61,356 nt of DNA from Ignavibacteria bacterium (GTDB lineage: Bacteria > Bacteroidota > Ignavibacteria > Tepidaquicellales > Tepidaquicellaceae). A program made the translations under genes and the position numbers. Within the stretch, counting starts at the first letter, position 1. Every line of letters starts with the position of its first letter. Under the pieces are notes generated by a model. That model worked only from the letters and a program-made list of their open reading frames with translations, made no database searches and was not told the DNA's origin. Where the stretch lies: assembly GCA_026417495.1 (NCBI GenBank), contig JAOADD010000076.1, positions 1 to 61,356 of the forward strand, written 5' to 3'. Below are positions 1 through 61,356 of the stretch, one piece after another.

Positions 1-1
1 T

Positions 2-1633
2 GCACAGGTGGAACTTGTTCCCATTGGGCATCCTGTGTATGATTTTCTTAAAAGGGCAGATTTATATGGTTGGATTGAAGGGTATAATTCTTCTTCTTTG
101 CCATTATCAAGAAAGCAAGTTGCAGAATATATTCAATCAATTCAAGATTTAAAGAATAATGGGAATCTTGAAATGAGTTATATGGATAAAAAATTAATAA
201 ATGATTATATAGTTGAGTTTGGTTATGAAGTCTATAGAGATTTAAGAAATGTTGATGCTTTGTTTAAGGGAGGAAAAATTTTTAATAATGATAAACAGAA
301 ATTTTTATTCTATTATGTGGATTCAAATGCTACTTTATTTTGGGATATTAATGGTTGGTTGTCTCAGAGAAATTCGGATGGTGATTCTATTAAGGTTAAT
401 GCTATTGGGTTGGGTGAAATTGGTATGAGGTTTAGAGGTACTCTTTTTAATTCTGTTGGATATTATATCAGGTTTTCTAATGGGCAAAGACTATCAGGTA
501 AAAATAAAGATGTAGATTTTGCAAAAGTTACGAACCCTAAATGGAATGCAAATCATAAAATGAAAGATGAAGATGGAAATTTTGATAGTTATGAGGGATA
601 TTTAAGATATTCTACTAATTCTGAATGGCTTGCTCTTACAATAGGAAAAGAACAAATAACAGCAGGATTTGGTTATATAGATAAATTATTCTTATCGAAT
701 AATTCAGTACCATTTAGTTTTATAAGATTAGATTTAAAATATAAAAAGCTGCAATACTTTTTTTCTTATGGTAGTCTAAGAGGAGATTCTTTGGGTAGAG
801 AAATAGAGGCAAAAGGAATTGTTACTCATCGTTTGAATTTAAATTTGTTTGACATTTGGAAAATTGGTTTTTTTGAGTCATTAATTACAATTGATAGGCC
901 ATTTAATTTTACTTATTTAAATCCATTCAGTTTTATTCGTTCTGCTGACTATAGTGCTGGTGATGGACAATCAACTTTGAATAATGCTATTATAGGTTTT
1001 GATACAGAAGTGAAACCTTTTAAACGAGTTGCATTTCAAGGTACTATGTTGATAGATGATTTAGATTTTAAAACACTCTTTGATAATACTCGTAATGGAA
1101 AACCTGTTAATTCCAATAGATTTGCCTGGCAAGCTGGGATTATTTGGACTGATGGTTTCTGGGTACCAAACCTTACATTAGCTTTGGAATATACAAGACT
1201 TAACCCTTTTATTTATACGCATAGAACAAATAAATCTCAATATACACATTGGACTTTACCACTTGGGCATAATCTACAACCAAACTCTGATGAAATAGCT
1301 TTAAAAATTGATTATGATATTACTAATAGGTTGAATTTCAAAATAATATACCAAAAACAAAGACATGGGGAGGGGCTTGTGTTCAGTGGTGATACTTTGA
1401 AAATAAATTATGGTGGTACTTTAAATAGAGGTGATATGGATATATCAATAGATAATAAATTTTTACAAGGTAATAGGATAGATAAAGATATTATCACAAT
1501 GAGTTTAGTTTGGCAACCTATTAGACAGTTTTTTATTGAGGGGAATATAGTCTATAGATTTTTCAACTTAATTACAGATAGAAAAAAGTTAAGAGATTTA
1601 TATTGGTGGTTTACTGCAAGAATTGATTATTAA
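2..1633 (+). CDS. Wzi-like capsule assembly outer-membrane protein (5' partial)
   Basis: The reading frame is open to the left edge; the first two in-frame codons are Ala-Gln, then V-E-L-V-P. This looks like the end of a signal peptide (AxA/Q-type cut), so the signal peptide lies outside the window and the GTG at 8 is not the true start. The mature N-terminus (PIGHPVYDFLKRADLYG) and the many alternating aromatic/polar beta-strand segments ending in an aromatic residue (ARIDY at the C-terminus) match the Wzi/capsule-assembly beta-barrel family common in Bacteroidota. The expected role is an outer-membrane barrel involved in attaching or organising surface polysaccharide. The following genes (sugar transferase, O-antigen ligase) fit that role. 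Family assignment is by recognition of the N-terminal motif and overall composition, so it is moderately certain. Confidence 0.72.
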   Translation, partial: AQVELVPIGHPVYDFLKRADLYGWIEGYNSSSLPLSRKQVAEYIQSIQDLKNNGNLEMSYMDKKLINDYIVEFGYEVYRDLRNVDALFKGGKIFNNDKQKFLFYYVDSNATLFWDINGWLSQRNSDGDSIKVNAIGLGEIGMRFRGTLFNSVGYYIRFSNGQRLSGKNKDVDFAKVTNPKWNANHKMKDEDGNFDSYEGYLRYSTNSEWLALTIGKEQITAGFGYIDKLFLSNNSVPFSFIRLDLKYKKLQYFFSYGSLRGDSLGREIEAKGIVTHRLNLNLFDIWKIGFFESLITIDRPFNFTYLNPFSFIRSADYSAGDGQSTLNNAIIGFDTEVKPFKRVAFQGTMLIDDLDFKTLFDNTRNGKPVNSNRFAWQAGIIWTDGFWVPNLTLALEYTRLNPFIYTHRTNKSQYTHWTLPLGHNLQPNSDEIALKIDYDITNRLNFKIIYQKQRHGEGLVFSGDTLKINYGGTLNRGDMDISIDNKFLQGNRIDKDIITMSLVWQPIRQFFIEGNIVYRFFNLITDRKKLRDLYWWFTARIDY

Positions 1634-1850
1634 TTAAATAATGATTTTATATAATATTATATATTAACTTAAAACTGTGGAGGATAATAAAAATTATTAA
1701 TTAATAATTTTTTACAATATTCTTTTTTTAATGTCCGATAATACTAAATTGTATTTATAAACTTTATTTTTTTAAATGATTTTAGGATTAGGAATGTTTT
1801 TATTTATAATAATTCTATTGCATTTTGGGATATTAATTTTTAATTTTAAT

Positions 1851-1880
1851 TTAATTTCACTTGGCTGAGGGTGAAATTAA
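1851..1880 (+). promoter_or_regulatory. Perfect 10-bp inverted repeat in the leader of the sugar-transferase gene
   Basis: TTAATTTCAC (1851-1860) and GTGAAATTAA (1871-1880) are perfect reverse complements around the 10-nt loop TTGGCTGAGG. It lies 22 bp before the ATG at 1903. There is no T-run after it, so it is not a standard terminator. It could be an operator or an RNA hairpin in the leader. The surrounding gap 1634-1902 is otherwise very AT-rich, and I see no gene in it. Confidence 0.4.
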
Positions 1881-1902
1881 GGTTTCGTAATTAGTAGATT
1901 GT

Positions 1903-2982
1903 ATGTTGAAAGAACATTATAGACTTAAAAATGGGAGGGAAATCAAGGAGCGAGCTGAATTATTACTTAAATTGCTTCCAGAAGGTGTTTATCAATATTT
2001 AAGTGAAAATTGTGATCTAAATAATTCTGCAACAAGAATATTCGATAGTGAATCTATTTTTAATATAGATATAATTGAGAGGGAATTAAAATCAATTGTT
2101 AATATTACACGGGTAAATAATATTAGATATATTAATAAGTATTTCGAAGCAGTAAACAATAAATTATCTATAGGGGGCATTATTATAGGGTGTGTAGAAA
2201 CTTATGAGCAAAGGAAAAAAAGAATACTTAATAAGTATAATATAATCGTATCTTATCCATTATATGTTTTTGATTTTATAGTTAAAAGAGTTTTACCAAA
2301 ATTAAAAATTACAAGAAAAATTTATTTCTTGATTACACGAGGAAATAATAGAGCAATATCCAGAGTAGAAACTTACGGGAGATTAACTTCTTGTGGATTT
2401 GAATTCGTAAATGAAAGAGTAATAAATAACTTGTTATTTTTTACTTTTAAAAAAGTTAGCCCCCCTAAATATGATGTAGAACCTACTTACGGTATTATTG
2501 CAAAGCTAAAACGAATAGGTAAAGATGGCAAAATGATAACCGTCTATAAAATTCGAACGATGTATGCTTATTCAGAATATTTACAAGAAAAGATAGCAAA
2601 GGAGACTGAATTAGATATAGGTGGTAAATACAAAAATGATTATAGAAAAACACATTGGGGTAGACTTTTAAGAGCATTCTGGATAGATGAAATTCCTATG
2701 ATTTGGAATTGGATAAAAGGAGATCTAAAACTGGTCGGGGTGCGGCCCTTAAGTAAACAATATTTTGATTCATACGATCAAGATTTGAAAGAAAAAAGAA
2801 TAAAATATAAACCTGGTTTAATCCCACCTTTTTATGCAGACTTGCCAAAAACTTTAGATGATATAATGGAGTCTGAACGAAGGTACCTTTCTGCATATGA
2901 GAAAAATCCATTCAAAACTCAGTGGAAATACTTTTGGAAAGCAATATATAATATCCTTTTCAAGGATGTAAGAAGTCAATAA
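1903..2982 (+). CDS. Sugar transferase of the bacterial (WcaJ/PglC-like) family, divergent N-terminus
   Basis: The C-terminal half carries the bacterial sugar transferase signature: a KIRTM motif after a basic segment (GKMITVYKIRTM), then GRLLRAFWIDEIPMIWN, a GDLKLVGVRP motif and YKPGLIPPFY. These are the conserved elements of phosphoglycosyl transferases that put the first sugar phosphate on undecaprenyl phosphate to start polysaccharide synthesis. The N-terminal ~190 residues are not the usual multi-pass or CoA-binding-like domain and I do not recognise them; there is a weakly hydrophobic stretch near residue 120. The gene ends in a double stop (TAA TAA), and the next gene lies in the same frame directly behind it. 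Confidence 0.8.
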   Translation: MLKEHYRLKNGREIKERAELLLKLLPEGVYQYLSENCDLNNSATRIFDSESIFNIDIIERELKSIVNITRVNNIRYINKYFEAVNNKLSIGGIIIGCVETYEQRKKRILNKYNIIVSYPLYVFDFIVKRVLPKLKITRKIYFLITRGNNRAISRVETYGRLTSCGFEFVNERVINNLLFFTFKKVSPPKYDVEPTYGIIAKLKRIGKDGKMITVYKIRTMYAYSEYLQEKIAKETELDIGGKYKNDYRKTHWGRLLRAFWIDEIPMIWNWIKGDLKLVGVRPLSKQYFDSYDQDLKEKRIKYKPGLIPPFYADLPKTLDDIMESERRYLSAYEKNPFKTQWKYFWKAIYNILFKDVRSQ

Positions 2983-3153
2983 TAATTTTCTAATAAAATT
3001 ATTGAGATTATAGGATCTCCATTATCTAAAAATAATTTTCTAAGTTATTTAATATTCATTTTTTTATTTCTTTGTATTTTAATTGGAGGAATATCTAATT
3101 ATTATAGATATTCCTTCTTTTTAAAGATAGGGACGAATCTTATTTTACTGGTT

Positions 3154-4260
3154 TTGCTCACTATGCTTATTAGAAGGGATAATGTAAAAATTTTTAAAGA
3201 CAAATATTTTATTAAGTTATTTTACTTTTTAATAGCAATTGTAATATATTTTACCTTTACACTTTCGTACTCAATTGATGTTGGTTTCGGTTTGAAAAAA
3301 CTGACATATTTTTTTATTGGGAATTTCGTAGTAATATTTTGTACATATTATCTTTTTAATTATAAATTAGATTTCATTATTTCAAAAGGGATATACTTTC
3401 TTGCGATTGTTGGTTGCCTAACAGTACCTATAATAGTAGTCTTTTCCCCATTTGAATTTGGGACTACCTATAAATTTGATTTAACAAGGTGGAGCCATGT
3501 TTTTTATAGTAGATTTATTGGGAATATTTTTTTAATCTGGTTTATATTTTTGTTTGTTTATAATGATAGTTACTTCTTTAATAGGGAAAACAAAGTTGTT
3601 AATTATTATAATAGGTATAGTACACCCATTAATTGTCTTATAATTGTTATTCTCGCTTTGGGGATTTATCTTTCTGGTTCGAGAGCATCTATAATTTTTA
3701 TTCTTCTTATTGCAACTGCAATATTTATTTATACATCTTTTAAAAAACAATTAAAATCAAACAAAGTTATTTATTATATAATATTTGTTGGAACAATATT
3801 ATGTCTTGCATATTTTTTAAAAATTGGTGATGAAGTTATGAAGTTCAGATATGAGAGTTTTTTTGAATTAACCGATGATTTAACAAAAACTGAGGGTTCT
3901 GTTACAACTAGGTTAGCATTGAAGGAAGTAGCCATAGAAATGTTTTTGGAAAAACCATTTTTTGGATATGGTCTTGGAAGTTTCTATTCATATAAAAGTG
4001 AGGAGTATATAAAAATTGCAAAATATCCACATAACATTTTCCTGGAAGCAGGTGCGGAATTGGGTATACTAGGAGTTTTCGTTATTCTCATTCTGATAAT
4101 TTTAATTCTTAAAAATTCGTATAAAATTTCGATTTATTTATTTTTTTATTTTCTATATCCTTTAGGGCTCGCATTATTTTCGAAAGATATTTCAACGCAA
4201 ACTCTTTTATGGACAGGTCTTGCATTTATTTTTATCAGAGGGAAAAAACTTGATACTTGA
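3154..4260 (+). CDS. O-antigen ligase/polymerase-like membrane protein (start uncertain)
   Basis: This is a multi-pass membrane protein with the Wzy_C/WaaL-type loop signature YPHNIFLEAGAELGILG near the C-terminus and an early LSYSIDVGFGLKKL segment typical of O-antigen ligases. It likely joins or polymerises glycan repeat units at the periplasmic face. The first usual start is TTG at 3154, but the same frame is open back to 2986 and encodes two more hydrophobic segments (LSYLIFIFLFLCILIGG and LILLVLL) that family members normally have. No ATG, GTG or TTG lies in that extension, so a rare start (ATT at 2998 or 3001, or ATA at 3010) is possible. The upstream neighbour is a sugar transferase in the same frame. 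Confidence 0.78.
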   Translation: MLTMLIRRDNVKIFKDKYFIKLFYFLIAIVIYFTFTLSYSIDVGFGLKKLTYFFIGNFVVIFCTYYLFNYKLDFIISKGIYFLAIVGCLTVPIIVVFSPFEFGTTYKFDLTRWSHVFYSRFIGNIFLIWFIFLFVYNDSYFFNRENKVVNYYNRYSTPINCLIIVILALGIYLSGSRASIIFILLIATAIFIYTSFKKQLKSNKVIYYIIFVGTILCLAYFLKIGDEVMKFRYESFFELTDDLTKTEGSVTTRLALKEVAIEMFLEKPFFGYGLGSFYSYKSEEYIKIAKYPHNIFLEAGAELGILGVFVILILIILILKNSYKISIYLFFYFLYPLGLALFSKDISTQTLLWTGLAFIFIRGKKLDT

Positions 4261-4329
4261 TATAATTGTTTCTTTAAATAATTTTTGTTTTAGATTTAAA
4301 TATTACTCCTTAATTTATAAATTAAGAAT

Positions 4330-5331
4330 ATGAAACTAATTGACAACAAAGATATTCATGATCCAACAATAAATTTAGCACTTGAAGAATACTGTGTTAG
4401 GAATTTGGATTTTGAAAATGAAGAATACTTGTTATTCTATATTAATGATCCTTCAATAATTATTGGAAAACATCAAAACACAATTGAGGAAATTAACAAG
4501 AAGTATGTCGATGAAAAAAATATTATTGTTGTCAGAAGAATTTCAGGAGGTGGTGCTGTTTATCACGATAGAGGAAATTTAAATTTTAGCTTTTTAACCA
4601 AACACTCTGATGATAGTGTGAATAATTTTAAAAAGTTTACACAACCTATAGTTGATACGTTAAGAAAGTTAGGAGTAAATGCGGAGCTATCGGGTAGAAA
4701 TGATATTACTGTTGATGGTAGAAAGGTTTCAGGTAATGCTCAGTTTACAAACACGAAGACGATGTTTTCTCATGGAACTATTCTTTTCAATTCCAATTTG
4801 GATGATGTGGTTGAAGCATTAAATGTAAAAATTGATAAAATTGAAAGTAAGGGGATTAAATCTGTTAGAAGCAGAGTTGCAAACATTTCTGAATTTTTAA
4901 AAGAACCAATGACAATATATGACCTGAAGCAAAAAATTATTGAGAATATATTTAAAGATTACGATGATATTCCTGTTTTGAAATTAACTGACAAACAATG
5001 GCAACAAGTTTACGATCTTTCAGAGAACAAATATAAAACGTGGGAATGGAATTATGGAAGATCACCTGAATTTAATATGCAAAGAGTGTTCAGATTTCCT
5101 TTTGGACAAATTGATGCAAGAATTTTTGTAAGAGATGGAATAATAAAAGAGATAAAATTTTATGGTGACTATTTAGCTTATGGTGATAGTGAAGATTTAG
5201 AGGATATTCTAAAAGAAACAAGATTTGATTACGAACATATATATTCAAAATTAAAAAACTTAAATTTATCTAATTATTTTGGTGAAATTACATCAGAAGA
5301 GTTTTCAGATTGGCTTGTTAGAGGTAAATAA
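4330..5331 (+). CDS. lplA: Lipoate--protein ligase
   Basis: Activates lipoate with ATP and attaches it to lysines of 2-oxoacid dehydrogenase E2 subunits and GcvH. The biotin/lipoate ligase fold signatures are clear: RRISGGGAVYHDRGNLNFSF near residues 72-91 binds lipoyl-AMP, and GRKVSGNAQ near 130 carries the active-site lysine. HGTILFN follows. The length (333 aa) and the extra C-terminal domain fit LplA rather than LipB or the short LplJ-like forms. It has its own AT-rich leader and no Shine-Dalgarno. The M42 peptidase begins 25 bp downstream in the same direction. Confidence 0.93.
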   Translation: MKLIDNKDIHDPTINLALEEYCVRNLDFENEEYLLFYINDPSIIIGKHQNTIEEINKKYVDEKNIIVVRRISGGGAVYHDRGNLNFSFLTKHSDDSVNNFKKFTQPIVDTLRKLGVNAELSGRNDITVDGRKVSGNAQFTNTKTMFSHGTILFNSNLDDVVEALNVKIDKIESKGIKSVRSRVANISEFLKEPMTIYDLKQKIIENIFKDYDDIPVLKLTDKQWQQVYDLSENKYKTWEWNYGRSPEFNMQRVFRFPFGQIDARIFVRDGIIKEIKFYGDYLAYGDSEDLEDILKETRFDYEHIYSKLKNLNLSNYFGEITSEEFSDWLVRGK

Positions 5332-5356
5332 TTTTATTAATTAAAATTTATTCGTA

Positions 5357-6427
5357 ATGAGAAAAGAAAGTTTAGATTTTTTAGAAAAATATATAAATAC
5401 ACCTTCACCTACAGGTTTTGAGACTGAAGGACAAAAAGTTTGGCTCGATTATTTGAAGCCTTATATAGATACATATTTCACTGATGTCTATGGTAGTGTT
5501 GCAGGAATTATTAATCCAGAAGCATCTTATAAAGTTGTTATAGAAGCTCATGCTGATGAAATATCATGGTTTGTAAGTTATATTACAGATGACGGTTATA
5601 TTTATTTAAAAAGGAATGGTGGAGTAGACCATCAAATATCCCCTTCAAAAAGGGTAAATATTCACACAGAAAAGGGCATAGTAAAAGCGGTTTTTGGTTG
5701 GCCTGCAATTCACACAAGACAAAAAGACAAAGAAGAGCAACCGAGTGTTAAAAATCTTTTTCTTGATTGTGGATGTAGTTCAAAAAAAGAAGTCGAAAAA
5801 CTTGGTGTTCATGTGGGTTGTGTTGTAACTTATGAAGATGAGATGATTATTTTGAATAAAAAATATATTGTTGGTAGAGCATTAGATAACAGAATTGGTG
5901 GTTTTATTATCGCAGAGGTTGCGAGGTTATTGAAAGAAAAAAAGAAGAAATTGCCCTTTGGATTATATATAGTCAATGCTGTGCAAGAAGAAATTGGTTT
6001 AAGGGGAGCAGAAATGATTTCTCGAAGAATTAAACCTAATGTTGCAATTGTTACTGATGTAATTCATGATTCCAATGCTCCGATGTACGACAAAAAATTA
6101 GAAGGGGATATTAAATGTGGAAAGGGGCCTGTGTTTACTTATGGACCAGCTGTGCAGAATAATCTTTTAAAAAAGATGATTAATGTGGCAAAAAGAAAAA
6201 AGATTCCATATCAATTAGATACTGTTACTCGAAGTACAGGAACAGATACTGATGCATTCGCATATTCTGGTGATGGAGTTGCATCGGCTTTAATTTCAAC
6301 ACCATTGAAATATATGCACACAACAGTAGAAATGGTAAATATTAATGATGTAGACAATGCTATTGAATTGATTTATGAAGTCTTATTGTCAATAAAATCA
6401 GGAGAAGATTTTAGGTATATTAAATAA
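5357..6427 (+). CDS. M42-family zinc aminopeptidase (glutamyl/deblocking aminopeptidase type)
   Basis: Cytoplasmic di-zinc aminopeptidase of the M42 family (PepA/FrvX/YsdC type), which trims N-terminal residues from peptides and usually forms a large dodecameric shell. The metal and catalytic residues are visible: H65 and D67 in EAHADEI, D177 in ALDNR, the EE pair E211-E212 in VQEEIGLRG, D234 in TDVIHD and H321 in MHTTVEM. The length (356 aa) is normal and there is no signal peptide. These enzymes are often annotated as endoglucanase or cellulase M by old homology; nothing here suggests a glycosidase. Confidence 0.9.
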   Translation: MRKESLDFLEKYINTPSPTGFETEGQKVWLDYLKPYIDTYFTDVYGSVAGIINPEASYKVVIEAHADEISWFVSYITDDGYIYLKRNGGVDHQISPSKRVNIHTEKGIVKAVFGWPAIHTRQKDKEEQPSVKNLFLDCGCSSKKEVEKLGVHVGCVVTYEDEMIILNKKYIVGRALDNRIGGFIIAEVARLLKEKKKKLPFGLYIVNAVQEEIGLRGAEMISRRIKPNVAIVTDVIHDSNAPMYDKKLEGDIKCGKGPVFTYGPAVQNNLLKKMINVAKRKKIPYQLDTVTRSTGTDTDAFAYSGDGVASALISTPLKYMHTTVEMVNINDVDNAIELIYEVLLSIKSGEDFRYIK

Positions 6428-6513
6428 TTTAGATTTGCCATCTGAACTTTTGAGTGATTAAAAATACAATAAAAACTCATATATTTTTTGACAAAATTTT
6501 TGTATTTTTAATT

Positions 6514-6586
<73 letters not shown>

Positions 6587-6596
6587 CGAAAATTAG

Positions 6597-6619
6597 AACC
6601 GTTACTTAACGGTTTTTTT
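6597..6619 (+). terminator. Rho-independent terminator after tRNA-Lys
   Basis: Perfect stem AACCGTT (6597-6603), loop ACTT, AACGGTT (6608-6614), followed by a T-run to 6619. It lies 10 nt after the tRNA and before the next gene. Confidence 0.85.
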
Positions 6620-6677
6620 ATTTATATATTAGGAACTACTTTAGTAACTTGTTTGTATAAAATAAAAAAACATAAGT

Positions 6678-7256
6678 ATGAAAAGAATTTTATTATTTTT
6701 TCTAATTATTTTTTCAACAATTGTATATGCACAAAAAGGTGAATTTATTTCTGTTAGTACGGTTTTTTCAGGAAATGATGCATGGAAAAATTGGAATGTT
6801 AAGTTACTTAATGATTATGGGAGTTTCAATACTTTATTTTCAGGGGAAGGAGCATGGAAGGACTGGAGAGTTTATTTAGGAGGAGAGAGTGGTACAATTA
6901 GTACTGTTTATTCAGGAGATGATGCTTGGAAATACTGGCGATTTGATTTCGGAAATTATTCGGGAACAATTAAAACTGTTTTTTCTGGAAATGATGCTTG
7001 GAAGGATTGGGAAGTTTCAGATAGGAACATTACTTTGAGGGTTAGTACTGTATTCACAGGTGATGATGCGTGGAAAGATTGGAGAATCACGGGAAAAAAT
7101 GGCGATATTAGAATTAGAACCAGATTCTCTGGAAAAGATGCATATAGAGATTGGGACATCGATGACAATATGGAAAGTGAAAATATTTATATTAAATTTG
7201 CAGCTATCTTTGCGTGCATTTTTTCAGGTATATATAACAATGTAAACCTGAAATGA
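6678..7256 (+). CDS. Exported protein with six exact-period 24-residue WKDW repeats
   Basis: I do not recognise a named family. A Sec signal peptide is clear: MKRILLFFLIIFSTIVYAQ, with cleavage likely after Ala18. The mature protein is almost entirely six tandem repeats of 24 residues with consensus T-I-x-T-V-F-S-G-x-D-A-W-K-D-W-x-V/I plus a turn rich in Gly, Asn and Asp. The first aromatic of the motif is at residues 36, 60, 84, 108, 132 and 156 (Tyr in the last), with no insertions. Each unit looks like a beta-hairpin, so a closed beta structure or beta-solenoid is plausible. A short hydrophobic tail (IYIKFAAIFACIFSGIY) ends the protein. It is flanked by terminators on both sides, so it is probably transcribed alone. 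Confidence 0.85.
   Translation: MKRILLFFLIIFSTIVYAQKGEFISVSTVFSGNDAWKNWNVKLLNDYGSFNTLFSGEGAWKDWRVYLGGESGTISTVYSGDDAWKYWRFDFGNYSGTIKTVFSGNDAWKDWEVSDRNITLRVSTVFTGDDAWKDWRITGKNGDIRIRTRFSGKDAYRDWDIDDNMESENIYIKFAAIFACIFSGIYNNVNLK
6750..7181 (+). repeat. Six tandem 72-bp coding repeats
   Basis: Residues 25-168 of the exported protein are six units of exactly 24 codons. The peptide pattern is strongly kept (GNDAWKNW, GEGAWKDW, GDDAWKYW, GNDAWKDW, GDDAWKDW, GKDAYRDW), whereas third-codon positions have drifted. This points to old duplications held by selection on the protein rather than a recent DNA expansion. Confidence 0.9.
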
Positions 7257-7283
7257 TACTGTTTTAAAAAAGTTTTTTTGATA

Positions 7284-7310
7284 AAAACGCAGGTTATACC
7301 TGCGTTTTTT
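7284..7310 (+). terminator. Strong rho-independent terminator
   Basis: Stem AAAACGCAGGT (7284-7294), 3-nt loop TAT, ACCTGCGTTTT (7298-7308), running into a T-tract. It sits 28 bp past the stop codon of the repeat protein. Confidence 0.92.
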
Positions 7311-7422
7311 GTTTTAGTAATGCATTCGCTTTAAAATTATGAAAATTTCTCTTCATTCGTTTATGTATTGGAAAAAAAACATAAATGATTATATTTATAT
7401 TATAATGATATATTTATAAAAG

Positions 7423-8148
7423 ATGATCAGTAAGGATGAAATATTGCAAATACTAAGCAAAGATAAGTTAAGAAATATAAATTTAATAAATTTTATTTTA
7501 GATTATGGAATTGAAGAAATTAGGAAGATTGGAAATACATATTTAATTAAAAGTACTAGTGATAAACAGTGGATTTATTTTTTTTATGAGTCTGAACCTA
7601 ACGAACAAGAATTTAAGAATTTAATTACAAACTTGAAAGATGGAGATAGTCATTTTGCGGTTCTTGAGGATTGGATGGTAGATATTATTCAGAGCAACTG
7701 TAAAGTTATATGGCATTTATCAGGACTTCAATTATACTTTCCTGAAGAAATTCAACCAAAAGAAGTAAAACATATAATAAAAGATTTATCCATTAAAGAT
7801 GCAAAGTACATATTTGAGCATTCAGATTATAAAAAATACATTTCACTTCAGTATATTGAGGATAGAATAAAACGAGGTATAGCACTTGGTTTATATGATA
7901 GAGGTGGACTTATAGCTTGGATTTTAACTCATGATGACGGAGCGATGGGTTTTTTAAATGTTCTACCTGAATTTAGACGAAAAGGATATGGTACTGAAAT
8001 AACTTCTGCCTTGATAAATAGAATTCGAGAAAAAGGTGGTATACCTTTTGTACATGTTGAAAGAGATAATGTTAAGCCAATGAACCTTGCTTTAAAAATG
8101 GGATTTAAAGTTCATAGAAATGTAAATTGGTTAAGAATACAAAATTAA
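7423..8148 (+). CDS. GNAT-family N-acyltransferase with N-terminal FR47/GLYAT-like half
   Basis: The C-terminal ~100 residues are a GNAT acetyltransferase. The acyl-CoA binding motif is PEFRRKGYGTEITSALI, preceded by a beta-bulge strand (GAMGFLNVLPEF) and followed by HVERDNVKPMNLALKMGFK, the usual end of the fold. The first ~130 residues resemble the degenerate GNAT half seen in FR47/glycine-N-acyltransferase-like proteins (241 aa total, about twice a single GNAT). The substrate is unknown. mscL begins 15 bp downstream, so the two may share a transcript. Confidence 0.82.
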   Translation: MISKDEILQILSKDKLRNINLINFILDYGIEEIRKIGNTYLIKSTSDKQWIYFFYESEPNEQEFKNLITNLKDGDSHFAVLEDWMVDIIQSNCKVIWHLSGLQLYFPEEIQPKEVKHIIKDLSIKDAKYIFEHSDYKKYISLQYIEDRIKRGIALGLYDRGGLIAWILTHDDGAMGFLNVLPEFRRKGYGTEITSALINRIREKGGIPFVHVERDNVKPMNLALKMGFKVHRNVNWLRIQN

Positions 8149-8163
8149 TTAAATTAAAAAAAT

Positions 8164-8589
8164 ATGGGATTAATCAAAGAATTCAAAGAATTTGCAGTTA
8201 AAGGTAATGCGTTTGATTTAGCAGTTGGTGTTATTATTGGTGCAGCTTTCGGTAAAATTGTTTCTTCAATTGTAACCGATTTGTTAATGCCACCTATTGG
8301 TTTATTGTTTGGAGGTGTGAATTTTGCTGATTTGAAAATTATTTTAAAACAAGCGGTAATTGATAATTCAGGTAAAGTAATATCATCTCCTGTCTCTATC
8401 AATATTGGCAATTTTATTCAAGTATCAGTTGATTTTATCATTATTGCTTTTGTATTATTTCTTGTTATTAAAGGGATGAACAGGTTTCTTAAAAAGAAAG
8501 AGGAAGAAAAACCACCATTTAAAGTTGAACCTCCAAGACAAGAAGTTTTGCTTGAAGAAATTAGAGATATTCTAAAAGAAAAGAAATAA
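8164..8589 (+). CDS. mscL: Large-conductance mechanosensitive channel MscL
   Basis: Inner-membrane homopentameric pore that opens under high membrane tension to release solutes after osmotic downshock. The N-terminal amphipathic helix and first membrane helix are classic: MGLIKEFKEFAVKGNAFDLA followed by VGVIIGAAFGKIVSSIVTDLLMPPIG. A second membrane helix (VDFIIIAFVLFLVIKGMNRF) is followed by a charged cytoplasmic helix ending in EEIRDILKE. The length (141 aa) is typical. Confidence 0.97.
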   Translation: MGLIKEFKEFAVKGNAFDLAVGVIIGAAFGKIVSSIVTDLLMPPIGLLFGGVNFADLKIILKQAVIDNSGKVISSPVSINIGNFIQVSVDFIIIAFVLFLVIKGMNRFLKKKEEEKPPFKVEPPRQEVLLEEIRDILKEKK

Positions 8590-8652
8590 GAGACTATTAT
8601 TTAAATGTATTTATTTTTATATACTGTTTTATTAGGTTTATAAAAATAATTT

Positions 8653-9114
8653 ATGAGAATTTTTTTAATTCATATTAGCTTATTATTATTGTTAATATTT
8701 TATTCCTGTAGTAATGTTGATTGTACTACAAAAGAGATTGATAAATATTATTTATCGGCAGGAGGTACTTATTTTTTCAAGATGGAAGATAAGGATAAGA
8801 AACCAATATTAGAGGGTATTATTTATGTGAGATACAGGACAAAATTAAATATGTCTGGAACATACGAAATTACAAAAATTTACAATGAATCCTATCCAGG
8901 AATAAAAAGTATGATGGGAACCTTCACTGCTCAAGAAAGCGAAGATGATAATACCGTTTATCTAAATACAAATCCGAAAATTGCTGATGATAATATTATA
9001 TTTGAATTTAACTTAATGAAAAATAAGATCGAAGGTAAGTGGTATAGAACCACTCTTAAGGGAAAGATAGATGAAGGTGATCTTTCCGGCCATTTCATTG
9101 AAAAGAAATCATAA
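8653..9114 (+). CDS. Hypothetical lipoprotein
   Basis: The N-terminus is a lipoprotein signal: a hydrophobic run (IHISLLLLLIFYS) ending at Cys19, which would be lipidated. The remaining ~135 residues are beta-rich, with GGTYFFKMEDKDKKPILEG and a C-terminal FNLMKNKIEGKWYR-type strand that resembles lipocalin-like or small calycin-type lipoproteins. That resemblance is weak. It stands alone between mscL and the secreted BNR protein with no obvious operon link. Function unknown. Confidence 0.75.
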   Translation: MRIFLIHISLLLLLIFYSCSNVDCTTKEIDKYYLSAGGTYFFKMEDKDKKPILEGIIYVRYRTKLNMSGTYEITKIYNESYPGIKSMMGTFTAQESEDDNTVYLNTNPKIADDNIIFEFNLMKNKIEGKWYRTTLKGKIDEGDLSGHFIEKKS

Positions 9115-9202
9115 AAGCATTCCTTAATTTAATATATCCTATTGAATTTACTTTTTGACAGAACAATATTTTTTTGATAATTTATAATTATAATTTAAGA
9201 AT

Positions 9203-10792
9203 ATGAAAAAATTAGTTATCTTATTAGTTGTTTTATGTGGGAGTATTAATGTATTTTCACAATATACAAACATAATGATTGGAAATACAGGTTCACCAGA
9301 AGAGGTATCTATATGTATTAATCCTAAAAATGTACTTCAAATAGTTGCTGGTGCAAATATTAATAAATTTTATTGGACAACAAATGGGGGATTGAATTGG
9401 ACTTATGGAAATTTAGTTTCGTCTGCTTATGGTGTTTGGGGAGATCCCGTGATTATTGTGGATACATTAGGGCATTTCTATTATTTCCACCTTTCAAATC
9501 CGCCCTCTGGCGGTCATTGGATTGATAGAATTGTATGTCAGAAATCTACTAATGGTGGAATGTCATGGTCTAATCCAGGTACATATACATATTATGACCC
9601 TAACAAAGATCAAGATAAAGAATGGGCAGTAGTTGATAGAACTAATAATCATATATATTGTACATGGACGCAATTCGATAGTTATGGAAGTTCAAATCCT
9701 GCTGATAGTACAAATATTTTGTTTGCAAAATCTACGGATGGCGGTTTAACTTGGATTCTGGTTAAGAGAATTAATGAGAAAGCGGGTGATTGTATAGATT
9801 CAGATAATACTGTTGAAGGAGCTGTTCCTGCTGTTGGTCCGAATGGTGAAGTATATGTAGCATGGTCAGGTCCTAAAATTAAAAATGTTCAATATGGAAT
9901 CTTTTTTGATAAATCCACTGATGGTGGTGTAACTTTTCGACAAAACGACATTTATGTAGTGGATCAACCTGGAGGATGGGATTTTGCTATTGGTGGTATA
10001 TATAGGTCAAATGGAATGCCTGTAACTTGTTGTGATTTATCGAATGGTCCTTATAGAGGACATATATATATTAATTATTGTGATTCTGCAGGACCTGGAG
10101 ATCATGATGTAAAATTAGTAAAATCTACAAATGGCGGTTTAAATTGGAGTTCTCCAATTAGAGTAAATAATGATCCTCCTGGGAAGGAACAGTTTTTTAC
10201 ATGGATGACTATAGATCAAAAGACAGGGCATATTTATATAGTATTTTATGATAGGAGGAATTATACAAACTATCAAACAGATGTTTATCTTGCTCGTTCA
10301 ACCGATGGAGGTGCTACCTTTACGAATATTAAAATAAGTGCATCTCCCTTTACACCTACAGCAAGTGTATTTTTTGGCGATTACAATGGCATTGATGCAT
10401 ATAATAATATTGTCAGGCCAATATGGACAAGATTAGAAGGTACTCAACTTAGTATTTGGACTGCTCTGATAGATTTTTCAACTTCTGTTAATGAACCAAT
10501 AAATAATTTACCAAAATCATTTACATTATCTCAAAACTATCCTAATCCCTTCAATCCAATTACAAAAATTGAATTTGAAGTACCTCCATCTAAGAATGGT
10601 GATTTACAATTTGTCCAAATTATAATTTATGATATCAATGGGAAGGAAGTAACTAAGCTTGTTGATGCTCTATTAAAACCTGGGAAATATGAAATTATGT
10701 GGAATGCAACGGGATACGCAAGTGGAACATATTTTTATAAACTTATTTCTGGAGATTATTCTGAATCGAAGAAAATGATTTTAATAAGATAA
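9203..10792 (+). CDS. Secreted BNR/Asp-box repeat (sialidase-like) protein with T9SS type A sorting domain
   Basis: The signal peptide (MKKLVILLVVLCGSINVFSQ) is followed by a beta-propeller-type region with six Asp-box-like motifs: TTNGGLNW, STNGGMSW, STDGGLTW, STDGGVTF, STNGGLNW and STDGGATF. This architecture is shared by sialidases and by other six-bladed propellers. I do not see enough of the sialidase active site (arginine triad, FRIP) to call an enzyme. The C-terminus from about residue 440 is a T9SS type A sorting domain: LSQNYPNPFNPITKIEF, then GKEVTKLVD and the end SESKKMILIR. It is probably exported by the type IX system and displayed or released at the surface. An outer-membrane barrel gene follows 31 bp downstream. 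Confidence 0.87.
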   Translation: MKKLVILLVVLCGSINVFSQYTNIMIGNTGSPEEVSICINPKNVLQIVAGANINKFYWTTNGGLNWTYGNLVSSAYGVWGDPVIIVDTLGHFYYFHLSNPPSGGHWIDRIVCQKSTNGGMSWSNPGTYTYYDPNKDQDKEWAVVDRTNNHIYCTWTQFDSYGSSNPADSTNILFAKSTDGGLTWILVKRINEKAGDCIDSDNTVEGAVPAVGPNGEVYVAWSGPKIKNVQYGIFFDKSTDGGVTFRQNDIYVVDQPGGWDFAIGGIYRSNGMPVTCCDLSNGPYRGHIYINYCDSAGPGDHDVKLVKSTNGGLNWSSPIRVNNDPPGKEQFFTWMTIDQKTGHIYIVFYDRRNYTNYQTDVYLARSTDGGATFTNIKISASPFTPTASVFFGDYNGIDAYNNIVRPIWTRLEGTQLSIWTALIDFSTSVNEPINNLPKSFTLSQNYPNPFNPITKIEFEVPPSKNGDLQFVQIIIYDINGKEVTKLVDALLKPGKYEIMWNATGYASGTYFYKLISGDYSESKKMILIR

Positions 10793-10823
10793 AATTTATT
10801 TTTTAATAAAAATTAAGTAAAAA

Positions 10824-11567
10824 ATGAAAAAACAATTTATTTTTTTTATCTTACTAATGGTACTATTACCATTAACTTTTGGTTTTCCCCAACTAAGATT
10901 TGAAGGTGGGATAAATGGAGGAATAACAATTCCAACGGGGGATTATAGTGGTACTATGGCAGATTTCTATAGTGGTACAAAGTATGGATTATCAACAGGA
11001 TTTAACATAGGTGGATATGCATCTCTAGTTACCCCCATTCTTAGTGGTAGAATTTCTCTCAATTACTCACATTTAAAAAATGATGGTAACCCGCCACCTT
11101 CTGAAGGGGGAGGTACAATTGAATTGAATCATAATATACTAACAATTGGTATTGGACCACAGTACAATATTCCACTCCCTGCATCACCAATTAAACCATT
11201 TTTGGTTGCTGAACTTTTAATTGTTTCAATAAGTGGAGAAACAAATTTTAAGGGTGTATCATCTGTCCCAAGTGGAACATACAAAATCCCTTCAGCAACA
11301 AGATTAGGTTTTGGTATAACTGGTGGTTTTAATTATGATTTCGGAATGTATGGAATAAGTGTTCAAGCTAAGTATAATCTTTTAAATCTAGCAGGAAAAG
11401 AATTTAAATCTGACGATCCTACTAAAAGGTTAAGTTCTTACACAAATTTAAATGATGAGAAGGATATACTATATGCGCCAGGTTCAAATATACATATAAT
11501 AGGTACAAGTAGGAATATTTCTACTATACAATTGAATCTTGGATTTAATTTTTCATTAGGTTTTTAA
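10824..11567 (+). CDS. Outer-membrane beta-barrel protein
   Basis: The signal peptide (MKKQFIFFILLMVLLPLTFG) precedes alternating hydrophobic strands with Gly and aromatic residues (GGINGGITIPTGDYSG, TIGIGPQYNIPL, RLGFGITGGFNYDF, YGISVQAKYNLL) and a final strand IQLNLGFNFSLGF ending in Phe, the usual barrel-assembly signal. This fits the small OmpA/OmpW-like barrel families of Bacteroidota. There is no OmpA peptidoglycan-binding domain. A hairpin terminator follows, and the preceding gene is a T9SS cargo protein; whether they cooperate is unknown. Confidence 0.82.
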   Translation: MKKQFIFFILLMVLLPLTFGFPQLRFEGGINGGITIPTGDYSGTMADFYSGTKYGLSTGFNIGGYASLVTPILSGRISLNYSHLKNDGNPPPSEGGGTIELNHNILTIGIGPQYNIPLPASPIKPFLVAELLIVSISGETNFKGVSSVPSGTYKIPSATRLGFGITGGFNYDFGMYGISVQAKYNLLNLAGKEFKSDDPTKRLSSYTNLNDEKDILYAPGSNIHIIGTSRNISTIQLNLGFNFSLGF

Positions 11568-11595
11568 GTAGTAAAAATTTTATTAGGTAATTTAT

Positions 11596-11632
11596 AAAAC
11601 GATTCCTTAATTTTATAAGGGAATCGTTTTTT
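11596..11632 (+). terminator. Rho-independent terminator
   Basis: AAAACGATTCC (11596-11606) pairs with GGAATCGTTTT (11620-11630). Extra TTA/TAA pairs extend toward the loop and a T-run follows. It lies 29 bp after the barrel gene and separates it from glgB. Confidence 0.85.
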
Positions 11633-11756
11633 ATTTATCATTTAAACTATACAATATTATACTTAAATTTGAATTGGAATTTTCTCATTAAATACTTTAT
11701 ATGAGGAGGGAAAGTTTAATTTACATTGTATACGGAATGTTTAAAATTTGATATAA

Positions 11757-13685
11757 ATGAATGAAGAAAAATATAAAATAACAGATTTTGATTTGTATTT
11801 ACTTGGTGAAGGTAATCACTTTGAAAGTTATGAGAAATTTGGTTCAAAACTTATAGAAATTAATGGAATTATAGGAGTACAATTTGTTGTTTGGGCTCCT
11901 AATGCTAAAGAAGTAAGTGTGGTTGGGGACTTTAATGGTTGGAATCCAGAGGTTGATAAGATGGAAAATATTAACAATTCTGGAGTGTGGTTCAAGTTCA
12001 TTCCAGATTTAAATCAAGGCACTTTATATAAATATGCAATTAAATCATTTGATAATGATAGGATTTATTTTAAAACTGACCCTTATGCTTATTACACGGA
12101 AATAAGACCGAAAACTGCTTCTGTTGTATATAATATAGATAATTATATTTGGAACGATGAAAACTGGATGGAACAAAGAAAACATTTTAACTTTATTAAA
12201 TCTCCTATTTCAATTTATGAAATTCATCTAGGTTCATGGAAAAAAGATTACAATAACATTTTCTTCCCAAATCAATGGGGGTATAAAAATTATAAGCAAA
12301 TTGTTTATGAGCTTGTAGAATATGTTAAAGATATGGGCTATACTCATATTGAATTACTTCCCATAATGGAGCATCCTTTAGATGAGTCATGGGGATATCA
12401 GGTGATTAATTATTTTGCACCAACTAGCAGGTATGGTACCCCTGAGGACTTTATGTTTTTTGTTGATTATTGCCATCAAAACAATATTGGTGTAATCCTT
12501 GATTGGGTTCCTGCTCACTTTCCGACTGATGATTATGGGCTTGCTAATTATGATTCAACCCAACTTTATGCATATAAAAGTTGGAAGAAAGGTTTTCATA
12601 AGGATTGGGGTACTTTAATATTTGACTATGGTAGAAATGAAGTTGTAAATTTTTTAATCTCAAATGCTCTTTTTTGGTTTAAAAAATATCACATAGATGG
12701 ATTGAGAGTAGATGCTGTTGCTTCTATGTTATATTTAGATTACTCAAAGAAAGATGGAGAGTGGGAGCCAAATTGCTTTGGTGGTCGTGAAAATCTTGAA
12801 GCAATTGCTTTCTTAAAAAAACTTAATGAGGTAGTTCATTCTCAAGTACCCGGTATCATGATGATTGCTGAAGAATCTACTGCGTTTTATGGAGTCACTA
12901 AACCCACTTACCTTGGAGGATTAGGTTTTGATATGAAATGGAATATGGGTTGGATGAATGATATTTTGAATTATTTTAGTAAGGATCCTGTTTACAGGAA
13001 ATATCATCAAAACCAAATTACTTTTTCATTATGGTATGCTTTTAATGAGAATTTTGTATTACCTATATCACACGATGAAGTTGTTCATGGCAAAGGGTCA
13101 TTGATTAATAAAATGCCAGGAGACTTATGGCAGAAATTTGCTAACTTAAGATTGTTTTTTGGGTTTATGTTTGGACACCCGGGTAAAAAATTAAACTTTA
13201 TGGGTAATGATTTTGCACAATTTAATGAATGGAATTTTAAATCATCTTTAGATTGGCATTTGTTTGATAATGATTTGAATAAAAAATTCAATAAATTTTT
13301 TAAAGACCTTAATTTCCTTTATAGAAATTCTAAAGCAATGCATGAAATTGACTTTAGTCCTGAAGGCTTTCAATGGGTTGATTTTTCTGATGCTGATAGT
13401 AGTATTGTAAGTTTTTTAAGATTTTCTGAAAATAGAAAGGAAGTATTGTTATTTACTTACAATTTTACTCCTGTTCCAAGGTATAATTATCAACTTGGAG
13501 TACCATACGAAGGTTATTATAGAGAAATATTAAACAGCGATGCAACCGAATATGGTGGTAGTGGAATCGGAAATCTTGGTGGTGTTCATTCAGTTTCAAA
13601 ACCAAGGTTCTTATGTAATCATTCAATATTTGTAACCCTACCACCTCTTGCGGTTAATATTTTTAAATTAGAATCATCCACATAG
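11757..13685 (+). CDS. glgB: 1,4-alpha-glucan branching enzyme (GH13)
   Basis: Forms alpha-1,6 branches in glycogen. The N-terminal CBM48/E-set domain (GVQFVVWAPNAKEVSVVGDF, residues ~40-60) is followed by a GH13 barrel with the four conserved regions: DWVPAHFP (249-256); GLRVDAVASM with nucleophile D319; AEES with acid/base E372; ISHDEVVHGKGS with transition-state Asp D440. A C-terminal all-beta domain ends the protein. The length (642 aa) is that of the single-CBM48 form. The GH57 gene starts 7 bp after the stop and malQ follows it, giving an alpha-glucan operon. The leader holds a GAGGAGGG stretch, but too far upstream (~45 bp) to be the ribosome site. Confidence 0.96.
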   Translation: MNEEKYKITDFDLYLLGEGNHFESYEKFGSKLIEINGIIGVQFVVWAPNAKEVSVVGDFNGWNPEVDKMENINNSGVWFKFIPDLNQGTLYKYAIKSFDNDRIYFKTDPYAYYTEIRPKTASVVYNIDNYIWNDENWMEQRKHFNFIKSPISIYEIHLGSWKKDYNNIFFPNQWGYKNYKQIVYELVEYVKDMGYTHIELLPIMEHPLDESWGYQVINYFAPTSRYGTPEDFMFFVDYCHQNNIGVILDWVPAHFPTDDYGLANYDSTQLYAYKSWKKGFHKDWGTLIFDYGRNEVVNFLISNALFWFKKYHIDGLRVDAVASMLYLDYSKKDGEWEPNCFGGRENLEAIAFLKKLNEVVHSQVPGIMMIAEESTAFYGVTKPTYLGGLGFDMKWNMGWMNDILNYFSKDPVYRKYHQNQITFSLWYAFNENFVLPISHDEVVHGKGSLINKMPGDLWQKFANLRLFFGFMFGHPGKKLNFMGNDFAQFNEWNFKSSLDWHLFDNDLNKKFNKFFKDLNFLYRNSKAMHEIDFSPEGFQWVDFSDADSSIVSFLRFSENRKEVLLFTYNFTPVPRYNYQLGVPYEGYYREILNSDATEYGGSGIGNLGGVHSVSKPRFLCNHSIFVTLPPLAVNIFKLESST

Positions 13686-13692
13686 AATATAT

Positions 13693-15201
13693 ATGACTGA
13701 TTTTTACTTTTGCTTACATTGTCATTTTTATCAACCACCACGGGAAAATCCTTGGACAAATGAATATGAGAAAGAATTATCTGCTTATCCCTTTGATAAT
13801 TGGAATGAACGAATTTATCAAGATTGTTATAAACAAAATACTGAAGCCAAAATAATAGATAATACAGGTAAAGTGGTAAAGTTGTTAAATAATTTTGAAT
13901 ATATTAATTTCGATTTTGGACCAACTCTCTGTGAATGGATGAGAAAAAAACATCCCGATACTTTTCAAAAGATTTTGGAAGCTGATAAATTAAGTTGCGA
14001 GAAATTTAACGGTAAGGGAAATGCAATTGCACAGGTATATAATCATATTATAATGCCTCTTGCAACAGATAGAGATAAGATTACTCAAGTTAAATGGGGT
14101 AAGAAGTATTTTAAACATTTTTTCAAAAGGGAAACTGAAGGAATGTGGCTTTCAGAAACTGCTGTAAATTATAGAACAATTGATGTGTTGATAGATGAGG
14201 GTATTAAATTTATAATTCTTGACCCGATGCAAGCAGAACGCTTTAGAAAATTGGGTGAATCAGAGTGGAAAGACCTTAGTAATACTACAATTAATACCAA
14301 GATGCCATATAGATGTTACTCTAAGAAAAACCCTAAAAAGTATATTGATGTTTTTTTCTATGATTCTTTTTTATCTAAAAATATAGCGTTTGGTTCTGTA
14401 GCTTACTCCTCTGAAAATTTTTTCGAAGCTATAAAAGCAACTTCAAATATTAATTCTGATATTCCACAATTAATAAATGCTGCTGTTGATGGGGAAACTT
14501 TTGGACACCATAAACCAAATACCGAAAGAACCCTCGCTCATCTTTTTTTAGAATTACTACCTCAAAGAAATTACAAAGTAATAAATTATAGCAAGTATCT
14601 TGAACTATTTCCCCCCACTTATGAAGTAGAATTAAAATCTGGTACAAATGACGAAGGGACTTCTTGGAGTTGTGCTCATGGTGTTGAAAGGTGGAAAAGT
14701 GATTGCGGTTGCAATACAGGGAGAATGTTCGGTTGGAATCAAAAATGGAGAGCACCGCTAAGAGAAGCATTAAATTCATTACGAGATAAATTATCAATAG
14801 TCTTTGAGTTTGAGGGGAAAGGATTATTAAAAGATGTTTGGGAAGCAAGAAATGATTATATACATATTATGATAGATAATTCACCTGAGAGTATAAATGA
14901 ATTTTTCTCCAAACATCAATGTAAACAATTAAAGGAAGATGAAATTCAAAAGTGTTTACTTCTTCTTGAAATGGAAAAGTGTTCTTTATTTATGTTCACA
15001 AGTTGTGGGTGGTTTTTTGATGATATTGGAGGTCTAGAAGCCAGAAAAATTTTAGAGTTTTCAAAGAGAGCAATTGAATTAGCTGAACGAGTTTCGAATA
15101 TAGATTTAAAGACTGAATTTCTTGAAAAACTTGAGTCAGCAAAAAGTAATTTACCAGAATTTCAAAATGGTAAGGAAATTTTTCTAAACCTACGAGATTA
15201 A
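13693..15201 (+). CDS. GH57-family alpha-glucan hydrolase with short DUF3536-type C-terminus
   Basis: The N-terminus CLHCHFYQPPRENPW is the conserved GH57 His-x-His-x-Tyr-Gln-Pro start. The catalytic candidates are E155 in GMWLSETAV (nucleophile) and D266 in AAVDGETFGHH (acid/base). After residue ~325 comes a DUF3536-type segment: GTSWSCAHGVERWKSDCGC, then GWNQKWRAPLREAL and MFTSCGWFFDDIGG. GH57-DUF3536 proteins I know of are around 800 aa. This one stops at 502 aa, so most of the second half of DUF3536 appears absent. It probably acts on glycogen or maltodextrin in the cytoplasm (no signal peptide) with GlgB and MalQ, the latter starting 2 bp after its stop. Exact specificity is not visible. 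Confidence 0.88.
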   Translation: MTDFYFCLHCHFYQPPRENPWTNEYEKELSAYPFDNWNERIYQDCYKQNTEAKIIDNTGKVVKLLNNFEYINFDFGPTLCEWMRKKHPDTFQKILEADKLSCEKFNGKGNAIAQVYNHIIMPLATDRDKITQVKWGKKYFKHFFKRETEGMWLSETAVNYRTIDVLIDEGIKFIILDPMQAERFRKLGESEWKDLSNTTINTKMPYRCYSKKNPKKYIDVFFYDSFLSKNIAFGSVAYSSENFFEAIKATSNINSDIPQLINAAVDGETFGHHKPNTERTLAHLFLELLPQRNYKVINYSKYLELFPPTYEVELKSGTNDEGTSWSCAHGVERWKSDCGCNTGRMFGWNQKWRAPLREALNSLRDKLSIVFEFEGKGLLKDVWEARNDYIHIMIDNSPESINEFFSKHQCKQLKEDEIQKCLLLLEMEKCSLFMFTSCGWFFDDIGGLEARKILEFSKRAIELAERVSNIDLKTEFLEKLESAKSNLPEFQNGKEIFLNLRD

Positions 15202-15203
15202 AT

Positions 15204-17033
15204 ATGAATGATTATAATGAATACTTTATAAATACCATAACAAAGGACAAATGGGAAAAGCTTGGAATTAAAAGACGCGCTGGTGTTGTTGTTCCACTTT
15301 TTTCTGTGTATTCTGATAAAAGTATTGGAATAGGTGATCTTTATGATTTAAGATATATTGTACAATGGTGTAAACAATGTGATTTATCAATTATTCAACT
15401 GCTACCTTTGAACGATTGTGGGGAGGATTTTTCACCTTATAGTTCAATGAGCTCTTTTGCTTTGGATCCAATGTATTTGTGTTTAAGAGAACTAAAAGAA
15501 ATAAATATTAGTAAATATAGTAAACAGCTAAAGGAACTGAGGAAAAAATATAAAGCTGGACTTCCTATTGTTGATTACGAGATTAAAAAAGCAAAACTTG
15601 AATTCTTATGGGAAATTTTTAATAATTCTTATATTGGCGATATTAGTAGATTCGAAAGGTTTAAATCCGAAAATAAATTTTGGTTAGAGGAATACGCTCT
15701 TTATTCAACAATAAGTGAAATTAACAATTGTAAAAATTGGGTAGAATGGGATGAAGGGTTTAAAAGTAGAGATGAAAACCAGTTAGCTGAAATAAAGAAC
15801 AATTATTCACAAAAGATAGAGTTTTATAAATGGGTACAATGGCAATTGTATGAACAATTGAAAGGTTTTAAAAAATTTTCTAATGAAAATGGAATTCTAA
15901 TTGTAGGGGACTTGCCATTCCTCATTAGTAGGAACAGTGTTGATGTATGGAGTAAGAGAGAATATTTTAATTTAGACTTTTCTGTTGGGGCACCACCTGA
16001 TATGTATTTTGCACTTGGTCAGCGATGGGGTATGCCACCTTATAATTGGGAAAAAATTGAATCTGATAACTATATTTATATTAAAGAAAGATTGAAATAT
16101 GCAGAGAATTTTTATGATATGTATAGAATTGATCATTTTATCGGGGTATTTAGGGTCTGGATTATCCATAATTCAGTACCAGAAGAAAAATGTGGTTTAG
16201 AAGGTCATTTTTATCCAGAGGAAGAATATGCTTGGGAAACAAACGGTAAGAAAATTCTAAATGCATTTATTGAATCAACTTCAATGTTACCTATTGCAGA
16301 GGATTTAGGTTGTGTACCAAGTTGCTCATATAAAGTTTTAGAAGAATACGGTATCGCGGGTATGGAAGTGCAGAGATGGAGTAAGGAAAGGAGTATTAAA
16401 TATGATTTTTTGATGCCTGATGAAATTAGAATCAATTCTGTCTCCTCTATATCTACTCATGATTCCAGCAATTTTATTGTTTGGTGGTTGGAAGAAGCAG
16501 GTACAATAGATGCAGAATTATTTAAACGATTATGTATGTATAGAAATATAACAGGTGAAAATTATAAAAATATTCTAGATAAATTATTTGATAGTGAACA
16601 TATAACTGAGAAAAGATTATTATGGAAAAGTGAAATAAATAGTATTGAAGTACTTTGTAATGTAATGCAAAGGCAAGAGCATGAAATTCAAGATATAATC
16701 TGTCAGTATCTTGATTCATACAATGAGAAGGATAAGTTTAAAAAGTATGTAAATTTAGATAAGGATGAATATGATACTGAGTTTGTTAAAAAAGCATTGA
16801 CAAAATCATTAGAAGCTAGATCAATTTTTTCAATCCATCTTTTGAATGAGTGGTTGTCATTAAACAAAGAATATTTTAATTATTTTAAAAACAGAAGATT
16901 TAGAATAAATTATCCAGCTATTCAAAATGAAACAAACTGGCGGGTTACAATTCCAATAAGTGTTAATCTTTTACCCTTCTTAACTATTAATAAAGAAGTT
17001 AGGGAAATAGTTCGTATGACTCAAAGAGACTAA
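15204..17033 (+). CDS. malQ: 4-alpha-glucanotransferase (GH77, amylomaltase)
   Basis: Transfers alpha-1,4-glucan chains between maltodextrins and releases glucose. GH77 signatures: GDLYDLRYIVQWCKQ and QLLPLNDCGEDFSPYSSMSS near the start; VGDLPF near 235; YRIDHFIGVFRVW with nucleophile D310; PIAEDLG with acid/base E366; STHDSSNF with D420. The length (609 aa) is within family range. It is the last gene of the glgB-GH57-malQ run. Its TAA stop directly abuts the stop codon of the convergent DUF2851 gene, with no terminator between. Confidence 0.93.
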   Translation: MNDYNEYFINTITKDKWEKLGIKRRAGVVVPLFSVYSDKSIGIGDLYDLRYIVQWCKQCDLSIIQLLPLNDCGEDFSPYSSMSSFALDPMYLCLRELKEINISKYSKQLKELRKKYKAGLPIVDYEIKKAKLEFLWEIFNNSYIGDISRFERFKSENKFWLEEYALYSTISEINNCKNWVEWDEGFKSRDENQLAEIKNNYSQKIEFYKWVQWQLYEQLKGFKKFSNENGILIVGDLPFLISRNSVDVWSKREYFNLDFSVGAPPDMYFALGQRWGMPPYNWEKIESDNYIYIKERLKYAENFYDMYRIDHFIGVFRVWIIHNSVPEEKCGLEGHFYPEEEYAWETNGKKILNAFIESTSMLPIAEDLGCVPSCSYKVLEEYGIAGMEVQRWSKERSIKYDFLMPDEIRINSVSSISTHDSSNFIVWWLEEAGTIDAELFKRLCMYRNITGENYKNILDKLFDSEHITEKRLLWKSEINSIEVLCNVMQRQEHEIQDIICQYLDSYNEKDKFKKYVNLDKDEYDTEFVKKALTKSLEARSIFSIHLLNEWLSLNKEYFNYFKNRRFRINYPAIQNETNWRVTIPISVNLLPFLTINKEVREIVRMTQRD

Positions 17034-18428
17034 TTAATATAATATAATTTTTAAATAATCTATTTCTTTTTCTTTAACAAACAAGTTTTTGCCTATATTG
17101 CAGAAGTCACATTTTCCTTTTACGCAATAAAAATTATGAAGATGTATAGCTCCCTGGCTCTCTACTACTTTTTTAATTTTAATGTGTAATTGTTTTTCCA
17201 TAGCTTTGCTTATTTCATTTTTTGACATTTCTTTCATTTTGCAGTAAATTTCTAGAATTAGATTACAAACTTCTTCATTAGGTTGAAATAATGAATATTG
17301 AAATATTAGTGGCATTACTACATTTACGATTATATCATTGATTCGTTGCTTTCCAATTGGATTAATTTTTATTTTAGAAGGTTTATCAAAATTGTAATTG
17401 TAGTTCCAGTAAGAATCAATTCTTACATTTTGAAAAAGAGATGATAAGTTCTTGATTAGATTTGTTTTTCGTATAAAACAAATAACAAGCTTTTCAAAAA
17501 AATTATCATTTATTATTGAATTTATGAAACCTGATGCGTATGCAATTCTCAGAGTGGGAAAATTCAGAGGCCTTAATCGAAAAAAATTCCATTCAGAAAA
17601 ATCCATAATATTATGATTGTATTCTTTTAATTTATTTTCCCATATATGCTTTAATGTTTTTGGATATTCATCTTTAAAATTATTATTACTCAAAAAACCA
17701 GCAGTTCCGTAAAGTAAAGCACTTATTTCTATTTCGGAAAAGTTTTTATCTATTATTTCATCAAGTAATATATATTTTGCTAATTTCAGAAATTGATTTT
17801 TATTTTTGGAAAAACCTAATGCTTCAAATACAAATTCCATTAATAACTGTTTCCAAATAGTATTGTTTACAAGTTTATTGTTTAATGTCTCATATCTATC
17901 TCTTATTCTTTTTGCTCGATAGTGGAATCTTTTTAAACCTATATTTTCAAGAATATAAATTTTCTTATCTGCTTCAATTTTCTTATTGTCTTCATAACAA
18001 GGTATTCTGAATTCTTTTGATGGATTGTCTATTATTTCGCGCCATATTGCGTGTATAGACTTTGTTAAATACTTTGAAAGTATTACAGTTGGTATTTTTT
18101 TAAAATTTTTATATTCTGCAATATACCTATCTTCAATATCGCTATCCCACATTACAATTTGTAATATTACTTTGTCATATTTTCCCCTATTTTTATGTTT
18201 GTGATTAAACCAATCCTTTAAAGTTTTATGTATCTCAACATCACCTGTATATAAATAATTGTTTATTTTTATTGTTGCATTAGTATAATCAGGTCCTTCA
18301 TCTTTATTTCTTATTCCTGTTGATATAACTTTAATTTTTTGACCATCTATTGTTTCAAGATTATCGTAATATGATTTATTTTCCCATATACGGGAAATGA
18401 AATTTTCATTCAGATTCAGTTTTATCAT
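17034..18428 (-). CDS. DUF2851 family protein
   Basis: This protein matches the DUF2851 family found almost only in Bacteroidota/Chlorobi. Recognisable features are an N-terminal segment with GIRNKDEGPDYTNATIKIN and GDVEIHKTLKDWFNHKH, a middle helical region with FEALGFSKNKNQFLKLA, and a C-terminal cysteine cluster NFYCVKGKCDFCNIG that could bind a metal. The DVEIH and GPDY motifs hint at a nuclease-like core, but the function is not established. The 464-aa length is normal. It is divergent from the TPR lipoprotein gene (60 bp between starts) and convergent with malQ with zero spacing. Confidence 0.85.
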   Translation of the reverse strand: MIKLNLNENFISRIWENKSYYDNLETIDGQKIKVISTGIRNKDEGPDYTNATIKINNYLYTGDVEIHKTLKDWFNHKHKNRGKYDKVILQIVMWDSDIEDRYIAEYKNFKKIPTVILSKYLTKSIHAIWREIIDNPSKEFRIPCYEDNKKIEADKKIYILENIGLKRFHYRAKRIRDRYETLNNKLVNNTIWKQLLMEFVFEALGFSKNKNQFLKLAKYILLDEIIDKNFSEIEISALLYGTAGFLSNNNFKDEYPKTLKHIWENKLKEYNHNIMDFSEWNFFRLRPLNFPTLRIAYASGFINSIINDNFFEKLVICFIRKTNLIKNLSSLFQNVRIDSYWNYNYNFDKPSKIKINPIGKQRINDIIVNVVMPLIFQYSLFQPNEEVCNLILEIYCKMKEMSKNEISKAMEKQLHIKIKKVVESQGAIHLHNFYCVKGKCDFCNIGKNLFVKEKEIDYLKIILY

Positions 18429-18488
18429 TAATTTTTATTAGATTTTTCTATAAATTAATATAATTATAAATTTAATTTAAGATAAAAT

Positions 18489-19130
18489 ATGAAATTTTTT
18501 AAAGTTATTATCTTAATTATTTTAACAGTTTTTTATTTTAGCTGTGGTGATAAAAGTGTAGAAAAGTCAGATTTATTAATGAGTGCAAAAAAAATGCTCG
18601 ATAGTGCTCAAGCTTTGAATAGCAAAGAACTGAAATTAGAAGCAGTTGAACTCTATAATGAATTCATTAATAAATATCCAGACTCATCTAAGGTTATTGA
18701 TGCTTTTTATGAAATAGCAAGAATTTATACTGATTTGAATGAATATAAAGAAGTTATAAAAGTATATGAAAACATTGCTAAAAAATACCCCAATACGAAA
18801 GATGAAAGAAATGCTCTTTTTATGATTGCGTTTACTTATGATTCGAGCTTACGAGATACACTTAATGCAATAGCAGCATACAAAAGATTTCTTGAAAAAT
18901 ATCCAAAAGATACTGAAGGGGATAGATTATCTGAGTCTGCTGATTTAATGCTTAAAAGTTTAGAAGGTAAGTTTAATTTAGATGAATTATTAAAAGAAAA
19001 AGACACAAAAGTAACAGGGGGAAGCGAAGATAGTACTAAAAAAGGTAATTCAAAAGATACAACAGGTAATAATAAAGGTGATAAAAAAGATGCAAAGGAT
19101 AAAAAGAAAAATCCACCACCATCAAATTAA
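18489..19130 (+). CDS. TPR lipoprotein, BamD/YfiO-like
   Basis: The lipoprotein signal MKFFKVIILIILTVFYFSC places the lipidated Cys at residue 19. Residues ~30-165 form tetratricopeptide-type helix pairs (LEAVELYNEFINKYPDSSK, then YKEVIKVYENIAKKYPNTKD, then NAIAAYKRFLEKYPKDTEG) with the spacing seen in BamD and CpoB-like proteins. The last ~40 residues are a low-complexity Lys/Asp/Asn tail ending in PPPSN. It may be a BAM-complex or envelope-organising lipoprotein; orthology to BamD is not proven. The DUF58 gene starts 2 bp after its stop. Confidence 0.75.
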   Translation: MKFFKVIILIILTVFYFSCGDKSVEKSDLLMSAKKMLDSAQALNSKELKLEAVELYNEFINKYPDSSKVIDAFYEIARIYTDLNEYKEVIKVYENIAKKYPNTKDERNALFMIAFTYDSSLRDTLNAIAAYKRFLEKYPKDTEGDRLSESADLMLKSLEGKFNLDELLKEKDTKVTGGSEDSTKKGNSKDTTGNNKGDKKDAKDKKKNPPPSN

Positions 19131-19132
19131 TA

Positions 19133-20098
19133 ATGATGCAGACTTCAGATTATAGAAGATTTCTTATACCCTCGGTTGTTGCAAGGTTATCTAATATTGA
19201 ATTGAAAGCAAAATTCGTTGTACAAGGATTTATTGCAGGATTACACAAATCACCATATCATGGCTTCAGTGTAGAATTCGCAGAACACAGACAATATACG
19301 CCAGGAGATGATTTAAGATATCTAGATTGGAAATTATTAGCTCGCACTGATAGATATTATATTAAACAATATGAAGAGGAAACAAATCTGAAAGCATATA
19401 TACTTTTAGATATAAGCCGTTCAATGAGTTTTTCATCGAAGAATTCTTATTCAAAAAGAAAGAATAAGTTCTTTAAAAAAAATAATTCAGAAAATTTATC
19501 AGATGAATTATCAAAGTTGGAATATGCTTCTTACATAGCTGCTTCGCTTGCATATCTAATGATATTACAAAGAGATGCTGTTTCACTTGTAACTTATGAT
19601 GAAAAAATAAGGACATATATTCCCCCCCATTCAACAAAAGCAAATTTGCAGTTAATTTTAAAAGAATTACAAAACCTAAAACCATCTTCAAAAACAAATA
19701 CATTAAATAGTTTAAATGCAATTGCAGAAAAAATTAAAAGACGAGGTTTAATAATTATTATCAGTGATTTTTTAGATAATCAATCCGAAGTTATCAATTG
19801 TTTTAAACATTTCAGATATGACAAAAATGAAGTAATTGTCTTTCAGGTTTTAGATGTTGCAGAAAAAAATTTCCTTTTTGATGATATTGCATATTTAAAA
19901 GATATGGAGACAGGTGAAGAAATTTATGTTCAACCTTCCCAAATAAAAGATTCATACGATAAATTTGTAGAAAATTTTATATCTGAATATAGAAACCAAT
20001 GTATTAAAAATAACATTGATTATGAATTATTGACTACATCTACTCCTTTTGATGTTAGTCTTTTAAGATATTTAAATAAAAGAATGCGATTAAATTAA
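19133..20098 (+). CDS. DUF58 domain protein (von Willebrand A-like)
   Basis: The DUF58 hallmark HGFSVEFAEHRQYTPGDDLR followed by YLDWKLLARTDRYYIKQYEEE is present near residues 43-80. A vWA-type metal-site motif (ILLDISRSMSFSS) follows near residue 90. DUF58 proteins are normally encoded with MoxR ATPases and vWA proteins; here no MoxR gene is in view, and the partner upstream is a TPR lipoprotein. Two ATGs start the gene (19133 and 19136). It ends in a 4-nt overlap (TTAA) with the convergent GWxTD gene. Confidence 0.88.
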   Translation: MMQTSDYRRFLIPSVVARLSNIELKAKFVVQGFIAGLHKSPYHGFSVEFAEHRQYTPGDDLRYLDWKLLARTDRYYIKQYEEETNLKAYILLDISRSMSFSSKNSYSKRKNKFFKKNNSENLSDELSKLEYASYIAASLAYLMILQRDAVSLVTYDEKIRTYIPPHSTKANLQLILKELQNLKPSSKTNTLNSLNAIAEKIKRRGLIIIISDFLDNQSEVINCFKHFRYDKNEVIVFQVLDVAEKNFLFDDIAYLKDMETGEEIYVQPSQIKDSYDKFVENFISEYRNQCIKNNIDYELLTTSTPFDVSLLRYLNKRMRLN

Positions 20099-21381
20099 CG
20101 CATTTTAAACCTTTTATCCCATATAGGAGTAATTAATCTATAATCCCCAAAACCTGTATAATCAACGAATATAAATTGTTTATTCATATCATAATATTCC
20201 CATATCTCATAAGGTCTTGAATAATCATCAAAAGGATGCCTTTCAACATTTGAGGGGGGACCATATATTATATAAACCATACCCATATCAGTTCTATACC
20301 CTTCAACAGCATAGTTTGAAAATTTTTCATTTGCAATTTTTACTCTATTATAGTATTCAATCATTACTTCATTTTTAGGTGATTTAGGATTTGGATCTTT
20401 TGATTTCCAAAATTCAAGAAATCTACGTTCCTTTTCTGCTTGAGATGGTGCATTTCTTATATATGACAATTCATCGTTAGTTGCTATGTATATCATCTGA
20501 TTTATTGCCTTGTCTAAATCATCTATTGTCATTGGTAGTTCAGTCCATCTATAAGTAAAATCTTTTTCACTTGATAGTGTTGGATATACATTACTGTATA
20601 ATTGAAGTTTGTAATTCCCAATTGTGTAATCATAAGGATTGAGTTTATCAATTTTCTGGTTTGTCCCTGGTGTAATTACATAACTAAAACTTCCTGTCTT
20701 GACTGATAAGTCTTTCTCATTTAAAATTTTATAATTTATTGAGATAGGGAATGTATTTTCAGAATTATTATAAATTTCGAAGAATATATATATATCTTTT
20801 AAATCACTTACATTATTGGTAACCAGTGGATAAATTATCTTTCTTCCAAGAGAATCGGTTGTAAAATCTGATAATAGCATAATGGAACTCATTGAAATAT
20901 CTTCCAAATTGAAATTTGGTACAAAAACAACCTTTTCAATTTTATATTCCTTATAATTATTTCTATCCCTTAGTGTGGTCAATATTTTATAAGTATCAGG
21001 TAATAAATAAAAGGTCTTAATTCTATATTCCGATTCTTCATTTATTGATTTTTGTTCTTCTGGAGTCCTTGAAATAGTTTCAGGGATATTATTATTAATT
21101 ACAATTTCATTATTTGAATTAGTTATCGTAACTAAGAAATCAAAATTAGCATCAAATTTCTGAGTGTTCTGATTTTTTTTAAATTGCAAAGTAGCTAATG
21201 GAATTTCAACGTAAATATCTATTCTTGCTTTAGAACTATCTTTTACATAAAATACCAGTGGGTCTATAAAATAATATTGTTCCTGGAATAATTCGGTTTG
21301 TTTCCCTTCATATTGAGATAGTAGTAGATTTGTTTTTATTAATATAATTATAAGAAATGTTATTATTTTTATCCTTCTCAT
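20095..21381 (-). CDS. GWxTD domain-containing exported protein
   Basis: The C-terminal ~100 residues match the GWxTD domain (here GYRTDMGMVYIIYGPPSNVE, then PYEIWEYYD and a final FGDYRLITPIWD), a domain typical of Ignavibacteria, Chlorobi, Acidobacteria and related groups. The frame opens at 21432, but the Met at 21381 begins a proper signal peptide (MRRIKIITFLIIILIKTNLLLSQ), so I place the start there. The middle region is a set of beta-rich Ig-like segments (SFSYVITPGTNQKIDKLNPYD). Probably periplasmic or outer-membrane associated; molecular role unknown. rimO lies just upstream on the same strand. Confidence 0.85.
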   Translation of the reverse strand: MRRIKIITFLIIILIKTNLLLSQYEGKQTELFQEQYYFIDPLVFYVKDSSKARIDIYVEIPLATLQFKKNQNTQKFDANFDFLVTITNSNNEIVINNNIPETISRTPEEQKSINEESEYRIKTFYLLPDTYKILTTLRDRNNYKEYKIEKVVFVPNFNLEDISMSSIMLLSDFTTDSLGRKIIYPLVTNNVSDLKDIYIFFEIYNNSENTFPISINYKILNEKDLSVKTGSFSYVITPGTNQKIDKLNPYDYTIGNYKLQLYSNVYPTLSSEKDFTYRWTELPMTIDDLDKAINQMIYIATNDELSYIRNAPSQAEKERRFLEFWKSKDPNPKSPKNEVMIEYYNRVKIANEKFSNYAVEGYRTDMGMVYIIYGPPSNVERHPFDDYSRPYEIWEYYDMNKQFIFVDYTGFGDYRLITPIWDKRFKMR

Positions 21382-21437
21382 TTTATATGATAGTTTAAAA
21401 TTAATAAAATCAATTTTTTTTGAAATAAACAATTCAT

Positions 21438-22739
21438 TTAGGTATCTCCAAATAAATCATATTCTTCTGCATCTTTAATGAGAACATTATAAAAGTTTCC
21501 AATAGTTAACTTTTTCGCACTTGATACATAAACTTCTTGATCGACTTCAGGTGCATCCATATAAGTTCTACCGATGTATGTTTCAGCTGATTTACTATCT
21601 ATTAAAACTTTAAGACTTTTTCCAATTAGATTTTTATTTAAATTTAATGATATTTCTTTTTGAAGTTTATAAATACTTTCTTGACGAAGAACTTTTTCCT
21701 TTTGTGGAACTGTATCTTTTAGTTTATAAGCTAATGTATTTTCTTCTTTTGAATAAGTAAATACACCTAAACGGTTAAACTTAAATTGCTTTATGAATTC
21801 ATATAATTCTTTGTATTCTTTTTCAGTTTCTAATGGATAACCTACTATAACAGTTGTTCGCAAACATATATCAGGTATTTTATTTTTAATTGTTTCAAGC
21901 AGTTTTATTGTTCCTTTTTTAGTTATTCCCCTACGCATTGATTTTAGTATCTTATCAGAGATATGTTGTATTGGTATGTCAATATATTTACATATATTTG
22001 AATTATCCTTAATTACTTCAATTATATCAAGTGGAAACCTTGCAGGATAGGTATACATTATTCTTATCCATTCAACACCATTAATCTTTGATAGCTTATT
22101 TAAAAGAGTAGCTAATTTTCTTTTACCATACAAATCTAATCCCCAATATGTTGTATCCTGTGCAATAAGAATTATTTCCTTTACCCCCTTATTTACAAGT
22201 GATTCTGCTTCGTAAATTATTTTTCTAAGTGGTTTTGATTTATACTTTCCTTTTATTAATGGGATAGCGCAAAAAGAACATGGGTTATTACATCCGTCGG
22301 ATATCTTCAGGAATGCAAAGTGATTCCTTGGGACAGGATTTCTCTCCCCGATTAGATTTTCTCTGTATTCTAAATTTAGTGACTTTATTATTTCTTTGAG
22401 ATTCTTTTCTCGACTTGTTACTCCAAAAAAATTGTCTATTTCTGGTATTTGTTGCTTTAATTCTTTTTTATATCTTTGAGATAAGCAACCGATGACAAAT
22501 ATTTTTTTAATTTTGCCTTCTTTTTTTGCTTCTATTGCTTTGAAAATCTCTTCTAAGGATTCTTTTTTTGCATCTTCAATAAAGCCACAAGTATTAATAA
22601 TAAGTACATCAGCATATTGACCGCTGTGAATTATTTTTGCTTTTTTATTTTCGATTAGAGTTGCAAGTTGTTCTGAATCAACAAAATTCTTATGACATCC
22701 TAAAGTAATAATTTTAATTTTTTGTTCCTTTTTTATCAT
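21438..22739 (-). CDS. rimO: Ribosomal protein uS12 methylthiotransferase RimO
   Basis: Radical SAM enzyme that methylthiolates an aspartate of ribosomal protein S12. The N-terminal UPF0004 domain carries cluster cysteines C15 (LGCHKNFVDSE), C51 (NTCGF) and C85 (IGCLSQRY). The radical SAM core has C150-x3-C154-x2-C157 in SDGCNNPCSFCAIP. A C-terminal TRAM domain ends with DAEEYDLFG, a RimO-type ending. The LGCxKNxVDSE start and this ending favour RimO over MiaB. The length (433 aa) is typical. The ECF sigma gene is divergent, with 169 bp between. Confidence 0.94.
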   Translation of the reverse strand: MIKKEQKIKIITLGCHKNFVDSEQLATLIENKKAKIIHSGQYADVLIINTCGFIEDAKKESLEEIFKAIEAKKEGKIKKIFVIGCLSQRYKKELKQQIPEIDNFFGVTSREKNLKEIIKSLNLEYRENLIGERNPVPRNHFAFLKISDGCNNPCSFCAIPLIKGKYKSKPLRKIIYEAESLVNKGVKEIILIAQDTTYWGLDLYGKRKLATLLNKLSKINGVEWIRIMYTYPARFPLDIIEVIKDNSNICKYIDIPIQHISDKILKSMRRGITKKGTIKLLETIKNKIPDICLRTTVIVGYPLETEKEYKELYEFIKQFKFNRLGVFTYSKEENTLAYKLKDTVPQKEKVLRQESIYKLQKEISLNLNKNLIGKSLKVLIDSKSAETYIGRTYMDAPEVDQEVYVSSAKKLTIGNFYNVLIKDAEEYDLFGDT

Positions 22740-22908
22740 ATCCTATAATTTAATTAATATTACTGAAAAATTAAAGATTAGTTAACAATATTATTTATCC
22801 TTTAGAATTGTCATTTAATTTCTTAATTTAATTAGAGTTTATTTACCTTCGTGTAAAGATTTCCATTTGAATATATTATTTCTTCATTTTTGAGTAGAAA
22901 TTTTCTCT

Positions 22909-23511
22909 GTGATGTTAAATAATAAAAAGATAAAATCTTATAATGAGGATATTGCATTAATCGATGAAGTTTTGAAAGGTAAGAAAGTAAGTTTTGATAA
23001 ATTGGTCAAAAAATACTATAATTCAATTAATAATTTGATAAGGAAAATGATTCATGAAAGAGATGATATAGAAGATTTAATTCAAGATACATTTGTGAGA
23101 GCATTTAATTCATTACATAAATTTAATAAAGAGTTTGCTTTTTCAACCTGGATTTATAAAATTGCAACAAACATTTGTATAGATTATATTAGGAAAAGAA
23201 AACTTATTACATATACACTAGATAAAGAAATTAAATTAGAAGATAATGAGATAAAGTATGAAATTGCAGATGATAGTTTTATACCTGACAGAAGGTTAAT
23301 TGAAATTCAAAAGGAAAAAATACTTGAGAAAGCAATTGATAATTTACCGAAAAAATATAAAGATATTATCATTTTAAGACATAAATATGACTTGAACTAT
23401 TATGAGATATCAAAGAAATTAAATATACCATTGGGAACAGTGAAAGCACACCTTTTTAGAGCAAGAGAATTATTGAATAAATATTTGAAAAATAAAATAA
23501 AAAATTATTAG
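22909..23511 (+). CDS. ECF-type RNA polymerase sigma factor
   Basis: Sigma-70 family, region 2 (NNLIRKMIHERDDIEDLIQDTFVR and FSTWIYKIATNICIDYIRK) and region 4 (LPKKYKDIIILRHKYDLNYYEISKKLNIPLGTVKAHLFRARELL). These are the two domains of an extracytoplasmic-function sigma factor. The start is GTG 22909 or ATG 22912. No anti-sigma gene is adjacent: its TAG stop overlaps the GTG of mutS by one base (TAGTG), an unusual partner. Regulon unknown. Confidence 0.92.
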   Translation: MMLNNKKIKSYNEDIALIDEVLKGKKVSFDKLVKKYYNSINNLIRKMIHERDDIEDLIQDTFVRAFNSLHKFNKEFAFSTWIYKIATNICIDYIRKRKLITYTLDKEIKLEDNEIKYEIADDSFIPDRRLIEIQKEKILEKAIDNLPKKYKDIIILRHKYDLNYYEISKKLNIPLGTVKAHLFRARELLNKYLKNKIKNY

Positions 23512-26126
23512 TGAGAATGCCTGGACAGGAAACACCTTTGATGCAACAATATAGGAAGATTAAAGAAAAATATCCCGAAATGATTTTACTTTTCAGGATG
23601 GGTGACTTTTTTGAAACATTTGAAGAAGATGCAATTATTACCTCAAAGGTACTGGGTATAACATTGACAAAACGAGCATCAGGTTCCGCAGCTGAAGTAC
23701 CACTGGCAGGTTTTCCACATCATGCTTTAGACAATTATCTTCCCAAATTAATTAAAGCAGGTTATAGGGTTGCTGTTTGTGAGCAACTTGAAGATCCCAA
23801 ATTTGCAAAAGGAATTGTTAAAAGAGATGTTATTGAGGTGGTTACCCCTGGAGCTACATTTTCAGAAAAAATCTTAAATCATAAATCGAATAATTATTTA
23901 CTCGCTCTATACTTAAAAGATGATAATTGTGGATTCTCTTTTTGTGATATCACTACTGGTGAATTTGCTGTTGCAGAAATAAAAATAAATCAATTAAAAG
24001 AACAAATTGATGTAATATCTCCAGGAGAAATTTTAATTCCTAAACGAGATAAGGATAAAATATTTAGACTATTAAAAATTCAAGAGTCTGAGTTTCTCAA
24101 TCAAACATTGCCAAAATATATTTTCACAAAAATCGATGATTGGGTCTTCAATCTTGATTATGCGAGGGAATTACTTACAAATAAGTTTAATACACACTCT
24201 CTAAAAGGTTTTGGAATTGATAATATGGAATATGGGATTATTGCTGCAGGATGCATAATTAATTATTTAAATGAAACTCAGAAAAATAATTTAATACATA
24301 TTAATAGAATATATAAGTATGACTTTACCGATTATATTATTCTGGATCCAGCGACCAAGCGCAACCTTGAAATTACTACATCAATTCATGAGGGTGGCAG
24401 GGAAGGTACCCTTATATCAATTATTGACAAAACCAATACAGCAATGGGGGGACGATTGCTTAAGCGTTGGCTTTCTCGTCCACTAAAAGTAAAACAACAA
24501 ATTGAAAAGAGATTAGAAGCAGTAGAGGATTTTTGTAACAATAAAAATTCTCGAAAGAAAATTAGGGATACACTTAAATCTATAGCAGATCTTGAGCGAT
24601 TAATATCTAAAATTGCAACGGGAAAAGCAGTACCAAGAGATATTTTATTATTAAAAACTTCTATTAAGAAAATATCTGACTTAAAATTATTGCTTGTGAA
24701 TTTAGAATCTGAATCTGTAAAAGCGTTAAGGGAAAAATTAGTTGAATTACCTGAATTGATAAAAGAAATAGAATTAGTATTGAATGAAAATTATCTTGAA
24801 GGTAATGATACTTATGGGATTATTAATAAGGGTTATAATAGTGAATTAGATGAGTTAAAAGATATACATTTAAATGGAAAAGTCTGGATTGAAAATTTTC
24901 AAAGTAAAGAAAGAAAGCGGACAGGGATTAATTCATTAAAAGTTGATTATAATAAAGTTTTTGGTTACTACATAGAAATAACTAAACCTAATCTTGATAA
25001 AGTTCCATCTGATTATATCAGAAAGCAAACCCTTGTAAATTCAGAAAGGTTCATAACGGAAGAGTTGAAAGTTTATGAAGATAAAATTTTTAACGCAGAA
25101 GAACGAATCACTATACTTGAAAACAAAATCTTTAATGATTTGAGGCAATTTATCTTGAATTATACAGAAGAAATTCAAGGTAATGCTTCCGTTATTGCAG
25201 CAATAGATGTTTTGGCTGGTTTTGCAGAAGTAGCTGAGAATTATAGATATACAAAACCTCAGATAAATGAGTCAGATACTATTCACATAATAAATGGTAG
25301 ACATCCTGTAATTGAACAACTTTTACCCGCAGGCGAAAAGTATATTGCAAATGATACACTATTAGATACAAACGAAAATCAAATTATTATACTAACAGGT
25401 CCAAATATGAGTGGTAAGTCAAGTTATCTAAGGCAAACGGGCTTAATTGTTTTACTAGCACAGATAGGTTGTTTTGTACCTGCAGAGTCAGCCAAGATAG
25501 GAATTGTAGATAAGATATTTACGAGAGTTGGTGCTTCAGATAACATAGCAAAAGGTGAAAGTACATTCTTAGTCGAAATGAATGAAGCAGCAAATATTTT
25601 GAATAATGCCACTCAAAGATCACTAATATTACTGGATGAAATTGGGAGAGGGACGAGTACATACGATGGGATTTCAATAGCATGGGCAATAACAGAATAT
25701 TTACATGAAAATCCTTCTGTTCGAGCAAAAACATTATTTGCGACACATTACCATGAGTTAAATGTACTTGCTAGTATGTATCCAAGGATAAAGAATTATA
25801 GAGTGGAAGTTAAGGAATTTAAAGATAAAATTATATTTTTAAGAAAAATTACCCCTGGATATGCTGACCATAGTTATGGTATTGAAGTTGCAAAAATGGC
25901 AGGTTTACCGGAATTTGTTACTAATAGAGCAAAAGAAATCTTACGTTCTTTTGAGGAAAAAGAAGCAAGAAAAATAAAAAATGATGAATTACAAATTAGT
26001 TTGTTTGAATTTACATTAGATGAAAAAATTAGAGAGCAATTGAGAAAAATAGACATAAATAATATCACCCCAATTGAAGCTATCAACATTCTTAAGATGT
26101 TAAAAGATTACATTGATAACTCTTAA
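23511..26126 (+). CDS. mutS: DNA mismatch repair protein MutS
   Basis: Recognises base mismatches and small loops and signals to MutL using ATP. The mismatch-binding motif GDFFETF (F33-x-E35, counting from GTG 23511) corresponds to the Phe-x-Glu of MutS1. The core and clamp domains are full length, and the ATPase carries Walker A GPNMSGKSS around 630-638, DEIGRGTSTYDG and the FATHYHEL signature. The 871-aa length is standard for MutS1, not MutS2. The start may be GTG 23511 (coupled to the sigma stop) or ATG 23517 (MPGQETPLMQQY). The C-terminus is close to the normal end. Confidence 0.97.
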   Translation: MRMPGQETPLMQQYRKIKEKYPEMILLFRMGDFFETFEEDAIITSKVLGITLTKRASGSAAEVPLAGFPHHALDNYLPKLIKAGYRVAVCEQLEDPKFAKGIVKRDVIEVVTPGATFSEKILNHKSNNYLLALYLKDDNCGFSFCDITTGEFAVAEIKINQLKEQIDVISPGEILIPKRDKDKIFRLLKIQESEFLNQTLPKYIFTKIDDWVFNLDYARELLTNKFNTHSLKGFGIDNMEYGIIAAGCIINYLNETQKNNLIHINRIYKYDFTDYIILDPATKRNLEITTSIHEGGREGTLISIIDKTNTAMGGRLLKRWLSRPLKVKQQIEKRLEAVEDFCNNKNSRKKIRDTLKSIADLERLISKIATGKAVPRDILLLKTSIKKISDLKLLLVNLESESVKALREKLVELPELIKEIELVLNENYLEGNDTYGIINKGYNSELDELKDIHLNGKVWIENFQSKERKRTGINSLKVDYNKVFGYYIEITKPNLDKVPSDYIRKQTLVNSERFITEELKVYEDKIFNAEERITILENKIFNDLRQFILNYTEEIQGNASVIAAIDVLAGFAEVAENYRYTKPQINESDTIHIINGRHPVIEQLLPAGEKYIANDTLLDTNENQIIILTGPNMSGKSSYLRQTGLIVLLAQIGCFVPAESAKIGIVDKIFTRVGASDNIAKGESTFLVEMNEAANILNNATQRSLILLDEIGRGTSTYDGISIAWAITEYLHENPSVRAKTLFATHYHELNVLASMYPRIKNYRVEVKEFKDKIIFLRKITPGYADHSYGIEVAKMAGLPEFVTNRAKEILRSFEEKEARKIKNDELQISLFEFTLDEKIREQLRKIDINNITPIEAINILKMLKDYIDNS

Positions 26127-26181
26127 TATCCTCAAATTTGTAATTAGAAAAAGTTAATAAGTCTCATCAGCACAAATACAT

Positions 26182-26216
26182 TTTGGTAATAATTCATAAC
26201 ACAAAAGATATATTTG
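26182..26216 (+). promoter_or_regulatory. Putative Bacteroidota-type promoter for the flippase operon
   Basis: TTTG at 26182-26185 and TATATTTG at 26209-26216 (a perfect TAnnTTTG -7 element) are separated by 23 bp, close to the spacing known for Bacteroidota sigma factors. It lies about 90 bp before the flippase start. Prediction from motif only. Confidence 0.45.
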
Positions 26217-26306
26217 CATCATATTTTTTAAATATCTTAATGAATATATTAATTAAGACTGAATGATTATTTTAATAAATTATAATTATAACTAAATAAT
26301 TTATTA

Positions 26307-27809
26307 TTGGGTATAGTTGAAAAACAAAGTGTAAGGAATACAATTCTTTCTTATTTAGGTGTAATAATTGGGTATGTAAATGTAGTCTTACTATTTCCAG
26401 CATTTTTTACTACTGAACAATTTGGTCTTGTCCAACTATTAATAAGTGCTTCAGTAATTTATGCACAATTATCGCAAGTGGGAATTGTTAATGCTATAAC
26501 AAGATTTTTCCCATTTTTTAGAACAAGTGATAAAAAACACAATGGATTTATAACAATAATTATTTCGGTACTTTTATCTGGATTCGCTCTTACAACATTA
26601 TTATACATTGTATTTAAACCTTTAATAGTAGAAGCTTATAAGGATAATTCAAGCCTTTTTCTCGATTATTATTATTTCCTTATACCGCTTTCTATGGTGA
26701 CGGTTTTTTTTAATGTACTTGAAGCACTTGCCAGAGCAATATTTAGAACTGTATTCTCAACTTTAATGAGAGAGGTAGGAATTAGAATTTTTACAACGAT
26801 ATTTATTTTGATTTATTCGTTAAAATTAATAGACTTCAATACTTTTGTATATTCTTATTTAATTAGTTATTTCCTTTGTGCTTTGCTTATTCTGATTCAA
26901 TTATTTATATCTAAGGAGTATTATTTTTATCTGAATTTTAGTTATATAAAAAAAGATAAATTAATAGAGATTTTAAAATATGGAGGTTTTACACTTTTAT
27001 CCAGTGCTTCTTTATTAATTGGTACTAGAGTAGATGGATTAATACTTGGTTCAATGATAAACCTTTCCATAGTTGGTGTTTATTTTACCTTTCTTTATAT
27101 AGCAACAGTTATTAATGTTCCCAATAGAAGTCTTGCAAAAATTACGGTTCCTATAATTGCAAATTTATGGAAAGAAAAAAATATCAAAGAGATTAATGCA
27201 ATTTACAAGAAAACTTCTTTAATTCTATTATCAATTGGTATGTTAATTTATATCGGTATTGTGGTGAATGAGAAAAATTTGTTATATATGCTTAGAAACA
27301 AACCTGAATTTATAGACAATTTTATTATTTTTTATTTAATAGGGCTTGCTTATGTTTTTGATGCTGCTTTTAGTTTGAGTTCGGAAGTAATATCAAATTC
27401 CCCAAACTATAAATATGATAGTTTATTTAATTTTATTTTACTTGTCTCGAGCGTATTATTTAATATTTTATTTATATCATTATATGGAAGTATTGGAGCT
27501 GCATTAGCTATTTTGGTTTCCTATACACTTTTCAATACCTTAAAATTAATATTTCTTAAAAGAAAATATAACATCTCAATATTAAGCTTAAAACACCTTA
27601 TAGTTTTAATTACGGGTGCTTTTGTTTACATTATCGGTATTTCTATTCCTTTCATGATAAATTTAGTTGTGGATATTTTAATACGCAGTATTATTATATC
27701 AATAATTTTCCTTTCTATCATTTATTTCCTGAAGATTTCAGAAGATATAAATTCAAAAATTGACCAATATCTTAATTTGGTATTATTCTTTAGAAAAAAT
27801 GTACGATAA
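26307..27809 (+). CDS. Polysaccharide flippase (Wzx/MATE-like oligosaccharide translocase)
   Basis: Roughly a dozen or more membrane helices. The N-terminus GIVEKQSVRNTILSYLGVII is typical of Wzx-like exporters that flip lipid-linked oligosaccharides across the inner membrane. The start is TTG at 26307; no ATG lies close enough upstream. It heads an operon flippase-methyltransferase-GT4-GT2 with short gaps or overlaps (12 bp, -4 bp, -11 bp), so it presumably exports the glycan made by these enzymes. A second, unrelated flippase lies at 45392. Confidence 0.88.
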   Translation: MGIVEKQSVRNTILSYLGVIIGYVNVVLLFPAFFTTEQFGLVQLLISASVIYAQLSQVGIVNAITRFFPFFRTSDKKHNGFITIIISVLLSGFALTTLLYIVFKPLIVEAYKDNSSLFLDYYYFLIPLSMVTVFFNVLEALARAIFRTVFSTLMREVGIRIFTTIFILIYSLKLIDFNTFVYSYLISYFLCALLILIQLFISKEYYFYLNFSYIKKDKLIEILKYGGFTLLSSASLLIGTRVDGLILGSMINLSIVGVYFTFLYIATVINVPNRSLAKITVPIIANLWKEKNIKEINAIYKKTSLILLSIGMLIYIGIVVNEKNLLYMLRNKPEFIDNFIIFYLIGLAYVFDAAFSLSSEVISNSPNYKYDSLFNFILLVSSVLFNILFISLYGSIGAALAILVSYTLFNTLKLIFLKRKYNISILSLKHLIVLITGAFVYIIGISIPFMINLVVDILIRSIIISIIFLSIIYFLKISEDINSKIDQYLNLVLFFRKNVR

Positions 27810-27821
27810 AATATTTACTAT

Positions 27822-28640
27822 ATGAAAGTTACATTTTGGGATAAGATTAAATTACTGCTCAGAATTTATTCTGTATTAGGCAAAATGAAATTAAGAACAG
27901 CAGTGAAAATTTTTTTCAAACCAGTTGAGACAACAAGATATGTTGAGTTTAGTTATCTTCTTAAGTTCCTGTCAAAATATGGAATAAATAAAGAAATTAA
28001 AATTTTAGATGTATCATCACCGTTTATTTTATCTTATATTCTTTCAAAACAATATTATGTATTAAAAACTGACATAAATGAGGATGAAAAATATTATATA
28101 AAAGAATCCAATAATTTAAAATTTAAAATAGAAGACGCTACTAAATTGTCATTTGAAGATAATACATTTGATTTAGTTTATTCAATTAGTGTAATTGAGC
28201 ATATTTACCAGAAATTCGATGTAGCTATTAATGAAATGATTAGAGTAACAAAACATGGTGGTATTTTATATTTAACTTTTCCTGTTTCAAATAATTATAT
28301 TGAGGAATGGATTGACTATGATATTTATTCGCATCAATACAAAAATGGTAGAAAAACTTTCTTCCAATATAGATTTGATGAAGTTAATCTTGAAAAAATA
28401 TTAGATAGTTTAAAAGGTGTTGAAATTCTTCACAAGGACATTTTTTGGGAAAGAAAAAATGGCAAGTATGATAAAATAATAGACATTTTGAAAAAATATC
28501 CTGGTGATAATTTTAAAAATTTTATTTTGAATTCGTTAATTAATCTTTATGCAGGTTTCAGTCTACTTGAAACTGTTCCTGAAGGTTTTGAATCTAATAA
28601 ATCTTTTGGAAATATTTCAATTGTGTTAAAAAAGATATGA
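27822..28640 (+). CDS. SAM-dependent methyltransferase in glycan operon
   Basis: Class I methyltransferase fold. Motif I is divergent (IKILDVSSPFILSY instead of D-x-G-x-G), then VLKTDINED, an acidic strand (KIEDATKLSFEDNTFDLVYSISVIEHI) that is the usual motif II/III of the Methyltransf_11 type, and a GGILYLTFPV strand. The N-terminal ~60 residues are basic helices. It may methylate a sugar or cap a chain. Its TGA overlaps the ATG of the next glycosyltransferase (ATGA). Confidence 0.8.
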   Translation: MKVTFWDKIKLLLRIYSVLGKMKLRTAVKIFFKPVETTRYVEFSYLLKFLSKYGINKEIKILDVSSPFILSYILSKQYYVLKTDINEDEKYYIKESNNLKFKIEDATKLSFEDNTFDLVYSISVIEHIYQKFDVAINEMIRVTKHGGILYLTFPVSNNYIEEWIDYDIYSHQYKNGRKTFFQYRFDEVNLEKILDSLKGVEILHKDIFWERKNGKYDKIIDILKKYPGDNFKNFILNSLINLYAGFSLLETVPEGFESNKSFGNISIVLKKI

Positions 28641-29749
28641 TTAAAATACTATATGATTTTGAGGCTTTTTCTATGCAAAGATATGGAGGAATTACAAGAT
28701 ATTTCTCTGAATTAATAATGAGAATTGCAAAGTTTAATGACATTTCTATTTTATTATATATGGGGTTAAATATTAATGAATATGGACTTGAGAAAAAAAT
28801 TGATACTATAGGGTTAAGTAAAAAAATTCCTTTCATCCCGAAAACAAAATTTTTAATTACTAAACTTCAGAAACCAATTTTCGAAATTTATAGAAAGAAA
28901 CTAGAATATGATATTTTGCATCAAACCTATTATAATAACTATATAAAATTACCTGGTAAAAAGAGAATTGTTACTGTACATGATTTTACCCATGAACATT
29001 ATCCACAATATTTTTCAAAACTTGATAATACAATTGAAAACAAGAAAAAAGCAGTATTAAATGCAGATGCTGTTATATGTGTTTCAAATTCTACTAAGAA
29101 TGATCTATTAAACTTTTATGGTTATGATTTAGAAGGGAAAATAAAAGTAATATATCATGGTAATTCTTTTGAGGATTATTTAGAAAACAAAGAATTTAAA
29201 AATAATATACAAAAAGAAAATTTTATTCTATTTGTGGGAGAAAGATACCTTTATAAAAACTTTGATGTATTGCTCAAAGCATATAATAAGTCAGAGTTTT
29301 TAAAGAAAAATTACATTATTAAATGTTTTGGTGGTAAACCTTTTTCCAGAAAGGAAAAAAAGTACCTTAAAGAACTTAATTTATCTTCTAAAATTGTTCA
29401 CAAAGTAGGGAATTACAATACTCTTGCTGAAGAATATAAAAGAGCTTCAGTATTAGTTTATCCATCATATTATGAAGGTTTTGGAATTCCGCTTGTAGAA
29501 GCAATGAGTTTAGGAACTCCAGTCATTGCAAGTAATAAAAGTTCATTACCTGAAATTGGTGGAGATGCTGTTATACTTTTTACTCCTAATAATGATGAAG
29601 AATTAAAATCAAAGCTTGAATTAATATTACAAGATGAGTATTTACAGAAAAAAATGATTGAGTTGGGTTTTCAAAGAGCAAAGATTTTCAGCTGGAATAA
29701 GTGTGCTGAAGAAACCTATAAACTTTATAAAGATATTTATGGTAAATAA
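28637..29749 (+). CDS. Glycosyltransferase family 4
   Basis: GT-B glycosyltransferase. The C-terminal nucleotide-sugar binding half has VYPSYYEGFGIPLVEAMSLG followed by TPVIASNKSSLPEIGGDAV, the GT4 E-x7-E signature. The N-terminal half has the MQRYGGITRYFSEL motif seen in mannosyltransferase-like GT4 proteins and HQTYYNNYIKLPGKK. Donor and acceptor are unknown. Overlaps the upstream methyltransferase by 4 nt and the next GT2 by 11 nt. Confidence 0.9.
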   Translation: MIKILYDFEAFSMQRYGGITRYFSELIMRIAKFNDISILLYMGLNINEYGLEKKIDTIGLSKKIPFIPKTKFLITKLQKPIFEIYRKKLEYDILHQTYYNNYIKLPGKKRIVTVHDFTHEHYPQYFSKLDNTIENKKKAVLNADAVICVSNSTKNDLLNFYGYDLEGKIKVIYHGNSFEDYLENKEFKNNIQKENFILFVGERYLYKNFDVLLKAYNKSEFLKKNYIIKCFGGKPFSRKEKKYLKELNLSSKIVHKVGNYNTLAEEYKRASVLVYPSYYEGFGIPLVEAMSLGTPVIASNKSSLPEIGGDAVILFTPNNDEELKSKLELILQDEYLQKKMIELGFQRAKIFSWNKCAEETYKLYKDIYGK

Positions 29750-30494
29750 ACCCAAAGTTAGTATTATAACTGTTGTTTATAATAATAAAGATAATTTAAT
29801 TAAAACCATTGATAGTATTAGAAGATTAAATTATTCGAATTTTGAATATATAGTTATCGATGGTGGTTCTACAGATAGCACTCTTGAGGTTATTCAAAAC
29901 AATTTAGATGTTATTAATAAATGGATTAGTGAATCAGATAAAGGAATTTACGATGCTATGAACAAAGGTATGAAGCTTGCTTCTGGTGAGTATTATTGGT
30001 TTATTAATGCTGGTGATGAAATCTTTGACAATAATGTTTTGAACGAGATATTCGAAAAAGAAAGCAATGCTGATGTGTATTATGGAGATACTGAATTAGT
30101 TGATAGAGAGGGAACAAGTTATGGTAAGCGCAAACTGAAAAGACCACCACCAGAACTCTCTTGGAAAAATATGATTGATGGAATGATAATTACACATCAA
30201 TCATTAATCGTGAAGAAGGATGTCTCTGTTGATTATGATTTAAAGTATATTTATTGTTCAGACATTGATTGGATTATTAGAGTGCTTAAAAATAGTAAGC
30301 ATATATTTAATACAAGTAGAATATTATGCAAATTTCAACTAGGAGGATACTCTAGAAAAAATACTATTAAATCGTTATTAGAAAGATTTAAAATATTGAA
30401 TAATTATTTCAATCCTATACACGTGGTACTAAATCATATTAAATTGGGGTTAAAATTTTTATGGCATATAATAAGATATAGAAGAATATTATAA
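29739..30494 (+). CDS. Glycosyltransferase family 2
   Basis: GT-A enzyme. PKVSIITVVYNNKDNLIKTI begins the nucleotide-binding domain, DGGSTDST follows, and a DKGIYDAMNKGMKLASGEYYWFINAGDE motif supplies the DxD-like acidic site. The open frame extends back to 29658, but ATG 29739 (MVNKPKVSII) overlaps the previous stop by 11 nt and gives the normal N-terminus. Its last codons TTA-TAA form a palindrome shared with the end of the convergent methyltransferase. Confidence 0.9.
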   Translation: MVNKPKVSIITVVYNNKDNLIKTIDSIRRLNYSNFEYIVIDGGSTDSTLEVIQNNLDVINKWISESDKGIYDAMNKGMKLASGEYYWFINAGDEIFDNNVLNEIFEKESNADVYYGDTELVDREGTSYGKRKLKRPPPELSWKNMIDGMIITHQSLIVKKDVSVDYDLKYIYCSDIDWIIRVLKNSKHIFNTSRILCKFQLGGYSRKNTIKSLLERFKILNNYFNPIHVVLNHIKLGLKFLWHIIRYRRIL

Positions 30495-31295
30495 CTTTTT
30501 TGCTATTACTACCAGTCCAGAACCACTATTATTTTGTGAGTAGAAATCAAGTACCATGAAAAGAATTATTGGAATGAATGTGATTAAATAATAGAATGGG
30601 AGAAAAATCATAAATAATTTAGAAATTCCTACGAGTGAAATTGGGTATTTCATACCTAATAACCAATATAATCTACCGAACTTTCCATAAGAATATTTAT
30701 AATTGACAATATTTAAGCCAGAATTTTTTAATTTGCTTTTCAAATCTTCAATAGAATAACCATCTCTTGCATGTTCTTCTATAAAACTTCTATCTCCTTC
30801 TGTATGGACATCACTCCCACCTTTATCAGAAGGGGTATTGATTAGAAGATAACCTCCAATTTTCAATGCTTTAGAAAAATTATTAAATACCAATTGATCT
30901 TCGACAATATGTTCCATCACATCAACAGAAATGATTAAATCAAATTCGTTTTGTGAGTTTATTTTCCTGAGGTCTGCATATTCGAAAGATACATTATCCA
31001 TTCCTAATTTTTTGAAAAAATACTTGCAGTCTTTTATTTGTTCTTCTTTTATATCTACTGCCTTGATTGTAGAGTCCTTAAAATATTTTGCCAAAAAATA
31101 TGTATATTGTCCAAATCCAGTTCCTGCATCAAGGATTTTTAAACTTGAACTCTTTTTAAACAAATTTTTTATTTCTCTTTTGACATACCATGTTCTTAAA
31201 AATAATAAATCAAGTAAAAAGTAGAAGATTTTTCTTAGAAATATATTTTTTGAAACAATTCTACCAAAAATATCTTTTATAGGATCATATTGCAT
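30489..31295 (-). CDS. SAM-dependent methyltransferase with C-terminal membrane helix
   Basis: Class I methyltransferase: motif I LKILDAGTGFGQYTYFLA, AVDIKEEQI, EYADLRKI, and DLIISVDVMEHIVEDQ, then GGYLLINTPSD. After the catalytic domain comes a strongly hydrophobic segment (FLPFYYLITFIPIILFMVLDF) that should anchor the protein in the membrane. Last gene of the minus operon GT9-GT4-methyltransferase. Its start overlaps the GT4 stop by 11 nt, which suggests coupled translation. Probably modifies a lipid-linked glycan. Confidence 0.82.
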   Translation of the reverse strand: MQYDPIKDIFGRIVSKNIFLRKIFYFLLDLLFLRTWYVKREIKNLFKKSSSLKILDAGTGFGQYTYFLAKYFKDSTIKAVDIKEEQIKDCKYFFKKLGMDNVSFEYADLRKINSQNEFDLIISVDVMEHIVEDQLVFNNFSKALKIGGYLLINTPSDKGGSDVHTEGDRSFIEEHARDGYSIEDLKSKLKNSGLNIVNYKYSYGKFGRLYWLLGMKYPISLVGISKLFMIFLPFYYLITFIPIILFMVLDFYSQNNSGSGLVVIAKKL

Positions 31296-32448
31296 CTTTA
31301 TCCTTTATTAGTTTATATAAATTGTACACAAAATATTCCCATGAATATTTTGTTTTTTCCACTTTGATATTTTCGACAAGAGAATTTTCTAAATTTTCAT
31401 TGTAGAATTTTAATATAGCATCAGAAATTAATTTTGGGTTTTCAGATTCAACGATTAATCCTGTTTTCTCATTAATTACAACTTCTGACAGACCCCCTAC
31501 ATTTGTTACAATTACTGGTTTATCATAATAATATGCAATTTGAACTATTCCACTTTGAGTTGCATTAGAATAAGGTAATACTAAACAATCGCATGCAGAG
31601 AATAGATATCTTACATTACAATCAGGAATAAATTCATTTATTAATTTTACGCGGTCATCTAAGCTATGACTCTTAATTTTTTCAATATATGGTGTTGAAT
31701 CTTCATAGAATTCTCCTGCTACAAGTAAATTTATATCAGTATTAGTTTTTAAATTGTGCATTGCTTCAAGTAGATACAACAAACCTTTATATCTTCTTAT
31801 ATAACCAAAGAATAGAATTAATTTCTTATTTCTAAAATCAAAATTATATTTTTCTAGTATAAAATTTTTTGCTTCTTCTTTTGTTACTTTATCACCAAAG
31901 TGATTATAAATTGGATGCGGAGTAAGAAGATAAGGTTTTCTCTTCTTATTTACTTTTATTAAATCTTCTTCCACGGTTTTTGACATCACAATAAAGTAGT
32001 CTACTATGGAAAAAGCAATTTTTGTCAATAATTTATCTCCGATTCTTTTTTCATGTGGAATTACATTATCGCAAATAAATAAAACATTTGTTCTTCTAAA
32101 TACTTTTGCAATTAGACAAATTGTAAAATAACAAGGTGCAAAAAAAGGTATCCAATACTTCAGAATTAACAAATCTGGTTTTTCCTTTCTTATCTTCAAA
32201 CCATATTTTATCCAATTAAAAGGATTTATAGAGTCTATAGAAATAATATTTTTATCTGTTGGTATTTTCAGTGTGGGTTCTTCGGTTTCATATTGAGTCT
32301 TACCAGGGAATAAAAATTCGGGATATTGTCTTTTAAAAGAATATATTTTTACATCATTATCTTTGGCTAAATAATTAAAAAGAATTGTATTGAAATGTGC
32401 AATACCACCTCTCATTGGGTAAGCAGTGCCAATATAAATTATTTTCAT
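31285..32448 (-). CDS. Glycosyltransferase family 4
   Basis: GT-B fold. The N-terminus IYIGTAYPMRGGIAHFNTIL is the donor-half start. KKLILFFGYIRRYKGLLYLLEAM opens the C-terminal half, and PYSNATQSGIVQIAYYYDKPVIVTNVGGLSEVV matches the GT4 donor-binding region. It overlaps the upstream GT9 gene by 4 nt (ATGA). Donor sugar cannot be read from sequence. Confidence 0.88.
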   Translation of the reverse strand: MKIIYIGTAYPMRGGIAHFNTILFNYLAKDNDVKIYSFKRQYPEFLFPGKTQYETEEPTLKIPTDKNIISIDSINPFNWIKYGLKIRKEKPDLLILKYWIPFFAPCYFTICLIAKVFRRTNVLFICDNVIPHEKRIGDKLLTKIAFSIVDYFIVMSKTVEEDLIKVNKKRKPYLLTPHPIYNHFGDKVTKEEAKNFILEKYNFDFRNKKLILFFGYIRRYKGLLYLLEAMHNLKTNTDINLLVAGEFYEDSTPYIEKIKSHSLDDRVKLINEFIPDCNVRYLFSACDCLVLPYSNATQSGIVQIAYYYDKPVIVTNVGGLSEVVINEKTGLIVESENPKLISDAILKFYNENLENSLVENIKVEKTKYSWEYFVYNLYKLIKDKDAI

Positions 32449-33569
32449 TTATTCTTGCTTTTACGGTAATCTAAAATTGCATTAAATATTTTCTCTGCGG
32501 GTAAGAAATCCATGCAGTTATATTCTTGATTTGTACAAACAGGACTGTAGTAACACCTACACTCTCTATCGGGCATTATTATAACCCCATTATCATATAA
32601 TTCAAATTCGTTTGGGTTGAATATATTGTTCATTAGGACAACATATTTTTCTAATGCTATTGCAATATGTAATGCCATTGTTACTTGTGTAACTATTATA
32701 TTGCAATTATCAACAAGGTCAATAAATTTTTTTAATTCAAAATTACCGAAATATTTAGCCTTTGTTCTCTCTTTAATTCTTAAATTTTTTGAATGCTCCT
32801 GAGGACCACCCAATAGTATTACTTCAAAGTTCTCTTCGTTTAGTAAATTTACAAGTTTAATCCAGTATTCTTCTTTCCATTCTCTTGAAATCCATCTTGC
32901 ACCGCAACCTGTATTTAAGCCGACAATTATTTTTGTTTTGTCTATATTCCATTCTTCTTTAAGAATTGTATCCTTATCAAGAATGTATTTTTCTTTGTTA
33001 AATTTGAAACCACATATTTCAAATATTTCCTCAAGATAACTTTTTTTATTTTGTTTTGAAATAAAATCAAAAGTGCCAGTTAAGTATTTTCCATCTGCAA
33101 ATTTATTTACAGGATAACAAAATCTATCTTCTAATGTAAAACCATATTTCTCTTTTGATTTTATAGATTTAGTAAGAGCAATTGCTTCGTTATCTTTATC
33201 TAGATTAATAATAACATCGAATTCAATTTCTTTTAAAAATAGAACATTATTTAAATTATATTCGAAAATAGTATCTACTCCAATTGTTTTATTTTTAAAA
33301 TTTAAATCAAATTTTTTTTGTGGAACTAATTCAGAAAAGTTTGTCAACCAAATAATGTATGATTCAGGATATTTTTTATTTAATGGATAAAGTAAAGGTG
33401 TTGTGCGAAGTACATCACCTGCAGCAGCAAGTTTAATGATTAATATTTTCTCTTTAATTTTATCATAATATTTACAATCAGTACACAGAACACCGTGTAT
33501 TTTAGAGGGCTTACAAGGTATATCTCCTTTAAAGAATCTACAATCTTGTTTAATGTCGGAAATTTTCAC
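32445..33569 (-). CDS. Glycosyltransferase family 9 (heptosyltransferase-like) with N-terminal Cys cluster
   Basis: GT9 fold as in ADP-heptose:LPS heptosyltransferases: KILIIKLAAAGDVLRTTPLL (donor-half start), VGLNTGCGARWISREWKEEYW, EVILLGGP and VTQVTMALHIAIALEKYVVLM. The first 35 residues carry four cysteines (C10, C19, C29, C32 in a C-x8-C-x9-C-x2-C pattern), and the C-terminus carries another four (RECRCYYSPVC and NCMDF). The C-terminal set is common in GT9 proteins; the N-terminal one looks like a small zinc ribbon. First gene of the minus-strand glycan operon. The 5' region (33570-33793) is shared with the divergent ATP-grasp operon. Confidence 0.85.
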   Translation of the reverse strand: MKISDIKQDCRFFKGDIPCKPSKIHGVLCTDCKYYDKIKEKILIIKLAAAGDVLRTTPLLYPLNKKYPESYIIWLTNFSELVPQKKFDLNFKNKTIGVDTIFEYNLNNVLFLKEIEFDVIINLDKDNEAIALTKSIKSKEKYGFTLEDRFCYPVNKFADGKYLTGTFDFISKQNKKSYLEEIFEICGFKFNKEKYILDKDTILKEEWNIDKTKIIVGLNTGCGARWISREWKEEYWIKLVNLLNEENFEVILLGGPQEHSKNLRIKERTKAKYFGNFELKKFIDLVDNCNIIVTQVTMALHIAIALEKYVVLMNNIFNPNEFELYDNGVIIMPDRECRCYYSPVCTNQEYNCMDFLPAEKIFNAILDYRKSKNK

Positions 33570-33735
33570 TTATGAACTATTATTTTTTATAACAAATATA
33601 AGTCTAATAAAAATTTTTTGTAATACATAAATAATTAATTTTGAAAAAATGTTTTCTATAATAAAAATTCTTTGAAGGATTTTGTAATGAAACAATATTT
33701 AAACAATAAAAAAATTTTTTTATGTAATGACCTTA

Positions 33736-33765
33736 TTGACATTTATATTTTAAATGTTATATTTG
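33736..33765 (+). promoter_or_regulatory. Putative Bacteroidota-type promoter for the ATP-grasp/KamA operon
   Basis: TTGACA (33736-33741) and TATATTTG (33758-33765) fit the -33 TTG and -7 TAnnTTTG elements, with 19 bp between TTG and TA. Transcription would begin just downstream, around 33770. This supports the ATG at 33794 as start rather than the TTG at 33776. Confidence 0.55.
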
Positions 33766-33793
33766 TGAAAAAATTTTGAGTGATATTTTTAAA

Positions 33794-34861
33794 ATGTTAG
33801 TTGCTTTAACATATAATGTAAAGAAAGAAGAAGAAAAAGTAAGAAAGATAGATACATCTATTTCTAAATACATAAATGAGAGCATATTAATAAATTATCC
33901 CGAGAGAATAGATGATACTTATGCTGAATGGGATAGTATGGAAACCATTGAAGCAATTAAAAATGCATTGGAAGAATATAATAATAATGTTGTATTAATT
34001 GAAGCAGATGAGAATGCATACATTAAAATTAGAAATACTAAACCAAATATTGTATTTAATGTTGCGGAAGGATTTTATGGAGCATCAAGAGAATCACAAA
34101 TTCCCTCAATTCTTGAAATGTTAAATATTCCTTATACAGGTAGTGATTCAATTACCATTGGTATTTGTCATGACAAATCAAGATGTAAAGAAATTCTCTC
34201 TTATTATAGAATTCCAAATCCAGATTTTCTAATTGTAAATGGTAAATTTGAAAATCAAGTAAAAAAATTTCCTAAATTTGTAAAACCTTTACATGAAGGT
34301 TCTTCAAAAGGTATTTATAATTCATCTGTTGTTAATAATGAGATAGAATTGAAAAGAGAGGTTGAAAGGATTAAGGAAATATATAAACAACCAGCATTAA
34401 TCGAAGATTTTATCAAAGGAAAAGAATTTACTGTTGCAATGTTAGGTAATGGAGAGAATGTTAAAGTTTTACCAATTATAGAGATTAACCTTGATGAAGT
34501 TCCAAGTGATTTCAATAAAATTTATTCTTATGAAGTAAAATGGTTCTTTGATACAAGAGAAAATAAACTTGATATATTCAAATGTCCTGCTGAAGTTGAT
34601 GATGTTACTTATAAAGCAATAGAAAAAGTAGCAATTGAAACTTTTCAAAAATTAAGATTGAGAGACTGGGCAAGAATTGATATAAGATTAGATGTAAATA
34701 ATATTCCTAATGTTATTGAAGTGAATCCATTACCTGGTATTTTACCAGATCCTGAAGATAATTCTTGCTTCCCAAAAGCTGCCCGTGTTGCGGGAATGAA
34801 TTATAATCAAATGATTAACGCAGTATTAGAAGAAGCAAAAAAAAGATATAATTTAATTTAA
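33794..34861 (+). CDS. D-Ala-D-Ala ligase-like ATP-grasp enzyme (first of a tandem pair)
   Basis: ATP-grasp ligase related to D-alanine--D-alanine ligase; such enzymes join a carboxylate to an amine through an acyl phosphate. Numbered from ATG 33794: NVAEG (89-93); IPYTGSDSITIG; KPLHEGSSKG (164-173), the Gly/Ser-rich ATP loop; IEDFIKGKEFTVAMLG; DWARIDIRLD with Mg ligand D296; and EVNPLPGI with E309 and N311. It lacks the usual N-terminal Ddl start and has a longer N-terminal half. The frame runs back to TTG 33776, but the ATG gives MLVALTYNV and fits the promoter. It is the first of four co-directional genes: ATP-grasp, ATP-grasp, GNAT, KamA. A cell-wall Ddl role is not excluded, but the context suggests another peptide-like product. 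Confidence 0.86.
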   Translation: MLVALTYNVKKEEEKVRKIDTSISKYINESILINYPERIDDTYAEWDSMETIEAIKNALEEYNNNVVLIEADENAYIKIRNTKPNIVFNVAEGFYGASRESQIPSILEMLNIPYTGSDSITIGICHDKSRCKEILSYYRIPNPDFLIVNGKFENQVKKFPKFVKPLHEGSSKGIYNSSVVNNEIELKREVERIKEIYKQPALIEDFIKGKEFTVAMLGNGENVKVLPIIEINLDEVPSDFNKIYSYEVKWFFDTRENKLDIFKCPAEVDDVTYKAIEKVAIETFQKLRLRDWARIDIRLDVNNIPNVIEVNPLPGILPDPEDNSCFPKAARVAGMNYNQMINAVLEEAKKRYNLI

Positions 34862-34864
34862 GAT

Positions 34865-35971
34865 ATGAAAGTACATATTTTATATAATGATCCATTGCAA
34901 TATGCTAAGGGGAAAATTTATGATGATGGTGTTACTGATATTGATTCAATACCAGAACCAATTGATATGAGTGAATATGGGGTGCTAGATGAAATGAAAG
35001 CAGTACAAAGAGCATTATCTCAATCACAACATCAAACTAAAATTGTTCCTGTTGCACTAGATATATATAAACTAATAAATGAACTTAAAGAAGATAAACC
35101 AGATATAATTTTTAATTTATGTGAATCTCTTGATGGTGACCCAACACAAGAAATGAATATAGCATCTTTATTTGAACTGTTAAAAATTCCTTACACAGGT
35201 TCAAGAGCTTTGACGCTTGGACTTGCACTCAATAAACCAAGAGTTAAAGAAATTTTATATTTCTATCAAATACCTACTGCTCATCATTATATATGTTCAA
35301 ATCCTAATAGATATAATGAAAATGGTTTTGAAAAAATTAAAGACAAATTTCCTTTAATAGTCAAGCCTTCACGAGAAGATGCAAGTATCGGAATAACAAA
35401 TGAATCAGTTGTGCATGATGAAATTCATTTAAAGCGTAGAATTGAATATATTGTAGAAGAATATAAACAACCTGCATTGATTGAAGAATTTATTGAGGGA
35501 CGAGAAATTAATGTAAGTGTGGTTGGAAATGTTATTAATACTGAGGATGACTTAATTGTATTTCCATTATCTGAAATAGATTTCACAGAACTTCCCAAGG
35601 ATTATCCAAGGATTGTTAGTTATAATAGTAAATGGATGTATAAAACAATTGAATTTGCAGGGACAAAAGCAGTTTGCCCTGCTAAAAATATCTCTAAAGA
35701 CCTTGAAGAAAAAATTTCTAATTTAGCAAAAAGAGTTTATACAATTTTAGGAGCTGCTGATTATGCAAGAGTTGACTTCAGAGTTAGAAATGATATCCCT
35801 TATGTTTTGGAATTAAACCCAAACCCTGATATTGCTTCAGATGTTGATGAAGATACAGGTTTTACAAGAAGTGGAAAAGCATATGGTTGGTCTTATGAAG
35901 AACTGATACAAAACATAATTAATTTCGCTTGGGAACGCTGGCAGAGAGAATTCAAGAAATTTAGAACTTAA
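34865..35971 (+). CDS. D-Ala-D-Ala ligase-like ATP-grasp enzyme (second of a tandem pair)
   Basis: A divergent relative of the preceding gene, 3 bp after it. Shared landmarks: NLCES (84-88), KIPYTGSRALTLG, QPALIEEFIEGREINVSVVG, ADYARVDFRV (D304) and ELNPNPDIASD (E316, N318). The ATP loop differs: VKPSREDASIGI replaces the E-G-S-S-K-G form of the first paralog. The end of the active-site region (NPNPDIASDVDEDTGF) differs from the first enzyme's NPLPGILPDPEDNS. These changes suggest two enzymes with different substrates acting in sequence rather than a redundant pair. The 368-aa length is close to Ddl. Confidence 0.85.
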   Translation: MKVHILYNDPLQYAKGKIYDDGVTDIDSIPEPIDMSEYGVLDEMKAVQRALSQSQHQTKIVPVALDIYKLINELKEDKPDIIFNLCESLDGDPTQEMNIASLFELLKIPYTGSRALTLGLALNKPRVKEILYFYQIPTAHHYICSNPNRYNENGFEKIKDKFPLIVKPSREDASIGITNESVVHDEIHLKRRIEYIVEEYKQPALIEEFIEGREINVSVVGNVINTEDDLIVFPLSEIDFTELPKDYPRIVSYNSKWMYKTIEFAGTKAVCPAKNISKDLEEKISNLAKRVYTILGAADYARVDFRVRNDIPYVLELNPNPDIASDVDEDTGFTRSGKAYGWSYEELIQNIINFAWERWQREFKKFRT

Positions 35972-35983
35972 TTATTTTTTTCA

Positions 35984-36451
35984 ATGATTAGGAAATTAAA
36001 AAAAGAAGATCGAGAAAAGATTGAAACAATACTTAGAGACACTAATAACTTTAATGAAAATGAAATTGCTGTTGCAATGGAATTAGTAGATATTTATTTG
36101 AATAATGCAGAACAAAAAGATTATGAAATTTTTGTAGATGAAGAAAATAGTTTTATTAATGGATATGTGTGTATTGGTCCTAGACCATTAACAAAATCTA
36201 CTTACGACCTTTATTGGATTGCTGTAAATCCACTTGTTCAATCAAAAGGGATTGGCTCTAAATTGATAAAATATATTGAAGAGTATATTAAGAGCAAAAG
36301 TGGAAGTTTAATATTAATTGAAACAAGTGGAAAACCATCTTATGAAAAAGAAAGAAGATTTTACGAAAAGAATAATTATAATAAAATCACAGAAATAAAA
36401 GATTTTTATGATAAGGGAGATTCCCTTATCATTTATGGTAAATACATATAA
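35984..36451 (+). CDS. GNAT-family N-acetyltransferase in the ATP-grasp/KamA operon
   Basis: A small single-domain GNAT protein (155 aa). The strand YDLYWIAVNPLVQ is followed by the acetyl-CoA loop SKGIGSKLIKYIEEY, then LILIETSGKPSYEKERRFYEKNNYN, which forms the end of the fold. It starts 12 bp after the second ATP-grasp gene and ends 26 bp before the aminomutase. In the known AblA/AblB pair, a GNAT acetylates beta-lysine made by lysine 2,3-aminomutase. This protein is much smaller than AblB proteins I know, so it may not be AblB, but the pairing with KamA suggests an amine substrate made in the same operon. Confidence 0.83.
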   Translation: MIRKLKKEDREKIETILRDTNNFNENEIAVAMELVDIYLNNAEQKDYEIFVDEENSFINGYVCIGPRPLTKSTYDLYWIAVNPLVQSKGIGSKLIKYIEEYIKSKSGSLILIETSGKPSYEKERRFYEKNNYNKITEIKDFYDKGDSLIIYGKYI

Positions 36452-36460
36452 AAAATTAAA

Positions 36461-36466
36461 AAGGAG
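36461..36466 (+). promoter_or_regulatory. Strong Shine-Dalgarno site for the aminomutase gene
   Basis: AAGGAG lies 11 bp before the ATG at 36478. Most genes in this window have no such site, so this one stands out and suggests high or independent translation of the aminomutase. Confidence 0.7.
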
Positions 36467-36477
36467 TAATCCATTTT

Positions 36478-37632
36478 ATGGAACAGTGGAAAGAAATGAT
36501 ACGAAATAGCATACATACAGTAGATCAGCTTGTTGAAAAATTCGGGCTTAAGAGAGAAGTCGCTGAAAAGCTGGACAAGTTCTTTCAAGCAAGAATAAAT
36601 CCTTATTATTTATCATTAATAAAATATAAAGGAGACCCTATTTGGTTACAATGTGTTCCTGATGAAAAGGAACTTGATGATATTAATGCAAAGGAAGACC
36701 CACTTAATGAAGATAATATGAGCCCCGTTCCTAATATTGTTCATAGATACCCAGATAGGGTTCTATTTCTAGTTAACTCTCAGTGCGGATTATATTGCAG
36801 ATTTTGTACAAGAAAAAGGAAGGTAGGAAACCCTATTAAAATTTCAATGAAAACTCTTGAATCAGCATTTGAATATATTTCAAAAAGAACTGAAATTTCA
36901 GATGTAATTCTTTCGGGTGGTGATCCTCTTATGCTTACTGATTTTATGTTGGAAAGGATTTTAATTCGCTTGAGAGAAATAAAACATATACAGATTATTA
37001 GAATTGGAACTCGTATGCCATGCGTATTACCACAAAGAATAACCCAGAAGCTATGTAATATGCTCAGGAAATATCATCCAATTTACATTAATACTCACTT
37101 TAACCATCCATCGGAAATAACCGAAGAAAGTTCAAAAGCATGCACAATGCTAGCGGATGCAGGTATACCATTAGGTAATCAAGCTGTTCTTATGAAAGGT
37201 GTTAATGATGATGCAGATACTATTAAAGAGTTATTTAAAAAGTTGCTTACAATAAGAGTAAAACCTTATTATCTTTATCAAGCGGATATTACAAAAGGTA
37301 CGAATCATTTTAGAACACCTTTAAGTAAAGGACTTGAAATAATGGATAAATTAAGAGGACATATTTCAGGACTTGCAGTTCCATATTTTGTAATTGATTC
37401 TCCTGGTGGAGGTGGAAAAATTCCATTATTACCTGAATATGTCGTTGCAAAGATGGATGATAGAATTATACTTCGTAATTATAAATATGATATTTTTGAA
37501 TATCCCGATGTACAAATTAAAAATGGTAAGGGTAATAAAGTAAAATCCATTACTAAAGAAAATATTGATAAAAACGTAGGGAAGAAAAAACAAATTTCGA
37601 AAGAAAATAAAGTTTCTATTGAAACAGAATAA
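36478..37632 (+). CDS. kamA: Lysine 2,3-aminomutase family radical SAM enzyme (KamA type)
   Basis: Radical SAM and PLP enzyme that moves the alpha-amino group of lysine to the beta carbon. The cluster motif is C103-x3-C107-x2-C110 (CGLYCRFCTRKRK). The PLP lysine is K314 in PGGGGKIPLLPEYV. The two substrate-carboxylate/ammonium contacts typical of lysine-specific enzymes correspond to D270 (YQADITKG) and D307 (FVIDSPGGGG); glutamate aminomutases lack these. HFRTPLSKG is also conserved. This favours KamA over EpmB, which lacks the C-terminal elements. The C-terminal ~35 residues are a Lys-rich tail. It is the last gene of an operon with two ATP-grasp ligases and a GNAT, which suggests beta-lysine is used as a building block. 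Confidence 0.9.
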   Translation: MEQWKEMIRNSIHTVDQLVEKFGLKREVAEKLDKFFQARINPYYLSLIKYKGDPIWLQCVPDEKELDDINAKEDPLNEDNMSPVPNIVHRYPDRVLFLVNSQCGLYCRFCTRKRKVGNPIKISMKTLESAFEYISKRTEISDVILSGGDPLMLTDFMLERILIRLREIKHIQIIRIGTRMPCVLPQRITQKLCNMLRKYHPIYINTHFNHPSEITEESSKACTMLADAGIPLGNQAVLMKGVNDDADTIKELFKKLLTIRVKPYYLYQADITKGTNHFRTPLSKGLEIMDKLRGHISGLAVPYFVIDSPGGGGKIPLLPEYVVAKMDDRIILRNYKYDIFEYPDVQIKNGKGNKVKSITKENIDKNVGKKKQISKENKVSIETE

Positions 37633-37804
37633 AATTTATTTTAGAGAATAATATTACAAATTTTTTATCCCTTACATATTTTCGAATTTTTTAAAAAACA
37701 AATAATTAATATCTTATTTGTAGTATAATAGTTATTTACATAATGAAACTATTACTTTCAATTTTCGTCTAATATAAATGAAAAGTAAAACGGAACTATC
37801 CGAG

Positions 37805-37811
37805 AAAGGAG
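37805..37811 (+). promoter_or_regulatory. Strong Shine-Dalgarno site before the DUF6249 gene
   Basis: AAAGGAG ends 7 bp before the ATG at 37819, optimal spacing. Only this gene and the aminomutase have such a strong site among those I checked. A TATAAT hexamer at 37724-37729 may belong to its promoter, but no matching upstream element is clear. Confidence 0.6.
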
Positions 37812-37818
37812 AAATAAA

Positions 37819-38190
37819 ATGGATATATCAGAAACTATAATCCCAATTATGGGAATAATATTCGGATTAGGATTGCCTGCTTTAATTGTTTACTGGTCTA
37901 TTTATACTAGACATAGAGAACGGATGAGGTTAATTGAAAAAGGACTCACTGCAGATGAAGTTAAAAATTTTTTTAAGGAAGAAAAAGCTCAGAATCCATA
38001 TCGAGGACTTAAGTTTGGAATTATATTGCTTTTTTTAGGTGCTGGAATAATTCTGGCTAACTTAATGTATGATGTTTTTGAATTGAGTGATGGATATACA
38101 GGGGGATTCTTGATATTATTTTTAGGTTTAGGGTTTCTAACTTATTATCTTATTATCAAGAATAAAGAAAAAAAAAGTAAAGAACTTTAA
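37819..38190 (+). CDS. DUF6249 family small membrane protein
   Basis: Three hydrophobic segments: IIPIMGIIFGLGLPALIVYW at the N-terminus, GIILLFLGAGIILANLMYD and GGFLILFLGLGFLTYYLII. A charged loop YTRHRERMRLIEKGLTADEVKNFF follows the first helix. The loop and topology match DUF6249 proteins of Bacteroidota, which sit by ECF sigma genes in many genomes. The function is not known. It heads a four-gene run (DUF6249, lipoprotein, sigma factor, membrane protein), with only 5 bp to the next gene. Confidence 0.8.
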   Translation: MDISETIIPIMGIIFGLGLPALIVYWSIYTRHRERMRLIEKGLTADEVKNFFKEEKAQNPYRGLKFGIILLFLGAGIILANLMYDVFELSDGYTGGFLILFLGLGFLTYYLIIKNKEKKSKEL

Positions 38191-38195
38191 ACAAT

Positions 38196-39008
38196 TTGAA
38201 AATGAAGATTATAAAAATTCTTTTTTTATTTACTCTTACTATTATTCTGTTACCTTCTTGTAGCCTTATTAATAAAAAATATAAAAAAAGTTTTACCTAT
38301 GAATATAGTGTAGATGTAAGCAATAAAAGTACTATAATATTTGATAATTTAGATGGAAACTTTAAAATATATCAGACTGAAGATTCAGTTGTTAAAATGA
38401 ACTATAAAACATCAATACTTCTTAAAAAAAATGAACTTGGAAAAGAAATAATACCTTTGAAGTTAAAGATTGATACTCTCGATAGTAAATTAGTTGTGAA
38501 AATAGTTGAAAGAATAAGTGAATTTGACTTCTTAAAAATAGGTAAAGATTTCAAAGATGAGTTTGAAATTTATATCCCAGAAAATTTACAAATTGAGATC
38601 AATTCTGATATCTCGAATATCTTAATAGATAAACTCACTAATGATTTTCAAATAAACCTCAATAATGGAGATATTACTATAAAAAAGCCAAAAGGAAATT
38701 ATAACGTAACTATAGTTAATGGTAAATTAGTAGTTGATGCAGACTCTTTGAAGAATCTTACTGCAAATATTACAAATGGAAGGTTTTATTTAATAAACTC
38801 AAAAATATATTCAGGAAATTTAAATCTTAATGTCGAAAATGGTAAGATATCTACCAAAGGAATTGATTTTGACAATATTATAAAATCTGATAAGAAAACT
38901 TTGATCGCTACAAAGGGGAGTTCTGAGAACAAGTTAAATGTGAATATAGTTAATGGCAGAATATATTTAAAAGAAAATGTTAAGCAAAAAGAAGATAAAG
39001 AGAAATAA
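38196..39008 (+). CDS. Lipoprotein with DUF4097-like beta-solenoid repeats
   Basis: The lipoprotein signal (IILFLFTLTIILLPSC region) places the Cys at residue 22. The rest is a right-handed beta-helix-like run in which short strands end in an N-G turn: LNNGDITI, IVNGKLVV, ITNGRFYL, VENGKIST and IVNGRIYL. That is the DUF4097/putative-adhesin pattern. An N-terminal FDNLDGNFKIYQTED segment is also typical. It probably sits in the envelope facing the periplasm or surface. The ECF sigma gene starts inside its 3' end (32-nt overlap), so expression is likely coupled. Confidence 0.78.
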   Translation: MKMKIIKILFLFTLTIILLPSCSLINKKYKKSFTYEYSVDVSNKSTIIFDNLDGNFKIYQTEDSVVKMNYKTSILLKKNELGKEIIPLKLKIDTLDSKLVVKIVERISEFDFLKIGKDFKDEFEIYIPENLQIEINSDISNILIDKLTNDFQINLNNGDITIKKPKGNYNVTIVNGKLVVDADSLKNLTANITNGRFYLINSKIYSGNLNLNVENGKISTKGIDFDNIIKSDKKTLIATKGSSENKLNVNIVNGRIYLKENVKQKEDKEK

Positions 39009-39636
39009 TAATTCTGTTAGACAAGGATTCAATGATAAGTTATTATCTGAGTTTAAAGAGTTTGTATTCGAAAATAAAGATAAGTCTTTCTCTTTATGTT
39101 TCAGGATATTGAAAGATACAAAGGATGCGGAAGATGCACTTCAAGAGTCTTTTCTAAGATTTTATAGAGCTTTAAGAGAAAAAAAATTTAATTTTGAAGC
39201 AAATGTTAAAACATATTTTTACAAAATAGTATATAATACAACAGTTGAATTTTATAGAAAAAGAAAATTAAAGAATTTTAATATAAAATCATTTGAAATC
39301 TATAATTCTCACTATAGAGAAGGAAATGAATTTACAAGTTTTGATGAGTATATTAGCAATTTATCTTTAAGGAAAAACGAGACCGAAAAAATTATTAGTA
39401 GTAATGAAGTTAAGAAAATTATTTCTGATTTTTTAAATTTATTACCTGAACATTATTCAACCATTTTGACAATGAATTACATAAATGAACTTTCCTTGAA
39501 TGAGATCTCTGAGATCTTAAATATTCCCCTTGGAACAGTTAAAAATAGAATTTTTAGAGCAAAGGAAAAGCTAAAAGATGTGTTGCTGAATTTGTTTACA
39601 GAGAAGGAATTATTAGAATATTTAAATTCTAATTAA
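38977..39636 (+). CDS. ECF-type RNA polymerase sigma factor
   Basis: Region 2 (LCFRILKDTKDAEDALQESFLRFYRAL and KTYFYKIVYNTTVEFYRKRK) and region 4 (LPEHYSTILTMNYINELSLNEISEILNIPLGTVKNRIFRAKEKL) are intact. There is only one usable Met near the N-terminus, at 38977, so the gene overlaps the lipoprotein by 32 nt. It lies between an envelope lipoprotein and a small membrane protein that could act as a membrane anchor for control, in the manner of anti-sigma factors, although no known anti-sigma motif is visible. Confidence 0.9.
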   Translation: MLSKKKIKRNNNSVRQGFNDKLLSEFKEFVFENKDKSFSLCFRILKDTKDAEDALQESFLRFYRALREKKFNFEANVKTYFYKIVYNTTVEFYRKRKLKNFNIKSFEIYNSHYREGNEFTSFDEYISNLSLRKNETEKIISSNEVKKIISDFLNLLPEHYSTILTMNYINELSLNEISEILNIPLGTVKNRIFRAKEKLKDVLLNLFTEKELLEYLNSN

Positions 39637-39656
39637 ATGTAAATGGAGTGTAGAAA

Positions 39657-40076
39657 ATGGAAAAACTAAACGGAAAAATAGACAATATTTTTGAAAAAGG
39701 AATATTAGAAGTTTATAAAGTGAATGTATATAAAAATTTTGAAGACACTTTATATGATAGAATTAATTTGCAGGAAAAATTTATTCAGGAGGATATTAAA
39801 ACATTCAGAATAGTAAAATTAATTAGCAGTGTTTTATTAGTTATTATTATTATTTCTCTTATTGTTGGGTCAATTATGGTTATATCTCAAGATGAGTTAA
39901 TATTAGATCCTAAAATTGAAAGTGCAGTTCATTTTTTGAATGATACTTTCTTGTTTCTTTTTTCAATTATAGGTTTAAGGACAGAATCAAACCTGTATTT
40001 AATTTTCCTTATCAGTTACGTATTTCTGCTGGGATTGATGTTTATAGAAAAAATTACTTCGAAAAAGCGCAGTTAG
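39657..40076 (+). CDS. Small membrane protein downstream of ECF sigma, possible anti-sigma
   Basis: 139 aa. An N-terminal soluble segment of ~55 charged residues (EKGILEVYKVNVYKNFEDTLYDR) is followed by two to three hydrophobic helices (LISSVLLVIIIISLIVGSIMV, FLNDTFLFLFSIIGL, LYLIFLISYVFLLGLMFI) and a basic tail. The layout (cytoplasmic N-terminal part, then membrane part, next to an ECF sigma) is that of many anti-sigma factors, but no ZAS zinc motif (HxxxCxxC) is present. The function is an inference from position only. Confidence 0.6.
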   Translation: MEKLNGKIDNIFEKGILEVYKVNVYKNFEDTLYDRINLQEKFIQEDIKTFRIVKLISSVLLVIIIISLIVGSIMVISQDELILDPKIESAVHFLNDTFLFLFSIIGLRTESNLYLIFLISYVFLLGLMFIEKITSKKRS

Positions 40077-40112
40077 TTATATATAAATTTAAACTTAAAA
40101 ATTTTATAAAAA

Positions 40113-40736
40113 TTATTTAAAATAACTTAAAAATAATTTGAAAGACCCATCAATAAATAGAAAGGTTGATAAAATTCCTCCAAGTGCCCCACCAATATGT
40201 GCTTCATGGCCTATATTTCCAAGATTCCTTTTCATTCCGTAAATAGAAATTGCAATATATAAAAAAGCAAAAACATAAGCTGGCATTGGAATAAAAAAGA
40301 ATCCTACTGTCGACTTGGGATAAAAAATTATAAATGAAAATATTATTCCTGATACTGCCCCCGAAGCACCAACAGCAACATAATTTGGATTTTTGAAATT
40401 GAAAAATACTGTAAGAAGTGAACCTATTACTAGACTTATGAAATATATCGCTGCAAAATATAGACTTCCATCTAACTCACCGAAATTATATATGAATCTG
40501 TTTTCTAAAATTGAACCGAAAGTGTATAATGCATACATATTAAAGAACAAATGATAAAAATCTGCATGAAGAAATGCAGAAGTAATAATTTGATGAATTC
40601 TTCTATCATATACTATTCTATAGGGCCATTCAGCAAATTCATAAAAGTATTTGTCTTTATTTCTTAAAGTAATAAGAGATATAATTATATTTACTATTAT
40701 AAGGACAAGTGTCACGGGAGCTTTAATTTCAATCAT
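40113..40736 (-). CDS. Rhomboid family intramembrane serine protease
   Basis: Six-helix membrane protein. The catalytic dyad is visible: S125 in VGASGAVSG (GxSG motif) and H180 in HEAHIGGALGG. The conserved HADFYHLFFNMYALYTFG of helix 2 contributes the His/Asn oxyanion residues. It cleaves substrates within or near membrane helices. Three bp after dnaG, at the end of a minus-strand operon. Confidence 0.9.
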   Translation of the reverse strand: MIEIKAPVTLVLIIVNIIISLITLRNKDKYFYEFAEWPYRIVYDRRIHQIITSAFLHADFYHLFFNMYALYTFGSILENRFIYNFGELDGSLYFAAIYFISLVIGSLLTVFFNFKNPNYVAVGASGAVSGIIFSFIIFYPKSTVGFFFIPMPAYVFAFLYIAISIYGMKRNLGNIGHEAHIGGALGGILSTFLFIDGSFKLFLSYFK

Positions 40737-40739
40737 AAA

Positions 40740-42575
40740 TTAATCCTCTGATTTTTGTATTTCTTTTATTTCCTTTTGTTTTTGTAAAATCCCATTATGA
40801 TTCCCCTTTTTCTTTAACTCTTCTATTTCTTTTCTGATTTTTACAATTTTGAATTTTTTTATTAAATCTTTTGCAGCTTTTAGATAATCTATGTTTTTTT
40901 TCGTTACAGAAAAAATTAGTGTATGCCTATCAAAATCATCATACTCACTTAGGTCATATCTTGGAACTGATTTTTCACTTATTAATTGTATTGCCTTTTC
41001 ATCGTCTAAATCATTAGTGATTTTTGCAACATCTATTTTACCTTCGTTAGTATATTCATCTAAAAATTTGCAAATTATGTTATAAACTATTTCGTTTTCT
41101 ATAAAATCAAGCTCGACATTATAAACAAGATATTCAACTGCTTCAGGGGTTCCATGTATAAAGAGTTCAATTAAATCTGATTCAACTTTCTGTATTTCTG
41201 ATTCCTTGTTTAGTTTTTTATTTGTATTGATAAAACTACTTGCTGATTTGGTTGATGTTTCTTTTCTATAAGTTTTCATTGACTTTTCAAGTTCATCCCT
41301 TAAATCAGACTCATATAATCCATATTTAGTAGATATTTCTTTTATATAAAATGCTCTTTTGATTTTATCAGGGATTCTAACAATGAATGAAATAATTTCC
41401 TTGATGAATTCAGTTTTTTCTTCTGCAGTATTTAATTTATTTTCTTTTTTGTATACAGACGAGACAAAATCTATGAACGATACTTTTTTATTTATTAATT
41501 TTTCGAATTCATCTTTTCCGTATATATTAATAAAAGAATCAGGATCCTGATTTTCTGGTAATGTTATAATATTTAAATTCATTCCCGTTTCAAGAATAAG
41601 TTGTATCCCAGCTTTCGAAGCTTTAACTCCTGCAATATCTGAATCAAAGTTCAATATAATATTCTGAGTATATCGGGAGAGTAATTTCAATTGTTCTAAT
41701 GTTAAAGCAGTACCACTGGTAGCTACAACATTATTAATCCCTGCTTGAGATAATGAAATTAAGTCAAAATAGCCTTCTACTATTAAAACAAAATCTTTGG
41801 CTCTGATGCTATCTTTAGCGAAATTTAAACCATATAAAATCTGCCGCTTTTGATATATTTTTGTTTCTTGAGTGTTTATATATTTTCCTTCAATTTCATC
41901 ATCTTCAAAAAGTTTTCTCGCTCCAAATCCAACTACTTTATCGTTTTCATTAAATATTGGGAAAATTAATCTCCCACGAAAAGTATCATAAAAACTTCCT
42001 TTCTCATTTATTTTAACTAATCCTGCTAATCTTAAGTCTTCAATTGTAAAATCTGTATTGTCTAAAAAATAAGAAGATAAATTATTCCATCCCCTTGATG
42101 CATAACCCAACCCAAATTTTACAATTGTGTTTTTCTTTATTTTTCTAACTTTAAAGTATTCGTTAAGAAAATCTTTTTCACTTCCTTTTATATTCAGTAA
42201 ATTATTGTAAAAATATTTTGCTGCTATTTTGTTTATTTCATATAATTTACTTATTTCATTACTTATATCAACATCTCCTTTTTTGAAAGCTATTTTTATA
42301 CCTACGCGTTCTGCTAATTTTAATACTGCTTCATTGAAAGAAATCTTCTCATAATCTTGAACAAACCTGAAAACATTTCCCCCCTTCTTACATCCGAAAC
42401 AAAAAAATACTTGTTTTTCTTGTGAGATATGCAATGATGGGTTTTTATCGGGATGAAATGGACAAAGTGCAACGAAAGTTTTTCCCTTTTTCTTAACAGG
42501 GATGTATTGTGAGATTACATCAACTATATTATTAGCTTGAGAAACTTCATTCAACTTTTCGGTTGGAATTCTCAT
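40740..42575 (-). CDS. dnaG: DNA primase DnaG
   Basis: Makes RNA primers for replication. CHC2-type zinc domain with C38, H41, C59 and C62 (CPFHPDKNPS and CFGCKKGGNVF). RNA-polymerase domain with KFGLGYA, FPIFNENDKVVGFGAR and GFGARK. Toprim with E267 (VLIVEGYFD) and DSD (311-313). The C-terminal helicase-interaction part is short. The 611-aa length is standard. Its start overlaps the stop of the T9SS-sorted protein by 4 nt (ATGA), an unusual partner, and the rhomboid follows. dnaG is often found with rpoD, which is absent here. Confidence 0.96.
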   Translation of the reverse strand: MRIPTEKLNEVSQANNIVDVISQYIPVKKKGKTFVALCPFHPDKNPSLHISQEKQVFFCFGCKKGGNVFRFVQDYEKISFNEAVLKLAERVGIKIAFKKGDVDISNEISKLYEINKIAAKYFYNNLLNIKGSEKDFLNEYFKVRKIKKNTIVKFGLGYASRGWNNLSSYFLDNTDFTIEDLRLAGLVKINEKGSFYDTFRGRLIFPIFNENDKVVGFGARKLFEDDEIEGKYINTQETKIYQKRQILYGLNFAKDSIRAKDFVLIVEGYFDLISLSQAGINNVVATSGTALTLEQLKLLSRYTQNIILNFDSDIAGVKASKAGIQLILETGMNLNIITLPENQDPDSFINIYGKDEFEKLINKKVSFIDFVSSVYKKENKLNTAEEKTEFIKEIISFIVRIPDKIKRAFYIKEISTKYGLYESDLRDELEKSMKTYRKETSTKSASSFINTNKKLNKESEIQKVESDLIELFIHGTPEAVEYLVYNVELDFIENEIVYNIICKFLDEYTNEGKIDVAKITNDLDDEKAIQLISEKSVPRYDLSEYDDFDRHTLIFSVTKKNIDYLKAAKDLIKKFKIVKIRKEIEELKKKGNHNGILQKQKEIKEIQKSED

Positions 42576-43513
42576 TTCAATATCACCATTCGCTTCGTTT
42601 CAGAATAATTATTCACTATTAAAGTGTAGAAATAAACTCCGCTTGATAAATTATAGGTATATGTGTTAAATCTGAATTGATAATGTCCTGCATCCTGAAA
42701 TTGATTTATTAATGTAATTGTTTCCTTGCCTAATATATCATATAAAATTAATTTTACCTCTCCTTTCTCTTTTAATTTATATTCAATTATTGTGGTAGGA
42801 TTAAAGGGATTTGGAAAGTTCTGCAATAATTCATATTTTTGAGGGATTGATTGAGAAATTTTGTATATACCTGTTGTTCTTACTCTGAAATTCCAGATAT
42901 CTGACCAAACACCAACACCTTTTATGTTATTCCCTCTTACTCTCCAATAATATTTTTGTCCTAATTGTAATATTCCCATTCTCAATTGTACGGGTGGTTG
43001 AGCTACTGTTGTATCAAAAACAATAGATGTGAATAATGAATCATTTGCAATTTGTAATTTGAACGAATCAACAGTCTTATTACTATCCCATATCATTATC
43101 GTGTTCTGGTTAATATTCTGCGAATTATTAGGAGGGTATAAAAGACTTGGTTTGGCGGGGAACCAAAGAAAGACTTTAAATCCTTGCGGTATGGAATCAA
43201 AATTTAGGAATGCATCTCCAAGAATAACAGTTTTATAACCAGTATCAGCTTTTGCATCAATATAAATATGTGCTAATATTACAGTATCATTAATCGCTCT
43301 TACACTATCAGCGAAAACTCCTCCTCCCCAAAAATATATCTCAAAATATGGTGAAAGAGTCCATTCTGTTCCGGTTCCATTTAATTGAAATGGATAATCA
43401 AAGCTTTGTGAACCAGTATCGGGGATACAATTTACAAGCTGACTTTGAGAAAATATTTTTCCACTTACTATTAATATTATTAATAATACATATTTAATAA
43501 CCTTCACTTGCAT
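42572..43513 (-). CDS. Secreted protein with T9SS type A sorting domain
   Basis: The signal peptide (MQVKVIKYVLLIILIVSGKIFSQ) is followed by beta-sandwich segments, including a fibronectin III-like segment near residues 125-210 (PPNNSQNINQNTIMIWD, FKLQIANDSLFTSI, QKYYWRVRGNNIKGVGVWSD). The C-terminal T9SS type A signal is clear: LLQNFPNPFNPTTIIEY, GKETITLIN, and the end SETKRMVILK. It begins inside the 3' end of the O-antigen ligase-TPR gene (20-nt overlap) and ends overlapping dnaG. A surface or secreted protein of unknown ligand. Confidence 0.86.
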   Translation of the reverse strand: MQVKVIKYVLLIILIVSGKIFSQSQLVNCIPDTGSQSFDYPFQLNGTGTEWTLSPYFEIYFWGGGVFADSVRAINDTVILAHIYIDAKADTGYKTVILGDAFLNFDSIPQGFKVFLWFPAKPSLLYPPNNSQNINQNTIMIWDSNKTVDSFKLQIANDSLFTSIVFDTTVAQPPVQLRMGILQLGQKYYWRVRGNNIKGVGVWSDIWNFRVRTTGIYKISQSIPQKYELLQNFPNPFNPTTIIEYKLKEKGEVKLILYDILGKETITLINQFQDAGHYQFRFNTYTYNLSSGVYFYTLIVNNYSETKRMVILK

Positions 43514-45335
43514 TTAAGTCATTTTTAATCTTTAGAAATGTGCTGTAGTTTTTTGCATTTTTATATCTTTCTCCTTTCTCTTTGGTTTCAATTTCATTTA
43601 TTAATTCTTTTGCATCATTGAATCTTTTATCATTCATATAAAGTACAAGTAAATTTATCTGTGGTTCATAATAATAAGGAAAATTTCTCTTTATTTCAAG
43701 CAATAGATTTTCAGACTTTTCTTTTTCCCCTATCATATATAGAGTGATAGCTTTATTACTAATTATTTGCGGAAAATATGGCATTATTTTCAATGCTTTG
43801 TCAAAAACATTTAATGCATTTTTGTAATTTTTAATTTCATAATATCCTACTCCTAGATAATAATTTAAAGGAATTTTATTTGGATCAATAGGATATATGT
43901 AACTGTTTATTTTTTCAATGAATTGTATTGTTTCAGAATATTTATTTTCTGCTTTTTTATTAAGCGATTGTATGTACTCATTTTCACTCTTTACCCTTAA
44001 AAAGTTAAATATCAATATAAATATTGATAATAGAATTATAACTAGTGTATAAAAGTTTGATAAGGATTTCTTTTCAGAATTATTCTGGAAAGAAACGATA
44101 ATACAAACAATAATTATAAACATTAAATTGATATTCTCCTTTGGGAATGCAATGGAGGATATAAAAACGAAGCTCATTAGACTTAAGCAGAAAGGTAAAT
44201 ATTTAATTTCGTATTTTGAGTTAGTAAATAGTCTTTTTAAAGGGAACAAAATGATAATACTGAAGGCAAGAAACCCCAATATACCAGTCTCAGCTAAATA
44301 TTCCAAAAAATCATTATGGGCATAAATTGCTGAATTATTATAGGTGGTAATATCTCCAAATTCATCTCCATGGTATTTACCAAAATATCCAGCCCAGACT
44401 CCCGAACCAATTCCAAAAATGGGATTATCAATAAACATTTTGAGGGAAGCATCGTAGTAAAATATTCTCGAAATATTTGGGGGATAATTAATATCAGAAA
44501 AAGAAGTTATTATTTTGGAAATAGATTTCCTTTCTGGATCTGAATGCGGAAATTCAATTTTCGAAAGGAAAAAAGAGATGATTACTATTAAAAATAGAAA
44601 GATTGTTTTGATTAAATATTTACTTTCATATCTGAATGGTCTATAAATAAAAGATAGTATTAATAATATGATAAGGTGTATAAGAATTATTAAATACGCA
44701 GTCCTTGACCGTAATGAAAATAAATAAAAAACTAAAATAAAGATTGAAATTAGGGCTGCTATAACTTCTATTTTTTTATTCGATTCGAGAAAAAGAAATA
44801 AAAGGAAAGGTAATGTTACTAGTAGATAATCACTAATAAAGTTTCTCGTATTCATTAGTGATCCAGGTCTTGTTGATGCAATTTCACCTATAAGATTGTA
44901 TCCTGTTAATTGTAAAATTCCTATAGCACTTAAAATGATAGAAGGAATAATTATTATTCTTGGGATTTTTGTGAATATATTTTCTCCTAATTCCTGAAAT
45001 AAAAAGTATGTAATAAATGCAATATTTAATAAATTTAACCAATAAAATATCTGCCTCAAAATCAATTCTTCTTTGCCATTAATAATATTACTTATTATGA
45101 TTATTAGAATTAATATCGCAACAATAGAAATCCAAAGTCCGAAATATTTATTTATGTTTTGAAACTTGTATCCAATTAATATCAATAAAAGAAAAGAAAA
45201 TAGGCATAAAAAAGCAAAAAGTAATCTATGAAATTCGAAAATGTCTATAGTAATTTTCGAATATATCAAAGGAATAGATACAAATACACTGAATATTAAA
45301 TAAACTAATATAATTTTAATGTTTCTTTTTTCCAT
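43494..45335 (-). CDS. O-antigen ligase-like membrane protein with C-terminal TPR
   Basis: The first ~400 residues are multi-pass membrane helices with an O-antigen ligase loop (IYAHNDFLEYLAETGILGFL, with the ligase His in HND) and IFGIGSGVWAGYFG, as in the Wzy_C domain. The last ~150 residues hold TPR-type helix pairs: YYEIKNYKNALNVFDKALKI, KAITLYMIGEKEKSENLL and LYMNDKRFNDAKELINE. Such ligase-TPR fusions occur in Bacteroidota and in PglL/PilO-like enzymes. It may transfer or polymerise glycans in the periplasm. Divergent from the flippase at 45392 (56 bp). Confidence 0.85.
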   Translation of the reverse strand: MEKRNIKIILVYLIFSVFVSIPLIYSKITIDIFEFHRLLFAFLCLFSFLLLILIGYKFQNINKYFGLWISIVAILILIIIISNIINGKEELILRQIFYWLNLLNIAFITYFLFQELGENIFTKIPRIIIIPSIILSAIGILQLTGYNLIGEIASTRPGSLMNTRNFISDYLLVTLPFLLFLFLESNKKIEVIAALISIFILVFYLFSLRSRTAYLIILIHLIILLILSFIYRPFRYESKYLIKTIFLFLIVIISFFLSKIEFPHSDPERKSISKIITSFSDINYPPNISRIFYYDASLKMFIDNPIFGIGSGVWAGYFGKYHGDEFGDITTYNNSAIYAHNDFLEYLAETGILGFLAFSIIILFPLKRLFTNSKYEIKYLPFCLSLMSFVFISSIAFPKENINLMFIIIVCIIVSFQNNSEKKSLSNFYTLVIILLSIFILIFNFLRVKSENEYIQSLNKKAENKYSETIQFIEKINSYIYPIDPNKIPLNYYLGVGYYEIKNYKNALNVFDKALKIMPYFPQIISNKAITLYMIGEKEKSENLLLEIKRNFPYYYEPQINLLVLYMNDKRFNDAKELINEIETKEKGERYKNAKNYSTFLKIKNDLNASEGY

Positions 45336-45391
45336 TGTTTATTAACTTTATAATATAAAAAATTTTTCATTTATTTAATAACTATAATTTT

Positions 45392-46657
45392 ATGATTATA
45401 TCAATCATTAAAAAGAATTTTGTTAGATTCAGAGATACAAGATATATATTTTATTCGGTAATAACAGATAAGATTTTCTTTTTTGTTTATTTTTTGATAT
45501 TAGCTAGACTATTTGATAAGTCGATATATGGTGAAATTGTTACTTTATTTACACTTTGTAATGTTATTGCTTTTTTTGTAAACTTGGGGATACCAGTTTA
45601 TGCTCAAAGAATAGTTGCTATAAAAAAACTGCAAAGTAGCACAGAAGTAAGCGTATCGTTTTTCCTAACTACCTTTTTAATGATTATTTATTTTCCTTTA
45701 ATTTTAATTCTTGCAATTTTTTTATATCCTACAATTGAATTGAGTTTAGCTATACTAATTGGAATTATTGTATATTTGTACAACTATGTTTCTTTAATTA
45801 GTGCTATTTATAATGGTTTAGAGGAGTATAAAAAGTATTTCTATGTTATTTTCTCAGTGAAATTAATAATGTTTTTGCTTTTAATCTTTACCTTTATTTT
45901 AAAAGTTTATAATGTCCAAGTTTTTATAATTTTACTTTTGATTACTGTTTTAATTCAATTTTTGGTTCTATTTTTTTTATTATATTCTAAAAGAATAAAA
46001 GTTTCTATTAAAGAAATTAAATTTAAACTTATAAAAGAAATTTTAATTATTTTATTACCTCTTTATCTAGCTACTGTTTTTAATTTTATGTATGATAAAG
46101 TTGATGTATTGATAATATCTAAATTAATTGATTTTAAGGAAGTTGCTAATTATTCAATTGCGTATGGGATTTACAAGTCATCTGCAATTTTCTTCATGCC
46201 TTTTTTAGTTAGTGGGTATACAAAAATATCCTATCTAAGCAGGAGAGATACTGCGATTAATTTATTTATAAAAAAATATTTAATCTTAGTATTAATAGTA
46301 GGTATTCTTGTTTTAATGTTTGTTTTTATTTTTAGTAAGCAAATTGTTATCCTTTTGTATAGTAGTAAATTCGAGGGTTCCATTAATGTTCTTCGAATAC
46401 TTTCGGTGGCTGTTGTTTTTATGGGTTTGAATAACTTACTCGGAAATGTTTTGAATGGCCTTGGAAAATTTAAAGAAAATAGAAATGTTACCTTTATATG
46501 CCTAATATCAAATATTCTGTTAAATTTGATTTTAATACCTTTATTAGGAATTATTGCTGCTGCTGTTGTTACAGTATTCACAGAGTTTTTGGTATTAGTA
46601 GGTGATACATTTTACTTAAGAAAATTCATTTTTATTAAGAAACTAAAAAGTAATTGA
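45392..46657 (+). CDS. Polysaccharide flippase (Wzx-like)
   Basis: About 12 membrane helices. The ILARLFDKSIYGEIVTLFTL segment after the first helix and KVDVLIISKLIDFKEVANYSIAY in the middle are typical of oligosaccharide translocases of the MATE superfamily. Shorter than the flippase at 26307 (421 vs 500 aa) and clearly not a recent copy. First gene of the plus-strand glycan operon that ends at the WecG/CpsF gene, so it presumably exports that glycan. Confidence 0.87.
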   Translation: MIISIIKKNFVRFRDTRYIFYSVITDKIFFFVYFLILARLFDKSIYGEIVTLFTLCNVIAFFVNLGIPVYAQRIVAIKKLQSSTEVSVSFFLTTFLMIIYFPLILILAIFLYPTIELSLAILIGIIVYLYNYVSLISAIYNGLEEYKKYFYVIFSVKLIMFLLLIFTFILKVYNVQVFIILLLITVLIQFLVLFFLLYSKRIKVSIKEIKFKLIKEILIILLPLYLATVFNFMYDKVDVLIISKLIDFKEVANYSIAYGIYKSSAIFFMPFLVSGYTKISYLSRRDTAINLFIKKYLILVLIVGILVLMFVFIFSKQIVILLYSSKFEGSINVLRILSVAVVFMGLNNLLGNVLNGLGKFKENRNVTFICLISNILLNLILIPLLGIIAAAVVTVFTEFLVLVGDTFYLRKFIFIKKLKSN

Positions 46658-46666
46658 TTATTTTAA

Positions 46667-47620
46667 ATGTCTAAGGAGCCTTTGATTTCTGTTTTAATGC
46701 CAGTTGCAAATTCAAAGGAATTTATTTCCTATGCAATCCAAAGTATTCTTAATCAGTCTTATGAAAGTTTTGAATTATTAATAGGGGATTCTTCTGATGA
46801 TGAAACATCTGAAAAGATAGGCTCTTTTAGGGATAATCGTATTAAACATTTCTTTTTACGAGAATACAAAACAGCAGAAGCTTTAAATTTTCTTTTAGAG
46901 AAATCAAGTGGCGAATTTATTGCAAGGATGGATGCTGATGACCTGTCAGATATTAAGCGATTTGAAGTTCAATTGAATTTTTTATCTCAAAATAAGGATT
47001 TTGATATTGTAGGGACAAATTTTTTTTACATTTCGGAAAATGGTAAAATTATGTTTTTAAAAAGAATGCCAGAACATCATAAGGATATTGAATTCATTAT
47101 GCCCATATATGCATCTGTACTTCATCCAACAATTATGTGTAGGAAAGTTATTTTTGATAAAATTGGAAATTATAATTCAAATTATTTAATTGAAGACATT
47201 GAAATGTTTCTAAGAGCGCTTGAAAAAGGCTTTAAATTTTACAATTTTCAAATTCCATTGTATTACTATAGAGTTCGAAAAAAAAGTAAAGAAACAGTTC
47301 AGAAACAGCAAAAAGAACAATATTATTTAGGTTATCAATATATTTCTAGAAATGATAACGAAAAGTCAGGAGCGAACTATTATTTTAGATTAGGTTTGTT
47401 GGAATATTATAATGGGGAGATGAGCAGAGCAAGGCATTATTTTTTTAAATATATAAAAAATAGAAAAAAATTATCACTCGCTATTATTAGATATATACCC
47501 TTGACATTATTCGGTAGAAATTTAGTAAGTTTTTTAAGAAAAAAACGTGTTTTATTAAGATTGAATTTTTTTATTAACAAGATTTTTAAATATGATCTAA
47601 GGAAAATAAATCATCCTTAA
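46667..47620 (+). CDS. Glycosyltransferase family 2
   Basis: GT-A enzyme: PLISVLMPVANSKEFISYAI, LLIGDSSDDETS, then the DxD-like MDADDLSDIKRFEVQL, the Wcb/EpsE-type signature of chain-elongating GT2 enzymes. IEDIEMFLRALEKGFKFYN contributes the catalytic ED. The C-terminal ~100 residues are helical and basic, perhaps membrane-proximal. Its TAA overlaps the ATG of the next gene (TAATG). Confidence 0.9.
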   Translation: MSKEPLISVLMPVANSKEFISYAIQSILNQSYESFELLIGDSSDDETSEKIGSFRDNRIKHFFLREYKTAEALNFLLEKSSGEFIARMDADDLSDIKRFEVQLNFLSQNKDFDIVGTNFFYISENGKIMFLKRMPEHHKDIEFIMPIYASVLHPTIMCRKVIFDKIGNYNSNYLIEDIEMFLRALEKGFKFYNFQIPLYYYRVRKKSKETVQKQQKEQYYLGYQYISRNDNEKSGANYYFRLGLLEYYNGEMSRARHYFFKYIKNRKKLSLAIIRYIPLTLFGRNLVSFLRKKRVLLRLNFFINKIFKYDLRKINHP

Positions 47621-48756
47621 TGGTAGAGTTTATGAAATTAGTTTGTAGATTTCTTAAGTTGGTAAATTCTTATTTTAATCTTTTTATTCTTAAATTGATT
47701 TTTAACAATAAAACCTTTAATAATAGAACAAATGTATTATTTGTAAATACTGGTTTTCTTGGAGATGTGATTATAACAAGTTTGATAATGGAAAATGAAA
47801 ACTTATTTGATGATTCAATAGGTGTTTTTTATTTATTCAGAAATGATTTTAAAAAGTTATTCGATGGATATAAAGGTAAAGGTAAATTAATATTTTTCAA
47901 TCTAAAGAGGTATAGGTTTGATTTTTTTTACAAAATATACATTCTAAAGAGAATTAGGAAACTATCTTTGCGATATTCGATAAACTTAACAACAGCAAGA
48001 GGTTTAACGAACGATAGTTTAACCGTATTTTCAGGCGCTAGTGAAAAATATTTCATAAATAATAAACATTTTCACCCAACCGATAACTTCAATAGTAAAA
48101 TTTTAAATTTATATTCAGGTGGAAAATTTACAGAAATAGTTAATGAATATGAAAAACATAAAAGTATAATTGTTTGGTTAAAAAAGAATAATAATCAGAA
48201 TATTAGATTCTTTAATTTAGTTGCTTTTAACACAGAAATTTTATTAAACACTTACTACCTTGAACTTCTACGATATAATAGATCTATAATAGTAGCACCA
48301 CTTTCTAGAGAAGGTAATAAAAATTGGGATCTTGAAAATTATTCACATTTAATTAAAGAATTATCAAAAGAAAATTTAATATTTTTAATTGGTTCATCAA
48401 ATCAAAGATTACAGCTTGAAAAGATTAAACAAGGTGAACAAAAAATTATTAATACTGCTGGTGATTTTAAGCTAAATGAAATTCCTTCACTTTTAAAAAA
48501 AGCAAGCTTATTTATCGGGAATGATTCTGGAATAACACATCTTGCAATTAAGTTAAATATACCTACTATTGCAATAATCGGTGGTGGAGGTTTTGGAAGA
48601 TTTTTTCCAATTCCTTTTGATAATTTAAATGTAAAATATTTATTTCACTATATGGATTGTTTTAATTGCGACTGGTTTTGCAAATTTAAGGAGAAGTATT
48701 GTTTATCAAGAGTATCTGTTGAGGATGTTTTGAATGCAATTAAAATTTATATATAA
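47620..48756 (+). CDS. Glycosyltransferase family 9 (heptosyltransferase-like)
   Basis: GT-B, GT9 type. NVLFVNTGFLGDVIITSLIM starts the acceptor half. The C-terminal half has IIVAPLSREGNKNWDLENYSHL, LIFLIGSSNQ, FIGNDSGITHLAIKLNIPTIAI (ADP-sugar binding) and the Cys cluster DCFNCDWFCKFKEKYC-L-S-RVSVEDVLNAI seen in many GT9 proteins. The start overlaps the previous stop by one base; a second Met (MKLVC) four codons on is also possible. Confidence 0.87.
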   Translation: MVEFMKLVCRFLKLVNSYFNLFILKLIFNNKTFNNRTNVLFVNTGFLGDVIITSLIMENENLFDDSIGVFYLFRNDFKKLFDGYKGKGKLIFFNLKRYRFDFFYKIYILKRIRKLSLRYSINLTTARGLTNDSLTVFSGASEKYFINNKHFHPTDNFNSKILNLYSGGKFTEIVNEYEKHKSIIVWLKKNNNQNIRFFNLVAFNTEILLNTYYLELLRYNRSIIVAPLSREGNKNWDLENYSHLIKELSKENLIFLIGSSNQRLQLEKIKQGEQKIINTAGDFKLNEIPSLLKKASLFIGNDSGITHLAIKLNIPTIAIIGGGGFGRFFPIPFDNLNVKYLFHYMDCFNCDWFCKFKEKYCLSRVSVEDVLNAIKIYI

Positions 48757-48789
48757 TTCATTGATTTATGTTTAACATAAATTTAGGTA

Positions 48790-50403
48790 ATGAATAAAAT
48801 TAGTTTGATTTTAAATTTAGAAATATGGGAAAAAATCTCTAAGCATTTCAACAAAAATGAAACTTTTTTCTCGATAATAATAATCGTTATTGCCTCCACT
48901 TTATATAATTTATATTTTATCATTCACCTACCAATTTTCTTATATGACGATTTTACTATTTTTAGAATTGTAAAAGATGTGTTAAGCGCTGGAAACTATC
49001 TTTTACCTGATGAGAAGTTTTTTTTATTTTGGAGACCTGTAACATTTGTATTTTTTATATTAGAGTATCTAATCTTTGGGAATAATCCACTTCTGATGAA
49101 AATATTCTCCTTGCTTTTGCAAAACATTTTTTTAGTTTTGGTATACATTTTTTTAAGGAAAATTTTCACATACTTAAAAATTAAAGAATTCAACTTAGTT
49201 ATTGTTTTAATTGTTTTATGTATTAATCTTCACCCTGTAACGAATTATTATATAATATGGATAAGTCAAGTTAATACCCTTATAATGCTTCTTTTCTTAG
49301 TTCTTTCATTAATTGCTCTAATAAAATACATTGATTCTTCAAATATATTTTACTCAGTTTTTTCTATTATTTCTTATACGCTATCTATACTAAGTAAGCA
49401 ACATTCATCATCATTCCCTTTATTTCTTTTTGTATTTTTATTCTTTTTTAGTAATTATTTAAGTGATAATCAAAAGAAAAAAATAAAGCAAATATTTTTT
49501 TACACTTTTATTATTACATTATTATATTACATAATATTTTATTCATCATTCTTGAAGGATGAAAAAATTTATTTTTTAGAATATTTATATAAAAAACCGT
49601 TTGTAATAGCGAGTTCCGTGTTGTATTATTTTTTCCCTTATAAATTTACAAATATTTATGCTTTTTTTGTTCATAATTTCCTGATTGCAATAATAATAGG
49701 TGTGTTTCTACTTTTAATAGTTTTACTTCTTTTAAATAAGGTAAAACTTAAAGCTTTGCTTTTTATAATGGTATCTTTAGTTGTAAGTTTCTTTCCTCAG
49801 ATTATGATGGATAATGAATTGAGAAATTTAAATATTCAAATTTTGCTATTACTTATTCTCACAAATTTGTATTTAGTTTTTAGATTTAAAAAGATTGTAA
49901 TTACTTTTTTATTTCTTTGTTTAATCATTTATCCTATTGCAACTTTAAATAATTTTGAAATTCAAAAAGTAAAAATAGATTTTTATAATAATTCAGCTGT
50001 TCAGTTAGCGAAATTATATGAAAATGGATTTCGAGATTTTTCAGTAATTTTATCATTTGAAGATTTTATGATAGGAGACCACTTATATTATTTAATAAAT
50101 AAAGACTTTGGAAAATACAACATTGATAATTTAGCAGTAAATATTAAACTTAGAGAAGATAAATTATTAGAATTAAATCCAGCAACACTATTGATGTCAG
50201 TTACAAGAAAAGCAGATACATTGGATTTTAATTCTGTAAATGAAGCTGCTTTTTTAACATATTCTGAAAAAGAATCAATAGTTAATGAAAATCAAATTCA
50301 TAAAACAAGATATGTAATGTCCCTTAAATGCTTAATTCCAGATAGAATTAAGGATAAAAAATTAATATATTATGACGGAATAAAATGGAATGTATTGAAA
50401 TGA
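48790..50403 (+). CDS. Multi-pass membrane protein, GT-C/GT39-like
   Basis: About 11 hydrophobic helices. After the first helix there is an acidic DD motif (FLYDDFTIFRIVKDVLSAG), the position of the catalytic aspartates in GT-C transferases (Dol-P-mannosyl or ArnT-like), then FFLFWRPVTFVFFILEY. A soluble ~100-residue C-terminal part follows. It may transfer a sugar from a lipid carrier to the glycan or a lipid. Family assignment is by topology and the DD motif only. Confidence 0.7.
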   Translation: MNKISLILNLEIWEKISKHFNKNETFFSIIIIVIASTLYNLYFIIHLPIFLYDDFTIFRIVKDVLSAGNYLLPDEKFFLFWRPVTFVFFILEYLIFGNNPLLMKIFSLLLQNIFLVLVYIFLRKIFTYLKIKEFNLVIVLIVLCINLHPVTNYYIIWISQVNTLIMLLFLVLSLIALIKYIDSSNIFYSVFSIISYTLSILSKQHSSSFPLFLFVFLFFFSNYLSDNQKKKIKQIFFYTFIITLLYYIIFYSSFLKDEKIYFLEYLYKKPFVIASSVLYYFFPYKFTNIYAFFVHNFLIAIIIGVFLLLIVLLLLNKVKLKALLFIMVSLVVSFFPQIMMDNELRNLNIQILLLLILTNLYLVFRFKKIVITFLFLCLIIYPIATLNNFEIQKVKIDFYNNSAVQLAKLYENGFRDFSVILSFEDFMIGDHLYYLINKDFGKYNIDNLAVNIKLREDKLLELNPATLLMSVTRKADTLDFNSVNEAAFLTYSEKESIVNENQIHKTRYVMSLKCLIPDRIKDKKLIYYDGIKWNVLK

Positions 50404-50426
50404 AATTAAAAAATATTTTTTGAATA

Positions 50427-51989
50427 ATGCAGATAAAAAATAAAGTTTTATCATCAACCCCAACTAATATTATTCTTTTATTAATTTTCTTGTCTCTCAT
50501 TACACTTGTTTTTACTTTAGACATAACATACTTAATAAATTTTGCTCATGATGATTCTTTTTATTATTTAAAAACAGCTTTGAATTTCTCTCAAAGTGGA
50601 AGTTCAACTTTCGATGGTATTAATAAAACAAACGGTTATCATCCCTTGTATTTTTGGATAATATCATCATACTTTTTTGTTTTAAATTTATTTCTTGATA
50701 CGAACCCTGAATTACTGTTTCGTTTTGTATGTCTTTTACATTTATTATTAATTCTGCTTATATCATTAATTGTAAATAAAATTATCCAAAAACATTTTGA
50801 TGATTCTCCTAAAGCAAATTTTTTTTCTAAACTAATAATATTTTCGTTATTAATTGGTTTGATATTAATTAGAGATGTTGGAACTGAAGCACACATAACT
50901 GTTATTTTAGTATTGTTATTTTACTATTGGTTATTAAAAGAAGAAGCCTATAATTTAAAGTACAAATTATATCTTGGGGTTATACTTTTTTTCCTATTCT
51001 TATCAAGAATTGATTTGGTGGTTAGTTTTTTAATCCCTTTACTCTTTTACTTGGTGTCAAAAGAAGGTTTTAAGGGGATGCTGAAAAAATATATTTTAAT
51101 CTTATTATTTGTTTGCCTTTCAATCATTGTGAATGCGTTATATAATTTTATTGTTGCTGATTCTATTTTTTCTGTTTCGAGTATGATTGCAAATACATTT
51201 CCTAAAATAGTGTTTAAAGACAATATAGTCCCATTATTTACAAGGTTAGGTGATAGTGTTACCCTTATGAAATTTCTTATGCTTATATTTCTTATAATTA
51301 TTTCAATTTATTTAATTATTAAATATAATGAAAAATATAAAAGTAAAAGTTTTCTGTTAGCAATTTTATTGTCTTTAGGGTGTTTACTATTTTGTTTTCA
51401 ACATTTGTTTTTCAATAAATATGGTTTAAGAAGTTGGTATATGGCTGTTCCTTCAATTTGTATGTTACTTATATTGATTAATATTTTACCACAACTTAAA
51501 AATAAATCTGTCCTAAAATATACTTCAATGATAGTTTTGATTATAATAATTTCTTATTTGTTAGCAATTAGAGTATTCAATAATAAATTTAGATTTGTAT
51601 ATCAATACTCAAAAGAAATTGAAAAATTAACAACTGAAAGTGATGTAATTTTTCAGATTGATTTTTCAGGAATAGTCAGTTTTTTTTCTTCGAGAAAAAT
51701 TATTAATGGTGATGGTTTGATAAATAGTTTAGAATACTACCAATCTTTAAAGAAAAATGATATAAGAGAATTTTTGAAAAAAACTAATGTAAATTACTAC
51801 TCATTTTTTGTATGGAAGAGTTTCATGGAAGATGAGAGATATATATATGATTATTCCTATAAAGATTTTAGCAATGGATTATTTTTCAAAATTGAAAAAA
51901 GAAATATTATATTTTATTATCCTTATCATTATGAGTTCTTATTAGTAAATAATACTGGTTATTGGTATCTTGCAAAATTTTCTTTGTAA
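50427..51989 (+). CDS. Multi-pass membrane glycosyltransferase, GT39/ArnT-like
   Basis: GT-C topology: one helix, then the DD motif in FAHDDSFYYLKTALNFSQSG with TNGYHPLYFWIISSYFF, the characteristic first loop of GT39/PMT-like enzymes. Further ~10 helices follow, and the last ~120 residues are soluble. It should use an undecaprenyl-linked sugar donor in the periplasm. The gene starts at 50427 (MQIKNK), 23 bp after the previous gene, and ends overlapping the next (TAATG). Confidence 0.8.
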   Translation: MQIKNKVLSSTPTNIILLLIFLSLITLVFTLDITYLINFAHDDSFYYLKTALNFSQSGSSTFDGINKTNGYHPLYFWIISSYFFVLNLFLDTNPELLFRFVCLLHLLLILLISLIVNKIIQKHFDDSPKANFFSKLIIFSLLIGLILIRDVGTEAHITVILVLLFYYWLLKEEAYNLKYKLYLGVILFFLFLSRIDLVVSFLIPLLFYLVSKEGFKGMLKKYILILLFVCLSIIVNALYNFIVADSIFSVSSMIANTFPKIVFKDNIVPLFTRLGDSVTLMKFLMLIFLIIISIYLIIKYNEKYKSKSFLLAILLSLGCLLFCFQHLFFNKYGLRSWYMAVPSICMLLILINILPQLKNKSVLKYTSMIVLIIIISYLLAIRVFNNKFRFVYQYSKEIEKLTTESDVIFQIDFSGIVSFFSSRKIINGDGLINSLEYYQSLKKNDIREFLKKTNVNYYSFFVWKSFMEDERYIYDYSYKDFSNGLFFKIEKRNIIFYYPYHYEFLLVNNTGYWYLAKFSL

Positions 51990-52918
51990 TGACGCAGATA
52001 AAAAATAAAAAAATACTAATTATTTCACTGAATGCAATAGGGGATTCTTATTTGAGTAGTTCATTATTAAATCTTGAGAATATATCTGCCATAAATAATT
52101 CATACCATATAGTTACATTAATAGATGCAAAATTTATAATTGATGATTTTGATTATGAGAAAAGGTTCTATATAAAAAGAAAGAATTTTATATCAATTTT
52201 AAGTACTCTTATTAAGATAATATTGAATAAGTATGATTTTGCTTTTAGTTTCTTTGGAGGTAGGCTAAATACTTTATTATTTATTTTATGTAGGGCGAAA
52301 TTTAAATCAGGGTACATAAATTTTAGAAAAATTGAAGACTGGAGTAGAAGAAAAGTAAAACTGTTTTTAAAGGGAATAAAGCGAGAAGAGGATATAATTT
52401 GGGAACCATATATGAACTTTATGGACAGAATAAAATTAGCATTGAAACCATTCGGTATCGATGTGAAAAATATTAGGAAACCAATATTTCAAAATTTAAA
52501 TTATGAAGATGATGGAAAGACAATTATTATAAATTATGATTCAAAAATTCCTGGGAAAAGAATAGCTGTTGATACAGTTTTGAAATTGATTGTTTACCTT
52601 TCTGATACAAACAAATATCATATTAGTTTAATAGATGTAAATGATAAAGTAAAAACTGATAAGGTTAAACTATTTAAAAAGTTGAGTTTAGATGAAATTT
52701 TAAGTCTACTAAGTCATTGTACATTGTTTGTTACAACAGATTCATTTCTATTACATTTAGCAGATGCACATAATGTCAAAACTTTAGGTGTTTTTTTTGA
52801 GACTAATCCTGAATCAGTTTTCTGTGATTTTAAGGATAAATATTGGATAAAGTTAAAGCAAGATTCAATAAATAATGCAGAACTTATTTTTAACAAAATA
52901 AAAGATATTTTATTTTAA
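51989..52918 (+). CDS. Degenerate GT9-like glycosyltransferase
   Basis: The ORF opens at 51962, but ATG 51989 overlaps the previous stop (TAATG) and gives MTQIKNKKILIISLNAIGDSYLSSSLL, a GT9-type start (G-D-x-L/Y-L-S). The C-terminal half keeps LLSHCTLFVTTDSFLLHLADAHNVKTLGVFFETNP, which parallels the GT9 donor-site strand-helix, but the middle is short and the usual Cys cluster is lost. Possibly a low-activity or specialised transferase. The first 16 bases of its 5' coding region (gcagataaaaaataaa) are identical to those of the upstream gene. Confidence 0.72.
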   Translation: MTQIKNKKILIISLNAIGDSYLSSSLLNLENISAINNSYHIVTLIDAKFIIDDFDYEKRFYIKRKNFISILSTLIKIILNKYDFAFSFFGGRLNTLLFILCRAKFKSGYINFRKIEDWSRRKVKLFLKGIKREEDIIWEPYMNFMDRIKLALKPFGIDVKNIRKPIFQNLNYEDDGKTIIINYDSKIPGKRIAVDTVLKLIVYLSDTNKYHISLIDVNDKVKTDKVKLFKKLSLDEILSLLSHCTLFVTTDSFLLHLADAHNVKTLGVFFETNPESVFCDFKDKYWIKLKQDSINNAELIFNKIKDILF

Positions 52919-52920
52919 AA

Positions 52921-53664
52921 GTGATAATTTGTAACTCAAAAATAAACCTTGCAAGTTTTAATGAAATACTCGATATAATTTTTAATTGTATTGATTATAG
53001 AACAAAATCCACTTTTACATATCTTAATTCATATATATGTGTATATAAAAGTCGTAATAAGAATCTTGACAAAATTTTAGAAGAGTTTGATTACATATAT
53101 CCAGATGGCTACGGAATCTATTTAGCATCAAAAATTTTATATGGTAAGGATGGGATTAAAGAATACATTACAGGAACAGATTTGTATTTTAAATTATTTT
53201 CGGAACTTAATATTAGAAATAAAAAAATATTCATTTACGGTGGTGATATATTATCTGAAAATCTTATGCGGAAAAAACTGAAAGAAGTATATCCCAATAT
53301 AATTTTAACAGGATATTATAATAGAAATCAAAAATGCAATGATGAATTGATTGAGGAAATGAATAATTCACTTTCAGATATTCTATTTGTTGGTTTGGGA
53401 ACACCTAATCAAGAGGAATTTATTATAAGGAATCGTGATAGAATAGACATTCCTGTAATGATTTGTGTTGGTAGTGGTATAGATTTTCTTTCGGGATATT
53501 TAAAAAGAGCACCTTTGTTTATGAGGAAGCTTCGTTTAGAATGGTTGTTTAGAATTTTTATTGAACCTAAAAGATTATTCTTTAGATATTTTTTCGGAAT
53601 CCCGCTTTTTATATTTAAAATTATCATTCAAAAGTTTAAATTATTCCTAAAAATTCAAAGATGA
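52921..53664 (+). CDS. WecG/TagA/CpsF-family glycosyltransferase
   Basis: Family GT26: DYIYPDGYGIYLASKILYG (the DGxGxxxA signature), YITGTDLYFKLFSEL, KIFIYGGDILSENLMRKKL, LFVGLGTPNQEEFI and GSGIDFLSGYLKRAPLFMRKL, then LEWLFRIFIEPKRLFFRY at the membrane-binding end. These enzymes add the second sugar to a polyprenyl-PP-sugar. The start is GTG 52921, 2 bp after the previous stop. Its TGA overlaps the ATG of the PorU-like gene (ATGA), tying glycan synthesis to the secretion gene in one transcript. Confidence 0.93.
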   Translation: MIICNSKINLASFNEILDIIFNCIDYRTKSTFTYLNSYICVYKSRNKNLDKILEEFDYIYPDGYGIYLASKILYGKDGIKEYITGTDLYFKLFSELNIRNKKIFIYGGDILSENLMRKKLKEVYPNIILTGYYNRNQKCNDELIEEMNNSLSDILFVGLGTPNQEEFIIRNRDRIDIPVMICVGSGIDFLSGYLKRAPLFMRKLRLEWLFRIFIEPKRLFFRYFFGIPLFIFKIIIQKFKLFLKIQR

Positions 53665-56600
53665 AGAGAATATTAATTGCATCTCTTCTAAATTTATTAT
53701 TATTCGGTTTTGTATTTGCCCAGAATTATAACTGGATAGTACCCAATAAAGACTACTTGAAAATGTATGTGATTTCTGATGGGATTTATAGAATAAATAA
53801 ATCTGATTTTTTAAATGCTGGTATTAATCCTAATAATATTGACCCACGAACTGTAAAAGTTTTATATAAAGGTTTACAAATCCCAATTTATTTTTTTGGT
53901 GAAGAAGATGGTGTTTTTAACGATAGTGATTATTTTGATTTTTATGGTCAAAGAAATTATGGTGGCATATCCAATGTTTACAAAGATTCTTCTGGCTTTT
54001 TGCTTGTACATTACGTTGTTGATGAATATTACAATTTATATTCTGATACCAATATATATTGGATTGATTGGGGAGGAAGTTTCGGACTTCGATTTAATGA
54101 TTTTTCTTATTCAGTAGATATCAATTATCCGAATGATTATTTCTATCAGGAATTACATTTTGAAAAGGATTTGATTTATAGTTTAGGTGAAAAAAGAAAC
54201 CCATCTGACTTTAGGAATTTTAATAACGAGAGAATTTCTGGAGAAGGATGGTACTGGCGTGATTTTACCAGAGGAAATTTTTTATCTGATACATTTCGGA
54301 CTCCCTATTTAAGCCAGACAACAAGCACAAGTTATATTAAATTGTTTGCTTATCCGAATTCTTATACTGATACAATATTCAATGAGCACAGACTTATTTT
54401 AAGAATAAATGCTAATATCGTTGATACTCTCAAGAGAGATAATTACAACAGATTTGACACATTAATTTCATTTTCTACTTCATTACTTTCTTCATCATCT
54501 GTAAATCAGATAATTTTTACCTATACTAATCCTTCTACTTATATAGGAAGATTATATTTTGATATGTTTCATGTTTATTACCCAAGGAAAATGGTTATAG
54601 AGGGTAATTATGTATCTATAAATTTGACAGGAAATGATACAACAACTAAAAAGTTCAGAATAGTTGGTGGCAACAGTAATTTACCAATTTCTATATACGA
54701 TGTCAAAAATAATTTTAGGATAACTAATTATTTCTTTAGTAGTGATACAATAATATTTTCTGGTAAAAGTAATGGAAAATTTGAAATTAATAATCAATAC
54801 ATTACAAATAAACCTTTACGCATAAAAATAAAAAGAGTCCCCAATTTTATTTCATCTCAAAATGGTGCGGATTATTTAATAATATATAATAAGCTATTTG
54901 AATCTCAAGCAGAACAATTAAGGATGCACCGCTCTTTATTCAATCAGTTCAGAACTTATAAAGCTGAAATAGAAGATGTTTATGATGTGTTTAATTTTGG
55001 GATTGAGAATCCCGTGGCAATTAGAAATTTTGTAAAATATGTTTATACAAATTGGCAACTTCCCAAGTTAAGATTTTTGTGCCTTTTCGGACGAGGTTCG
55101 CTTGACCCAAAACATAATGTTGTTAATAATTCATATTATAAAAATTATATTCCCGTTTATGGAAATCCATTGACTGATGGTTATTTTGTTAATTTTAATG
55201 ATGGTTCAGTTACATACTATCATCAGGTAGCTGTTGGAAGATTACCAGTTTATACAATTCAGGAAGCACAAGATATTGTTAATAAAATTATTGATTATGA
55301 CAATACATCTTTAGCAAAATGGATTAAGAACTTTATTTTTATAACTGGTGGACAGAATATAAGTGAACAGATACAGTTTGCAAATCAATCAAATGCATTC
55401 ATAAATTCTTATATAACTCCCTGTCCAATTTCTGGAGTAAATACTAAAATTTATAGAAATGATTCCGCTGGATATATAACTTATAATTATCAGGATTCTA
55501 TAAAAAATTCCATAAATTCTGGTGGATTAATTGTGAATTATATTGGTCATGCTGGTTCCAATGTTTGGGATAATGGGTTATCTGATCCTTCTGAATTAAA
55601 TAATGCTGGAAAGTTGCCATATATATTTAGTATGACTTGTTTTACGGGGAAAAATGCAGAAACAGAATTTAGAAGTTTTGGAGAAAAGTTTATTACTGTA
55701 CCTTCTAAAGGTGCAATTGGATTTTTAGGATCAACAGGGTGGAGTTTTTCGGGTTCAGGTAATAACTTAAATGGCTATTTATTTGAAGGGTTTAGTATTG
55801 ATTCATTAAGAACTTTAGGAGAATTATTAAAATACTCAACAATAAGAATGAGTGTGGATTCAATGAGTTTTCCATCGAGGAATACACTTAATTGCTATAT
55901 ATTATTAGGGGATCCCGCATCAGAACTTAAATTAACAAAGTATCCAGAATTTGATATACAGACTAGTGATTTTTGGAGTTCCAATTTGTATCCTTCTTTA
56001 AAAGAATTAATAAGTTTTAAAATTTTCCCTAAAAATATAGGTACTTGTGCTGATTCATGTAAAATAAAATTTCAGATCTTAGATAACAACAAAGAAGTTT
56101 ATAGAAAAGATACAGTAATAAGAAATTTTTATTATTTAGATACATTGTCTTATAGGTATACATTCGACTCAGCAGGAAATTACTCCATAAAAGTTGTTGT
56201 TGATCCTGATAATTGGTATCCTAAGGATTCAAAAACAAATAATACTATTATTATACCAATTTATTTAAAAAATATTTCTTTTGTACCATTAAAACCAGTA
56301 GATAATCAAATAATATATACCGATTCCTTGGATATTGTTGGATTAAATCCAAATATTAAATTTGGCACAAATCAGGTTAAGGTAATTTTAGCTGTTGATA
56401 CTTCTAAATATTTCTCATCACCAATGAATCGTATCTTTTTCAAAAATATTACTTCAGGTGTAATTACAAAATTTAAAATTGATATTCCAATTAAAGATAC
56501 AAATGTTATTTATTATTGGCGTTTAAATTGTGTTATTAATAATACTGATAGTTCTGGCTGGTCAGAGATAAGAAGATTTATTTGGAATACTAATAAGATT

Positions 56601-58499
56601 TTTGATAATAGGAAAACCTCAGACACAATTATTAAAATATCTAAATATAAGAAGGAACAGTATGAAAATTTTGAGTTAAATAATATCACTTTCCGTAATG
56701 GTAAATTTGAATTAGACCAGTTCACGGGTAACCTTGTTGCTCAATCTTGGGGAGGAAACTTTTTTGATGCTACATACTTTACTGTAAATGAATTACAAAT
56801 ATTTTTAATAGACACAATATTTTGGGGTGGTTTGAATATAGCAAAGGTTAGAAAACTTGATGGAAAACTAACAGAGTTAAAACATTTTACTTACTCATCA
56901 AGTTTATCGAATGATTCATTACTAAATTATCTTAATAATTTTGACACTAATTATGTTTTGATGGTTGTGAAAGCAATTCCAACTTCCGAGACTAAAAATA
57001 TGAATGCAGCCGTTAGAAACAAGTTCAAACAATTTGGTAGTTATTATGTTGATTCTGTAAACCTTACTCAGTTTTCAAGATGGAGTTTTATATCTTATCG
57101 AGGTCTGCCACAACCTTTAGTTGCTGAAGGTTATATGATTGCTGGGTGGACTCCTGTAAATGTTAGTATGAACCCACAATTTTATTTTACTTGGGGACAG
57201 CTATTTAATACTTTTGGACCTGCAAATGAATGGAAGAACTTTAATTTCATTTATAATATTTTTCCATCAACTTATATAAAGTATGATTTAATAGGGGTTA
57301 AAAATGATGGGAGTGAGATTTTTTTAAAACAAAATCAAAACATTACTTGGTTAGTCAACATTGATAGTATTAACACTTTAGAATACCCGAATCTAAAACT
57401 AAATCTTAAACTTGAAATAGATACCAATCATCCTGAAGTAAATGTATCCCCGAATTTTTCTAAATTAAATTTATTATACACACCCGCAGCTGAAATTATT
57501 CCTGATTATAATTCCTTTACCAAAAGTGACTCAATTGTTCAGGAAGGTGATTCAGTTTCTTTCTCTTTATATCTTACCAATGTTGGTTATTCTCCAATAA
57601 ATACTATTATTAATCAGTGGTCGGCAACATCACCTCATGGTTTAGTAAAATTAAAAGAAGACACAATTTTTTACAATTTATTAGTTGATAGTAGTTTATT
57701 TATCAATACAAGATTACCTACAAAAGGATTAAGGAAACCTACATTATTACAGGATACTATTTATGTATTATTTGAGACAAAATTAATTGGAAAAAATGAA
57801 TTTTATAGTTATAACAACAATATAGTTACCTATATTTTGGTAAGAGGTGATACTGTTAAACCCGATGTTGAAGTAACTTTCGATGGTGTTAAAGTATCTA
57901 ATGGTGATTTTATCCAAAGAAAGCCAAGAATTGTTTTAAAGTTTTTTGACAATAGTAAAATTTTTATAAATGACACATCAAATATAAAAATAAAACTTGA
58001 CTATCTGTACATCCCTTACTATATAAACGGTGTTAAGAATCCTGACCTGGATATTCAGTTTATGAGAGATAAATATCTGCAAGCAATTGTAAATTATACC
58101 CCTACTCTTTCAGATGGAGAACACTTTTTCGAATTCATTACTACTGATGCTACGGGAAATAGGGGAGATACAATTAAATATTTTCTTAATGTTAATCCAG
58201 AATTTAGAATTACGGACTTAACTAATTATCCGAACCCAATGAGAAATTACACGAGTTTTATATTCAACCTATCAGGAGAATACCCACCTACAGAGTGTAA
58301 AATAAAAATTTATAGTGTCTCTGGTAGATTAATTAAGACAATAAATTACTTTGCCAATATCGGATTCAACAAAGTTGATTGGGATGGTAGAGATGAGGAT
58401 GGTGACTATATTGCCAATGGTGTATATTTTTATAAATTAATAGTTTCTGGAATGAGTAAGTTAGAAACTAAAATAGAGAAACTTGTTGTTTTGAAATAA
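53661..58499 (+). CDS. porU: PorU-like C25-family protein (T9SS sortase type)
   Basis: A very large exported protein (1612 aa) with signal peptide MKRILIASLLNLLLFGFVFA. The gingipain-like C25 peptidase domain spans about 400-765. The catalytic dyad is visible: H630 in VNYIGHAGSNVW and C660 in IFSMTCFTGKNAE. The upstream region is beta-rich with GQRNYGG and YFDFYGQ motifs. After 780 there are Ig/CARDB-like modules (FKIFPKNIGTCADSCKIKFQ). The C-terminus (from ~1525) resembles a FlgD/T9SS type module: YPNPMRNYTSFIF, SGRLIKTIN and the end IEKLVVLK. PorU cuts off the cargo sorting domain and can join cargo to A-LPS. A secreted C25 peptidase is an alternative. The symbol is tentative. Confidence 0.8.
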   Translation: MKRILIASLLNLLLFGFVFAQNYNWIVPNKDYLKMYVISDGIYRINKSDFLNAGINPNNIDPRTVKVLYKGLQIPIYFFGEEDGVFNDSDYFDFYGQRNYGGISNVYKDSSGFLLVHYVVDEYYNLYSDTNIYWIDWGGSFGLRFNDFSYSVDINYPNDYFYQELHFEKDLIYSLGEKRNPSDFRNFNNERISGEGWYWRDFTRGNFLSDTFRTPYLSQTTSTSYIKLFAYPNSYTDTIFNEHRLILRINANIVDTLKRDNYNRFDTLISFSTSLLSSSSVNQIIFTYTNPSTYIGRLYFDMFHVYYPRKMVIEGNYVSINLTGNDTTTKKFRIVGGNSNLPISIYDVKNNFRITNYFFSSDTIIFSGKSNGKFEINNQYITNKPLRIKIKRVPNFISSQNGADYLIIYNKLFESQAEQLRMHRSLFNQFRTYKAEIEDVYDVFNFGIENPVAIRNFVKYVYTNWQLPKLRFLCLFGRGSLDPKHNVVNNSYYKNYIPVYGNPLTDGYFVNFNDGSVTYYHQVAVGRLPVYTIQEAQDIVNKIIDYDNTSLAKWIKNFIFITGGQNISEQIQFANQSNAFINSYITPCPISGVNTKIYRNDSAGYITYNYQDSIKNSINSGGLIVNYIGHAGSNVWDNGLSDPSELNNAGKLPYIFSMTCFTGKNAETEFRSFGEKFITVPSKGAIGFLGSTGWSFSGSGNNLNGYLFEGFSIDSLRTLGELLKYSTIRMSVDSMSFPSRNTLNCYILLGDPASELKLTKYPEFDIQTSDFWSSNLYPSLKELISFKIFPKNIGTCADSCKIKFQILDNNKEVYRKDTVIRNFYYLDTLSYRYTFDSAGNYSIKVVVDPDNWYPKDSKTNNTIIIPIYLKNISFVPLKPVDNQIIYTDSLDIVGLNPNIKFGTNQVKVILAVDTSKYFSSPMNRIFFKNITSGVITKFKIDIPIKDTNVIYYWRLNCVINNTDSSGWSEIRRFIWNTNKIFDNRKTSDTIIKISKYKKEQYENFELNNITFRNGKFELDQFTGNLVAQSWGGNFFDATYFTVNELQIFLIDTIFWGGLNIAKVRKLDGKLTELKHFTYSSSLSNDSLLNYLNNFDTNYVLMVVKAIPTSETKNMNAAVRNKFKQFGSYYVDSVNLTQFSRWSFISYRGLPQPLVAEGYMIAGWTPVNVSMNPQFYFTWGQLFNTFGPANEWKNFNFIYNIFPSTYIKYDLIGVKNDGSEIFLKQNQNITWLVNIDSINTLEYPNLKLNLKLEIDTNHPEVNVSPNFSKLNLLYTPAAEIIPDYNSFTKSDSIVQEGDSVSFSLYLTNVGYSPINTIINQWSATSPHGLVKLKEDTIFYNLLVDSSLFINTRLPTKGLRKPTLLQDTIYVLFETKLIGKNEFYSYNNNIVTYILVRGDTVKPDVEVTFDGVKVSNGDFIQRKPRIVLKFFDNSKIFINDTSNIKIKLDYLYIPYYINGVKNPDLDIQFMRDKYLQAIVNYTPTLSDGEHFFEFITTDATGNRGDTIKYFLNVNPEFRITDLTNYPNPMRNYTSFIFNLSGEYPPTECKIKIYSVSGRLIKTINYFANIGFNKVDWDGRDEDGDYIANGVYFYKLIVSGMSKLETKIEKLVVLK

Positions 58500-58533
58500 A
58501 ATTTTATTTATTATTGTATAATGATAAGAAAAT

Positions 58534-61356
58534 ATGAATAAGTACATATATACGAGTTTAATAATATTTTTTCTCACTATAATTGGATATTCTCAAAATT
58601 ATAATTGGATAACCCCCAATACTCCATATCTCAAAATGTATATTGTTCAAGATGGTATGTACAGGATCGAGAAGACAGACTTTACAAACGCAGGAATAAA
58701 CACTTCATCAATAGATCCTCGAACGATAAAAGTTTATTACAAAGGTAATCAGATTCCTATATATTTTTATGGTGAAGATGATGGAGTATTTAATGACACA
58801 GATTATTTTGACTTTTATGGACAAAGAAATTATGGGGGATTAACAAATACTTATAATGTATATAATCAAATTGCTTATGTAACAGATGAGTATTATAACC
58901 TTTATTCTGATACAAGTTGTTATTGGGTGGGATGGGGTGGAAGTTATGGGCTCAGATATATAAATTATACATACAGTGTTACATCTCAATATCCTCTCAA
59001 TTATTTTAAAGAAAAATTGCACTTTGAAGTTGATCTAGAATATTCATTAGGAATTTCTACAGGAAGTGGAGATTATAGAAACTTTATGAATGATAAATTT
59101 GAAGGAGAAGGTTGGTATTGGAAACAAATGTTGTACAATAATACTCATACTCAGGTTTTTCTTCCAATTAATTTACAAGTGACTTCTGACCAATTTGAGT
59201 TTAAAATTTTTGCGTATCCTATTAATTATAGCTCTTCTATTCCGTTTGAACATCGCATAATGGTGAGGTTGAATAATAATTTGATTGATACAATTAAATC
59301 TGAGGATTTAAACAGAATTGATACAATAAGATATTTCCCTGCTACTTTCTTCAATGTTGGAACGAATAATACTTTAACTATTAAATATACACCCCCTTCT
59401 AACTTTTCAAGTGGAAAGATATACCTTGATATGTTTGAAATTACTTACCCGAGAAAGTTTCAGTTTGATAGTAATAAGTTATCATTTAAAAATTTAACTA
59501 ACGATTCAACCTCAAAATTATTCAGAATTAGCGGTTTCAATCCTGCAAATCCTGTTTTTATTTATGATTATAAAAATGGATATAGGATTTTAAATTATTC
59601 TTATAATTCTGATACATTGAAATTCACCGGCAAAGGTAATGGTGGTTTTGAAGTTTATAATAAACTAATAACCCAAAAACCGTTACGAATTAAACAAAAA
59701 CAAGTACCAAATTTAGTTTCTACTTCTAATGGTGCAGATTATCTAATTGTTTATAATAAACTATTCGAATCTCAAGCAGAGCAATTAAGACAATATAGGG
59801 CATCTCATAATAACTTTCGTGCATTTAAAGCAGAAATAGAAGATATTTATGACATATTCAATTTTGGAATTGAAGACCCAATTGCAGTAAAGAGGTTTGT
59901 TAAGTATGTTTATCAATATTGGCAAGCACCTGCGGTTAAGTTCTTATGCTTATTTGGTAGAGGATCTGATGATCCAAAGAGAATAAACTCATCAGCTCAG
60001 TTTTTTAGAAATCTTGTACCAGTATATGGTATGCCAGTAACTGATGGTTATTTTGCAAATTTAAATGAAGGGTCGTTCACATATTATCATCATATTTCTA
60101 CGGGAAGAATTCCCGTTTATACAGTTCAGGAAGCAACAAATGTTGTTAATAAAATAATCCAATATGAAAGTTTTCAATTGGATGATTGGGTTAAGAAAGG
60201 AATTTTATTAACGGGGGGCTATACAAGAGATGACCAAGTGAATTGCATTATTCAATCAGAGTATTTAAACAATACATATATTTCTGTGCCCCCATTATCT
60301 TTGAAGACTGACAGAATTTATCTTACAGATTCAACTGGCTTTGTCTCATTTAATTATTATGACTCTGTAATTCATACTATAAATAGAAATAGTATATTCG
60401 TGAATTATATTGGACATGCTGGTAACGGATGGTGGGATTTTACTTTTGAAGACCCTGATGAATTAAATAACAGTAGATATCCTTTAATTTTCAGTATGAC
60501 TTGTTTTACAGGTAAGTTTTCTGAACCGAATAATAGAAGTTATGGAGAGAAATTTTTATATCTACCTAATAAAGGTGCAATTGGTTCTATTTCTACGACT
60601 GGTTGGAGTTTTTCTACCTCGGGGAATAATCTTAACGAGAAATGTTTGGATGTTTTTGCAAATGATTCTATTAGAAATTTAGGGGATATTCTGAGGTACG
60701 CAAATTTTAGTATGGCACCAGATTCCAATAGTTTTCCAATAAGAAATACTATCAATTGTTATAACTTAATAGGTGACCCTGCTACAACTTTAAAGATACC
60801 TAAATATCCAGAGTTTTCCATTTTACCATCTAATTATACTCTTACCCCTATTAATCCTAAAATTGGTGATAATTTAAACATTAAGTTCTATCCAAGGAAT
60901 TACGGGACATTTGCAGATTCTTGTAAGATTAGATTCCAAATTCTTAAAGATAATTATACACTTGTTAGCAATGATACAATAATAAGAAATTTTAAGTTTC
61001 TTGATTCCTTAAATAAATATTTTAGAATTGATTCTTTAGGAGCGTATACAATTAAGTTAATTTTGGACTGTGATAATTGGTACCAGAACGAAATGGAGAG
61101 CAACAACATTTTGAATATATATGTAAATCCCCAAAATTATTCCTTTTATCCCTTAAAACCGATAGATAACCAAATCATTTATAATGACACAGTAGAAGTG
61201 GTTGGCATAATCCCAAGTATTAAAACATTTTCTAATAATAAATACTTACTTCAAATAGATACAAATTTCTCATTTAACTCTCCATTGCTTACAAATTATA
61301 TAACGACATCTTCCCAAGGAACTACTACTAAATTCAAAGTAGCAATACCTTTACTT
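58534..61356 (+). CDS. Second PorU-like C25-family protein (3' truncated by window)
   Basis: ATG 58534 opens a frame that stays open to the right edge (941 codons). The signal peptide MNKYIYTSLIIFFLTIIGYS is followed by QNYNWITPNTPYLKMYI, near-identical to the start of the previous protein. The layout matches throughout: FDFYGQRNYGG, then catalytic H628 (IGHAGNGWWDF) and C657 (FSMTCFTGKFSEP), then the CARDB-like module (FYPRNYGTFADSCKIRFQ). It starts 34 bp after the first copy's stop and is clearly a tandem paralog, but the divergence in the loops is large. It could be a second sortase or a surface peptidase. Confidence 0.85.
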   Translation, partial: MNKYIYTSLIIFFLTIIGYSQNYNWITPNTPYLKMYIVQDGMYRIEKTDFTNAGINTSSIDPRTIKVYYKGNQIPIYFYGEDDGVFNDTDYFDFYGQRNYGGLTNTYNVYNQIAYVTDEYYNLYSDTSCYWVGWGGSYGLRYINYTYSVTSQYPLNYFKEKLHFEVDLEYSLGISTGSGDYRNFMNDKFEGEGWYWKQMLYNNTHTQVFLPINLQVTSDQFEFKIFAYPINYSSSIPFEHRIMVRLNNNLIDTIKSEDLNRIDTIRYFPATFFNVGTNNTLTIKYTPPSNFSSGKIYLDMFEITYPRKFQFDSNKLSFKNLTNDSTSKLFRISGFNPANPVFIYDYKNGYRILNYSYNSDTLKFTGKGNGGFEVYNKLITQKPLRIKQKQVPNLVSTSNGADYLIVYNKLFESQAEQLRQYRASHNNFRAFKAEIEDIYDIFNFGIEDPIAVKRFVKYVYQYWQAPAVKFLCLFGRGSDDPKRINSSAQFFRNLVPVYGMPVTDGYFANLNEGSFTYYHHISTGRIPVYTVQEATNVVNKIIQYESFQLDDWVKKGILLTGGYTRDDQVNCIIQSEYLNNTYISVPPLSLKTDRIYLTDSTGFVSFNYYDSVIHTINRNSIFVNYIGHAGNGWWDFTFEDPDELNNSRYPLIFSMTCFTGKFSEPNNRSYGEKFLYLPNKGAIGSISTTGWSFSTSGNNLNEKCLDVFANDSIRNLGDILRYANFSMAPDSNSFPIRNTINCYNLIGDPATTLKIPKYPEFSILPSNYTLTPINPKIGDNLNIKFYPRNYGTFADSCKIRFQILKDNYTLVSNDTIIRNFKFLDSLNKYFRIDSLGAYTIKLILDCDNWYQNEMESNNILNIYVNPQNYSFYPLKPIDNQIIYNDTVEVVGIIPSIKTFSNNKYLLQIDTNFSFNSPLLTNYITTSSQGTTTKFKVAIPLL

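Follow-up and report, generated by a model that had tools for sequence, protein, structure and literature searches.

The anchoring of cargo exported by the type IX secretion system (T9SS) is little known beyond a few oral pathogens. In Porphyromonas gingivalis, PorU removes the sorting domain of the cargo and is deduced to join the cargo to A-LPS via a linking sugar (PMC4560394, PMC7468200, PMC13086638). Arg722 of this protein has been proposed as the sortase arginine by Gorasia et al. (2015), and the residue is absent from the gingipain proteinases (PMC4560394). PorU (NF033707; PDB 6za2) is characterized by a signal peptide, an N-terminal region, a C25 domain with a His/Cys dyad, and a C-terminal sorting-type domain. 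A second family, PorU2 (NF052324), has already been named in NCBIfam as a "putative" T9SS sortase, so proteins of the kind described below are known as such. The word PorU2 was not found in the open literature searched, and no description of a glycan operon containing a paralogue of PorU was met there, mostly at the level of titles and abstracts. Wzx-type glycan operons with WecG/TagA/CpsF have in common a flippase, GT2, GT4 or GT9 glycosyltransferases, and WecG; unlike these, operons of the type discussed here have a C25 sortase-like gene, or two of them, at their end.

The window, by which we mean the whole stretch of 61,356 nucleotides analysed, is the entire contig C33 of a 2.19 Mb genome assembled in 76 contigs. 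The features of the operon and its surroundings are collected in Table 1. No second PF03808 gene besides its WecG gene was found in the genome assembly, and neither an initiating transferase nor a linking-sugar pathway was identified in the window operon. The divergent Wzy_C/TPR gene is kept beside the operon in several genera; at the place of the membrane protein with no family match, the genome of Ignavibacteria bacterium Ch128a has only a 94-residue ORF left. Two further features lie elsewhere in the window. A rhomboid protease (40113-40736) reaches 37.7 bits with the rhombosortase model, below its cut-off of 84. At 33776-37632, two genes for D-Ala-D-Ala-ligase-like ATP-grasp proteins stand in a row with genes for a GNAT acetyltransferase and a KamA-type 2,3-aminomutase; the sister genome G001 has a counterpart of the same ORF order and nearly equal lengths (L182:472-4338).

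Table 1. Features of the glycan operon and the C25 gene pair in the window; aa, residues of the protein named
Feature	Position	Strand	Remarks
Small T9SS type A sorting-domain protein	42572..43513	-	overlaps Wzy_C gene
O-antigen ligase/polymerase-like protein (Wzy_C) with TPR	43494..45335	-	divergent from operon
Wzx-like flippase (Polysacc_synt/MatE)	45392..46657	+	
GT2 glycosyltransferase	46667..47620	+	
GT9 glycosyltransferase	47620..48756	+	
Operon membrane protein	48790..50403	+	no family match
Membrane protein	50427..51989	+	weak PMT_2 match below cut-off
GT9 glycosyltransferase	51962..52918	+	start codon uncertain
WecG/TagA/CpsF glycosyltransferase	52921..53664	+	overlaps PorU2-A by ATGA
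PorU2-A	53661..58499	+	1612 aa, complete; signal peptide, N-terminal beta domains, C25, ILEI, C-terminal PorU-type sorting domain
PorU2-A C25 domain	aa 405-755		dyad H630/C660
PorU2-A ILEI domain	aa 1057-1148		
PorU2-B	58534..61356	+	first 941 codons, open at contig end
PorU2-B C25 domain	aa 403-753		dyad H628/C657

The initial annotation described the last two genes as adjacent paralogues sharing a signal peptide, a C25 domain and a catalytic dyad, the first overlapping the WecG/CpsF gene. The ORFs, the domain matches and the alignment agree with this description. Both proteins begin with a signal-peptide-like N-terminus, match Peptidase_C25 (PF01364; E values of 4.7e-68 for PorU2-A and 8.5e-67 for PorU2-B), and are 51-52% identical over their common part, and their dyads occupy the catalytic columns of the alignment, in register with the His/Cys pair in the P. 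gingivalis PorU structure (PDB 6za2). The ATG of PorU2-A overlaps the WecG stop codon by 4 bp (ATGA, 53661-53664; junction AAAGATGAAGAG), and 34 bp separate PorU2-A from PorU2-B on the same strand. A TIGR04183 match of 36.3 bits at C33:58227-58475 corresponds to the C-terminal sorting domain of PorU2-A. Since the window ends where the contig does, the second gene cannot be extended to the right; its missing part is supplied by the complete genome of Ch128a (CP054675.1), which contains the same operon and PorU2 pair. There the full-length PorU2-B orthologue measures 1631 residues (L009:14873-19768), possesses the C-terminal end absent from the window, and is followed by secG. AlphaFold2 models of PorU2-A residues 1-886 and 861-1612 reached mean pLDDT values of 38 and 33, the input alignments consisting of window and Ch128a sequences only (4 and 3 rows).

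The initial annotation called the two proteins PorU-like, and an identification as PorU did not survive the comparison with the rest of the genome. Three further C25 genes are present. One, on contig C35, encodes a canonical PorU (891 bits to NF033707) with PorV directly after it, an order seen in all relatives examined, and the other two (contigs C32 and C42) are cargo-like. A separate porU elsewhere in the genome had been named by the initial annotation itself as grounds for refutation. PorU2-A and PorU2-B score 358.8 and 291.6 bits to the PorU model (cut-off 420) and 357.3 and 369.5 bits to the PorU2 model (cut-off 450). The latter match is near full-length (profile positions 7-879 of 879), and all 109 genomes of the class (Ignavibacteria) that were sampled likewise score under the cut-off of NF052324. 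In a FastTree tree of 110 proteins, the 22 PorU sequences form one clade and all PorU2 sequences another, with support of 100 each. A C25-domain tree that includes the two cargo proteins recovers the same families (PorU 100/98; PorU2 92/92) and places the C32 and C42 proteins outside both on long branches. The claimed relation to PorU rather than to secreted C25 cargo is thus upheld, and a gingipain-like cargo identity for the pair, which the initial annotation had named as a possible refutation, is ruled out by this tree.

The two families also differ at individual residues. D717, D777, D778 and R921 (numbering of the genome's own PorU) are present in 22/22 canonical PorU and in 0/90 PorU2 rows; the dyad together with D506, R527, E675 and D751 (window numbering) is common to both. 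The R921 column is that of Arg722 of P. gingivalis PorU, and a window protein has Gly693 in place of this proposed sortase arginine. From the separate clade and the missing PorU-invariant residues we assign the pair to PorU2, a sister family of PorU. In organization the window proteins are about 270 residues longer than the genome's own PorU, carry an ILEI domain, and adjoin WecG, where canonical PorU adjoins PorV. They share their clade and approximate length with other PorU2 members; many of the Bacteroidia proteins that score above the cut-off lie behind a PorV-like gene, whereas the window pair is in tandem behind WecG in a glycan operon. That the pair is a duplicated PorU doing the work of PorU seems very improbable; the shared domain layout and the subthreshold PorU match speak for it, but the separate PorU-PorV locus, the separate clade and the absence of the PorU-invariant residues all speak against it. 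Elsewhere, in G021, canonical PorU is itself tandemly duplicated upstream of PorV (L163:4281-12818).

PorU2-A of the window is 78% identical to its counterpart in Ch128a, and the pair, its gene order and its WecG junction are kept in Ch128a and in many other genera; this conservation argues that neither the pair nor the junction is a matter of chance. Purifying selection acts on both copies: comparison of the window with Ch128a gives an ω of 0.086 for PorU2-A and 0.073 for PorU2-B (940 codons), with 0.042 for PorU, values that are rough because dS is near saturation. When the window family is analysed in eight genomes, the first copies form one clade and the second copies another (SH-aLRT 99 each), and the inner branching orders of the two match closely, which points to one old duplication with both halves retained. 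Tandem pairs of separate origin occur at poly-GT2 loci, in f13, G013 and G008, and in two Bacteroidia, so that tandem pairing arose several times. The members of the G008 pair fall in different PorU2 lineages in the copy-clade tree and together in the 110-protein tree. The dyad is kept in nearly all PorU2 copies, one exception being the second copy of G006, in which Lys replaces the catalytic His. Copies that are split or without the catalytic His, through either decay or assembly error, were seen in L042 (G006), L064 (G024) and L145 (G237). Among Bacteroidia, L128 (G143) and L124 (G216) show PorU2-PorV-PorU2 and PorV-PorU2-PorU2 arrangements.

A tie of sortase-like genes to the glycan operon had been claimed for the window and proved to be real and conserved. 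PorU2 loci were picked from match lists, irrespective of their neighbours, and the neighbourhoods were then fetched and scored with models built from the first (class) locus set. Of the 42 class PorU2 loci, 26 have WecG as a neighbour, in 24 cases directly upstream on the same strand, and 32 have at least three glycan genes in the 8 kb upstream. At the canonical PorU loci of the class both counts are 0/17. Both are 0/25 for Bacteroidia PorU2 loci, where sensitivity for glycosyltransferases is lower since the models were built from class sequences; a PorV-like gene lies directly upstream at 11 of these 25 loci. The glycan tie is therefore not universal, PorU2 of Bacteroidia going with a PorV-like gene rather than with glycan genes, and some PorU2 genes of the class also lack glycan neighbours. 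The 4-base WecG/PorU2 overlap recurs in families f1, f2 and f13.

The co-occurrence in relatives that the initial annotation had proposed to check was also found. Among the 109 class genomes (at least 95% complete), WecG and a strong PorU2 (at least 335 bits) are both present in 40, WecG only in 17, PorU2 only in 3, and neither in 49; the nominal p, 8e-13, exaggerates the significance, the genomes being related and not independent. No more than 1.5 kb separates WecG from PorU2 in 33 genomes, which represent eight families; in some families (f3, f4) the two are apart. The sister genome G001 seemed to have lost both WecG and PorU2, but its contig C102 breaks off some 460 bp inside the gene at the Wzx position. 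The completeness of G004 is 77%.

Glycan islands might simply collect surface genes, PorU2 having no functional tie to the glycan. Such passive linkage, to which the shared descent of gene order in related genomes and the class PorU2 genes without glycan neighbours lend some weight, is improbable in our estimation. WecG-PorU2 stays in place while the glycosyltransferases encoded between it and Wzx are exchanged and the downstream genes change; two unlike glycan loci are involved; and no such tie exists at canonical PorU. The second kind of locus is found in five genera. There an additional PorU2 pair lies behind glycan genes of a different make-up, among them one for a giant GT2 protein of several domains; in G018 this protein (2461 residues, four GT2 domains; L040:11244-18629) stands ahead of further GT2 genes and the PorU2 pair. 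We conclude that the link between PorU2 and the glycan operon is real and old. Its recurrence with sugar-polymer operons across many families of the class hints at a second, glycan-specific way to finish or anchor surface proteins.

The genome encodes SprA, PorU and PorV and gives 122 sorting-domain matches, and the C-terminus of PorU2 is a sorting domain of the PorU type. Our preferred, though tentative, reading of the sequence is that the pair are type IX-exported surface C25 enzymes serving the operon glycan, to which they probably attach part of the cargo. The operon would make a lipid-linked glycan, which the Wzx-like protein would flip and which would then be carried to the surface. The PorU2 proteins would travel via the type IX system, using their own sorting domain, to the surface, where they would act on proteins partnered with the operon glycan. 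Most likely they would cleave off the sorting domain and join the new C-terminus to an amine on the glycan, in parallel to PorU with A-LPS, and PorU2-A and PorU2-B may serve different substrates or steps. With respect to the glycan made by its own operon, we infer that PorU2 does work similar to that of PorU or, at the minimum, a proteolytic step. The initial annotation suggested the operon as the source of an anchor for T9SS cargo, with the cargo split between the two copies; this is compatible with the conserved linkage and the long separate retention of the copies.

Ligase activity does not follow from homology, since the proposed sortase arginine and other PorU-invariant residues are missing. 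For this reason the main rival is a surface protease with no ligase function, which would trim T9SS cargo or mature glycan-associated surface proteins and whose place at the operon would reflect a joint variation of glycan and substrate. The retention of the dyad with loss of the PorU-specific arginine and acidic residues fits such an enzyme, as does the like absence of the proposed arginine from gingipain proteinases (PMC4560394). We nevertheless regard it as rather unlikely: PorU2 is closer in sequence to PorU than to the gingipains and has kept the PorU-type C-terminal domain, and the coupling to a glycan operon is easier to explain with the glycan as a substrate. Annotation by similarity to PorU alone can mislead, as PorU2 lacks the arginine on which the sortase activity of PorU is proposed to depend.

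The window, Ch128a and G021 all have the couple of Wzy_C/TPR gene and small sorting-domain gene next to the operon; in G013 (L054) such a couple separates the two PorU2 genes. The small protein of the window is for this reason a candidate substrate. From this one might suppose that PorU2 processes or anchors only a few dedicated surface proteins encoded nearby, PorU attending to the rest, and that the glycan is a capsule or O-antigen to which these proteins bind non-covalently. Sorting-domain genes also follow PorU2 in loci of f2, f10, f12 and f20, but the neighbours vary among families and such genes are common in these genomes, and we consider a dedicated role of this type unlikely.

If PorU2 does join cargo to the operon glycan, a broader and more doubtful possibility is a second covalent route of type IX anchoring, in which a glycan-specific PorU2, often paired, joins a subset of the cargo to the glycan made with it, beside the PorU/A-LPS-type anchor. 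Different glycan loci carry PorU2 pairs of their own, and on this reading PorU2 and its acceptor glycan would travel as a module. Were the module a dedicated anchoring system, acceptor glycan and sorting enzyme could be inherited as a unit, gene neighbourhood would give a handle on acceptor glycans in uncultured bacteria, and the family would supply candidate transpeptidases from Gram-negative bacteria that differ in their acceptors. Exosortase is a membrane enzyme unrelated to PorU2 and belongs to another export route. The exosortase/PEP-CTERM system, in which the sorting enzyme also goes with an exopolysaccharide locus (PMC1569441), resembles PorU2 in organization only.

Most class PorU2 proteins tested contain an ILEI domain (PF15711) in their C-terminal half. 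It is absent from the genome's own PorU and from three PorV-linked PorU2 proteins of Bacteroidia. As a hallmark of glycan-linked PorU2 the domain serves only in part, for it is also found in some proteins with no WecG neighbour and is missing from others. In vertebrate POMGNT1 a related stem domain binds sugar. Finally, the gene after PorU-PorV in every class relative fetched encodes an inactivated M6-like metalloprotease (NF052323; L006:7822-10872 and class loci among L157-L176).
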